Translations under genes and position numbers: made by a program
Notes under the pieces: generated by a model
Databases searched by the model: none
The model's input: only the letters and a program-made list of their open reading frames with translations
Told to the model about the DNA's origin: nothing
Part shown: one piece after another, positions 1 through 42,481 of the stretch
How the letters are laid out: each line of letters starts with the position of its first letter
Numbering within the stretch: the first letter of the stretch is position 1
Assembly: GCA_029288425.1 (NCBI GenBank)
Contig: JARIHD010000033.1
Span: forward strand, 1-42,481
Source: Candidatus Saccharimonadota bacterium
GTDB taxonomy: Bacteria; Patescibacteriota; Saccharimonadia; Saccharimonadales; UBA4665
Reading direction: 5' to 3'
DNA: 42,481 bases

Positions 1-817
1 TCTTGGGCGGTAACCGGTCAAAGAGTTCATGCAGGGCACCATTCAGGGCGCTTCGGAGGTCAGTGTCGTGCCGATTCACCAATTTGTCCAGAGCTTTTAT
101 GGCAAATTTATCACTCATGTGCGCGTCACGGTTATCCCACAGCCCCAAGAGTTCTTTGATTGTCTCGCCGTGATATACCGAATCGAGGCCTAGCGTCGGG
201 CTATTCACCATAGTTAACGAAGCCACTGCGCCCACTCCGGGCGCAGTGGCCGGCAGTGACTTATTCTGCCGCGACTGGTAGTCTTCGGCATATTGTAAGT
301 GAATGCTGGTGCGCGCCAAGAGCCCCATACTTACGCAAACCTCGTCCATATACCTGGTGCCGTTTTGCAGTTTGACATACGCCGCGGCGGCCTGGGCAAG
401 ATCGACACCTTCAGGGGCAGGGCTACTATAATGCAGTTGATGCCGACGGTATGCACCTTGGCCTAACATTTCGGCCAATTGCCGGCAATGCCATCCCGTC
501 TGGCCGATACCTCCATGCACTACGACCCGGTCGCTCGTAAGGTGCTGCCCTGTGCCGGCATTCACCGGCCCAGCCGACAGCGGTGGATATGTCGTTTCTG
601 CACCCTGATACAAAAAATCGGTCGCCATACGATCAACCGACATAATTTCTCCTATGGTTTTTGCCACATTGGTCGTAACTGCCAGCGTTGCCGTAGCAAC
701 CCCATAACCGAGGAGCGCTCGCCGCGATATATTTACGTCTTCAACCCGTTGCCCCCGATTATTCTCTGGTCCCGCGGGGAATTCCGGCGGTGGTGGCATT
801 GGTTCCATTCCGTACAT
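1..817 (-). CDS. Membrane-anchored or Tat-exported alpha/beta hydrolase, 3' end missing
   Basis: This reading frame is open from its ATG to the window edge (272 codons, no stop), so the C-terminus is missing. Residues 31-36 read SRRALL, a twin-arginine-like motif, followed by a hydrophobic stretch to about residue 52; this suggests a Tat signal or N-terminal anchor. Residues 98-108 (VVVHGGIGQTG) look like the first beta strand and oxyanion turn of an alpha/beta hydrolase. Residues 160-165 (VCVSMG) look like a nucleophile elbow with Ser163, with Cys where the first Gly is usual. The catalytic Asp and His would lie at or beyond the edge. A TATAAT box on the minus strand (827-832) lies 9 nt before the ATG, so the mRNA may be leaderless. 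It is divergent from dcd. The fold is a motif-level call and the substrate is unknown. Confidence 0.7.
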   Translation of the reverse strand, partial: MYGMEPMPPPPEFPAGPENNRGQRVEDVNISRRALLGYGVATATLAVTTNVAKTIGEIMSVDRMATDFLYQGAETTYPPLSAGPVNAGTGQHLTSDRVVVHGGIGQTGWHCRQLAEMLGQGAYRRHQLHYSSPAPEGVDLAQAAAAYVKLQNGTRYMDEVCVSMGLLARTSIHLQYAEDYQSRQNKSLPATAPGVGAVASLTMVNSPTLGLDSVYHGETIKELLGLWDNRDAHMSDKFAIKALDKLVNRHDTDLRSALNGALHELFDRLPPK

Positions 818-891
818 TTCTCAAACATTATAATATCTTTGTTAAATATCTTACAAATTAAAAGATTTGGTTGTAATTTTCGCGTAAGCGC

Positions 892-960
892 TTGCGTCAC
901 GGTTTTGACAAATCGTACAATATATACAACTTCTGGAGGGAGTAAGGATATGGGGGCACC
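892..960 (+). promoter_or_regulatory. Promoter and leader of the dTMP-synthesis operon
   Basis: TTGCGT (892-897), an 18-bp spacer and TACAAT (916-921) form a sigma-70-like promoter. The short leader carries GGAGGG (935-940) and AAGGA (944-948). Both lie further from the ATG than an ideal Shine-Dalgarno, while GGGGG directly before CACC-ATG is closer. The 818-960 gap therefore holds two divergent promoters and no other gene. Confidence 0.5.
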
Positions 961-1677
961 ATGAGCGTCTTTAGTAACACGCAAATTCTGACAGCGATTG
1001 CCAATGGAACTATTATTTGTGTGCCGTTTAATTCGCGGCATGTCAGCCAAGCCAGCCTGGACATCACACTTGGGTATTACTACTTCAGGACCGAAAAAAG
1101 CGGCGACCATAGCCTGTACAACCCTTTCGACGAAAAAGACGTCGACCGCTATTTCGGCCCGTACCGCGAAGCTGTACAGCATGGCGAATGGTGCGAAAAA
1201 AATGGCCACACACCCTTAAAAGGCGTCCCGCTGGATCATCCGGTCATTCCACTGCGGCCGGGAGAGCGCATTCTGGCGCACACCCACGAATTCTTTGGCA
1301 TTCTGCCGCCGGGCGCCTGCGAACTCAAATCGCGCTCCAGCTGGGGACGCAGCGGCATCGCCGTATGCTTTGATGCGGGTTGGATCGACCCTGGCTACAT
1401 CAATCGGCTTACGCTCGAGATTTACAACCTCAACCAGCACGAAACAGTTTTATTGCCGGTCGGCGAACGTATCGGTCAGATCATTTTTCACGAGACAGGG
1501 CCAGTGGCAGGCAACTACGGCAAAGGCCGCGACCAAGGTTTTAGCGGCAAATACCAAGAAGGCACCAGCCTGAGCGAGCTCATTGCCAACTGGAAGCCTG
1601 AACTCATGCTGCCGCGCGCGTACCGCGACAACCGGCTCTTGCCTGCAGCGATTCCGGGACTAAAGGGATATAAATAG
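961..1677 (+). CDS. dcd: dCTP deaminase (Dcd/DUT family)
   Basis: This cytosolic enzyme deaminates dCTP to dUTP, or to dUMP in bifunctional members, supplying the precursor for dTMP. Family motifs are clear: ELKSRSSWGRSG at residues 121-132, AGWIDPGY at 139-146, TLEIYN at 151-156 with the expected catalytic Glu153, and GERIGQIIF at 168-176. The protein is 238 aa against about 190 for E. coli Dcd; the extra length is mainly an insertion around residues 45-92. No in-frame start exists upstream because a TAA precedes the ATG. The stop is 17 bp before the thymidylate kinase/ThyX fusion, so the two genes form a pathway operon. Whether it also hydrolyses dUTP cannot be decided from the motifs. Confidence 0.9.
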   Translation: MSVFSNTQILTAIANGTIICVPFNSRHVSQASLDITLGYYYFRTEKSGDHSLYNPFDEKDVDRYFGPYREAVQHGEWCEKNGHTPLKGVPLDHPVIPLRPGERILAHTHEFFGILPPGACELKSRSSWGRSGIAVCFDAGWIDPGYINRLTLEIYNLNQHETVLLPVGERIGQIIFHETGPVAGNYGKGRDQGFSGKYQEGTSLSELIANWKPELMLPRAYRDNRLLPAAIPGLKGYK

Positions 1678-1694
1678 AAAGGTACTATGGACGT

Positions 1695-4037
1695 ATGAAC
1701 GGGGCATTCATTGTCATCGAAGGAACAGATGGGTCGGGCAAGGGCACGCAATTTAAACAATTACAGGAACGTTTGCTGGCTGAGGGCTACGAGGTTGCTA
1801 CGTTCGATTTCCCGCAGTATGATCAGCCGTCCAGCTATTTTGTGCAGCAGTACCTGAATGGCAAATACGGTACCATCGAAGACGTGGGGCCGTACACCGG
1901 TTCACTATTCTACGCATTAGACCGGTTTGAAGCTGCGCCTAAGATCCGCCAAGCCCTGAGCGAAGGCAAGGTCGTTTTGGCCAACCGCTACGTTGGTTCG
2001 AATATGGCTCACCAAGGCACTAAATTCCTGCACGCCGAAGAACGCCGCGGTTATTTTATCTGGCTGGACAACCTTGAATTTGAAATGCTGCGTATACCGC
2101 GCCCAACCCTCAGTTTTGTTCTACGTGTCCCGGCCGAAACCGCGCAGACACTGGTCGACCAAAAAACCGCTCGCGATTACACCGACAAAAAGCGCGACCT
2201 GCATGAGGCCGACCTGGACCATCTGCAAAAAGCCGTCGCCGTGTATGATGACATGTGCCAGTTGTTTCCGCGTGACTTCCAGCGCATCGACTGCACCCGG
2301 GGTGATCAATTATTAGACATCAACACCATTCATGATATCGTATGGCAAAAAGTCGAGCCAATGCTGCCGCCCAAACCCGCAGCCGCGCCGGCCGCTTCTG
2401 CTGCCACTACACACAAAAAAGCCGCCAAGACCATTGTGGCAAGTCCTTATGTTACTAAAAATGCCGATGGCACTTACGATATCACGGCCGCCGGAAAGCA
2501 GTTCCTGGATGAAGCCGTCACCAACACCGACAAAAACGTGTACGTCTTTACCGGCAAGCTCGACCCCGTAACCGTGGCCGCCGCCATGGCACGCTTGTCA
2601 CGCCGCGGCGATGACATGCGAATTACACTGCTCGATGAATTTGCAAACAGCTCCGGCAAAGATGAAAAACTCCTGCAACGCATCATCACCGCATACGGTG
2701 ACGATTCCGTCCAGCAGCTGACCGGCGTGCATCTGGTCGTCGAAAACGCCAGCGGCCTTTTGGCCAAGAAACTGGAATGGGGACGCCTGGCCGCATACCT
2801 GGAACAATCCAGTCGCTACATCTTTTTTGACCAAAGGGATCGAAACGGCAAATACCGTTACTATGTTCCCGAATATTTGGACCCGACCGTCAAAGAACAA
2901 TATATTGCGCACATGGACCAGATCTTTGACCTCTATTCCGAAATCGTCCATAAAGCCGAAGCGCACCTGAAATCCGTAACAACCACGCCAAAAGCCGAGC
3001 AGGACGCCGCCTGGCGCAGCGCCGTCAAAGCCCAGGCCTGCGACGCAGCGCGCATGGTACTACCGATTGCCGCGGGCTCAACGGTCGGTATTTTTGCGTC
3101 GGGCCAGGCACTGGAAAGTCTGATCATGCATCTGCTGGCAGATCCATTGCCCGAAGCACGTGCTACGGGCCAAACCATGCTCGAAGAGGCCCGCAAAGTC
3201 GCACCAGCTTTTCTGGAGCGCGCCGACAAACCCGAACGGGGCGGGGCGGCCATCGCTTACCGCGCCAATACCCGCGAAGCCGTAGCCAAACTAGCCCAGG
3301 ACTATCTGCCCGACAACCACGCGCCCGCTACCGATCCCGTCCGCTTGACCGATGTCTGGCCGCGCAACGAATTCGACATCATCCCTGATATTTTGTATGA
3401 ACACAGCAATCTGTCACTCAGTGAATTGCGTGCCCAGGTAGACAGTTGGACCTACAATCAAAAAATAGAGGTCTTGGAAGCATACATCGGCGAACGACTC
3501 AATCGCCGCCACCGACCGGGCCGGGCCCTTGAAAAAATCCACTACAGCTGGGACCTGGTTTGCGACTACGGCACATTCTATGATTTGCAACGCCACCGCA
3601 TCGTCGACGACCTGGAATGGCAGCAACTTACACCGCGCTACGGCTACGACATTCCCAAACTCATCGAAGATGCCGATCTGGTAGAGCGGTTCGAAAGCTG
3701 CTTTGAATTGAGCTTGAAACTGCACAGTTTATTGCAGCAAACCGGCTACGGCCTGGAATCCCAATACGCCACTCTGCGCGGTCACCGCATGCGCTGGAAA
3801 CTGACGTATAATGCCCGTGAAGCGTTCCATTTGCATGAACTCCGCACCAGCCCGCAGGGTCACCCCGCCTACCGCAAACTTGTGCAACAAATGCACGAAA
3901 AAGTAGCCGAAATTCATCCCACACTAGCCGAAGCCATGAAATTCGTGAACCAAGGCGAAGACCCGGAACTGGCGCGTCTGGCCGCGGAACGCTACACCCA
4001 GTACAAGCTCAGCCAGCTCGACTCAAGTCAAAGCTAA
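1695..4037 (+). CDS. Thymidylate kinase fused to tandem ThyX-like thymidylate synthase domains
   Basis: This 780-aa protein joins two consecutive steps of dTMP metabolism. Residues 1-225 are a thymidylate kinase: P-loop GTDGSGKGTQ at 10-19, DRFEA at 76-80, NRYVGSN at 97-103. An Ala/Pro/Lys-rich linker spans about 225-245. Residues 250-780 contain two ThyX-like halves. The first has LEQSSRY at 369-375 and ARMVLP at 452-457 but no RHR triad. The second has RHR at 633-635 and TPRY at 646-649, with a longer gap than the canonical RHR-x7-S motif and Thr in place of Ser, then GHRMRWKL and NAREAFHLHELR (706-717) typical of ThyX C-termini. Upstream dcd makes the dUMP precursor. ThyX methylates dUMP with folate, FAD and NADPH, and Tmk phosphorylates dTMP. 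The stop overlaps the convergent metallopeptidase stop by 4 bp. Kinase call sure; synthase activity inferred. Confidence 0.88.
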   Translation: MNGAFIVIEGTDGSGKGTQFKQLQERLLAEGYEVATFDFPQYDQPSSYFVQQYLNGKYGTIEDVGPYTGSLFYALDRFEAAPKIRQALSEGKVVLANRYVGSNMAHQGTKFLHAEERRGYFIWLDNLEFEMLRIPRPTLSFVLRVPAETAQTLVDQKTARDYTDKKRDLHEADLDHLQKAVAVYDDMCQLFPRDFQRIDCTRGDQLLDINTIHDIVWQKVEPMLPPKPAAAPAASAATTHKKAAKTIVASPYVTKNADGTYDITAAGKQFLDEAVTNTDKNVYVFTGKLDPVTVAAAMARLSRRGDDMRITLLDEFANSSGKDEKLLQRIITAYGDDSVQQLTGVHLVVENASGLLAKKLEWGRLAAYLEQSSRYIFFDQRDRNGKYRYYVPEYLDPTVKEQYIAHMDQIFDLYSEIVHKAEAHLKSVTTTPKAEQDAAWRSAVKAQACDAARMVLPIAAGSTVGIFASGQALESLIMHLLADPLPEARATGQTMLEEARKVAPAFLERADKPERGGAAIAYRANTREAVAKLAQDYLPDNHAPATDPVRLTDVWPRNEFDIIPDILYEHSNLSLSELRAQVDSWTYNQKIEVLEAYIGERLNRRHRPGRALEKIHYSWDLVCDYGTFYDLQRHRIVDDLEWQQLTPRYGYDIPKLIEDADLVERFESCFELSLKLHSLLQQTGYGLESQYATLRGHRMRWKLTYNAREAFHLHELRTSPQGHPAYRKLVQQMHEKVAEIHPTLAEAMKFVNQGEDPELARLAAERYTQYKLSQLDSSQS

Positions 4038-4708
4038 TGAGTCGGACTAACGTTAGACTGAATATCAGGCTTCTTTAGCTCACACTTGCCCGTGTCAAAG
4101 CCCTGATTGTAGCTATCCCAGCGAACCTGACCGGTCCCGTGAGTATCGCGCGTGGCTTTAGCCATATAAAAATCCTTCATCGTATCGTGATCGCTTGGCG
4201 AATACTTGGCCGCTAACATACCAGCAAAGCAGTCAGCTTGGTTCTCTAAGACGAGCTTACCCGCCACATCTCCGAGCTTGGGAGAGGCTATTCCCATCGC
4301 CTGCTGCGCGGCATGTCCGTATTCGTGGTATGTAATATTGCGGTATAGAGGCTCCTTGACACGCTTGGCTTCTGCCGGCGAATCAGGCAGCTCGTCCAGT
4401 AGCGTAACCTGATTGAAAATAACCGCTTGGGGATTTCGGCAATAACGGATGGCATCAGGTTCTTTGTTGGTGGTCGGCGCCTCGTTGCCGCACGCAAATT
4501 TTTGGTTGCGCTCGACGAACACTACTTTTGCCGCGGCGACCTGGCCGAGACCCTGATCCGTCCAATAATTCTTAGCCTGATCCGCGGCTTGTAAGATTAT
4601 TTCTTTATCTTGGTCGGGGACATAGACGGTCGGAGGCGGCGATTCGGCGCAACCCGCCGCTAAAACACACGTTAATGCAACTGCTGTTGGTAAGTTGAAA
4701 TTTCTCAT
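4034..4708 (-). CDS. Neutral zinc metallopeptidase-like lipoprotein (PF04228-type)
   Basis: The 224-aa product starts MRNFNLPTAV and has a textbook lipoprotein signal: hydrophobic residues 8-19 and lipobox LAAGC with Cys20, so the mature protein should be lipid-anchored outside the membrane. HEYGH at 128-132 is an HExxH zinc site and ENQADCFAG at 155-163 supplies the third ligand Glu, as in the putative neutral zinc metallopeptidase family (YpfJ-like). The C-terminal HGTGQVRW segment also matches that family. The frame is open 40 codons further upstream, but the start at 4708 is chosen because it places the signal peptide at the N-terminus. Extra cysteines (73, 90, 160, 209) could form disulfides. 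Substrate unknown. It is convergent with tmk-thyX, with overlapping stops. Confidence 0.85.
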   Translation of the reverse strand: MRNFNLPTAVALTCVLAAGCAESPPPTVYVPDQDKEIILQAADQAKNYWTDQGLGQVAAAKVVFVERNQKFACGNEAPTTNKEPDAIRYCRNPQAVIFNQVTLLDELPDSPAEAKRVKEPLYRNITYHEYGHAAQQAMGIASPKLGDVAGKLVLENQADCFAGMLAAKYSPSDHDTMKDFYMAKATRDTHGTGQVRWDSYNQGFDTGKCELKKPDIQSNVSPTH

Positions 4709-4837
4709 CGCTCTACCATATCCAACCTCTCGCGTTCTCCCTGTGAAATATCTAATAGGAGTCTGGGGGATAAATATGCGTGAATCGTTTTTTCGGACAT
4801 CAGCGCACAAAGAACGCCGCTTAACCACTGTAGATCT

Positions 4838-5056
4838 TTAGTTATATGTCGCAGCAATTTTGTCCAGAATTAACAAAGTTGTTTCGATATCGGGAACCGG
4901 AAGCATAACTCCATTGGGTACCTCTGATTCAAGAATGTGCGGAGCACCATGGTGCAGTTCGGGCCGATCATGCCTGTAGTCCCGTGGCCTAATCAAAAGT
5001 ACTGAACAGCTAATAGGGTCATCGGTGTGGGGGAGCCCACGCTCGAATGTGTTCAA
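4838..5056 (-). CDS. Small hypothetical protein or 5'-truncated gene remnant
   Basis: The frame encodes 72 aa from a TTG and has a protein-like composition ending IETTLLILDKIAATYN. The same frame stays open upstream to 5131 (reading QLDLVKSDWLTRIRSAALYL before the TTG) without any ATG or GTG, which suggests a gene that has lost its N-terminus. No family is recognised. A TATATT lies directly over the TTG and gives no clear promoter or Shine-Dalgarno. It could be a decayed gene or a chance frame. The rest of the 4709-5308 gap shows only the M20 promoter candidate TATACT at about 5232-5237. Confidence 0.3.
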   Translation of the reverse strand: MNTFERGLPHTDDPISCSVLLIRPRDYRHDRPELHHGAPHILESEVPNGVMLPVPDIETTLLILDKIAATYN

Positions 5057-5308
5057 ATATAATGCAGCCGACCGTATTCTGGTGAGCCAGTCGGATTTTA
5101 CTAGATCTAGCTGCCCAGCTGTTGCCCTGAATTAATACCCCGGCACACCGGAAAACGCAACGGCACGGGCGATACGCCATTAATGATTTTTGCACAAATC
5201 GACTGGCCATAATTACCCGAGTTGCGGTATACTGGGGCACGAAATATCTGTAACGTAAAGCCCCCCCCAGCGATCTGGCGCTGCTATCCATATAAATCAG
5301 GAAAAATC

Positions 5309-6442
5309 ATGCAAGACATCTTAGCAAAATTAGTTTCGTTTCACACCACCGAGGATGATCCACAGGCTATGCATCAGGCGTTTGATTACATCGCCGACTT
5401 TTTGGCCAGGCGCGGACTGACTATCGAACGGTTTGATTCCAATGGTCATGAGTCGATAGTCGCGACCATTAGGCCGGGCGAAAAGACCCCAAAGGTCATG
5501 CTGGCGGCACACCTCGATGTCATACCCGCTCCAGACGAACTATTCATGCTGCGCGAAGAAGAAGGCAGGCTATACGGCCGCGGCGTCCTAGACATGAAAT
5601 TCGCCATTGCCGCGTATATGCAGTTGGTTGACGACCTCCAGGATCGCCTCGAAGATTACGATTTTGCGATCATGATTACTGGCGACGAAGAAATGGGCGG
5701 TTTGGACGGTACGGCCGCACTGCTAAAAGAGGGCTATCTGCCACGAGTCGCTATCTTGCCCGACGGCGGCGACAACTGGCAGATGCAAGTGCTTTCCAAG
5801 GGCTTTATTTATGGCAAAATCCGCGCTTACGGCAAAGCAGCGCACGGATCTCGCACCTGGCTGGGCGACAACGCCATCCTGAAGCTTATCGACGTATTGG
5901 CCCAGGTACGCGAACTTTTCGAGCAACCGGCGCGTATGGAAGTCAGCACACTTAACATCGGTCAATTCCATGGTGGCGAGGCCACCAATCAAGTAGCCGC
6001 TGAGGCTGAGGCCAGCATTGACTGCCGGTTCATCAGTGATGACGACAAAGAGCGGGTACTTCAGGCAATTGAGACGATTTGCTCCCGTTCCGACGTTGAA
6101 TTTGACCTTCTGCTAAACGGTGCGGAGCACCGCACCGACCTGACCAGCTCTTATGCCGAACCGCTCGCACGCCATATTGAAGCCGTAACGGGCACGCACG
6201 TCACCGGCTGGAGCACCCCCGCTGCCAGTGATGCCCGGTACTTTGCTGATCATAACATTCCTTGTCTTTCGGTCTATCCGGTCGGCGGCAGCCACCATGG
6301 ACCGGAAGAGTGGCTGGATGCCACTGCCTTCGAACAATTCAAGATCGTGATTCAGCGCTATCTTGACGAGGTCGCCAAAACTACCAAGCCGGGCGAGCCA
6401 ACCCTGGATCTTGAGGCCAGCCGGATCACTGCAACCCCATAG
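5309..6442 (+). CDS. M20-family metallopeptidase (ArgE/DapE/CPG2-like)
   Basis: The 377-aa cytosolic hydrolase has the full M20 metal set: H68 and D70 in AAHLDVIP, D95 in GRGVLDMK, catalytic E127 and E128 in TGDEEMGG, D152 in LPDGG, and the C-terminal His pair at 329-330 in SHHGPEEW. H179 in KAAHGSR is the lid-domain histidine. These enzymes cleave N-acyl amino acids or dipeptides with two zincs. The start at 5309 follows AGGA with 8-nt spacing; an ATG 87 bp upstream is in frame but adds a Pro-rich, non-conserved stretch. It is a single gene between the metallopeptidase and the rplJ operon. The substrate (succinyl-DAP, N-acetylornithine, peptide) cannot be told from sequence. Confidence 0.9.
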   Translation: MQDILAKLVSFHTTEDDPQAMHQAFDYIADFLARRGLTIERFDSNGHESIVATIRPGEKTPKVMLAAHLDVIPAPDELFMLREEEGRLYGRGVLDMKFAIAAYMQLVDDLQDRLEDYDFAIMITGDEEMGGLDGTAALLKEGYLPRVAILPDGGDNWQMQVLSKGFIYGKIRAYGKAAHGSRTWLGDNAILKLIDVLAQVRELFEQPARMEVSTLNIGQFHGGEATNQVAAEAEASIDCRFISDDDKERVLQAIETICSRSDVEFDLLLNGAEHRTDLTSSYAEPLARHIEAVTGTHVTGWSTPAASDARYFADHNIPCLSVYPVGGSHHGPEEWLDATAFEQFKIVIQRYLDEVAKTTKPGEPTLDLEASRITATP

Positions 6443-6471
6443 CCATGCCAGTTATTCAAGTCCTGCCGCCC

Positions 6472-6501
6472 TTGACGAGACGTTGGTCAAATTGGTACAA
6501 T
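6472..6501 (+). promoter_or_regulatory. rplJL promoter
   Basis: TTGACG (6472-6477), an 18-bp spacer and TACAAT (6496-6501) predict transcription starting near 6508, right at the 5' edge of the L10 leader structure. The rplK-rplA pair that often lies upstream is absent here, so rplJL is transcribed on its own. Confidence 0.7.
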
Positions 6502-6510
6502 ACCAGGGAT

Positions 6511-6567
6511 TGCCAAAGACAGTAGCGGTCGAGTCTACGGACAAAACTTAAGAATGCTACCGAGGTT
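6511..6567 (+). ncRNA. Ribosomal protein L10 leader
   Basis: The 5' untranslated region carries the conserved L10 leader elements: AAAGACAGTAGC (6515-6526) and GCTACCGAGGT (6556-6566), with GTAGC (6522-6526) pairing to GCTAC (6556-6560). In known cases the L10(L12)4 complex binds this fold to repress its own operon. A second small hairpin follows: GTTACA (6565-6570) with TGTAAC (6577-6582). Identification rests on motif and position upstream of rplJ; a covariance-model search was not run. Confidence 0.75.
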
Positions 6568-6590
6568 ACACTACTTTGTAACGAATATTC

Positions 6591-6624
6591 GCGTCTTTGA
6601 AAGCTTTCAAAGACGCTTTTATTT
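6591..6624 (+). terminator. Intrinsic attenuator in the rplJ leader
   Basis: A perfect 26-nt palindrome starting GCGTCTTTGAA and ending TTCAAAGACGC (6591-6616) is followed by TTTTATTT. It lies between the L10 leader and rplJ, so read-through must be regulated. GTCTTTG in its 5' arm (6593-6599) is exactly complementary to CAAAGAC of the L10 leader (6514-6520), so leader and terminator folds could exclude each other. Confidence 0.8.
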
Positions 6625-6706
6625 GGCAAATCAACAGAGAGATAACGGTAAAACTATATAAAGGTCGAAGGTTTTACCAAAAAGCAAATAACATAAGGGA
6701 ACACTT

Positions 6707-7228
6707 ATGGCTTTAACCAAACAACAAAAAGACGACGTAGTCGCAAAAGTCGCTGAAATGCTGTCATCTTCCAAGATGACCGTTGTTGCCAAATACCAGG
6801 GCACAACCGTAAAGGCTATCCAGCAGCTGCGCCGCGACGCGCGCGACAGCGGCACGAAAGTGCAAGTTGTCAAAAACCGGTTGGTTATCAAAGCTTTGCA
6901 GCAGAACGACACCCTCAAGGGCGTTGACACCAGCGCAATCAACGGCATGCTCCTCTACGCTTTCAACAGTGAAGACGAAGTAGCGCCCGCCAAAGCTCTG
7001 GCTGACTTTGCAAAGGCCAACCCAACCATCGAATTCGTCGGTGCAATCACCCCAGAAGGTGTGTTTGCGAGCGCCGATGAAGTCAAAGCCCTGGCCGCAT
7101 TGCCAGGCAAAAACGAGCTCATTGCTCAGGTTATCGCTACCCTGAACTCACCAGTCAACGACGTTATGAGTGGCCTTTCCGGCAACTTGCACGGCCTGCT
7201 TGACGGTGTTGAAGCGAAAGCCGCTTAA
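6707..7228 (+). CDS. rplJ: 50S ribosomal protein L10
   Basis: The 173-aa product anchors L7/L12 dimers to 23S rRNA at the base of the ribosomal stalk. The N-terminal rRNA-binding domain shows [15 protein letters not shown] (residues 5-19) and [11 protein letters not shown] around 56-66. The C-terminal helix that binds L7/L12 follows [14 protein letters not shown]. Length is normal for L10. The start follows AAGGGAACACTT, a Shine-Dalgarno at usual distance. It is co-transcribed with rplL 20 bp downstream and controlled by the L10 leader and attenuator upstream. Confidence 0.96.
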
Positions 7229-7254
7229 TAACCCTACTGAAAGGAACCATGAAA

Positions 7255-7635
7255 ATGGCTAAAGATTTGAAGAAATTGGCAGAAGAGCTGACCGGCTTGA
7301 CTGTCCTCGAAGTAAACGAACTGAAAAACATCCTGAAGGATGAATACGGCATCGAGCCAGCTGCTGCAGCTGTTGCTGTTGCTGCCGCTCCTGCTGGCGA
7401 CGGCGGTGCTGCTGCTGACGAAAAGGCCGAATGGGACGTTGTCCTGAAAGACGCCGGTGCTCAGAAAGTAGCCGTCATCAAAGCCGTTAAGGACGTTACC
7501 GGCCTTGGCCTTGGTGAAGCGAAAGCTCTTGTTGATGGCGCTCCAAAGACCATCCTTGAAAAAGCTTCCAAAGAAGACGCAGAAAACGCCAAGAAAGCGC
7601 TTGTTGACGCTGGCGCTACTGTCGAACTCGCCTAG
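7255..7635 (+). CDS. rplL: 50S ribosomal protein L7/L12
   Basis: This is the stalk protein that recruits translation GTPases. The N-terminal dimerisation helix, an Ala/Gly-rich hinge ([19 protein letters not shown] region, about residues 36-56) and the C-terminal factor-binding domain with [18 protein letters not shown] and [11 protein letters not shown] are all present. ATG codons at 7249 and 7255 are both possible; AAGGA lies 3 nt from the first and 9 nt from the second. The second is preferred because it gives the usual MAKDLKK-type N-terminus. It is the last gene of the rplJL operon, before a strong terminator. Confidence 0.96.
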
Positions 7636-7655
7636 TCTGTATACCAGATGAAGGC

Positions 7656-7694
7656 AAAACCGCCCGGGCATACACGCACCGGGCGGTTTTATAT
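7656..7694 (+). terminator. rplJL terminator
   Basis: AAAACCGCCCGG (7656-7667) pairs with CCGGGCGGTTTT (7679-7690) around an 11-nt loop, giving a 12-bp stem followed by AT-rich sequence. The symmetric A and T flanks let it act in both directions, so it may also end the minus-strand array whose last gene stops at 7689. Confidence 0.85.
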
Positions 7695-8312
7695 TGGCGC
7701 CACGACAGGCAGTCCAAGGTCGTGCAGACCTTTACGCCTATCCGGCTCGGCCAAGGCACAGACCATGTTAGTATCGTAGGCAGCAGTCATATACAGACAC
7801 GCCGCTGCAAGCGCCCGATTAGTCAATTCGGGCATATCAGTGTGACGGATGGCCCTGTCAACACTTTCGTCCGAAGGCCAGCGCAGTTCGAAAAATTCAC
7901 CTGGATCAGGAGTATCCTGGAGCGCCAGGCCCGACGCCGCAGGAACCTCCGGTAATAGCCTGATAAGATGCTGCACCCAGCGTCCGGCCGAAGTCGAAAA
8001 ACCGCCTATACCAATATCATAAGCTACACCTAAGTGCGTCAGGACAGAACGCAACGCAACCTGCGAAGCCTCCAAGGCAAGCACTGGATCATGAAATACA
8101 TGCGGCGGTGCATTTTTCAAGCCCCACCCGTCAGCCGCACCTTTCGCCTCTAAAATAGCGGATATATTGCTAACCACCGAATTAATCTCGGCAATACCCG
8201 CCAGTGCTCTAGGGTGATAAAATGGTGTGCTACATACGGGCTCAGGAGCTTCGTTGCTTACTTCAAGTCGCAGGTATGGCGACGACTGAGCACGCCTTAT
8301 ACGTCCGTGCAT
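7689..8312 (-). CDS. Unknown array protein P6 (most divergent member)
   Basis: The 207-aa soluble protein is the last of six consecutive minus-strand genes of similar size. I do not recognise a family. It resembles the others in layout: a short basic N-terminus followed by an apolar strand (MHGRIRRAQSSPYLRLEVS), a helical segment (about 37-60), a central region, and a C-terminal helix ending with DLGLPVVAPI, like the DLGLP/ALGLP ends of neighbours. Its central part is more diverged and membership is tentative. No signal peptide or membrane segment is seen. A TACACT box (8322-8327 on the minus strand) lies 9 nt before the ATG, so it may have its own promoter and a leaderless transcript. Confidence 0.65.
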   Translation of the reverse strand: MHGRIRRAQSSPYLRLEVSNEAPEPVCSTPFYHPRALAGIAEINSVVSNISAILEAKGAADGWGLKNAPPHVFHDPVLALEASQVALRSVLTHLGVAYDIGIGGFSTSAGRWVQHLIRLLPEVPAASGLALQDTPDPGEFFELRWPSDESVDRAIRHTDMPELTNRALAAACLYMTAAYDTNMVCALAEPDRRKGLHDLGLPVVAPI

Positions 8313-8349
8313 AGTACCCGTAGTGTACGATAAAAACGTGTATTTTTAA

Positions 8350-9015
8350 TTAACTTGCACCAACAAGACCAAGCGTGGTCATACCCATTGCCAATTCATC
8401 CGGAGTCATATCGCCCATACCATCCGGACCTGGTGTCCAGTCAGAACAAATGGAACGTTTCAGAAGATTGAAACTCGTTTTAGCCATAAATAGCGTCAAA
8501 TCATCTCTATCTACTTTTGTGGAGTTATCTTCTGCTATCCACATCGTCGTATGCGTCGCTCCACATAGTTGCTGCCCCTTGGCCCACACAAACACAGACG
8601 ACCTCCGTACCGTTTCTTTTCCAGCTTTTCCAGAGTCCCGCTCAGTAATATACACCAACGCATGTCTGCCAAGCCTGTTTTCTTCGTATTTTCCGATGGC
8701 CGTAAGCCTCAAATAGGATAAGCCCAGCGGCAAGCTGGATACATGACGTTTCGCGATACACATGACATCCTCTTGCACCCCATTACGCCATACCATAAGC
8801 TCTTTTATACTCCTAAGAAATAATCCCGCCTCTTGCGCCACCATAGGAGAAGAGTCGGGTTCCACGCGTTCATTGACCGGTTCGTGGACAGGAAATTGAT
8901 AGTGTTCGGAAAACGGTATGATTACCGTTGGAGCCGTTGCATTCCGACGCTCTTCGGGTGTAAGAGGCGGGTGCGATGGCACTAATCGTGGACGCTTTGA
9001 ACAGAACTCAGACAT
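8350..9015 (-). CDS. Unknown array protein P5
   Basis: This 221-aa soluble protein shares the array layout: a basic N-terminus with an apolar strand (SKRPRLVPSHP), a helix FLRSIKELMVWRNG (about 67-80), a beta-rich centre (RHALVYITERDSG followed by SSVFVWAKG), a helix TLFMAKTSFNLLKRSI, and a C-terminus with TPDELAMGMTTLGL that matches the EGEYHRGLTELDLP end of P4. No known domain or catalytic motif is recognised. It lies 12 bp downstream of P4. A TATGAT box (9027-9032, minus strand) 11 nt before the ATG suggests its own promoter with a very short leader. Confidence 0.7.
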   Translation of the reverse strand: MSEFCSKRPRLVPSHPPLTPEERRNATAPTVIIPFSEHYQFPVHEPVNERVEPDSSPMVAQEAGLFLRSIKELMVWRNGVQEDVMCIAKRHVSSLPLGLSYLRLTAIGKYEENRLGRHALVYITERDSGKAGKETVRRSSVFVWAKGQQLCGATHTTMWIAEDNSTKVDRDDLTLFMAKTSFNLLKRSICSDWTPGPDGMGDMTPDELAMGMTTLGLVGAS

Positions 9016-9027
9016 TCGTCCAATCTA

Positions 9028-9771
9028 TCATAATGACGCGGGGAGATCCAATTCTGTCAGACCTCTATGGTATTCGCCTTCGGCAAGGTGGGGAATACCA
9101 TAATGGCGATCCCAGTGTTGTCCCGTAGCCATGCGCACAAAGTTAAACGCAGCAAGGGCCTGTCCGACGCGAACTACTGCGTGGCTGGAATCCGGTATTT
9201 CTTCTAGAATATCTTCGTCTAAAATATGCCGATCACCTTCCGTTACGGCCGGCCGGGTAAGCAACGTTTTTTGATTCGATTCGACAAATGCCGCCGGCCC
9301 CTTTGTATAGAGATCAGAACACTGAAAGGTGAGGAGCTTCATCTTTCTGGCCAAAGTTTTACTATCAGTGCAAACACTGACAGACAAAGCCGTTACGAAC
9401 CCTTCCGAGTGTTTCCGGAAATATCCGGCTGTGCGCATAGCAAGGGGTTGGAATTGCGGCGGGGCGCCTACTTGCCAGGCACCTAGTAGCCGTATCATAT
9501 CACCTCCGGAAAGTGGAATATCGGGCCCGCCCTGAACGCGCATGAGGTGCCCGATACTTTTGGATAGCGCCATTATCTCTTTAACTCCCATGTCAGCTTC
9601 AGGCTGTCCAAACAAGCCGGGGCGCGGCATAAAAACAGGGTAATGGCAATTGGGCAACTTGTTGGCGTCATGCAAAGCGCCAGCAGAAACGGAAGTCGAG
9701 GTGGATTCAGCAGGAACAGAAAGGCCGCCCTGTATCAGCTGAAATGGATGTGGTCGTCTATGTTTTGACAT
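9028..9771 (-). CDS. Unknown array protein P4
   Basis: The 247-aa soluble protein is clearly paralogous to P3: both have a PGLFGQPEAD/PGELFGDPDA motif before a helix, a beta core (ALSVSVCTDS here, TLGVSVHTDR in P3), a VRVGQALAAFNFVRMATGQ helix and an IPHLAEGEYHRGLTELDLP end. P1 and P2 share the last two elements more weakly. The N-terminus MSKHRRPHPFQLIQGGL is basic then apolar, as in all members. No export signal, membrane segment or enzyme motif is seen. A TAAAAT box (9778-9783, minus strand) 6 nt before the ATG fits a leaderless mRNA. Function unknown. Confidence 0.75.
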   Translation of the reverse strand: MSKHRRPHPFQLIQGGLSVPAESTSTSVSAGALHDANKLPNCHYPVFMPRPGLFGQPEADMGVKEIMALSKSIGHLMRVQGGPDIPLSGGDMIRLLGAWQVGAPPQFQPLAMRTAGYFRKHSEGFVTALSVSVCTDSKTLARKMKLLTFQCSDLYTKGPAAFVESNQKTLLTRPAVTEGDRHILDEDILEEIPDSSHAVVRVGQALAAFNFVRMATGQHWDRHYGIPHLAEGEYHRGLTELDLPASL

Positions 9772-9815
9772 ACTTTTATTTTATTACCTCGGCGAGCTTT
9801 GGGGCAGACTAATGG

Positions 9816-10553
9816 CTACGACGTTTCACCAATGAGCGGCAGGCCCAAAGCGGCAATGCCCAGATAGTATTCGCCCTCGCCCAGACGGGGAATATTCGAA
9901 TAAGCGCCATCGCGTTGTCCAAGGGACAGGCGTGCGAAATTAAATGCCACTGCAGCCTGGCCGGCGCGTACTGGATTGTCGCTCGTCAGCGAAAGGCTGC
10001 GTGTATTCGTAGTGCCAAAATCGGGATCCCAATCTTCTTCGACATATTGCCTGGTTATCCAGGCCATGGCCCGCCCGTCCTCTGCGTCAGGGTCGAAACA
10101 GTGCACGTACACGGTTTTGGTACAGGATGCATGCCTGTCAGTATGCACACTGACCCCTAACGTAGCGAACGTACCCGTTTCTCCTATCTTATGACTTACC
10201 CGCATGAGAGGATTAGAAAGGCGCAGATGATGCGGACGATCCCTCCAACTCCGCCAGTCAGCAAGAAGCCCATCCCGATCGGTCCCAAAATGAGTAGTCA
10301 GCAGCTGTTTGACGCCGTAGCAAATGGTCTCTATCTCCGACGCACTTATCCTCGCGTCCGGATCCCCAAAGAGTTCCCCTGGCTGGCTGCAAAAAACTGT
10401 ACGTGCATGGCGGTTAAGATCGTATGCCTGGACTACATCGACCTCACTCAAGTCTTCAGGTGGCTGCGCAAAAGCAGCATCCACACCTTCCAGCGTTGAA
10501 TGAACCACAGATATTTTTCTATGTTTGCCTGTTAGTCTATTATGTTTGCCCAT
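9816..10553 (-). CDS. Unknown array protein P3
   Basis: The 245-aa soluble protein is the closest relative of P4 (shared FG-PDA segment, TLGVSVHTD beta core, QAAVAFNFARLSLGQ helix, IPRLGEGEYYLGIAALGLP end). Its N-terminus MGKHNRLTGKHRKISVVHS is strongly basic, then apolar. AAGG 4 nt before the ATG could be a weak Shine-Dalgarno; no convincing -10 box is placed at leaderless distance, unlike most neighbours. It lies 44 bp upstream of P4 and 75 bp downstream of P2. No domain is recognised. Confidence 0.75.
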   Translation of the reverse strand: MGKHNRLTGKHRKISVVHSTLEGVDAAFAQPPEDLSEVDVVQAYDLNRHARTVFCSQPGELFGDPDARISASEIETICYGVKQLLTTHFGTDRDGLLADWRSWRDRPHHLRLSNPLMRVSHKIGETGTFATLGVSVHTDRHASCTKTVYVHCFDPDAEDGRAMAWITRQYVEEDWDPDFGTTNTRSLSLTSDNPVRAGQAAVAFNFARLSLGQRDGAYSNIPRLGEGEYYLGIAALGLPLIGETS

Positions 10554-10628
10554 CTGGCCTTATTTCCGTTTTGAACTATTATTGCAACAACTTTCAAAAC
10601 GCTATTATATCATATAGTTAATAGAAAG

Positions 10629-11438
10629 TTAATCTTTTTCAAAGCCAGGGATAGGGAGCCCAAGCATCCTCAAGTCGTCCCGCTCTCGCTGCGCTCGGCC
10701 CCTTTCCCACCATTCCTTCCATGGTTCGGTTATCCGGGGTATGTTCAAATTATCAAATACAAAAGGAATCTCGCCATCCGGGACTTCCGGAATATGGCTC
10801 CAGTCCCTTGAATGAAAACCGATCGCATGCCGCAGCATAGAAAAGATAGCCCGAGCCTGATAGACCGTAACCGGGCGTGTTGCGTCGGGTTGCGGCAACG
10901 GCATCATTTCGGTTCCTGCAGGCAAAAAGTATCGGGCCCGTGAGGCGGTCGCAGGGTCCGGCTGTCCAGCTGCAATATTTTTCGGCGCCTCGAAAGTAAG
11001 CACGCTTTGCCAGCGATTTTTGCTCTCGTGGGCTGCTCGCAAGGAGGCGGAAAACTGAACAGCGATACGCTCGGCCGTTTCGTCGTACGTACAACCCACC
11101 AACGGGTGTGAGTCATATAAATAAGGGCTTGCCATGCTCATGTGACGAGGTGGTATCTCGAGTGATTTTTTGTTCAAGTCACCGTGCCGCCGCCTCATGA
11201 GCGCACCCACCGCCGCGCAAAGAATGCGTATATGCGAAGATTCCACCGGGTAGTGCTGCTCCGGCGGGATATTTGTCGGCTCCTTGTAGGGTGGCAGGTG
11301 CTCCAGTGGCGCTACTATAATCTTGGTATCCGCCTTTTGCCAGAAAGGTACGTTATCGGAATCGGACATAGGAGCTACTTCAGCCGATAAGTCCGACACA
11401 AGGTACAGGTGTCTGTTTTGGCGACGGGATTTTCTCAT
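10629..11438 (-). CDS. Unknown array protein P2
   Basis: The 269-aa soluble protein is the sister of P1. They share NIPPEQ-YPV-SHIR, a helix AAVGALMRRRHGD, a WQS-L-F beta core, GQPDPA, and VTVYQARAIFSMLRHAIGF followed by IP and a PFVFDNLNI end. P2 carries an extra Arg/Glu/Trp-rich tail (about residues 229-269). The N-terminus MRKSRRQNRHLYLVSDL is basic then apolar. A TATAGT box (11448-11453, minus strand) 9 nt before the ATG indicates its own leaderless transcript. No family is recognised; there is no signal or membrane segment. Confidence 0.75.
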   Translation of the reverse strand: MRKSRRQNRHLYLVSDLSAEVAPMSDSDNVPFWQKADTKIIVAPLEHLPPYKEPTNIPPEQHYPVESSHIRILCAAVGALMRRRHGDLNKKSLEIPPRHMSMASPYLYDSHPLVGCTYDETAERIAVQFSASLRAAHESKNRWQSVLTFEAPKNIAAGQPDPATASRARYFLPAGTEMMPLPQPDATRPVTVYQARAIFSMLRHAIGFHSRDWSHIPEVPDGEIPFVFDNLNIPRITEPWKEWWERGRAQRERDDLRMLGLPIPGFEKD

Positions 11439-11483
11439 AAAGGCGATACTATATCATAAATTAATCTTTTGCGTAAAAAGATA

Positions 11484-12233
11484 CTAGGGAGACTTCGGTG
11501 GAAGACCAAAAATAGGCTTTTCAAGTAGCTTCAGATCGAGTGTTTCAAATACATAGGGCAGCTCTGTTTCCGGAATAGGAGGAATACGCTGCGGTCCATA
11601 ATCACCGATACCATCCCCGAACCCAATCGCAGAACGCAACATTGAGAAAACAGCCCGGGCTTGATAAACAGTGACCGATTCAGGACCCCCTAGTGATAGG
11701 TCTGGCAATACTTCTTGTCCTGCATCCAGGTAATCTCTAAACCGTACCGCCTTCGCGGGGTCAGGCTGCCCTGGAATTTGAAATTTGGAGGCGCAAAAGA
11801 TCAATTCGCTTTGCCAGCGGTCAAATTTCAGGTTCCCCGTCAGTACGGAAAGGGAGAGGTGCACGCTAACGTCCGTGTCGGTCTCATAATAATTACCACC
11901 AACCCAAGGGCGTGAAGCAGCCAGGTGTCGGTCTGCACCGGGCACATAGCGGGGCGATACTTCCAACATCCGCCCCGCAGGGTCAGCATGACGGCGACGC
12001 ATCAGCAGGCCGACGGCACCGCACAGCGTACGAATATGCGAGGGCTGAACGGGATAATACTGTTCGGGCGGAATATTGGTTGGCCTTACATAAGGTGTGT
12101 CCGACTCCGGACCCAGCATCGGAATAATCTGGGTCATTGCCTTCATATCCGCTTCGGAAAAGCCACTGTCATCACTCGGCGGCAGGTCGGGAACAAGCCG
12201 TAAGCGTCTATTATCGTGGGGTAAATTTCTCAT
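11484..12233 (-). CDS. Unknown array protein P1 (first gene of the array)
   Basis: This 249-aa soluble protein opens the array. Its features in order: a basic N-terminus and strand (NRRLRLVPDLP, residues 8-18), NIPPEQYYPV (about 53-62), helix LCGAVGLLMRRRHAD (about 69-83), a beta-rich core (VSVHLSLSVLTG, then WQSELIFCAS), GQPDPAKA, helix VTVYQARAVFSMLRSAIGF, and a C-terminus with ELPYVFETLDL. The same order occurs in P2-P4. No catalytic signature is visible. TACAAT (12243-12248, minus strand) with TTTTCA 17 bp further upstream lies 9 nt before the ATG, again a leaderless arrangement. Confidence 0.75.
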   Translation of the reverse strand: MRNLPHDNRRLRLVPDLPPSDDSGFSEADMKAMTQIIPMLGPESDTPYVRPTNIPPEQYYPVQPSHIRTLCGAVGLLMRRRHADPAGRMLEVSPRYVPGADRHLAASRPWVGGNYYETDTDVSVHLSLSVLTGNLKFDRWQSELIFCASKFQIPGQPDPAKAVRFRDYLDAGQEVLPDLSLGGPESVTVYQARAVFSMLRSAIGFGDGIGDYGPQRIPPIPETELPYVFETLDLKLLEKPIFGLPPKSP

Positions 12234-12352
12234 GAAGTGCCTATTGTAGCACGGGCTGGCCGCGGTGAAAATTATTATTACGCCAGAGAAAAAACCTTTT
12301 GTGCCGACGGCAGGATTTGGTATACTTAATCTCGTTGTTCAAAAATAAAAAG

Positions 12353-12369
12353 CTGTGGGTTATCCACAG
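12353..12369. promoter_or_regulatory. DnaA-box-like hairpin upstream of a conserved gene
   Basis: CTGTGG (12353-12358) and CCACAG (12364-12369) form a 6-bp inverted repeat with a 5-nt loop. The right half contains a perfect DnaA box, TTATCCACA (12360-12368), and the left half a poor reverse copy. Only one good box is seen, so this is not evidence of an origin; it may be a regulatory site or a small hairpin. Downstream, TTGACT and a TAGTTT or TAAAAT element provide a candidate promoter for the next gene. Confidence 0.35.
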
Positions 12370-12472
12370 TTGGCTACGTATGTTTTGACTTGTTTTGGTA
12401 AACATGGTAGTTTTAAAATTAAGTGTAGAGAAACAAACACTTCTGTGTGACATAAGAGAGACGAAACAAAAT

Positions 12473-12982
12473 ATGGCAGACGTACCAGACAAACAAATCA
12501 AAAGACTGCGAGCACTCATCCAAGAAGCTGAGACAAACCTGGCTGCAGCTACCGAGCTATTAGTAAGTCTGGTCGGTGACGACGAAAAAGTCGCACCCAT
12601 TGCCCAAGATGAAAACATTGGCAAGGTCATAGAAGGTGTATTCGACGGCCAAAATATGGTCGGTTCAGATGGCAAAATGTACCCTGTGCCCGCCAACTAC
12701 GCCAGTAAATCCAAACTCGTTCAGGGCGACATCCTTAAACTCACCATTGCCGATGACGGCACATTCTTGTACAAACAGATCGGACCGATCCCCCGCAAGC
12801 AGGTCGTGGGCACACTCAAATTCGAAAACGGCCATTATTTCGTAGAAGTCGGTACCAAAGAATACCATGTACTACTCGCCAGCGTGACTTATTTTAAAGC
12901 CAAGCCGGGCGACCAAGTCAGTGTCAACATCCCCGAAGACGATGAATCCGCCGAATGGGCTGCACTCGAAGCTGCGCTTTAA
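12473..12982 (+). CDS. Conserved hypothetical protein with coiled-coil N-terminus
   Basis: The 169-aa protein begins MADVPDKQIKRLRALIQEAE. Its first 35 residues form an amphipathic helix or coiled coil. A compact beta-rich domain follows (about 50-155) with VIEGVFDGQNMVG, KMYPVPANYASKSKLVQGD (about 65-83) and a repeat-like IGPIPRKQVVGTL. It ends in an acidic tail EDDESAEWAALEAAL. I have the impression that the PVPANYASKSKLV-type motif recurs in Patescibacterial hypothetical proteins, but this was not checked. An in-frame ATG at 12395 would add 26 residues; 12473 is preferred because the protein-like, charged sequence starts there. Function unknown; a nucleic-acid or ribosome partner is a guess. 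It lies on the opposite strand to the surrounding arrays. Confidence 0.75.
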   Translation: MADVPDKQIKRLRALIQEAETNLAAATELLVSLVGDDEKVAPIAQDENIGKVIEGVFDGQNMVGSDGKMYPVPANYASKSKLVQGDILKLTIADDGTFLYKQIGPIPRKQVVGTLKFENGHYFVEVGTKEYHVLLASVTYFKAKPGDQVSVNIPEDDESAEWAALEAAL

Positions 12983-12991
12983 TCCCGCAAT

Positions 12992-13723
12992 TTATTCAGC
13001 CTTGGATTCGCCGAACCTATGCGGCATTTTATGCGCGAAAGACTCTACCCGGATACGCGCGTTCCTGTAATACAGGGTTGGCTCCGGACTTTTGTGGGGC
13101 TCCATAATAGAGTCCTCGAAACTTATAAGGCCCAAAAAACTAGCGTGCGCCACTGCTTGCGGAGCATTTTTGGCCGCAAGTTTACCAAATAGCGCGTGAA
13201 GTCTTTTATACACGTGACTCAAAGCCTGTTTAGACGATAATTCCGCGGGCGCAAACTGTGCAGCAATCGTCTCGCGGGACATCGCCCATGCCAAACACGA
13301 AAGATAGGTACGAGACTGCGCATCAACTTGCACCTCTTCTGTCGGGACGTTAGGCCGGGAGGGCATACGGAACTTCGGGGGCATATTAAAATCGTGGGGC
13401 ATAAAATGATTTATAACGATACGCGTATCATCGCCCGAGGCGATAGTTGATACATACTTTTCACCCGGTCTCTTTAGATCTCTTTCAAGCAGCAGACCGT
13501 CGTGAACAGCCATAGCAACTGCCCGTGTACGAAGCTCCAAGTCGGACACCCTACCTACCCGCACTATACCTAGATTACTGCCAAGCTCTGCACTAGAGCG
13601 CCCCAAAGTTTTGTTATTAACGCCAAAAGCTTCGCACATCTCTTTTTGCGTGAGAGCATTGGCCGAAGCCTCAAGTATAAAAGCTTCAGGCTCATTAATG
13701 GTGCGATATATTTCTTCAGACAT
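12992..13723 (-). CDS. Putative double-HTH (LuxR-like) regulator D3
   Basis: The 243-aa protein is the most diverged of three paralogues. Its N-terminal half has a helix-turn-helix-like segment (LTQKEMCEAFGVNNKTLGRS, residues 24-43) followed by RTRAVAMAVHDGLLL. The C-terminal half has a second (SRTYLSCLAWAMSRETIAAQ) followed by APQAVAHASFLGLI. Each half resembles a LuxR/GerE module with its closing RAQAVARA-like helix. No receiver or ligand domain is present. It is convergent with the conserved plus-strand gene, with a 9-bp gap between stops. Likely a DNA-binding protein; targets unknown. Confidence 0.6.
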   Translation of the reverse strand: MSEEIYRTINEPEAFILEASANALTQKEMCEAFGVNNKTLGRSSAELGSNLGIVRVGRVSDLELRTRAVAMAVHDGLLLERDLKRPGEKYVSTIASGDDTRIVINHFMPHDFNMPPKFRMPSRPNVPTEEVQVDAQSRTYLSCLAWAMSRETIAAQFAPAELSSKQALSHVYKRLHALFGKLAAKNAPQAVAHASFLGLISFEDSIMEPHKSPEPTLYYRNARIRVESFAHKMPHRFGESKAE

Positions 13724-13833
13724 AGCGGTCTCAGGATTTCAGAATGAAAAATTAACTTGTCATTTACGATTTAGTGTTAAGAATACTATAAAATATCATG
13801 AATTTATTGATACTGCAAATGTCTATGGGGAAC

Positions 13834-14568
13834 TTACGGGAAATCAAACGATGTTTCAAGCGGAATCAGGCGGTGAGCAAACCGTACAAACGGAATAGCC
13901 GCCCCTTGCTCATTTACAATAGGCTCGGGCGGCTCCTTTAAATGAGGATTCAATACGCGTGGATCTATTGCAAGTGCTCCCCAGAAACTTGCATGTGCGA
14001 TGGCTTGAGGGGCATCCAAGGCGTCCAATAGCGTGTACGTACGCTCAAGCTCTTTTTTCGTACGCGAATACGCCTTTTCTGGGTCATCAGAATAGGGGTA
14101 CAATTCACTTATTTTTCGCACACTCATACCCCAGGTAGCACATGAAAGATAAGTAAGTCTTTCGGGGGTGAGCACAATATCGTCCTCGGTCAATGTTCCG
14201 CGGCTTAGCTGTATGTAGTTCATGTTGTAACGGGGAAGATTGGCGGCGGCGGTAATCTTGATGAGCGAGTCGCCGGTGTCGCTCATACTGCAATCATATG
14301 GGACGCCGGGAATCTTTTCATCTCTTGACCTAAGTAATCCTCCGGCGATCAGCATAGCAGTGGCGCGCTTCCTGGCACCCCCGATGCCAGCGATTCCGAG
14401 CGCCTTGTATGTTTTGCTTATTTGCGACTTAGCCGTATTGGGGGTCAAATAAAATATCTTACCGGCCGTCTCGTGGCTATGTCCATTTGCGACCGCTTCG
14501 ATCAACCGCGCACCACGCCAATCTATATGTTTTACCTCTTTCACGGCACTGTCACTTCTTATCAGCAT
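13834..14568 (-). CDS. Putative double-HTH (LuxR-like) regulator D2
   Basis: The 244-aa protein has two LuxR-like helix-turn-helix units. The first is LIEAVANGHSHETAGKIFYL, continuing through NTAKSQISKTYKALGI to RATAMLIAGGLL. The second starts LTPERLTYLSCATWGMSVRK and ends APQAIAHASFWGAL. It aligns end to end with D1, including EKIP, YIQ and DPRVL-P. A GTG at 14544 aligns exactly with the first Met of D1 and may be the true start; the upstream sequence AGTGACAG is shared with D1. No sensor domain. It probably acts as a DNA-binding regulator, perhaps of the adjacent P array (inference). Confidence 0.7.
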   Translation of the reverse strand: MLIRSDSAVKEVKHIDWRGARLIEAVANGHSHETAGKIFYLTPNTAKSQISKTYKALGIAGIGGARKRATAMLIAGGLLRSRDEKIPGVPYDCSMSDTGDSLIKITAAANLPRYNMNYIQLSRGTLTEDDIVLTPERLTYLSCATWGMSVRKISELYPYSDDPEKAYSRTKKELERTYTLLDALDAPQAIAHASFWGALAIDPRVLNPHLKEPPEPIVNEQGAAIPFVRFAHRLIPLETSFDFP

Positions 14569-14595
14569 TTATCATCGTGGATGCATGCGCAGTAC

Positions 14596-15291
14596 TTATG
14601 TTTGTGCTGAAGGGAATCGATGAGCATATCTTTCAAACGGAATAGTCACACTATTTTCAAAAGCAAAGGGTTGTGGTGGTTCGAGGATCGTGGGATCGAG
14701 TACCCGAGGGTCGATGGGTAGAGCGCCCCAAAGATGCGCATGGGCGATAGCCTGCGACCCATTTACGGCGTCCAATAGGCTGTAGGTCTTCAACAGATTT
14801 TGCTTAGCATGGCGATAAGCACCGTCCGGATCCTTGCACCAGGGATGCAGCTCGCTTATTCTTTTGACGCTTACACCCCACATCGCATAAGAAAGATAAG
14901 CAAGTCTGACGGGGCTGAGGGTTATACCCTCTTGACCTGCCGTGCTCCTGCAGGGCTGAATGTAGTCGACATTATAGTGGGAAGAATGGCTACTTTCTCT
15001 AATTTGAATTAAAGCACTTTCGTCGGCCGCCATTGTAGGGACGTAAGGCTCAAAAGGAATCTTTTCATCCGTTGGCTTGAATAAACCTCCGGCGATCATC
15101 ATGGCCACGGCCCGCCTCCGGGGACTGGGCATTCCAGAAATGCCCAAATCCATATATAACCACTCAGCCTGCTTTTTAACAGTTACCCGTGTCAGATAAA
15201 AAATCTTTCCTGCGGAGTCATAGCTATGACCGTTCGCGAGCGCTTCGCCCACTTGAGCGCCGCGCCGGCTAATAGATCTTGCCTTTATCAT
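14596..15291 (-). CDS. Putative double-HTH (LuxR-like) regulator D1
   Basis: The 231-aa protein carries two LuxR/GerE-like segments at about residues 10-72 (VGEALANGHSYDSAGKIFYL onward) and 124-192 (LSPVRLAYLSYAMWGVSVKR onward). Each ends in an Ala-rich helix (RRAVAMMIAGGL; SQAIAHAHLWGAL). Known LuxR-type regulators have one such C-terminal unit; here the whole protein seems to be two. It is divergent from dnaX. TATAAT on the minus strand near 15330 gives a promoter with about 30 nt of leader. It is 27 bp upstream of D2, so D1-D2-D3 may form a unit. Confidence 0.7.
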   Translation of the reverse strand: MIKARSISRRGAQVGEALANGHSYDSAGKIFYLTRVTVKKQAEWLYMDLGISGMPSPRRRAVAMMIAGGLFKPTDEKIPFEPYVPTMAADESALIQIRESSHSSHYNVDYIQPCRSTAGQEGITLSPVRLAYLSYAMWGVSVKRISELHPWCKDPDGAYRHAKQNLLKTYSLLDAVNGSQAIAHAHLWGALPIDPRVLDPTILEPPQPFAFENSVTIPFERYAHRFPSAQT

Positions 15292-15468
15292 CTCATCATC
15301 CCTGTCACTGCACGAGCTTTTAATTGAAAATTATAGATGCTATCCGGCATTAGAGTCGGATTTTCAGGTGTTTCAGACATTCGCATTACTATACGACGCC
15401 CCACCCAAAAGGCAAGCAGAAAAAACACAACAGCGCGCGCGGCAAATCCTGCGTATAATAACAACCAA

Positions 15469-17061
15469 ATGGGGCAGGCGTTATATCGGACATACCGGTC
15501 TAAAAAGTTGTCGGAGGTTATTGGTCAGGAACATGTGACCACGGCCCTGGATAACGCGATCAAAAAGGGCACGATCAGTCATGCCTATTTATTGACAGGC
15601 CCGCGAGGCGTAGGCAAAACGAGCACGGCGCGTATATTAGCTTTCGAAATAAACGGCCTGCCATACGAAGAAGAGCGGCAACACCTGGACATCATCGAAA
15701 TCGACGCCGCGTCGAACCGCCGAATCGATGAAATTCGCGACCTGCGCGATAAAGTACACATCGCACCCACCAGCGCCAAATACAAGGTATATATCATCGA
15801 CGAAGTACACATGCTCACCAAAGAAGCGTTCAATGCGCTGCTCAAAACATTGGAAGAGCCACCGGCTCATGTAGTGTTTATTTTGGCCACCACCGAGGTG
15901 CACAAACTGCCCGAAACCATCATCAGCAGGACACAGCGCTATGCTTTTAAGCCGGTAGATGCCAAAAAAGTCATTGCCCATTTGCGTCACATCGCCACCG
16001 AAGAGGGTATTACCATCAGCGACGATGCTTTGGCGCTCATTGCCGCGCATGGCGAAGGCAGCTTTCGTGACAGTATCAGCTTGCTCGATCAGGTGCGTAA
16101 CAGCGGCAAGGAAGTCGAACTGAGCGACGTGCAAGCCATTTTGGGCATTGCACCCACCGAACTCATAGCCGGTTTGGCCGGCGCCATGCGTCAACATGAC
16201 AGCGTAGCGGTCGCCAGCAGGCTCAAACAATTTCACGACCAGGGCTTCGAACCCGCTCAGATTTCACGCCAGCTCGGGTCACTTCTGCGGGCCCAGCTTA
16301 TCAAAGGAATCAACTTGCTTGATCACGACGTCACCATGAAACTCCTGGCACAGCTTATAACCGTACCGGCTTCGCCCGATCCGCGGGTGGCGCTTGAGAT
16401 TATTCTGCTTGACGCCGCGCTTTCCGGCCAAACGGCGACCGCCAAAAAACCAGCTGCCGCCGAACCAAAGGTCATGCAACAGGAAGTACAAGCCAAACCC
16501 ATGCTGCAAATAGAGCCCAAACGTCCAACGCCAGCCAGCAAAAGCATGCCAAAAACTCCAGCAGAACTTCCCCGGGAGCCCAAAGAAGATCTCGCCGCTG
16601 CCGCTTTCGCCAAAAAAGAAGCCAAGCCCGAACGAGACTCCATGGAAATTGATGCCGATTCAGATATGCTGCTCACCGAGGCCGCCTGGGATCTGATCCT
16701 CAATGCTGTCAAACAAAAATACAATACGCTGTATAGCGTGCTCAAAATGACAACACCTCATTTTGAACCGGGCAAGCTGACCTTGGAGTGTGGTTTTGTT
16801 TTCCACCAAAAGCGTCTGAACGATACGCGCAACAAACAAACCTTATCTGAAGTCATAAAAGGCGTTACGGGCAGCGACATTCAAATCAGTTGTATTTTGG
16901 GCGAAGCCAAACCTGCCGCGCCGCCACCACCGCTGCCTGCGCCTGACGGCGAAGTCGTGCATAGTGCCACCCCCGAACCGGTCAAACATCAGGCACCCGT
17001 TGACCCCAACATCGATACCATTAGCAATATCTTCGGCGGTGCCGAACTGTTAGAATCGTAG
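15469..17061 (+). CDS. dnaX: DNA polymerase III gamma/tau subunit lacking the zinc module
   Basis: This 530-aa AAA+ clamp-loader subunit has Walker A GPRGVGKTS (44-52), Walker B DEVH (111-114), sensor 1 LATTE (139-143) and a sensor 2 region around GEGSFRDSIS. The four-cysteine zinc module between Walker A and DIIEIDAASN is missing: only about 21 residues lie there against about 35 in E. coli, and none is Cys. The C-terminus after about 365 is a Pro/Ala/Lys linker and a tau-like tail domain. The start at 15469 is chosen because MGQALYRTYR matches the family N-terminus; TATAAT (15454-15459) is 9 nt upstream, so the mRNA is probably leaderless. dnaB follows 20 bp downstream. Confidence 0.95.
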   Translation: MGQALYRTYRSKKLSEVIGQEHVTTALDNAIKKGTISHAYLLTGPRGVGKTSTARILAFEINGLPYEEERQHLDIIEIDAASNRRIDEIRDLRDKVHIAPTSAKYKVYIIDEVHMLTKEAFNALLKTLEEPPAHVVFILATTEVHKLPETIISRTQRYAFKPVDAKKVIAHLRHIATEEGITISDDALALIAAHGEGSFRDSISLLDQVRNSGKEVELSDVQAILGIAPTELIAGLAGAMRQHDSVAVASRLKQFHDQGFEPAQISRQLGSLLRAQLIKGINLLDHDVTMKLLAQLITVPASPDPRVALEIILLDAALSGQTATAKKPAAAEPKVMQQEVQAKPMLQIEPKRPTPASKSMPKTPAELPREPKEDLAAAAFAKKEAKPERDSMEIDADSDMLLTEAAWDLILNAVKQKYNTLYSVLKMTTPHFEPGKLTLECGFVFHQKRLNDTRNKQTLSEVIKGVTGSDIQISCILGEAKPAAPPPPLPAPDGEVVHSATPEPVKHQAPVDPNIDTISNIFGGAELLES

Positions 17062-17081
17062 CAGAGGCAGGGTAGAGATAT

Positions 17082-18446
17082 ATGGACCAATCAACAGCGA
17101 GTGCCAAACAGCAGCCGCACAATCCCGAGGCCGAAGCGAGTTTGCTTGGCGCGATCCTGATCGACGCCGATGCACTGGTAAAAATTGCCGACACCATTGG
17201 TGCGAATGATTTTTATGACCCGCGGCATGCGCGCATCTACGAAGCCGTTACACAATTGTATGAACGCCGCAGCCCAATTGACGTCCTAACTTTGGCAGAT
17301 CAGCTCAAAACCAACGGCAATCTTGATATCGTTGGCGGGGCATCATACCTGACCGAGCTTACCAACTTCGTACCAACCGCCGCGCACGTCGAACAATACG
17401 CCGAAATCGTGGCCCAAAAAGCGCTGCGCCGCAAGCTCATCCATGCCAGCCAGCAAATCGTCACGTTGGGCTATGACGAGTCCAAAGCCCTCCGCGAACT
17501 TGTCGAAGAAGCCGAAAGCGAACTGTTTCAGGTTAGCCAAAAACACATTAAACAAAGTATTGTCAGTATCGAAACCATCCTGGCCGAAAGCTTTGACCGT
17601 CTGGACGACCTGCACAAAGATAAAAACAAGATCCGCGGCGTACCGACCGGTTTCAAAGACATGGATGACGTACTGGCTGGCTTGCAGCGTTCTGACCTCT
17701 TTATCTTGGCCGCCCGGCCTTCGATGGGTAAAACGGCATTTGCGCTAAACCTGGCGCACAATGTGGCGACGCTCGCCAAACAGCCTGTACTGGTATTCAG
17801 CCTGGAAATGAGCAAAGAGCAGCTTGTCGACCGCCTCCTGTCCATGGAATCGGGGGTCGACGCTTGGGCGCTGCGCACCGGCAATCTGACCGACAGTGAC
17901 TTCGAACGTATCGGCCACGCTATGGGCGCCTTAAGCGAAGCCCCAATTTATATTGATGACACGCCCGGCATCACTATCAGCGACCTGCGCACCAAAGCCC
18001 GCCGCGAAGCGCACAAAAACCAGCTGGGCCTGATCATCGTCGACTACCTCCAGCTCATGAGCGGCGGCAGTAAATTCGGTGGCTCCGACAACCGCGTGCA
18101 GGAAATTTCCGAGATTTCGCGCGGCTTAAAAGCCATTGCCCGCGAATTAAATGTCCCGCTCATCGCACTTTCGCAGCTTAGCCGCTCGGTCGAAAACCGC
18201 AACCCGCAGATTCCGCAGCTGGCTGACCTCCGCGAATCGGGATCCATCGAACAAGACGCCGATGTCGTGGCCTTTATTTACCGCGAAGAATACTATAATC
18301 CCGAAACCGAGCGTAAAAGTATAACCGACATTCTCATCAAAAAACATCGTAACGGTCCAACCGGCGGCGTATCGCTCTATTTCGACAAAGAAAAACAGCG
18401 CTTCCGCAACCTCGACACCAAACATGCGTCGCCATTTAACGACTAA
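17082..18446 (+). CDS. dnaB: Replicative DNA helicase
   Basis: The 454-aa DnaB has the N-terminal primase/loader-interacting domain (about 10-110), a linker, and a RecA-like motor with Walker A ARPSMGKTA (211-219), SLEMS, Walker B LIIVDYLQLM, and the C-terminal ESGSIEQDADVV segment. Length is normal and no intein is present. It has a Shine-Dalgarno-like GGTAGAG before the ATG and follows dnaX closely, placing clamp loader and helicase in one transcript. Confidence 0.97.
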   Translation: MDQSTASAKQQPHNPEAEASLLGAILIDADALVKIADTIGANDFYDPRHARIYEAVTQLYERRSPIDVLTLADQLKTNGNLDIVGGASYLTELTNFVPTAAHVEQYAEIVAQKALRRKLIHASQQIVTLGYDESKALRELVEEAESELFQVSQKHIKQSIVSIETILAESFDRLDDLHKDKNKIRGVPTGFKDMDDVLAGLQRSDLFILAARPSMGKTAFALNLAHNVATLAKQPVLVFSLEMSKEQLVDRLLSMESGVDAWALRTGNLTDSDFERIGHAMGALSEAPIYIDDTPGITISDLRTKARREAHKNQLGLIIVDYLQLMSGGSKFGGSDNRVQEISEISRGLKAIARELNVPLIALSQLSRSVENRNPQIPQLADLRESGSIEQDADVVAFIYREEYYNPETERKSITDILIKKHRNGPTGGVSLYFDKEKQRFRNLDTKHASPFND

Positions 18447-18500
18447 CGCGCAGTCAAGACCGCTTGCCCAAGAGGCAAATACTGTATAATGAATGCAAGC

Positions 18501-19727
18501 ATGAGCTTAGATCGCTTACGAAATTACACCAAAACACATTGGCATATTGTGCTGTGGTACAGCGGACTCTTTGTGCTGCTGGGGGCTGCGTTGTATTGGC
18601 AGCTCGGGTCACTTTTACCCGGATACAGCCCCAGCGAGGCAGGAACCTACCAGGCCAGCCTGAGCCTCAAAAAATTACTCGATAACCCCTTGAACGCGCC
18701 GTTTATTGTGGCGGTAAAGGCCGTAGCCTACCTGGTGCATGATGGACTACTGGCGACACGCTTGGTAGCGGCAGGCTGCGGTCTGGTAGTCCTGGGTGCC
18801 TTCGCAGCCCTGCTGCGGCACTGGCACGACAACACAACCGCCATCATTGGCGCGCTCATGTTCGGCATGTCGGCTTGGTTTTTGCATACGGCGCGGTTTG
18901 GCGCACCCGAGGTGCTGCTTTTTGGTGTATTTTTGCTGGTGGCGGCCGGATTTTGGCTGAAACGCACCAATCATTGGCTAGCGCTCGTGATCTGTTTTTT
19001 GTTGGCTGCGGGCCTATTGTACGTACCGGGAATGATTTGGTTCGCAGTGTTTGGCATTATTTGGCAATGGCGTACGATCGATGCGGTATTCAAAAAACAC
19101 CTGGTAGTTATCAGCGCGTCCGGGATAGGACTTCTGGCTGCGCTCGTACCACTGGGGTGGGCATTTTATAAACATCACGAACTGGTCAAGCCGTGGCTGG
19201 GACTGCCCAATTCGTGGCCGACGCCCGCCGAAATGCTCAGCAATCTGCTGCACGTACCTTATAACCTATTTATCCGCCCCGAGGCGAACCCCGAAACATG
19301 GCTGGGAACCGCACCGATTCTCGACATTTTTAGCCTGTCGATGTTTGCGCTGGGGATGTATTTGTATCTGCGGTACGGCAAATTGCTGCGCACACGGCTA
19401 TTTATTTCTATCGGGGCAGTCATGACAGCGCTCATGGCACTGGGCGGCCCCATGACATTTACGGTGGTTATGCCGTTTGTGTATTTGGTGGTGGCCGGCG
19501 GAGTGTCGTATTTGATGGGACAGTGGTTTAAGGTATTTCCGCGCAATCCAATCGCCCGCAGTTTGGGATGGACAGCCATCGGTGCAGTCGTCGTGCTTTC
19601 ATGCAGTTTTCATCTGGTGCATTATTTTAAGGGCTGGCCGCATGTTACCGCTACGCACGAAACATTTTTCGTGCGTCAGAACAAACAGGGAACGCTGCAG
19701 CGTACTCCATCTGTTACAATAGAATAA
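18501..19727 (+). CDS. Multi-pass membrane protein, possible GT-C glycosyltransferase
   Basis: The 408-aa protein has about nine to ten hydrophobic segments. The first (about 18-36) is followed by an external loop with GYSPSEAGTY. In GT-C enzymes (ArnT/PMT-like) a similar early loop holds the acidic catalytic residue, here possibly Glu. The rest of the family signature is weak, so this is a fold-level guess; an unknown membrane protein is the alternative. The start at 18501 (MSLDRLRNYT) is preferred over an in-frame ATG at 18489 because TATAAT (18485-18490) overlaps the latter and lies 10 nt before the former. It is inserted between dnaB and the ybaB-recR pair. Confidence 0.75.
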   Translation: MSLDRLRNYTKTHWHIVLWYSGLFVLLGAALYWQLGSLLPGYSPSEAGTYQASLSLKKLLDNPLNAPFIVAVKAVAYLVHDGLLATRLVAAGCGLVVLGAFAALLRHWHDNTTAIIGALMFGMSAWFLHTARFGAPEVLLFGVFLLVAAGFWLKRTNHWLALVICFLLAAGLLYVPGMIWFAVFGIIWQWRTIDAVFKKHLVVISASGIGLLAALVPLGWAFYKHHELVKPWLGLPNSWPTPAEMLSNLLHVPYNLFIRPEANPETWLGTAPILDIFSLSMFALGMYLYLRYGKLLRTRLFISIGAVMTALMALGGPMTFTVVMPFVYLVVAGGVSYLMGQWFKVFPRNPIARSLGWTAIGAVVVLSCSFHLVHYFKGWPHVTATHETFFVRQNKQGTLQRTPSVTIE

Positions 19728-19741
19728 TAAGGAGATAATAT

Positions 19742-20035
19742 ATGAGTCGTTTCGACCAAGCAAAGATGTTGCTTCGTGTAAAGAAAATCCAAAAAGACCT
19801 GCAAAAGCTGGTTATTACCGTAGAGGCCGGCGATGGCGCGGTCCGCGTGGAGATTACCGGTGAACAAAAGATCAAAAAAATCCACATCGACCCGGATTAT
19901 GTAGACCTTGATGACATCCGCCAATTGGAGCGCTGGATCGAAGACGCCGTAAAAGACGCTATTTCCCAAAGTCAAAAAGTCGCCGCCGAAAAGATGCAGC
20001 CAATGATGGGCGCTTTGGGCGACCTCGGCCTGTAG
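19742..20035 (+). CDS. ybaB: YbaB/EbfC nucleoid-associated protein
   Basis: The 97-aa protein matches YbaB/EbfC: an N-terminal helix (DQAKMLLRVKKIQKDLQK), a central beta hairpin (GDGAVRVEITGEQKIKKIHI) and a C-terminal helix (DAVKDAISQSQKVAAEKM). Such proteins dimerise and bind DNA broadly. AAGGAG 7 nt before the ATG gives a strong ribosome site. The dnaX-ybaB-recR order is widespread in bacteria; here dnaB and a membrane protein lie between dnaX and ybaB. recR follows 21 bp downstream. Confidence 0.92.
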   Translation: MSRFDQAKMLLRVKKIQKDLQKLVITVEAGDGAVRVEITGEQKIKKIHIDPDYVDLDDIRQLERWIEDAVKDAISQSQKVAAEKMQPMMGALGDLGL

Positions 20036-20056
20036 TTTGTAGCCGCGAAGTTTTTC

Positions 20057-20662
20057 ATGCAGATATTACCGCCCGCACTAACCGCCGTCATTGAAGCGCT
20101 CGGCCGTCTGCCGGGCGTGGGTACACGTACCGCCGAAAGGTATGCGTACTATTTAGTGCGCCAAGACCCAGCAAAGGCGCGGCGCATCGCCGACACGCTG
20201 CAGGATATGCATGCCGGCATCGGCTACTGCAAAAAGACATTCGCACTTATTCCGGCCGGGCAGGACCTATCCGATCTCTATACCGATCCCAAACGGAACA
20301 AGCAGATCGTCGCCGTAGTGGCAGAACCATTCGACATTGTGGCGCTCGAAAAAACCGGCAGCTATAGCGGCACCTATCACGTGCTTGGCGGCCTGGTTTC
20401 ACCAATCGACGGCGTAGGACCTGAGCAACTGCGCATTGCCGAACTAGTCGCGCGCATCGACGAAGACCAGGTAGAAGAGATTATTTTGGCTACCAATGCC
20501 AGCGTCGAAGGCGAATCTACCGCGCTCTATATTCAGCAGCAAATAGGTGAACGACCGGTCAAAATCACACGTCTGGCGCGCGGCCTGCCCATTGGCGTCG
20601 ACCTGGAATACGCCGATCAGATTACACTTAGTCGTGCCCTTGAGGGCCGGCAAGCGATGTAA
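20057..20662 (+). CDS. recR: Recombination protein RecR without zinc-finger cysteines
   Basis: This recombination mediator forms a DNA clamp with RecO or RecF. The 201-aa length, the helix-hairpin-helix (LGRLPGVGTRTAERYA, 15-30), the Toprim segments (IVAVVAEPFDIVALEKTG and ILATNASVEGESTALYI) and the C-terminal Walker-like end (ITRLARGLPIGVDLEY, then TLSRALEGR) are all typical. The C4 zinc finger is not: Cys58 remains (IGYC), but the other three positions read Thr61, Asp70 and Asp73. The region keeps its length, so structure may hold without zinc. No recO or recF is in the window. Confidence 0.95.
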   Translation: MQILPPALTAVIEALGRLPGVGTRTAERYAYYLVRQDPAKARRIADTLQDMHAGIGYCKKTFALIPAGQDLSDLYTDPKRNKQIVAVVAEPFDIVALEKTGSYSGTYHVLGGLVSPIDGVGPEQLRIAELVARIDEDQVEEIILATNASVEGESTALYIQQQIGERPVKITRLARGLPIGVDLEYADQITLSRALEGRQAM

Positions 20663-20676
20663 GGTATACTAAAGTC

Positions 20677-21687
20677 ATGGCAAATTATCCCGAAGCGGAA
20701 CAGATTCAAACCATTCTCCAGGGCGCCCAAAGGGTACTCATTATTCAGGCCGACAATCCGGACGGCGATAGCCTGGGCAGTGCCTTGGCGCTCGAACATA
20801 TTATGGGTGATATGGGCAAAGAGCCTATTTTATATTGCGGTGTGGCGATTCCGTCATATCTATCCTATCTGCCTGGATGGGACCGTGTAACCAACGAATT
20901 TCCGCGCCAGTTTGATGTCAGCATTATCGTCGACACGAGCGCAGACAGCCTGCTCGAAAATTTGAACGAAGCAGGGCATAAAAGCACCCTCTCCGGCAAA
21001 CCCTGCATTGTCATCGACCATCACGCGGTCGAACTCAGCATTCCGTATGCCACGGTTTCGTGCAATCAAGAAGCCGTGGCCACCGGCGAAGTTATATATG
21101 AACTCGCCCGGCAATTGGATTGGCCGCTCAATCTGGATGCGGAAAAAATGATCGCTACGGCCATCATGGCCGACAGTTTAGGACTCACCACCGAGGCGAC
21201 GTCAGCGCGCAGCATTCATATTATCGGTGAACTCGTTGAACAGGGCGTGCGCATCGCTGAACTGGAGCATGCCCGCCGCATGCTGATGCGCAAAAGTCCT
21301 GAGCTGGTCCATTATAAAGGCGAACTGTTACAGCGCGTCGAATACGCCGCCGACAACCGCATCGCCATCATATCCATCCCGTGGCGCGAGATCGAACTAT
21401 ATAGTCCGCAGTATAACCCATCGATGTTGGTCATCGAAGACATGCGTATGACAATCGGCACGCAAGTCGCCATTGCCTTCAAAGTCTATAAAGACGGTAA
21501 AATTACCGCCAAAATCCGCTGCAACCAAGACGCACCGATTGCCGCCAGACTCGCCGAACATTTCGGCGGCGGCGGCCATGCCTATGCCAGTGGCTTCAAA
21601 ATTCAGCAAGCCCGTCCGTTTAATGAAGTTAAATCAGAGTGTACCAGCTACGCTCTGCAACTTTTAAACGAGACCTCAACTAAATGA
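20677..21687 (+). CDS. DHH-family phosphoesterase (NrnA-like)
   Basis: The 336-aa protein has the DHH/DHHA1 architecture: ADNPDGDSLGS (25-35), DTS (86-88), DHH (114-116), MADS (164-167) and the C-terminal substrate-binding GGGGHAYASG (297-306). NrnA-type members degrade short oligoribonucleotides and pAp, or cyclic dinucleotide products, with Mn. The usual His of the first motif appears as Ala/Asp here. TATACT (20665-20670) is 6 nt before the ATG, so an internal leaderless promoter may add to operon transcription. Its stop overlaps the next start (ATGA). Confidence 0.88.
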   Translation: MANYPEAEQIQTILQGAQRVLIIQADNPDGDSLGSALALEHIMGDMGKEPILYCGVAIPSYLSYLPGWDRVTNEFPRQFDVSIIVDTSADSLLENLNEAGHKSTLSGKPCIVIDHHAVELSIPYATVSCNQEAVATGEVIYELARQLDWPLNLDAEKMIATAIMADSLGLTTEATSARSIHIIGELVEQGVRIAELEHARRMLMRKSPELVHYKGELLQRVEYAADNRIAIISIPWREIELYSPQYNPSMLVIEDMRMTIGTQVAIAFKVYKDGKITAKIRCNQDAPIAARLAEHFGGGGHAYASGFKIQQARPFNEVKSECTSYALQLLNETSTK

Positions 21688-22298
21688 CCATTACCCACCA
21701 TGAGCTAGCTCAACCCCTGCTGTCCCTTCAAAGCGAAATAGCCCGGGATTTGGCAACTTATCCTGAGTATATATCCCACGAAAGCTACGGCCACGACGAC
21801 TCGTCGTCCTGCTCAGAATTTTCTATTCACAAGCCGCTGCTTCTTCCACCCGCCAGTTTAATTAAAGAGGGGCGCAGCTATGAGCCCGGCACAGAAGGTT
21901 ACGAGAGTGGCTTTAATTTGTATCTGCATTTCCCCAGTGAGAACTGCAGGGCGCCACTATTACTTAACGCGATTTTAAGCCACCAGCACAGTCTCGTTAC
22001 GCCGCAGTCAGAATGGAGAAAGGTGGGTGGCGCTCCTTGGCCACGTCTGCTCCATACTACCGCAGAGGCCACATGCAGACTCATGCGGCGGAATGGTTCA
22101 GTTGAAATGGAGTATACCGCATGGCAAACCTACTGCGAACGTCAATTTCAAAGGCAGGGCTGGCGCAAGGCTAGCGACTATCAAACCGAAGGCGACGCCC
22201 TACGCCAGGACTTAGATCGGAATACTCTTGCGAGCCTACTGGGCATAATAAAAGTACAAATTGACGTAAGCCTACTAAATGTAGAGGAATCACGATGA
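21684..22298 (+). CDS. Unknown protein coupled to DHH phosphoesterase and cysS
   Basis: This 204-aa soluble protein is not recognised. It overlaps both neighbours by 4 nt (ATGA): its ATG with the DHH stop, and its TGA with the cysS ATG, so translation of all three is probably coupled. Features include a His/Ser/Asp-rich segment (about 30-47, HESYGHDDSSSCSEFSIH), a beta-like YESGFNLYLHFPSENC, and a helical C-terminus with many Arg and Gln. There is no membrane segment or signal. The tight coupling argues for a real gene despite the lack of family. Confidence 0.75.
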   Translation: MTITHHELAQPLLSLQSEIARDLATYPEYISHESYGHDDSSSCSEFSIHKPLLLPPASLIKEGRSYEPGTEGYESGFNLYLHFPSENCRAPLLLNAILSHQHSLVTPQSEWRKVGGAPWPRLLHTTAEATCRLMRRNGSVEMEYTAWQTYCERQFQRQGWRKASDYQTEGDALRQDLDRNTLASLLGIIKVQIDVSLLNVEESR

Positions 22299-23698
22299 AA
22301 CTGTTCAACACGTTAACACGAAGGGTCGAAACATTAAAGCCGCAGCAGCCGCCGAAAGTAACACTCTATACCTGTGGGCCCACCGTTTACGACTATCCGC
22401 ACATTGGCAACTGGTTCGCCTACGTACGCTGGGACATTTTGGCACGGACCCTGCGGGCCCGTGGTTACGAACCCGATTGGGTTATGAATATCACCGATGT
22501 AGGCCATCTGGTCAGTGACGCCGACGACGGCGAAGACAAGCTCGAAAAAGGCGCCCGCCGCGAGGGCAAAACCGCCTGGCAAGTAGCGGAATTTTATACC
22601 GATTACTTTGTCGACGGTCTTAGGCGACTGAATACCATTTTGCCTGGCCGATTCACCAAAGCCACCGAACACATTACCGAACAGATCGAGCTCATCAAAA
22701 AACTAGAAGAAAACGGCTATACTTATGTGATCAGCGACGGCGTGTATTTTGACACGTCCAAATTTCCGCGTTATGCGGACTTCGCCCGGCTGGACATCGA
22801 TGAGCAGCAGGCCGGCGCGCGGGTCGAATACAACGTCGAAAAGCGTAATAGTACCGACTTTGCCCTCTGGAAGTTTTCACCGACCGGACAACAGCGTGAT
22901 ATGGAATGGGATAGTCCTTGGGGCAAAGGCTTCCCCGGCTGGCACATAGAATGTTCGGCCATGAGTATGCGGTATCTGGGATCCACACTTGATATTCATA
23001 CCGGCGGCATTGATCACATTCCCGTACACCACACCAATGAAATCGCCCAGAGCGAAGCCGTAACCGGTAAACCATTTAGTAAAGTGTGGCTGCACAGCAA
23101 TCACATTACAATCAATGGCGAAAAAATTTCAAAGAGCCTAAACAATGCTATTTTGCTCGAGGACATCGAAAAACGCGGCCTTCCATTAGCAGCACTGCGC
23201 ATGCACGTTTTGGAGTCGCATTACCGGTCGCAGTCCAAATTCAGCTGGGAAAGTTTGGAAGCAGCGCATAACCGTCTGAATGGCCTGCGGGCTATGGCGG
23301 CGCTGCGCTGGCAGCCGATCGCCGTTGACCGCGACAATAGTGCAGACATCAGACTATCTGCCCAGGACATTCTCAGCGATATGCAAAACGACCTTAATTC
23401 TCCGGCGGCTTTGGCAAAATTAAGCGCCCTGCAGGCACGGCTTGAAAACGACCTTGTCGGCAGTAATGAACTTGAAGCATTTGAACATGCGCTTGAGCTA
23501 TTCGACCAGCTCTTTGGATTGCAACTGAATGATATTCCAGACATCACCTCCGCACAAAAGCAATTGATCAGCGAGCGCAAAAAAGCACGCGATACCCGCG
23601 ACTGGGCGGCGTCCGACCGGCTGCGCGACCAGCTGGCTGCAGAAGGCATTTCCGTGCGCGACACAGCCCATGGCCCTATTTGGCACAAGATTTCGTAA
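22295..23698 (+). CDS. cysS: Cysteinyl-tRNA synthetase
   Basis: This 467-aa class I synthetase charges tRNA-Cys. The HIGH box reads HIGN (36-39) within YDYPHIGN, and KMSKS reads KISKS (277-281). The catalytic zinc ligands are kept: Cys27, Cys220 in WHIECSAM, His245 and Glu249 in HHTNE. This contrasts with the zinc losses in DnaX and RecR nearby. The anticodon-binding helical domain runs to the normal end (AEGISVRDTAHGPIWH). It is translationally coupled to the upstream unknown gene. Confidence 0.97.
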   Translation: MKLFNTLTRRVETLKPQQPPKVTLYTCGPTVYDYPHIGNWFAYVRWDILARTLRARGYEPDWVMNITDVGHLVSDADDGEDKLEKGARREGKTAWQVAEFYTDYFVDGLRRLNTILPGRFTKATEHITEQIELIKKLEENGYTYVISDGVYFDTSKFPRYADFARLDIDEQQAGARVEYNVEKRNSTDFALWKFSPTGQQRDMEWDSPWGKGFPGWHIECSAMSMRYLGSTLDIHTGGIDHIPVHHTNEIAQSEAVTGKPFSKVWLHSNHITINGEKISKSLNNAILLEDIEKRGLPLAALRMHVLESHYRSQSKFSWESLEAAHNRLNGLRAMAALRWQPIAVDRDNSADIRLSAQDILSDMQNDLNSPAALAKLSALQARLENDLVGSNELEAFEHALELFDQLFGLQLNDIPDITSAQKQLISERKKARDTRDWAASDRLRDQLAAEGISVRDTAHGPIWHKIS

Positions 23699-23712
23699 TT
23701 AAGGAGAATGGT

Positions 23713-23928
23713 ATGAACGTGCTGACCTTCTTTATATTATTTCTACTTGTCGCCGTAGCGGTCATCGCTCGGCTCGTCCATGTATACAATCAGGTTAGCG
23801 CAGGAAAACGCAAACTCCGCGGAATAGGCAGCGGATCGGCCTTTTACCGTGACGGCGGAAGTGGATGGGGAGGAGGCAGTGACGGAGGTGGCTGTGGCGA
23901 CGGAGGTGGAGGCAGTGGAGGCTGCTAA
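23713..23928 (+). CDS. Small membrane protein with Gly/Cys-rich tail
   Basis: The 71-aa protein has one N-terminal membrane helix (about residues 3-22, LTFFILFLLVAVAVIA), a short basic linker (SAGKRKLRG), and a tail made almost only of Gly, Ser, Asp and two Cys (the last 14 residues are GGGCGDGGGGSGGC). AAGGAG 6 nt before the ATG is among the best ribosome sites in the window and decides the start. It is the last gene of the cysS operon, directly before the terminator. No family is recognised; similar Gly-rich tails occur on other bacterial membrane proteins. Confidence 0.75.
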   Translation: MNVLTFFILFLLVAVAVIARLVHVYNQVSAGKRKLRGIGSGSAFYRDGGSGWGGGSDGGGCGDGGGGSGGC

Positions 23929-23947
23929 TTGCTAACGCGATCAATCA

Positions 23948-23972
23948 AAAAGAGGCCGTTTAGGCCTCTTTT
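23948..23972. terminator. Bidirectional terminator between the cysS operon and the permease operon
   Basis: AAAAGAGGCC (23948-23957) pairs with GGCCTCTTTT (23963-23972) around GTTTA, followed by GTTT on the plus strand and preceded by A-rich sequence. It can terminate both convergent operons. The minus-strand permease gene ends inside it. Confidence 0.88.
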
Positions 23973-25102
23973 GTTTGGGGAGCGGAATGACCCGTAGTAG
24001 CCGCCACATATGTTTTTGGTTCGATAATTTTTTTGCGGCGCAGATAGTCAAGTGTCAGGATGCACAGACAGCCCGCCACTGGAATGGCAACCAAACCGCC
24101 AAAGATACCGCCAAAGTTGACACCGATAATAACCGACACAAACACAAGCAAAGGGGACATATTGGTCGAATTAGCCTGAATCCGCGGTTGCACGAGATAG
24201 TTTTCGATTTGCTGGTACAAAATGTAGTAGCCCAGCAAGATAAGCGCCGCAACCGGTGACGTAAACAGCGCCACTACCGACACAATCACCGCCCCAATAG
24301 TGTGCCCGACCATCGGAATAAGGCCACAAATAAACACAACAACCATCATAGCGATCGGATAGCTGACATCTAAAATGACGAGTGCCGGCAAAATGAATAT
24401 CGCGGCCAAAGCAGCCAGCAGTACCTGGCCGTTCACATAACCCTTAACCACCTTATACATATCAAGTGACAGTTTTTCGGCGCGTTCGTGCTGGTCATCC
24501 GGGATCATATCTTTAAACAGGCGTAACCAGCGCGGGCCTTCGACCAGCATCATAAAAGTCAGTACCAAAATGGTAAGTACCGAAAAAATACTGCTGCCGA
24601 CTTTTCCCACGGTTGAAACCGCCGTACCGGTCGCACCCTTAAGCCGTTGACCGAGTTCGTCTGAAAAATCTTGGACTTGTGATTCCAAATTGTAGCGGTT
24701 AATGAATTTGCCGATGTCACTGTTTTCGTCTCTGGCTTGCTGCACCAAACGCGGCGCGGCACTAATAAAGCTACTGGTCTGGCGCACCAAAGGCGGCACG
24801 ATACTGGTCAAAAAGCCGCCGAGCAACAAAATAACGACCAAGAACGAAATAATCGTGGCCGCTGCGCGACTATTGCGGCGCTTACCCGGCAACCGCCGAC
24901 TAATCCAGTGCACCGGAGCATTGAGAGCGAGCGCCAAAAAGAACGCCGTAAATATAAGGATTAAGGCATGCGACGCTTGTTTGACCGCGGCAATGCCAAG
25001 CATTGTAACCACCACCAGCAACAGCACGCGAATCACGGTCCGATTGGAAATCGTGATCTCTACCTCTGACGGTGCTTTTGGTTTGCGCGAAAAGAAAGCC
25101 AT
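23960..25102 (-). CDS. AI-2E family (PerM/UPF0118) membrane transporter
   Basis: The 380-aa protein has the family layout: paired N-terminal helices (VIRVLLLVVVTMLGIAAV; ALILIFTAFFLALAL), a third helix with AAATIISFLVVILLLGGFL, a soluble middle with amphipathic helices, and the conserved C-terminal GLIPMVGHTIGAVIVSV with further helices and PRIQANS. Members move small molecules or ions; substrates vary and the AI-2 label is not a prediction. It is the last gene of the hydrolase-GT4-GT4 unit. An AATAAT box lies 9 nt before the ATG and may give it a separate leaderless start. Confidence 0.88.
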   Translation of the reverse strand: MAFFSRKPKAPSEVEITISNRTVIRVLLLVVVTMLGIAAVKQASHALILIFTAFFLALALNAPVHWISRRLPGKRRNSRAAATIISFLVVILLLGGFLTSIVPPLVRQTSSFISAAPRLVQQARDENSDIGKFINRYNLESQVQDFSDELGQRLKGATGTAVSTVGKVGSSIFSVLTILVLTFMMLVEGPRWLRLFKDMIPDDQHERAEKLSLDMYKVVKGYVNGQVLLAALAAIFILPALVILDVSYPIAMMVVVFICGLIPMVGHTIGAVIVSVVALFTSPVAALILLGYYILYQQIENYLVQPRIQANSTNMSPLLVFVSVIIGVNFGGIFGGLVAIPVAGCLCILTLDYLRRKKIIEPKTYVAATTGHSAPQTKEA

Positions 25103-25119
25103 CTAGGTTGTATTATTGC

Positions 25120-26265
25120 CTAACTTCGCCGCTTATGCAACGCTTCGTCGTATACAACCATGATCTCATCGGCGACATTGGGTACGTCATACTGGCGGAC
25201 GAACTGCTGCTGCCATTCGCGGGCTTTTCGGCGGGCTTCTTTATTGTCCATGTAGTGCTGTATCTTTTCGGCCAGACGCTCGTCATTCAAAGGATCGAAT
25301 AGCGCTTCAGGCCGCTCGCCCAGCACACTGGCATAGCCGGGATTATTACCCGCCAGCACCACACCGCGCGATGCGGCCATGGCTTCCAGCAGCACAATGC
25401 CGAAACTTTCGCCACCCGTACTGGGATACACCGCAATATCGGCGGCGGTCAGATATTTGGGCTTATCCTCTTCGCTTACAAACCCGACAAAGTCTACCAG
25501 GTGCGACATTCGGTAGTTTTTGACATACGCCTTTAGCTCGGCCTCGAGTGGTCCGGTCCCGCAAATAACCACCTTGACTTTGTCGGCCGGCGGCAGCGTT
25601 TCGGCTTCAAAAATACGGCGGATGGCCCGCAGCAGATACTGGCAGCCTTTGCGGTCGACTAATCGTCCCAGAAACATAATATTCAGCGTGTGTGCATACT
25701 GCGCCACCGGTTTTTGGTCGTAAAACGGGCCGAGCCGAAGGGTGTTTGGCACGATAGCGCTTTCTACACGATAGGTTTCCCACGAAAAATCCTGTGCGAC
25801 CTGCGATACACTCATAATTTCGTCGACCCGAGCCAGTGACTTACCGGTCACGGCACGCAGCAGCATATTGGCGAAATGCACCATCCTGGATTGCGGTGCA
25901 ATATGGAATGTCGCCACCACGCCTGTCTGCGGTCCGACAGCTTTTATCACACGCCCGCCCAACATCGGACTGTACGGCATCTGAATATGAACAATATCGA
26001 ACTCTTCGTGCGCCAGTAGTCGTCGGATTGCACGCTTCGAAGCCGGCAGGGGAATTGACATCCGATTGCCATTAAACCTCACCTTGATGTTTTTCGCCAT
26101 GCTATGAATATTCGGGATGTCGGTGCGCGTAGTTTCGCCCACAATGTAATGTACGTCATGTCCGCGCGATGCGAACCATTGGCCCAGCGTCAGCACATAC
26201 TGCTGCACTCCGTCGGTTTTGTCGAGTGAATCATCGAGTACGAATGCTATTTTGTAGCTGTCCAT
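25120..26265 (-). CDS. GT4-family glycosyltransferase (PimA/PimB-like), downstream copy
   Basis: The 381-aa cytosolic GT-B enzyme transfers a sugar from a nucleotide donor. It has an N-terminal glycine/acceptor loop (TDGVQQYVLTLGQWFASRGH) and the donor-domain signatures LGRLVDRKGCQYLL, ICGTGPLEAEL and ESFGIVLLEAM (an E-x7-E motif). It is adjacent (16 bp) to a second GT4 of almost the same length, and both carry NNPGYAS or DNPGYAS, which suggests an old tandem duplication. The context with a hydrolase and membrane protein suggests glycolipid synthesis, as with phosphatidyl-linked glycosyltransferases; the acceptor is not known. Confidence 0.9.
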   Translation of the reverse strand: MDSYKIAFVLDDSLDKTDGVQQYVLTLGQWFASRGHDVHYIVGETTRTDIPNIHSMAKNIKVRFNGNRMSIPLPASKRAIRRLLAHEEFDIVHIQMPYSPMLGGRVIKAVGPQTGVVATFHIAPQSRMVHFANMLLRAVTGKSLARVDEIMSVSQVAQDFSWETYRVESAIVPNTLRLGPFYDQKPVAQYAHTLNIMFLGRLVDRKGCQYLLRAIRRIFEAETLPPADKVKVVICGTGPLEAELKAYVKNYRMSHLVDFVGFVSEEDKPKYLTAADIAVYPSTGGESFGIVLLEAMAASRGVVLAGNNPGYASVLGERPEALFDPLNDERLAEKIQHYMDNKEARRKAREWQQQFVRQYDVPNVADEIMVVYDEALHKRRS

Positions 26266-26281
26266 GTGGGGTTCCCGTTAA

Positions 26282-27424
26282 TTATTCGGTGGGTTTCTTT
26301 TTACCGCCGTGCTCTTTGAGCGCGTTTTTGTAGATTTCTTCATATTGGTCAACAATGTGGGCATAACTGTACTGGCCAATTTCGTCGGCAGCCCAATCGC
26401 GCCACAGTTTGCGCAGGTCGTTTTCGTGCAATAACAAGTTTAGGCGACGGGCAAATTCGGCATGGTGCTGCGGATTAACGAGCGAAATTGCGCCAAGACC
26501 TTTCATAACACTGGCGTACCCGGGGTTATCTCCAGCGACCGTCACCAGGCCGCAGGCCATGGCTTCAAGCAGCACAATGCCGAAACTTTCGCCGTAGAGA
26601 GCAGGCGAACAGTACAGGTCGGCCGTGCGCAGATAATGAATCTTCTCCTTTTCGGTGACAAAGCCAATGAATTCGACATTCTGCAGACCAAGTTCGGCGG
26701 CCAGCGCCTCCAGTTTGGCACGGTCAGGACCATCGCCGGCGATAATGAGGCTGGTGTCCGGGCTCATTTGCGACAACTGCCTAAAAGCATGCAGCAAGTG
26801 TTTTACTCCTTTACGCTGCTCCAGACGGCCAACATAGAAAATGGTTTTTGTTTTTTTGCCGTCGCTGCGGCGCGCCGGCGCTTTGTAGCGTGCAAGGTCG
26901 ATGCCGTTTGGAATGAGCGCCACCGGCTGATCAGTCAAGCTGCAGACATATTCGGCAGCAGCTTCGGATGGCGCCGTAAAAGTGTCGATGTATTTGAGGA
27001 CTGATTTAGTGTAGGGCGTAACGACTTTTATAATCGTACGCGTCATCATGCTTTCGGGCAGTTTGGCGTGGAAAGTGGCAACGTTTACACTGTCGGAACG
27101 GCTTAGGATCTGTGCGCTGATCATTGGAATCCATGGTTCATGGAAATGCAAAATATCAAACTGGTGTTCGGCTAAAATCTGGTCGATCTTTTCGTTTATG
27201 CCAGCCGAAACCTGGATGGTGGTGTGCGTAGGCGAGTTAAAATCGGTTGCCGTGCCGACAAAGATAATTTTTTCGTTCGGGTCGACTTCGAAATCTTTAG
27301 GTTGAGGCGTAATGACATACACATCATGACCACGCCGCGACAGTTCGGCCTGTAGGGCAAAGATAATTTCTTTGACACCGCCGCCCTTGGCGATACTGTA
27401 TGGGCAAATCAAGCCAATTTTCAT
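26282..27424 (-). CDS. GT4-family glycosyltransferase (PimA-like), upstream copy
   Basis: The 380-aa GT-B enzyme starts MKIGLICPYSIAKGGGVKE, typical of PimA-like enzymes, with RRGHDVYVITP next. The donor-domain motifs are FYVGRLEQRKGVKHLL, IAGDGPDRAKLE and ESFGIVLLEAM. The C-terminus is Lys-rich (EHGGKKKPTE). TATAAT preceded by TGC (27435-27440, minus strand) lies 10 nt before the ATG: an extended -10 promoter with a leaderless start inside the operon. It likely works in series with the downstream GT4. Confidence 0.9.
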   Translation of the reverse strand: MKIGLICPYSIAKGGGVKEIIFALQAELSRRGHDVYVITPQPKDFEVDPNEKIIFVGTATDFNSPTHTTIQVSAGINEKIDQILAEHQFDILHFHEPWIPMISAQILSRSDSVNVATFHAKLPESMMTRTIIKVVTPYTKSVLKYIDTFTAPSEAAAEYVCSLTDQPVALIPNGIDLARYKAPARRSDGKKTKTIFYVGRLEQRKGVKHLLHAFRQLSQMSPDTSLIIAGDGPDRAKLEALAAELGLQNVEFIGFVTEKEKIHYLRTADLYCSPALYGESFGIVLLEAMACGLVTVAGDNPGYASVMKGLGAISLVNPQHHAEFARRLNLLLHENDLRKLWRDWAADEIGQYSYAHIVDQYEEIYKNALKEHGGKKKPTE

Positions 27425-27444
27425 ACTGGTGGATATTATAGCAG

Positions 27445-28383
27445 CTATTTCGCTGCAGGCCTCGCAAGCGCCTGGCGAAGTTTACGCGGCAGTAGCACGG
27501 CCAGCTCTTTTTTGTCGGCGAGCAAGCCGGGAGTGTGGCCGCGGGCGCTGAACAGCGCCTGATGGCATTCGGTAAAGGCAACGAGCATATGCTCTTTGAC
27601 AACCGGGTTGTTTAGATAAGGATCATCACGTGAGGCCACATGCCATACCGGTAGATCGATTTGCGTACGGCAATTGTCGATGTTTAAGAATTCGCTAGTC
27701 GTGTGCCAGTGGGTGCGTACGTCGTTTGACTGCCACAGGCGCAGGTCGAATTCGACCATAAGACGAAATTCTTCGGGATCCATTTCGAGGAGGCGCCGTT
27801 TGCCATTGGGCAGTTTGGTATACAGTTTGGCAATTACGAAACGGTTCAAAAAACAGTAACGGATAATAAAGGCGATCGGCCGCGTGGCAAGCAAACGGGT
27901 AGCGCGGCGCATTATAGCCCGATGGGCTGGCTTGAAGGTAAAGTCGTCGCGGTGCATAAAACCGACGATGCTCACCAGAATGTCGACTTTTTTGGCGAGT
28001 TCAGGATATTTTTGCAGCATTCGCGTCGCGACGACAAATCCGAATGATATACCGACGATGGTAATGCGGCGGCGTTTATAACGCATTTTAATAAAAGCCG
28101 CCAGATAGTCGGCAAAGTTGTCGATGGTTGGTTCGCGCCCAATTTTGCCAAAGCTATCCATGCCGCCAAAGCCGGGCATGTCCGGCACGGTCACGCTGCC
28201 GTATTCATTCAGGTTTTGGATAAGTCCCCACCACCGCTCGATGAGTGCGTGATGCCCATAGACTAGTAAAATTTCGCGGTTTTTTGTATTTTTGGCAGGC
28301 AAACGCATCATGCGCCCCTGAAGACCGTTCATGTTGAGCGGCACAATGTAGTCATCCGGGTTAAGAACGGTCTGCTTGCCCAT
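27445..28383 (-). CDS. Alpha/beta hydrolase
   Basis: The 312-aa protein has an alpha/beta-hydrolase core: ILLVYGHHALIERWWG (oxyanion region), DMPGFGGMDSF, and nucleophile elbow VGISFGF (GxSxG). A late Asp (SRDDPYL) and His (ARGHTPGL) could complete the triad. A basic middle section (RRATRLLATRP, NGKRRLLEMD) may contact membranes. The start at 28383 follows AGGA; the frame is open another 51 codons upstream but that part is not protein-like. It is the first gene of the GT4 unit and is divergent from the VanY-like gene. It may act on a lipid substrate (inference). Confidence 0.82.
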   Translation of the reverse strand: MGKQTVLNPDDYIVPLNMNGLQGRMMRLPAKNTKNREILLVYGHHALIERWWGLIQNLNEYGSVTVPDMPGFGGMDSFGKIGREPTIDNFADYLAAFIKMRYKRRRITIVGISFGFVVATRMLQKYPELAKKVDILVSIVGFMHRDDFTFKPAHRAIMRRATRLLATRPIAFIIRYCFLNRFVIAKLYTKLPNGKRRLLEMDPEEFRLMVEFDLRLWQSNDVRTHWHTTSEFLNIDNCRTQIDLPVWHVASRDDPYLNNPVVKEHMLVAFTECHQALFSARGHTPGLLADKKELAVLLPRKLRQALARPAAK

Positions 28384-28498
28384 GCAATTCCTATAGTAAC
28401 GTTTATGAATTCTTCTTTCGGCTATTATAATGCAATATTGCCAAATTTTTGCGACTTTTTTCGGTTTTTGGCAGGCGCGTCCTACAATGATAAGCGGT

Positions 28499-29239
28499 AT
28501 GAAAAAATTTTTAGCGATTATTATGCTATTGGCCATTTTATTGGGGGGATGGTGGTGGCTACATCGGGATTCAACAAAAAAAACCAGCGACGCTACGAAT
28601 ACTCAGCAAGGAAAGGTTTTTGACAAAAAACAGCATTCCCTGGACGAACCGGGCAGTGTGTGGGTGATCACTAATAAACACCGGCCACTGACACCCAAAG
28701 ACTACAAGCCAAACGATTTGGTTGCTCCGGATGTGCCACTGCGCTTGAATGCTAGTGCAGAAGAAATGCAGGTGCGCAGGGAAGTTGGCGTAGCTCTGCA
28801 GGCCATGTTTGCGGCCGCCAAAAATGAAGGACTGAAACTTATGGTTTCGAGCGCTTTTAGGTCTTACGATTTTCAAAAAGGGCTGTATAACCGATATGTT
28901 AGCCAGCAAGGCCAGGCCATAGCCGACACCCAAAGCGCACGACCGGGCTACAGCGAACACCAAACCGGTCTCGCCGTAGACCTTGAACCAGCGAGCCGCA
29001 AATGCGAAGTCGAAGCATGTTTTGCAGATACACCCGAGGGCAAGTGGATCGCCCAGCACGCGCACGAATATGGCTTTGTTGTGCGCTACGGCAAAGAACA
29101 ACAGGCTATAACCGGATATATATATGAACCCTGGCATGTGCGCTACGTAGGCAAATCACTTGCCCAAGAAGCGCACAAAAAAGGCAACCCGCCGCTTGAA
29201 ACATTCTTTAGCCTGGCGGCTGCCCCCGATTATCAGTAG
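28499..29239 (+). CDS. D,D-carboxypeptidase, VanY/M15B family
   Basis: The 246-aa protein has an N-terminal membrane anchor or signal (KKFLAIIMLLAILLGGWWW) and an external M15 domain: SSAFRSYDFQKGLYN, then SEHQTGLAVDL (metal His and Asp in HxxxxxxD) and EPWHVRYVG (third ligand His). Such enzymes trim D-Ala from peptidoglycan precursors with zinc. The start at 28499 (not an upstream in-frame ATG) gives the clean signal; TACAAT (28483-28488) is 10 nt upstream, again a leaderless layout. Host-attached Saccharibacteria could use it on their own or host wall; that is speculation. Confidence 0.9.
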   Translation: MKKFLAIIMLLAILLGGWWWLHRDSTKKTSDATNTQQGKVFDKKQHSLDEPGSVWVITNKHRPLTPKDYKPNDLVAPDVPLRLNASAEEMQVRREVGVALQAMFAAAKNEGLKLMVSSAFRSYDFQKGLYNRYVSQQGQAIADTQSARPGYSEHQTGLAVDLEPASRKCEVEACFADTPEGKWIAQHAHEYGFVVRYGKEQQAITGYIYEPWHVRYVGKSLAQEAHKKGNPPLETFFSLAAAPDYQ

Positions 29240-29242
29240 ACA

Positions 29243-29271
29243 TTGTGTTAAATTTATTAATATTATATAGT
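29243..29271 (+). promoter_or_regulatory. Promoter of the SelO-like gene
   Basis: TTGTGT (29243-29248), a 17-bp spacer and TATAGT (29266-29271) precede a GTG by 6 nt. The predicted transcription start falls on or next to the GTG, which makes this the clearest complete example of the leaderless arrangement and fixes the start codon. Confidence 0.65.
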
Positions 29272-29277
29272 ATTCCG

Positions 29278-30705
29278 GTGTCAAACTTTGAATCAGCCCC
29301 TATTGAGCGTCTGCACAATCAATGCCAAATCGGCCAAGGCGAAGTAGCACTGCTACCTGAATGCACCGAACTCCGCCTGATTGCAGGGAGTTTGGGTGCT
29401 ATAGCCGACGACCAAGTGCTTTTATCGCCACGAGAATCTACGAACGTACGGAACCCATTAGTCCAACCCACTGCACCAGACGACCTATACCGCCACCCGC
29501 GCGATCGGCGAGCATTTAGCATGCGGCTTGGGTCTATGGACAGCACCGTAGTCGGTTCGATTACGGTCAAGGGCGGAGACCTGCCTTTTACGAAGCATAC
29601 TTTACCAAAATATTATAAAGACACTTGCCGTCGGATTTATGAAGGGCAAATTCCAGGAACCGGGCTGCTTCAACAATGCCGAAACGAATTCAAAGCAGCT
29701 GAGACACTACAAACCTTAGCTTTCTCTGTCCTACGCCGTCCAACACATACGGCCATACCTGTGCGCGTCAGTACCATTTCGGGAGTCGAGACAAGCGGCG
29801 GCGATATTATTCCCATTATCGACTATATGAATTCGGCCGAATATCTAGATCTGGCCGAATACGAAAATCCACGCTGGCAGGTTGCTCGCGGCCGGTTTGC
29901 AAAACTCGGAACACTTCTATTGGAGGAATACGGGCTACAACCTGCAGAGTATATTTACGCCACAAAAGGTCCAAATATCCGTGTCAGGGCATTGTCCCAA
30001 TCGCGTTATTTTGCAGGCGAGGATAACTCTGATAATGATCAGGCCTTTGGGGCCAATGTCCGGCAGCAGGGTAGCCCTTTCATGCAAATGCATCATGATA
30101 ATTTTATGGACGGCGATGACATACCAAGGTTCGAACACCGCAAAGATATTGTGATGCGCACGCTTTATCACACACTGGGGACGGCCTATGGTTTCGATGC
30201 TAAAACAGTATTGCCACGCACACGTATCACCGACTCCAACTACCTAAAGTGGCTGCAAGAGATTCCGCTGCGCTGCGAGCGTGAGGGCATATCCGATCTG
30301 GTCTTGCCAACATTCATAGACCGGATGACCGAGGTGCTAGCTTTGGGCCATACGAATAAACTGACATTTCGTTCAAACCTGGGTTACGCTGGATCGTTCA
30401 ACCCGCGCAATGTGACGTTTGAAGGCACGGTACTAGACCTTGATACAGTTGGGAAAATGCCTGAATCTTGGGAGCCGAATGCCGCCAATGACCTTGCAGA
30501 ACTGATAGAGTCGGTATCGGTTATGGAACGGATGGTTTCCAAATCTTACACCGAAAATTTAGCAGTTCGCGTCTACGACTCGTATCGGGGAAAGGTCGAG
30601 GAGTTTGGTTTTAATAGTCAGTGGCGAGGACGATTGTTAGCCGTTGTAAAACCTGAAAACCTGCCGCCTACCACCAAGTATGCGTTAGGCCTAGAATGGC
30701 CGTAG
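29278..30705 (+). CDS. Divergent SelO/YdiU-like protein (candidate pseudokinase AMP-transferase)
   Basis: The 475-aa length equals that of YdiU-type SelO proteins. VKGGDLPFT (97-105) resembles the SelO LKGxGxTPFSR strand with its ATP-contacting Lys. EFKAAETLQTL and PTHTAIPVRV resemble EFLxSEAxxxLGIPTTRALALV. GSFNPRNVTFEGTVLDLD (372-389) aligns with the SelO motif GVMNTDNMSILGLTIDYG, with metal-ligand equivalents N378 and D387 at the same spacing. The catalytic Asp before the first Asn is Arg377 here, so activity may differ or be lost. SelO transfers AMP to protein hydroxyls. The GTG start is set by the promoter 6 nt upstream; an in-frame TTG 33 nt earlier lies in the -35 element. The match is by eye. 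Confidence 0.6.
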   Translation: MSNFESAPIERLHNQCQIGQGEVALLPECTELRLIAGSLGAIADDQVLLSPRESTNVRNPLVQPTAPDDLYRHPRDRRAFSMRLGSMDSTVVGSITVKGGDLPFTKHTLPKYYKDTCRRIYEGQIPGTGLLQQCRNEFKAAETLQTLAFSVLRRPTHTAIPVRVSTISGVETSGGDIIPIIDYMNSAEYLDLAEYENPRWQVARGRFAKLGTLLLEEYGLQPAEYIYATKGPNIRVRALSQSRYFAGEDNSDNDQAFGANVRQQGSPFMQMHHDNFMDGDDIPRFEHRKDIVMRTLYHTLGTAYGFDAKTVLPRTRITDSNYLKWLQEIPLRCEREGISDLVLPTFIDRMTEVLALGHTNKLTFRSNLGYAGSFNPRNVTFEGTVLDLDTVGKMPESWEPNAANDLAELIESVSVMERMVSKSYTENLAVRVYDSYRGKVEEFGFNSQWRGRLLAVVKPENLPPTTKYALGLEWP

Positions 30706-30713
30706 GCCACATG

Positions 30714-31013
30714 TTAAAACGCGTAACCCATGCCGCGTAACCGCCCCCGCAGCTGATTTTCGATTTGGTACATACCAATTTGGAATTTCTCGATGCCGGG
30801 CGGCCGCGTATTGCCGAACAGCCCGCTGTCACCGCGCAGGGAAGCTAATATTTCTACGCCTTCGGCAAGATTATTGAGCGCACGCAACCGCTCCTCTGGG
30901 CTGCCGTATTCGTGTTTCTCAACATGGTCCATGGCGCGCTCGACCATGGCTGCGATTTGGCGGAAGCAGGTCAGATATTCAGCGGCGGTCTTGGGTGCGT
31001 ACTCCGAGAGCAT
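30714..31013 (-). CDS. Small helical hypothetical protein
   Basis: The 99-aa product (MLSEYAPKTAAEYLTCFRQI...) is predicted mostly helical, with no membrane segment and no recognised domain. An ATG at 31019 is in frame but touches the TATAAT box (31020-31025, minus strand), so it cannot be on the mRNA if that box is used. The second ATG, 6 nt after the box, is chosen. It ends 8 bp from the convergent SelO-like stop. Confidence 0.65.
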   Translation of the reverse strand: MLSEYAPKTAAEYLTCFRQIAAMVERAMDHVEKHEYGSPEERLRALNNLAEGVEILASLRGDSGLFGNTRPPGIEKFQIGMYQIENQLRGRLRGMGYAF

Positions 31014-31109
31014 ATCCATATTATAGAACTTTTTAATAATTTATACGTGTGACAAAGCGCACGTTTCACGATCTATAGACCGGACCGTACAATATGTTAC
31101 CGTATACCG

Positions 31110-31865
31110 ATGCACAACCTATATGAGTATTCCCTATACACCTTCAGCGAAACAGTCGACCGGACACGACCCGAACAAATATCCCTATCAACGGCGGTAA
31201 TAGCCGAAGCGAGTCCCGGTCAACTGGATTTATACATGCAGTCATCCGAGCCGTCACATGTAGAGAATACGTTTGGCGAACGATTACAGCATGCCGATCA
31301 GGCGCAGGAGCAATTGGATATGACCATCGCATTAGCAGCCAAGGCCAACTTGACGCTCAAGCTATTAGAGGAGCACGTGTCTGAACAGACGAGGCATGGC
31401 AAGGCACCATCGGCCGAAGAACTCTCGCTGTTATTTGCGATCCCCGAAATTCAAGCATGGTCAGTCAAAGAACTGGAAGAACTCATAGAGAAACACCTTC
31501 CTGGAATCAAGCGAGATCTGCGGGAGGCAGAACAGGCAGAAGAGGCCAAAGAGAAATACTTTAGGACACAGACAAAACTGCGCCAAGAAATTCTAGAGGA
31601 CATGTCAGAGCTGAGCCGCCCGGGACGCATGGCAATTATAGGCGCTTACGCGCTGTTTGGAACAGGTTCGGCTATCTGGCAGCTTTTTACGCAAACGCCG
31701 GAAAACTCCACGCCTGGGACCCTGGCAGTCGCAGGCCTTACGAGTGCGGGCATAGTTGCCGTCGGCTACTTCACAAGCACTCGGCCATACATGAAACGCG
31801 CGCTCGCACACCGCAAAGCACGTCAAATCATGAAGGGATACCTACAGGCAGGCGCCGAAGCATAG
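31110..31865 (+). CDS. Hypothetical protein with coiled coil and two C-terminal membrane helices
   Basis: The 251-aa protein is acidic and helical over residues 45-165 with coiled-coil character (EELIEKHLPGIKRDLREAEQ). Two hydrophobic segments follow (about 172-191, MAIIGAYALFGTGSAIWQLF, and about 201-220, GTLAVAGLTSAGIVAVGYFT) and a basic C-terminal end (KRALAHRKARQIMKG). The tail is likely cytosolic. TTCACG, 17 bp and TACAAT (31092-31097) predict a short leader of about 10 nt. Family unknown. Confidence 0.7.
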   Translation: MHNLYEYSLYTFSETVDRTRPEQISLSTAVIAEASPGQLDLYMQSSEPSHVENTFGERLQHADQAQEQLDMTIALAAKANLTLKLLEEHVSEQTRHGKAPSAEELSLLFAIPEIQAWSVKELEELIEKHLPGIKRDLREAEQAEEAKEKYFRTQTKLRQEILEDMSELSRPGRMAIIGAYALFGTGSAIWQLFTQTPENSTPGTLAVAGLTSAGIVAVGYFTSTRPYMKRALAHRKARQIMKGYLQAGAEA

Positions 31866-31906
31866 GGCGGGGCAGTTCAGGAAAAATCCTCTGTTGCACC
31901 ACGACA

Positions 31907-31935
31907 TTGAATTAAACCCGAAAATAAGCTAAAAT
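31907..31935 (+). promoter_or_regulatory. Promoter of tRNA-Gln
   Basis: TTGAAT (31907-31912), a 17-bp spacer and TAAAAT (31930-31935) lie 21 bp before the mature tRNA 5' end. Confidence 0.65.
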
Positions 31936-31956
31936 CTATCTGTTGTAACAACATAT

Positions 31957-32031
31957 TGGGATGTCGCCAAGTGGTAAGGCACCGGGTTTTGGTCCCGGCA
32001 TTCGGGGGTTCGAATCCCTCCATCCCAGCCA
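31957..32031 (+). tRNA. tRNA-Gln (anticodon TTG)
   Basis: The cloverleaf folds fully: acceptor TGGGATG (31957-31963) with CATCCCA (32021-32027), D-stem GCC/GGC, anticodon stem CCGGG/CCCGG with loop TTTTGGT, and T-loop TTCGAAT. The 3' CCA is encoded (32029-32031). It reads CAA and, by wobble, CAG. It borders an AT-richer accessory region with T-arm-like repeats. Confidence 0.95.
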
Positions 32032-32083
32032 TAAAATTATTAGAAAATATATATTTCATTTGTAAAGTTTTTACTTTGCAAGA

Positions 32084-32101
32084 GTTCGAATCCTTTCTGG
32101 C
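32084..32101 (+). repeat. tRNA-T-arm-like direct repeat, copy 1
   Basis: GTTCGAATCCTTTCTGGC matches copy 2 (34480-34497) at 17 of 18 positions and shares GTTCGAATCC with the tRNA-Gln T-arm (32008-32017). No complete tRNA surrounds it. It lies 28 bp before the ATG of the Imm5-like gene. Confidence 0.6.
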
Positions 32102-32129
32102 AATAAAACTTTGTTAAAATAATGGGGAA

Positions 32130-32675
32130 ATGCCAGACATACTAGGAAGTTCGTCAGAAGAACAAACACTACTACGTCCGATCGCACTTTGGGCTGCGCG
32201 TTTTGCCGAAGAGGCACTTGCCGTATTTGAAATTCGTCACCCGGGCGATGTGCGCCCGCGAGAAGCTATGGAAGCGGGCCGCGAATTTGGAAACGGCAAA
32301 AAACGCGACAAAAATCTTCGCATGCTGGCTTTTGCGGCCATGAAGTCCAGGAAAGATGTAGATGAGCCGTCTAAGCATGCTGTCCAGGCGGCAATACTGA
32401 CCGCTTCGGTGGCATATACGCATACTGATTTGCAAGCCGGCTTGCAGGGCATCCGTCAGGCACGCCATATACTCGGGCCAATTGTTTACGCTGCACTAGC
32501 CCTGGAGACAGCAGTTAACAACCCCATTCTTGGCAACGATCTCCTGCAGCGAGCAGTTAAAAGTGCTCCGCCGGAAGTTGGCCGTATTTTGGCGCATATG
32601 CCACCTCAACCCCACAAAGAAGCTCGCGCTGAGACACTATTCTTCGAGCTGGACTCGGCACTACGAGCTTTATAA
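32130..32675 (+). CDS. Imm5-like putative immunity protein
   Basis: The 181-aa helical protein resembles the Imm-5-like family of putative toxin-immunity proteins: an N-terminal WAARFAEEALAVFEIRHPGD then RPREAMEAGREFGNGKK, followed by Ala-rich helices (AVQAAILTASVAYTHTDLQA, ARHILGPIVYAALALE). Family members usually neutralise a polymorphic toxin, but no toxin gene is adjacent, so this would be an orphan. TAAAAT (32115-32120) lies 9 nt before the ATG. A T-arm-like repeat lies just upstream and a hairpin repeat just downstream, an arrangement repeated around 34480-35255. Family call by eye. Confidence 0.6.
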   Translation: MPDILGSSSEEQTLLRPIALWAARFAEEALAVFEIRHPGDVRPREAMEAGREFGNGKKRDKNLRMLAFAAMKSRKDVDEPSKHAVQAAILTASVAYTHTDLQAGLQGIRQARHILGPIVYAALALETAVNNPILGNDLLQRAVKSAPPEVGRILAHMPPQPHKEARAETLFFELDSALRAL

Positions 32676-32684
32676 CGTTCCAAT

Positions 32685-32775
32685 TCGCGCAACTTTTGAT
32701 ACATGATAAATAAGTAAGCTTGGCCAAATAGTGTTCCAATTTTGAGATACGTGGCCAGCCATGAAAATGGCACAC
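32685..32775. repeat. Dispersed hairpin repeat, copy A
   Basis: The block from TCGCGCA to ACGTGGCCAGCC (32685-32760) is closely similar to copy B (35177-35248), apart from a variable middle of 21 versus 17 nt. GTGTTCCAATTTT (32731-32743) pairs with AAAATGGCACAC (32764-32775) to form a hairpin. It starts 9 bp after the stop of the Imm5-like gene. A weaker third match (TTGAG...ACGT..CCAGCCATGAAA) lies at about 36144-36171. Short open frames across it on the minus strand are shifted or stopped in copy B. Confidence 0.6.
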
Positions 32776-32943
32776 ATTCTTTATCAGTAAAGCATACCGA
32801 CATTGCATAATCAGCTACTTATATAATTATGAGTAAACGCGCAAAAATCCTCTTGATCGTGGCAGCACTTTGTATTTTCAATTTTAGGCTATAGCTTACT
32901 CCGACTAATGAATTCCAGGACATGTGTCAAACGCGATGTACTG

Positions 32944-33315
32944 CTAAATCATCATTAGAATAAATAGGGCGATCAACGCTAGCGGCATGATCAACAGAAT
33001 TGTAAAGGCTCGCCAGAAATCTTGGAAAGCTCCTACTTTAGCGCCCAAGAATGACGTAGTCGAAAATCCTAAAAGCATCATTAGACAGCAGGTAATCAAT
33101 ATAAAGTAATTGGGATCCGTACAGGTCTCACTGAAGCAGCTTTTAAGCGGATCTAACTTATTGAAAGGTACCGCATTGATCCAAACCCCGACAGCTAGCT
33201 GGAAGTAGATTGGAGTAAGTATGAGGTTGGACACAATATACGTAGCTAGCCCTAGTAGTCTTTTAGACCAATCAGGACTGAGCCTGGTTTCAGGGTTATC
33301 TTTCTTGGTTCTCAT
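32944..33315 (-). CDS. Small three-helix membrane protein
   Basis: The 123-aa product has three hydrophobic segments: LGLATYIVSNLILTPIYFQL (about 21-40), YFILITCCLMMLLGFSTTSF (about 70-89) and FTILLIMPLALIALFILMMI at the C-terminus. A loop with two Cys (CFSETC) lies between the first two. The N-terminus is basic. No family is recognised, and no good ribosome site is seen. Confidence 0.55.
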   Translation of the reverse strand: MRTKKDNPETRLSPDWSKRLLGLATYIVSNLILTPIYFQLAVGVWINAVPFNKLDPLKSCFSETCTDPNYFILITCCLMMLLGFSTTSFLGAKVGAFQDFWRAFTILLIMPLALIALFILMMI

Positions 33316-33807
33316 ATTAGTTGGTGGCCCTGTCAGTAATATACCTTAAAAATGACGATCTGCAATTTATTAACGTGCGTAACCTGTTTATTCAATTTGA
33401 TAGAGAATTTATAATCTGACGGGGGTCATTTTATCCCATGTTTTATACGTCGATTCACTGGCTATCAGATAAAATGATGAATTATTTTCGACCGTATTAA
33501 AGAAACGTGCATGATACTTTTTTCCTATGCCATTTAGCCTAGCTTGAACGAGATAATGACGACTCTATGATGACCTCCTGTCGAGCTCGGTGATTCATTG
33601 CTGGGTATTCGACAAGATAACACAATTGCTTTAGGTATCCAGCCTGCAATTGTACGCGGTGTTTGGCATGAGTATGCCACCACACAACTTTTGGCGTATA
33701 TTTAGTCATAGTTCAGACATTTATCCGTATGTTTTCCCTAGCACTATCAATTTTTGATGCAATGAGCAAGCCACCCTTCGTAAAGTTCTGTACGATGCAG
33801 GAGAGCC
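33316..33807. other. Gene-poor AT-rich gap with possible gene remnant
   Basis: No convincing gene. TCATTTTATC (33426-33435) and GATAAAATGA (33468-33477) form a 10-bp inverted repeat 32 bp apart. A plus-strand stretch ending at about 33705 reads like protein (LLGIRQDNTIALGI, VWHEYATTQLLAYI, then stop) but lacks a start and looks like the decayed end of a gene. Confidence 0.4.
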
Positions 33808-34371
33808 TTAAGCTTGACCGTACCCAGCCGGAAGTGGGTAGTTAATGGTGATCGATGTCTCTGAGAAACCAAGCAGCATTTCGGGGCCAGGAGAACTTTT
33901 GACCTTGACACTTATAGGGAGATCCTGCCCGTCTGGCGTAGTGAAATCTTCGATGGTAGGTACGCGCACAAGCGTAAGAGAGCTTCGGCCAAAACGTGCA
34001 TATCTGATCGCAGCAACTTGATGTATTGGGTCGTAAGGAACCCCTCCTGCAACGGCCATTCGCTCCATTGCCGCTTGTATTTCTGGGGCATCTTGATGTA
34101 AATGGCTTCCTACCATCCATGAAAGATTGTCCACGCTAAGTGAGGCAAGGTAGTTGGCCAGGACGCTCAATTTCTCTGCAGCTGCAGTATTGCCAGCTTC
34201 CAAAGAAGCATTTGCAGTACCAAAAAGTTCAGCCTTGTAACGCTGGCTCATATAGCCGGTCCGCCAGTAAAAATGTTGTAGTTCGGTTGTGATTTCTCCG
34301 CCCTTAAATACAGGTACGGGAGCGATCTGACGAAGCGGCTTGAAGGTTTTGCTCTGACGAAAATCTTGCAT
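33808..34371 (-). CDS. Hypothetical protein
   Basis: The 187-aa soluble protein is not recognised. It has a helical middle (YKAELFGTANASLEAGNTAA, AAEKLSVLANYLASL) and a beta-rich C-terminus (LTLVRVPTIEDF, DLPISVKVKSSPG, TSITINYPL). TTGCAT, a 16-bp spacer and TAAAAT (34380-34385, minus strand) lie 8 nt before the ATG, giving a leaderless start. It lies between the two T-arm-like repeats. Confidence 0.65.
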   Translation of the reverse strand: MQDFRQSKTFKPLRQIAPVPVFKGGEITTELQHFYWRTGYMSQRYKAELFGTANASLEAGNTAAAEKLSVLANYLASLSVDNLSWMVGSHLHQDAPEIQAAMERMAVAGGVPYDPIHQVAAIRYARFGRSSLTLVRVPTIEDFTTPDGQDLPISVKVKSSPGPEMLLGFSETSITINYPLPAGYGQA

Positions 34372-34479
34372 AATAAGTTATTTTATCATAAATATATATT
34401 AATGCAAATATAGTAAACGCCGCGCCGCTTTTGGGAACATGGTATTATTTTTGACTTGTTTTTCTTATCTGTTGCATTG

Positions 34480-34497
34480 GTTCGAATCCTTTGTGGC
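34480..34497 (+). repeat. tRNA-T-arm-like direct repeat, copy 2
   Basis: GTTCGAATCCTTTGTGGC differs from copy 1 at one position and lies 23 bp before the ATG of the P-loop kinase gene. As with copy 1, no full tRNA is present; upstream sequence retains only a degenerate T-stem. Confidence 0.6.
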
Positions 34498-34520
34498 CGA
34501 ATTTGATATATAATTGCTCC

Positions 34521-35165
34521 ATGACGATTGACGAAATTTACCAAGATATTGCTGAACAGATGTCGCCCGTCATCTACTTAAGTGGCAAAACCTCTACCGG
34601 AAAATCTACATTTGGACGGAAGTTGCGCGACGAACTAGGTTATCAAGTTATTGAGCTCGAGGCCATACTGCTTGAAATCGTAAAGAAAAACGAACTTGAT
34701 GAGCAGACTACTTTCCGTAAGGTTCTATATGATGCCGGAGAATTTGAGGCAAAGGCCTTGTTCTTTAATGCTACGGATCGTATCATCGGTGATGCACTTG
34801 CCAATGGTCGCCCTGTCGTCATTGAAGGAGCGGTTGCGAATGTCGAAACGCTCCAGCGCATTTTACAGCCCGCACCCAAGTTACTCTTTCTATACTTTCA
34901 CCCGACTAGCACCGAGGTCTATACTCGTAATCTTACGAAGCGTTTTATGGAATCTAGCGAAGAATCTTACGGCGGTCTTCCACTAAAGTTCTGGCAACTT
35001 ATTGACGATGTGGAATTTAAGACTTTTTGTAGAACAAGAGAACTGACAGAAAATCTTAACGCATCGATAAAGCAGTATGCGCTTAACTCACAAAAAGAAT
35101 CGCTGATTCGGCTTGAAGAGTTCCGGCAGAAGTTTGAGAATATCATTGTGGTTGAGGTTCAATAA
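34521..35165 (+). CDS. P-loop nucleoside/nucleotide-kinase-like protein
   Basis: The 214-aa protein has a Walker A GKTSTGKST (22-30) after a short beta strand (PVIYLS), GRPVVIEGA as a likely Walker B strand, and an Arg-containing lid region (YTRNLTKRFMESSEESYGG). It resembles small-molecule or adenylate-type kinases, but no substrate motif is clear. TATAAT (34509-34514) lies 6 nt before the ATG at 34521; an in-frame upstream ATG at 34491 lies before the promoter and is rejected. It is bracketed by a T-arm-like repeat and hairpin repeat B. Confidence 0.7.
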   Translation: MTIDEIYQDIAEQMSPVIYLSGKTSTGKSTFGRKLRDELGYQVIELEAILLEIVKKNELDEQTTFRKVLYDAGEFEAKALFFNATDRIIGDALANGRPVVIEGAVANVETLQRILQPAPKLLFLYFHPTSTEVYTRNLTKRFMESSEESYGGLPLKFWQLIDDVEFKTFCRTRELTENLNASIKQYALNSQKESLIRLEEFRQKFENIIVVEVQ

Positions 35166-35176
35166 CTGATCCGGGC

Positions 35177-35255
35177 TCGCGCAGCTTTTCATACATACAC
35201 AGCAAACTCGCCCAAATGGTGTTCTAATTTTGGGCTACGTGGCCAGCCAAAATTA
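35177..35255. repeat. Dispersed hairpin repeat, copy B
   Basis: Homologous to copy A (shared TCGCGCA-CTTTT-ATACAT, AAAT-GTGTTC-AATTTTG and TACGTGGCCAGCC). TAATTTTGG (35225-35233) pairs with CCAAAATTA (35247-35255). The right arm differs from copy A, yet the hairpin is kept in both. It starts 11 bp after the stop of the P-loop kinase gene. Confidence 0.6.
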
Positions 35256-35266
35256 TTTACACAAAT

Positions 35267-35294
35267 ACAAATGCTCCACAAAAGGAGCATTTGT
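35267..35294. terminator. Hairpin, likely terminator
   Basis: ACAAATGCTCC (35267-35277) pairs perfectly with GGAGCATTTGT (35284-35294) around a 6-nt loop. The U-tract is weak on the plus strand (CTTG) and interrupted on the minus strand (ATTTGTG), so it may end the plus-strand kinase gene, the minus-strand gene at 35385, or both. Confidence 0.5.
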
Positions 35295-35384
35295 CTTGAA
35301 GAGGCAATCTATGCAGATTCCAGAAGGCGTATGAACGTCAGACTCATCCCTAGAAAAGGATGACTGAATACCGAATTTGGCATA

Positions 35385-35999
35385 CTACAAGGGTCGCTGT
35401 ATACGCAGGAGGCCACTAGTAAGCTCAACAATGTCTCGGCGAGTCATTAAAACGTTTTCGGCAACATAAGGTCTGGTGCCGCTAACCTCAATGGTTTGTT
35501 CATCGGCTTGGCCGGAATTAATCTTAAGAATTTCTAAAGAGTCCGAAGCATTGTAATAGGTTCCTTGGCCGGTTTCTTCCGCAATCACGATACCCAATCC
35601 TGCTTCACGGGGTTTGGAGAGTATGACTCCATGCACCTCTTCGCCCAAGAGTGTTATAGGCTCGGAGCCTTCAACCTCAAAAGTCTTAACCGCAGAACGC
35701 CCGACCGCAAACTCTAATGCAAAATTGGTCTCGGTTCCGTACACTTCATTCTGCGCCATCTTTACAAAATCGAAAGGGATTCGGCGTGCTATTAGCTCAT
35801 CGGTAGGCACCTCGAACTTAAGTGTAGGTTGAGGCCAATATGGTTGCCCATCAGAATTAATATGTTGAACGGAAGCGTCCGGAAACACAAGATTGCCGCG
35901 TTTTTCCAGTAATTGGTCCATGGCATTGTAGAGCGTAGCACGGTCTGAGCCAGTCAGGTCTACCGCCGTTTCGATCCGTGGATGTATGGGGTTTATCAT
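35385..35999 (-). CDS. Hypothetical protein
   Basis: The 204-aa soluble protein is beta-rich (LGEEVHGVILSKPREAGLGI, NFALEFAVGRSAVKTFEVEG) with an N-terminal helix (DRATLYNAMDQLLEKRGN). No family or catalytic motif is recognised. AGGAG 7 nt before the ATG gives a good ribosome site, unlike the mostly leaderless neighbours, which may point to a different origin. Confidence 0.65.
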   Translation of the reverse strand: MINPIHPRIETAVDLTGSDRATLYNAMDQLLEKRGNLVFPDASVQHINSDGQPYWPQPTLKFEVPTDELIARRIPFDFVKMAQNEVYGTETNFALEFAVGRSAVKTFEVEGSEPITLLGEEVHGVILSKPREAGLGIVIAEETGQGTYYNASDSLEILKINSGQADEQTIEVSGTRPYVAENVLMTRRDIVELTSGLLRIQRPL

Positions 36000-36028
36000 A
36001 AGAAATCTCCTATTCCAAAGTATTTATT

Positions 36029-36256
36029 TTAATATTTTATATCTTTTTTGTCAATAGTCGCAACTCTGCCTTTGTGATATGTGAAGCCAAGCCGTTCTCG
36101 CTTTCGTCCGACAAGAATGAAGGCGACTACCAAGGGGTACCAGTTGAGTGACACGTACCCAGCCATGAAATCATTACAGATATAAAGAGTCCGGCTTTCG
36201 CACTCTTTATATTCACCTCCGTTGTCGTAGCTCGAATCACTTTCTTGCCTCGGCAA
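36029..36256 (-). CDS. Possible small membrane protein
   Basis: The frame gives 75 aa from a TTG, with one hydrophobic segment (VSLNWYPLVVAFILVG) followed by RKRER. Its FMAGYVSLNW stretch lies on the degenerate third copy of the hairpin repeat; the same frame in copy A reads FMAGHVSQNW, so this may be a repeat-derived frame and not a gene. No ribosome site; the start is uncertain. Confidence 0.3.
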   Translation of the reverse strand: MPRQESDSSYDNGGEYKECESRTLYICNDFMAGYVSLNWYPLVVAFILVGRKRERLGFTYHKGRVATIDKKDIKY

Positions 36257-36272
36257 CTGCTATACTTTACGT

Positions 36273-36344
36273 ATGAGTGACCTTAAGAATTACGATAATT
36301 TCTTTGTGTCTACTGACTATTCGGTGCAAGCTGATGAAAAGTGA
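36273..36344 (+). CDS. Short upstream peptide overlapping the DNA-repair gene
   Basis: A 23-codon frame (MSDLKNYDNFFVSTDYSVQA, then DEK and a stop) begins 6 nt after TGC-TATACT (36261-36266), an extended -10 box. Its stop overlaps the start of the next gene by 11 nt in another frame. It could be a leader peptide coupling translation, or the original N-terminus separated by a frameshift. Confidence 0.4.
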   Translation: MSDLKNYDNFFVSTDYSVQADEK

Positions 36345-36951
36345 TACTCTAATCGCTCTACTCGCAACCGAAAAGGCCGGATTTAAACTCATTCAGGGTG
36401 AAGCCGAAAAGGCCCTTACGAATCGAGATGCAAAAGAATGTCTACGACTCGCCCAAGAACTATATGAGTCGGATATTTATCAGGCTCGCATGTTCGCCGT
36501 ACTGGTTTTTGGCCGATTGGCCGCAACAGAAAAAACAGCTTATGAGACTCTTCGGACAAAAGTCGTCCATGATACTGACTGGCGTACGCAAGAAATGTTG
36601 GCGCGAGCCTTTGACCAATACTGCAAAGACAAGGGCTATGAGGTTTGCTTACCTGCGATTAAAGAATGGCTGGGCGCATCCGAAGCAAATCAACGACGAG
36701 CCGTTAGTGAAGGTTTACGAATCTGGACGTCAAGACCGTATTTTAAAGATCATCCCGAAGTGGCTATAAACCTATTGGCTTCACTGCATTCTGATCAGAG
36801 CGAGTATGTTCGTAAGTCTGCCGGGAATGCTCTGCGTGATATCAGTAAACAGCATCCTGAACTCGTTGTAAGTGAGTTGCAAACATGGGATCTTAAAAAT
36901 CACGAGGCCGCATTTACCTACAAGTTAGCATCAAAGTTTATTCATGGGTAG
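36334..36951 (+). CDS. DNA alkylation repair protein (HEAT-like, AlkD/AlkC type)
   Basis: The 205-aa all-helical protein matches the DNA alkylation repair family: the C-terminal part HPEVAINLLASLHSDQSEYV, then RKSAGNALRDISKQHPELV, is the typical HEAT repeat, and WRTQEMLARAFDQYC the central one. These glycosylases remove positively charged alkylated bases without base flipping. The start MKSDTLIALL at 36334 is preferred over a longer frame from 36277, whose N-terminus (TLRITIISLCLL) reads out of place. The only visible promoter serves the overlapping 23-codon peptide, so this gene is probably translated by coupling. Confidence 0.72.
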   Translation: MKSDTLIALLATEKAGFKLIQGEAEKALTNRDAKECLRLAQELYESDIYQARMFAVLVFGRLAATEKTAYETLRTKVVHDTDWRTQEMLARAFDQYCKDKGYEVCLPAIKEWLGASEANQRRAVSEGLRIWTSRPYFKDHPEVAINLLASLHSDQSEYVRKSAGNALRDISKQHPELVVSELQTWDLKNHEAAFTYKLASKFIHG

Positions 36952-37005
36952 GTCATCGTCAAAAGTGACCTTGCCCCACCTATACACGTAGAATAATATA
37001 TCTTG

Positions 37006-38265
37006 ATGAGCGGAGAATCTACCAAGATACATTTAAAACATTCCGTAGAGGAACATTTGGCCGAAGTGCGGGTAAACAGCTTGATCGAGCAACTCTATGC
37101 AAATCGTAATGACGCCTTCGACACTGAGCAACCAATTCACTCTTTGGTTCCTGTGGCAATTGCTGGGCATAATGAATCACTGTTAACCCAACGGATCGCA
37201 ATTAGGGACGTGTATGCCAAACAACATGATGCCGACTATAATCCGGCCTTGATATTTTCGCTGAATGCACCCGAAGATGCCACGAAAAAAGAAAATCGTA
37301 GATTGAATGAATCCAGGGAACAGCTCGAAGAGCTGCAAGCTTCTTTGGATTTTCCCAGCAGTTACTTTATCGAAAGATATCCGACCGAAAAGCATACGAT
37401 AGGTAACGTCCGAAGGCGAGAGACGGCGGCCGGGCTAGGCATGCTTGTCAACCGTTATTTTACGCGCATCGACCCTGATTTATCCGTTATTCCAGGTGAT
37501 ATCGATCCCTTGTCTATGCCTGGCGATATACTGCATATACTCCATGAGCATTCTAAAAAGTTTCCTCTGGTGCAGAGCAATATCGTCCATGCACGTACCA
37601 CCCAGCTTCAGGCTGCCGGTCTGATTAGCCCAGAAAAACGATTCACCAATTCCGATGAAGTCATGTATTGGTTTGACTTAGGTATTACATTTAACCCATT
37701 CGCCAAACAAGGACCATATTTCGCAATGTCGGCGCAGAGATACCTTGATGCTGGCGGCTTTGATGCTTCATTGTCTGCCCTCGAGGACATGGAGCTGCAG
37801 AATGCAGTCGCAGCACAAGCATCCCCTGACACCGTCCCCGAGCTTCGCCTTCCGCCGGAACTAGCCATTACCAGCTCTCCAAGACGGATGTTCGCCGCAC
37901 TCGCGCTCGGGGCTTCACCGCTTCAGGCATGGGACGCATTACAATTTCAGCCTACAGAAGGATTTCGAACAACCGATGCCCTCGAAGACATACCTGACAT
38001 TTCCCCAAAAATAGCACGCTGGCTTACACTAGAACTGCAAAGGCATCATTTTAAAAGTGCCATTCGTAATCGTACCCATATCAGCATGGGGCGAAATACT
38101 CGCCACCGCGGCGTACAGCTTGACTCACCCAAGGAAAAAATCGCCCAGTTAGATGAAACAATAAGAATGCTAGGGATTCAATTTGGTGGTCGGGCCGTCG
38201 TACACCCATTGGCACAGATCGGCGTTCGCAAGAAGGATAGGCTGCATATATCCTATCCGGGATAG
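37006..38265 (+). CDS. GT2-like glycosyltransferase
   Basis: The 419-aa soluble protein resembles GT-A family 2 enzymes. VPVAIAGHNE (48-57) matches the N-terminal nucleotide-binding strand, GDIDPLSMP (about 164-172) occupies the DxD position, and GPYFAMSAQRYLDAGGFD followed by EDMELQ is the acceptor-side motif (GGFDE...EDxEL). There are no membrane helices. An extended helical insert (about 80-125) is unusual. TAATAT (36994-36999) lies 6 nt before the ATG; the TTG at 37003 is rejected as the start. Donor and acceptor are unknown. Confidence 0.68.
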   Translation: MSGESTKIHLKHSVEEHLAEVRVNSLIEQLYANRNDAFDTEQPIHSLVPVAIAGHNESLLTQRIAIRDVYAKQHDADYNPALIFSLNAPEDATKKENRRLNESREQLEELQASLDFPSSYFIERYPTEKHTIGNVRRRETAAGLGMLVNRYFTRIDPDLSVIPGDIDPLSMPGDILHILHEHSKKFPLVQSNIVHARTTQLQAAGLISPEKRFTNSDEVMYWFDLGITFNPFAKQGPYFAMSAQRYLDAGGFDASLSALEDMELQNAVAAQASPDTVPELRLPPELAITSSPRRMFAALALGASPLQAWDALQFQPTEGFRTTDALEDIPDISPKIARWLTLELQRHHFKSAIRNRTHISMGRNTRHRGVQLDSPKEKIAQLDETIRMLGIQFGGRAVVHPLAQIGVRKKDRLHISYPG

Positions 38266-38305
38266 CAGAGACCACCAGAGGCTCTTTGTCTGCTATGATG
38301 TCACA

Positions 38306-38950
38306 ATGAACCAGCTTAACCCATTGGCAGAGAAATGGCTTTCCATAGTACTCACCACGCCGTTTAACGCAACCAAACACATCCACTCCCATCAGGACGA
38401 GGTGTACAAGATAGAAACGCCGTCGGGTTGTTACTACTTAAAGATTTCAAAGTCGCTCAAAGCAGAGCACGATAACCTCAAAAAGCTCGAGGGCATCCTA
38501 AATGCTCCGCGGGTAATTAACTTCTATAATGCCGACGAAAAAGATTACCTGCTTATTAGTGAACTGCCGGGCAAAAATCTTGTTGAATTGATTGGCGAGT
38601 GGACCAAGCTTGAGGTTGTAGAAAAATTCGCCCAGGCTATCAGACATCTGCATAGCGTTGATGTCGCCAAGGTATTCCCTCATGCAAGCACGAACGACGT
38701 ACTGTCGCACGGTGACATGGCTCTACCAAACATCATCATCTCCGACCAAAGTAAGGTAGGTTTTATAGACTTTGGGCAACTGTCATGTGGTTCTCCGGAA
38801 CTCGATTTGGCCGATGCGATATGGAGCTTACAAAGAAACCTTGGGCCGGGCTATGGAGAAATATTTTTAAAGAAGTACGGCGCGGTGGCCATTACGCCGA
38901 AAATACAAAAGGCTCTTAAATTTAAATATCATTCTCCTGAGAGCGAATAG
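38306..38950 (+). CDS. APH-family (aminoglycoside-phosphotransferase-like) kinase
   Basis: The 214-aa protein has the APH/choline-kinase fold signatures: Lys46 in YYLKIS, Glu54, SHGDMALPNIII (catalytic Asp137 and Asn142) and IDFGQLSCG (155-157 DFG), then LDLADAIWSL. It is closest in style to APH(3') enzymes but shorter (about 260 usual), so the substrate need not be an antibiotic. TGC-TATGAT (38294-38299) is an extended -10 box 6 nt before the ATG; the longer open frame upstream runs into the preceding gene and is rejected. Confidence 0.8.
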   Translation: MNQLNPLAEKWLSIVLTTPFNATKHIHSHQDEVYKIETPSGCYYLKISKSLKAEHDNLKKLEGILNAPRVINFYNADEKDYLLISELPGKNLVELIGEWTKLEVVEKFAQAIRHLHSVDVAKVFPHASTNDVLSHGDMALPNIIISDQSKVGFIDFGQLSCGSPELDLADAIWSLQRNLGPGYGEIFLKKYGAVAITPKIQKALKFKYHSPESE

Positions 38951-38961
38951 GCATCATAATA

Positions 38962-39690
38962 TCATTCTGGCCTCTTCGATGATACCCAGCCAAGCAGGCG
39001 TCCAATCGAAAACCTGGACTGCGCCTGATTTTGTTTCGAGAAATATTCATGAAGCGAGCGTAAGGCCATTAGAAAATCGTCGACATGCAAGGCATTCAGC
39101 CTTTTAGCTTCTTCAAGCAAGATTGGATTGCCCCGGACAGCATCCTGCACCTTCGCGAACCTTAGATCTAGGGTCATGAGTTTCCATGTACCGTTAGGGT
39201 TCACTACTAATTCAAAGGGGTCATCATAAGGTAGCCGTAGGTTGCTGGCATTTGCCCTATCAAGCAGTCTCTGCGCCTCTTCTTCAATCGCCGGAAAATT
39301 ATTAATACCGGTTAGGTCCATGAATATTTCGTCTATCTGTTGCCGCGGACGGGTACGTTGTTCATCTAACGCTCCTGATGTAATGAGCTGCAAGGCCTTG
39401 CCGTACGCTTCACCACCATTTGCCTTAACATCAGTGACGAGTAGGGAGGTTTCTGCATTGGTTCGCAGCGTAGGCACGACAGGCATGCCTGCTGCGCGGA
39501 ATCCGATCCAAGCGTCAATATAACCCCGATCGTACGTTCGCTCAAGCAAAGAGATATCTCTTCCAGCAACACTAGCCTCGAGCTGCCATTTGTTCTCAAA
39601 GCCGCCGCCTACCGGTGTACGGTTTGCGACAACAAGCTCGGTATGGACATCAGGATTAGTGACAGATGTAGCTAGTAGTCTCTCGGTCAT
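38962..39690 (-). CDS. Hypothetical protein, possibly kinase-like
   Basis: The 242-aa soluble protein is not firmly assigned. RDISLLERTYDRGYIDAWIG and AGMPVVPTLR, then LPYDDPFELVV and WKLMTLDLRFAKV, loosely recall the strands and DxD/DFG region of kinase-like folds, but no HxD motif is clear. TATAAC (39699-39704, minus strand) lies 8 nt before the ATG. It is convergent with the APH-like gene (11 bp between stops). Confidence 0.6.
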   Translation of the reverse strand: MTERLLATSVTNPDVHTELVVANRTPVGGGFENKWQLEASVAGRDISLLERTYDRGYIDAWIGFRAAGMPVVPTLRTNAETSLLVTDVKANGGEAYGKALQLITSGALDEQRTRPRQQIDEIFMDLTGINNFPAIEEEAQRLLDRANASNLRLPYDDPFELVVNPNGTWKLMTLDLRFAKVQDAVRGNPILLEEAKRLNALHVDDFLMALRSLHEYFSKQNQAQSRFSIGRLLGWVSSKRPE

Positions 39691-39748
39691 TTGTTAATGT
39701 TATACAATGTGACTATATAAAATTCAACTTTATTACTACTTGGCATAA

Positions 39749-41281
39749 TTAATCCGTCAGCTTCTCCTGTCGTGCCCGTTCGTAGTCGATATTCCAAACG
39801 TAGTCGTTTTTGAGCTTTTGGTGGGCAGCATCAAAGATGCCCGTATTATGCGGATACAGGCGGATTTCGGGCGGACGGGCGGCAGTTCGCAAAGCAGACT
39901 TAAAGTCGAGGTTCAGCTCTTGCAGTTCAGCCGTTATGGCCTCGAGTAGTTTTGTGCCCTCTGCCTTGGATAAGTCGCTACCTTCGGCCGTCTCAACCGC
40001 GATTAACAGATGCTTATGTGCCTGTTTGTCTTCATAGCTAACGAGACGGAAGCCCTTTATGCGGTCGGCATAGTCGCCGTCATTAATAATCTGTTTAATT
40101 TCTTCCGGCCCAACGACGGCCCCATTGTAGTCTACCGACAAGTCGCTGCGCCCATAATGAAACAGCACCGCAAAATCCAACTCTGCCAGTTTCAGAAGGT
40201 CCTCCCGGCCAAGAGCCTTCAGCTTTTTCTTTAGCTCATAGAACTGCTCCACATGACCAAGGTCGTGAATGTTATAACGGATACGCGGGCTCAGATTTTC
40301 CAACCGGCTGATGGTTACCAACAGTTCGCCTTTTTTATTAGTCTCGAACAAGTAGTCGTAAGGATTGTACTGAAAAATCATCGGAATAATACCGCGGTTT
40401 TGCTGCAAGATCACTTCGCGCAGGCGTTCGTCTTTGATGAGCGCACGGCGCAGGGCAATCGTAAAGTCCGATTCGTGGGCAATGTTAATCTCCAGGTCCG
40501 AAGCGCCATATGAACCGATGACATCAGTAAAGCATTCCAGCAGCGATGTGCGCATTGGCTCGCTAATGCCTTCGCCGCCATACACGGCCGCAATGCTGTA
40601 TTTTTTTAGGTCCAGTTCAGAACTGTCTGCTACCTGTTTCAAAAAGGGCGGATAGCCGGCAATAACGTATTCAAATTCGGGACCGAGTTCTTTGAGTGTC
40701 GCAATTACCTTGGTAATGTCCGGTCCGGTTGATTTGATACGGCTAATGCCCAGCAAACAGAGAGTCGTGTTAAGACCCGTGGCCCAGGCACCCATGGAAA
40801 AGGTGTTGATAACGATGGGCTGGCGGTCTTCTATAAAATGCCGGAAGGCAACCTGCATAATGCGCTGCGTAAACCGGCGCTCTTTGCGGCCGCGCACCCA
40901 GCTCGTAGGCGTGCCGCTGCTACCTGAAGATTCGTCAAACATTACACCGGTCACCGGCAGGTCGCCGTACCACAATTTATCCGTCAGCCGGTATTTTTTG
41001 ATGTAACTTGTTTTGTCCATTTCGGGCACATCACCGAGTGATACGTGACGTGCAGCGACGCGCGGGCCTGAGTATTTGTGTTTACTCATAAAATCATGGT
41101 AAGCAGGCACATCGTTCAGGGCCCTGCGATATAGCCGCACCGCACGAATACGTCCCAATGCCTCGCGGAAGTCACCGACATGAGGGGCCAGAAAAAATTG
41201 GTGTACCCGCGGGCCGACGTCGATCCACCAAATAATCTTGTCCAGCAGCGCTACAAAACCAATGTACAATTTTTCTAACAT
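39749..41281 (-). CDS. PaaK/CapK-type adenylate-forming enzyme
   Basis: The 510-aa protein belongs to the phenylacetate-CoA ligase/CapK/F390-synthetase group. The ATP-binding P-loop SSGSSGTPT is at 118-126, YGGEGIS and SYGASDLEINI follow, and a C-terminal domain begins near RSDLSVDYNG. These enzymes adenylate a carboxylate, often for thioester or amide formation. A hydrophobic N-terminus (LYIGFVALLDKIIWWIDV) may associate with the membrane. GGAG 6 nt before the ATG and only 3 bp from the nitroreductase stop show translational linkage. The carboxylate substrate is unknown. Confidence 0.82.
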   Translation of the reverse strand: MLEKLYIGFVALLDKIIWWIDVGPRVHQFFLAPHVGDFREALGRIRAVRLYRRALNDVPAYHDFMSKHKYSGPRVAARHVSLGDVPEMDKTSYIKKYRLTDKLWYGDLPVTGVMFDESSGSSGTPTSWVRGRKERRFTQRIMQVAFRHFIEDRQPIVINTFSMGAWATGLNTTLCLLGISRIKSTGPDITKVIATLKELGPEFEYVIAGYPPFLKQVADSSELDLKKYSIAAVYGGEGISEPMRTSLLECFTDVIGSYGASDLEINIAHESDFTIALRRALIKDERLREVILQQNRGIIPMIFQYNPYDYLFETNKKGELLVTISRLENLSPRIRYNIHDLGHVEQFYELKKKLKALGREDLLKLAELDFAVLFHYGRSDLSVDYNGAVVGPEEIKQIINDGDYADRIKGFRLVSYEDKQAHKHLLIAVETAEGSDLSKAEGTKLLEAITAELQELNLDFKSALRTAARPPEIRLYPHNTGIFDAAHQKLKNDYVWNIDYERARQEKLTD

Positions 41282-41284
41282 GCT

Positions 41285-42313
41285 CTACTCCATTACTAAA
41301 TGCTCATGAGGGTCCAAACGCAGACTGGGCACCGGTGTTTCGGATTTGCCAACACGAAAAATGAAAACCAAATACTTTTCGTCGCGGGATTCATCCGTAA
41401 TGCCGGCTAGTTCCAAAAAATCGTGGTGTGCCGCCTGGTTGCTCATAATTGTGCCGAAGGGATGCAGATAGTATCCGGCGGCGGCTACTTCCATCCATAC
41501 ATCCATGATTGTGCGCCCAACTTCAAAAGCGTTTTCTGGGCGTCCAAAGGGCGCCAGCAGGTAAAACACGCGGCTGGCGTCTTTCATGGTGCGCATATAG
41601 TACTGCTTGAGAATCCACGAAATAAATGGCGCGCGGATGATGCCTGGATGCCGGATAATAAACCGCATAACCGGACCATTCAGTTGCATACAGTCATAGG
41701 CCAGACCGTCTTTTTTAGATCGTTTTTCGGCCTGCGAATAACGCAGCCAGTGGTCCAGCTCCGCCCTGACCGGCTCGTCAAACAAGTCATCAAAAACGGC
41801 GCGCTGATTCAGCCAAATGGCCTGGGAGCTTTGCTCTTCACCCAGCCGACCCAGCGCCATCCGATGACCGGCGCTGGTTTCTTCCAAACGGTGGTCCAGC
41901 TCTACGCTCGGACCTTCATAATATTTTTTGCGGGAAGTCTGGCGAAACAAGAGCGCCTGCTTTAGTTTGTCGTCTTTGGCTGTCTGATTCCATATAACGC
42001 GACACGTTCCAAATAGCACAGGGCCCTCGCCGTGCAGCTTGGCCTCTTCAGGCAAGGCCGTTGTATACGAATAGCCGTGCCCCAGAGCCCGCGCACAAAG
42101 TTTCATGTGCTGGATGAATACTCCCATCGATACAAAACTAAAAAAATACGAGATGTCCGTAGACTGCAATCCGCGTTCGCGCTCAAAAAATAATTCGAAC
42201 GTATCATCACCGGTACGCCGCAAGCGTATAGGCTGCCCGTTATGCGGTGAAGGGTAACGGTTCAGCAGGTCATAGAATGCCGAAATATCCGTTTTTTCTG
42301 TTGTTTTGTCCAC
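41285..42313 (-). CDS. Nitroreductase-like protein
   Basis: The 342-aa protein has nitroreductase-fold hallmarks: an N-terminal RYPSPHNGQPIRLR, where flavin phosphate is held in the family, and a C-terminal GRTIMDVWMEVAAAGYYLHP followed by the G-T and FRVGKS region. The chosen GTG at 42313 follows TGA-TATACT (42321-42326, minus strand) by 7 nt. The frame continues to the contig end and would start MCIRDR, but that prefix is translated adapter. It is followed 3 bp later by the PaaK-type gene, suggesting a joint pathway in which one enzyme activates an acid and the other reduces or dehydrogenates it. Confidence 0.72.
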   Translation of the reverse strand: MDKTTEKTDISAFYDLLNRYPSPHNGQPIRLRRTGDDTFELFFERERGLQSTDISYFFSFVSMGVFIQHMKLCARALGHGYSYTTALPEEAKLHGEGPVLFGTCRVIWNQTAKDDKLKQALLFRQTSRKKYYEGPSVELDHRLEETSAGHRMALGRLGEEQSSQAIWLNQRAVFDDLFDEPVRAELDHWLRYSQAEKRSKKDGLAYDCMQLNGPVMRFIIRHPGIIRAPFISWILKQYYMRTMKDASRVFYLLAPFGRPENAFEVGRTIMDVWMEVAAAGYYLHPFGTIMSNQAAHHDFLELAGITDESRDEKYLVFIFRVGKSETPVPSLRLDPHEHLVME

Positions 42314-42364
42314 TAATTGCAGTATATCATGCCGATATGGCCCCGAGGCCCGTTGTAGGTCTGA

Positions 42365-42370
42365 TATACT
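42365..42370 (+). promoter_or_regulatory. Extended -10 box of the divergent right-end gene
   Basis: TGA-TATACT lies 10 nt before the ATG at 42381. Together with the minus-strand box at 42321-42326 it forms a divergent promoter pair. Confidence 0.5.
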
Positions 42371-42380
42371 TTGCACGTAG

Positions 42381-42464
42381 ATGAAAGAAAGCACCAAGAG
42401 CGAAGATACAGAGCAAGTAGCCAACGCTAGACAGCGACGAGCCCTAAAGGGGGCTGCACTATGT
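42381..42464 (+). CDS. Start of an unknown gene, cut by the adapter
   Basis: Twenty-eight codons (MKESTKSEDTEQVANARQRR, then ALKGAALC) read through to the adapter. The charged N-terminus turning apolar at the end suggests a protein with a following membrane helix. Nothing more can be said because the biological sequence stops at about 42464. Confidence 0.45.
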
Positions 42465-42481
42465 CTGTCTCTTATACACAT
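42465..42481. other. Nextera/Tn5 mosaic-end adapter sequence
   Basis: CTGTCTCTTATACACAT is the reverse complement of the Tn5 mosaic end used in Nextera libraries. It is not genomic. Its reverse translation produces the MCIRDR prefix seen on artefactual proteins. Confidence 0.95.

Follow-up and report, generated by a model that had tools for sequence, protein, structure and literature searches.

Orphan tandem expansions at bacterial integration hotspots are the described systems closest to the locus considered here, a six-gene array in a stretch of 42,481 nucleotides from a Candidatus Saccharimonadota bacterium (the whole of this stretch is referred to as the window). Like such expansions, the array consists of same-strand tandem paralogues, is found in one lineage only and lies in a variable gap of a conserved gene block. 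Unlike them, it belongs to a Patescibacterium with a reduced genome, has no integrase, tRNA or edge repeats and is placed between genes for ribosomal proteins and genes for replication. Bacterial T4SS effectors of the XVIPCD type, which have conserved C-terminal targeting domains, offer another comparison; the array proteins are similar to these in their conserved C-terminal module, variable N-terminal part and lack of a signal peptide, but differ in that they match no library, contain no toxin domain and carry the module apparently within the fold. Literature searches on Saccharibacteria brought up no relevant account of tandem families specific to a lineage, or of leaderless promoters. The array represents a real new gene family encoding new proteins, and its kind, a lineage-specific accessory expansion, is already known. 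Saccharibacteria genomes are small, and an unshared family of six copies would be unexpected ballast unless useful.

Positions 7689-12233 are filled by six related minus-strand genes (P1 to P6), predicted to encode proteins of 207-269 aa and all starting with ATG, just where the initial annotation had placed them. Neighbouring genes are spaced by 12-75 nt and all six reading frames are intact across 4.5 kb. The array and the features around it are as follows.

6495-6631: L10 leader in the left flank (Rfam).
6707-7635, plus strand: rplJ and rplL, the conserved and syntenic left flank; among the 20 nearest relatives, most have an rplL with 81-87% identity.
7656-7690: terminator-like bidirectional hairpin, AAAACCGCCCGG-loop-CCGGGCGGTTTT, at the point where rplL and P6 converge (sequence reading).
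7689-8312, minus strand: P6, 207 aa, the most diverged member and a probable paralogue (global alignment and C-terminal module).
8350-9015, minus strand: P5, 221 aa, a diverged paralogue (global alignment and C-terminal module).
9028-9771, minus strand: P4, 247 aa, paralogue of P3 (ORF call, BLASTP).
9816-10553, minus strand: P3, 245 aa, paralogue of P4 (ORF call, BLASTP).
10604-10632: promoter of P3, TTAACT-17-TATAAT with TG, about 50 nt before the ATG and not leaderless.
10629-11438, minus strand: P2, 269 aa, paralogue of P1 (ORF call, BLASTP).
11484-12233, minus strand: P1, 249 aa, with which the array begins, paired with P2 (ORF call, BLASTP).
12360-12368, plus strand: DnaA box TTATCCACA, which lies 5' of the OB gene and bounds the variable gap on the right.
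12395-12982, plus strand: gene of a conserved protein with a coiled coil and an OB-like part (OB), 73-89% identical in 60 relatives, which parts the two gaps.
12992-13723, 13834-14568 and 14596-15291, minus strand: H1-H3, another tandem family of orphans, located in the OB-dnaX gap (BLASTP).

Sequence comparison makes the paralogy of P1 to P4 certain. By BLASTP, P1 and P2 are 46% identical across 245 aa (E 1e-59) and P3 and P4 30% identical across 205 aa (E 2e-14), which upholds the two clear pairs of the initial annotation, and the pairs are in turn joined through their last 50 residues by C-terminal links (P2-P3, E 3e-4; P2-P4, E 1e-3). BLASTP of P5 and P6 against the other array proteins gave nothing significant, and an HMM of P1-4, scored locally, gave them 3.8 and -0.9 bits, respectively, which is decoy level. 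For these two proteins the local test was replaced by a global-alignment test against P1-4, which takes account of how all elements are ordered and was controlled with 300 shuffles of each protein itself and with 74 unrelated natural proteins of like length. P5 reached z 5.0 and P6 z 5.3, with 0 of 300 shuffles and 0 of 74 natural proteins scoring as high in either case; the neighbouring H1-H3 proteins scored as unrelated in the same test. Most of the family signal was found in a C-terminal module (VxxQAxxxFxxxRxxxG ... IPxxxExE ... LxLP), which alone gave z 8.5 for P5 and z 3.6 (p 0.002) for P6. Because of the global-alignment and C-terminal signals a family of six is accepted here, in which P5 is a well supported fifth member and P6 a probable sixth, the weakest and least certain of all. 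The earlier proposal of six paralogues is thus secured for P1-P4 by BLASTP and for P5 by global alignment and softened to probable for P6. A conserved N-terminal targeting motif was considered and is not claimed, its p of 0.014-0.035 against shuffles becoming 0.22 against random natural N-termini.

Between P1 and P2, 41% of first, 34% of second and 69% of third codon positions differ. Since synonymous sites are saturated while second-position divergence is lower, the codon comparison shows purifying selection on the protein sequence of this pair. Codon choice in the P and H genes departs from that of core genes, a trait also seen among the window's other accessory genes.

Searches of five libraries agreed with the previous failure to recognise a known domain, as the P family had no match in Pfam, NCBIfam, PHROGs, PADLOC or PDB. 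Nothing above cut-off was found for P1-P6 among the curated families of Pfam or NCBIfam, including any confident match to a housekeeping family, and no PADLOC model of a known anti-phage defence system was matched by the six proteins. A phage origin received no support from PHROGs, from viral contigs (searched for the P family) or from phage records (searched with P2), and plasmid records searched with P4 held no relative. A search across relatives, as the initial annotation had suggested, took in three overlapping samples, with 93 genomes from within the family, 393 from the order and 380 from the phylum, and the P family was absent from all of these apart from one chance-level stretch; this weak match (E 0.0035, genome G508, 1 of 380) contains two internal stops and was rejected. 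GTDB contig scans gave no P-family match either; these scans, like the single-query searches, are sensitive to close relatives alone. A permissive-threshold search of the array's own genome returned exactly the six P genes. Restriction to this genome means here that the P family is unseen outside a genus that is otherwise unsampled.

An AlphaFold2 model of P1, built from four sequences (pLDDT 66, pTM 0.66), places a disordered region at residues 1-47, a helix at 64-82, five strands within 89-169, a helix at 189-202 and a short helix at 222-231. The Foldseek check that had been proposed, run on this model, gave no significant fold match in the PDB and viral libraries. The top matches, all folds with a single-layer five-stranded sheet plus helix, were hemF, the F-actin capping protein CapZ and ssRNA phage coat proteins (E 0.015-0.1; TM-scores about 0.18-0.28 by query length); they share with the P1 model an antiparallel sheet packed on helices at a non-significant level, give no real match to P1 and were set aside. 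The P6 model (pLDDT 37) has a similar order of elements that is unreliable and uninformative. Across the six proteins, the best conserved regions are the helices, the first strand and the tail and the least conserved are strands 2-5, with conservation values of 1.0-1.4 for helices and tail and -0.2 to 0.4 for strands 2-5. Along these four strands, conserved residues alternate with variable ones (p 0.035 for P1-4 and p 0.10 for all six), as expected if one sheet face is buried and the other exposed. No transmembrane or signal-peptide-like stretch was found in the P proteins, the highest 19-residue hydropathy being 0.9-1.5.

Most of the P genes had also been credited with leaderless promoters of their own. 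With a -10 box defined as having at most one mismatch to TATAAT and lying 6-11 nt before the ATG, boxes were found for P1 (TACAAT, 9 nt before the ATG), P2 (TATAGT, 9 nt, with a -35-like TTTACG 18 nt upstream of the box), P4 (TAAAAT, 6 nt, with GAGGT 14 nt before the ATG) and P5 (TATGAT, 11 nt), that is, for four of the six P genes as compared to 2.8% of random ATGs; P6 has a weaker -10 (TACACT, 9 nt). The position of these motifs suggests leaderless transcription, so that the claim can be kept for these four genes and perhaps for P6, and has to be given up for P3, which has a leadered promoter. Among 759 ORFs from the window and its relatives (loci L042-L061 and L068-L107), the -10 box also peaks 6-11 nt before the ATG; 18.5% of the genes present in at least 10 genomes have a box at this distance versus 4.0% at the control distance of 20-25 nt. 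The rate in the P array is somewhat higher than that of the lineage, yet of the same kind, and because leaderless promoters are a general habit of the lineage they are no evidence of special expression of the P genes. Their frequency in this lineage matters for gene calling and for the design of expression constructs.

Further analysis of the locus showed that the array fills the first of two gaps in a block with the order rplJ, rplL, gap, OB gene, gap, dnaX and dnaB; downstream of dnaX and dnaB, the right flank continues with the gene of a 412-aa protein, ybaB, recR, a DHH phosphoesterase gene and cysS. The OB protein, which has no match in Pfam or NCBIfam, probably starts near 12473, giving 169 aa. 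The order rplL-OB-dnaX is kept in 60 relatives. In 44 of these the rplL-OB gap measures 70-365 nt and contains no genes, and in the other 16 it measures 588-5251 nt; 21 of the 60 have an OB-dnaX gap longer than 450 nt. Insert genes of different relatives have no mutual similarity at E 0.001, and none of the inserts belongs to the P or H family. Most gap genes elsewhere were rejected as P or H homologues; the gap protein with the top P score (locus L054, z 3.1, one of 25 tests) is membrane-anchored and looks unrelated by sequence. Because the first gap is variable in relatives and the second holds another orphan tandem family, the array is regarded as accessory cargo at a hotspot. The rplL-OB-dnaX region thereby represents a newly noticed recurrent cargo site in this Saccharimonadales family and a place to seek accessory genes. 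By sequence reading, the rplL-OB cargo of relatives appears to include a MoxR/VWA-type pair (L081), a sigma factor with a ParB-like protein (L082), homologues of the gene pair at 39749-42481 of the window (L051) and an OmpR-type DNA-binding protein (L100).

The edges of the array can be compared with an empty site in one relative (locus L043, genome G003), in which a hairpin stands right after rplL and is followed at once by TTATCCACA and the downstream promoter. The P array sits exactly between the equivalents of these elements, the hairpin at 7656-7690 and the box at 12360-12368. The DnaA box is found upstream of the OB gene in 47 of the 60 relatives, with about one expected by chance, and typically lies some 60-110 nt 5' of the aligned OB start, which suggests DnaA control of a clamp-loader/helicase (OB-dnaX-dnaB) operon or an origin nearby. 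The idea of a chimeric assembly was rejected, since the P and H arrays are separated by the conserved OB gene and the sequences on either side correspond to those of relatives. No recombinase-like ORF was found in 7689-15291, nor any integrase, transposase or clear flanking repeats, and because nothing of this sort marks an insertion, a vertical origin of the array with loss elsewhere would be compatible with its edges. Natural transformation with homologous flanks is known in cultured Saccharibacteria (PMC10633639), and may be a plausible entry route for the array.

In the second gap, H2 and H3 are 50% and H1 and H2 31% identical (BLASTP). The H proteins gave weak in-register matches to three LuxR/GerE chains (E 0.5-1.0), and H1 matched a phage sigma factor family in PHROGs (E 6e-4); there was no Pfam GerE match. 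H1-H3 are therefore probable LuxR/sigma-4-type helix-turn-helix proteins, possibly with two such motifs each, and no relatives of them were found in the 393 genomes of the order.

The account of the P array that we favour, and consider rather probable as a whole, is that of a lineage-restricted accessory family whose founder settled in a recurrent gap, was duplicated in tandem and has been kept under purifying selection. One founder gene would have entered the stretch that separates the rplL terminator from the DnaA-box promoter region of the OB-dnaX-dnaB operon, or have arisen there, and would then have been duplicated repeatedly in place, the copies being retained and diverging under purifying selection. 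Each gene could be transcribed from its own promoter, as is usual in the lineage, and each product is most likely soluble and cytosolic, with a predicted layout in which an N-terminal arm, short, basic and disordered, and a linker precede a domain of a helix, a five-stranded antiparallel sheet and a helix. The helices, the tail and one face of the sheet would form a common frame, and the other face, which appears to vary from copy to copy, is the leading candidate binding surface. That the partners of this surface come from the host, from phages or from mobile DNA, so that the array would be cargo for interaction or conflict, is guessed from the company found at the hotspot and is doubtful. 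It is quite unlikely that the P proteins are a new fold family in which a copy-diversified sheet face on a constant helical frame supplies a small set of recognition surfaces for molecules of the host or of phages, perhaps delivered or put to use while the cell attaches to its host.

Anti-phage or anti-mobile-element defence would suit a hotspot that, by sequence reading, holds ParB-like, sigma-factor, MoxR/VWA-like and orphan genes in relatives, as well as the separate promoter of each P gene and the fast sequence divergence among the copies; however, no PADLOC, PHROGs or Pfam match and no nuclease, NTPase or other effector motif was found in the six proteins, and we regard this function as unlikely. 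There is little probability that the proteins are effectors sent by a T4SS into an actinobacterial-type host and recognised through their C-terminal module. Although the strongest common element of the family is indeed C-terminal, the P1 model predicts it within a folded domain and not as a free tail, and to our knowledge neither a substrate signal nor a signal model has been described for this secretion system. Export would be possible given the TraG/VirB4-like ATPase in the same genome (contig C84), and the T4SS of a cultured relative is essential and may export proteins (PMC10633639), but the array lies away from the T4SS genes, which are on that contig, and neither a toxin domain nor an enzyme domain was found in the P proteins.

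The P and H arrays could also form one regulatory module, with H proteins binding DNA and P proteins as ligand- or partner-binding companions, given that both are orphan tandem families seen in this genome only, that they share the minus strand and occupy neighbouring gaps of one block, and that the H proteins are similar to the helix-turn-helix domains of LuxR/GerE proteins and sigma factors. We consider this distinctly improbable, as the two families have no common sequence, a conserved plus-strand gene stands between them and the gaps are used independently in relatives, so that co-occurrence in one genome may be chance. A neutral expansion, in which an orphan gene was duplicated at a tolerant intergenic site and its copies are decaying with no strong selected role, would be consistent with the shorter and much diverged P5 and P6 and with a site that tolerates many unrelated inserts; decaying genes would, however, lose both the six intact frames over 4.5 kb and the third-position bias of the divergence, which makes this reading very unlikely.

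Among the other genes of the window, three consecutive 380-aa genes on the minus strand (23960-27424) retain their order in almost every relative, and the one at 23960 encodes an AI-2E family transporter. On the plus strand, thymidylate kinase and ThyX thymidylate synthase domains are combined in one 780-aa ORF at 1695-4037.
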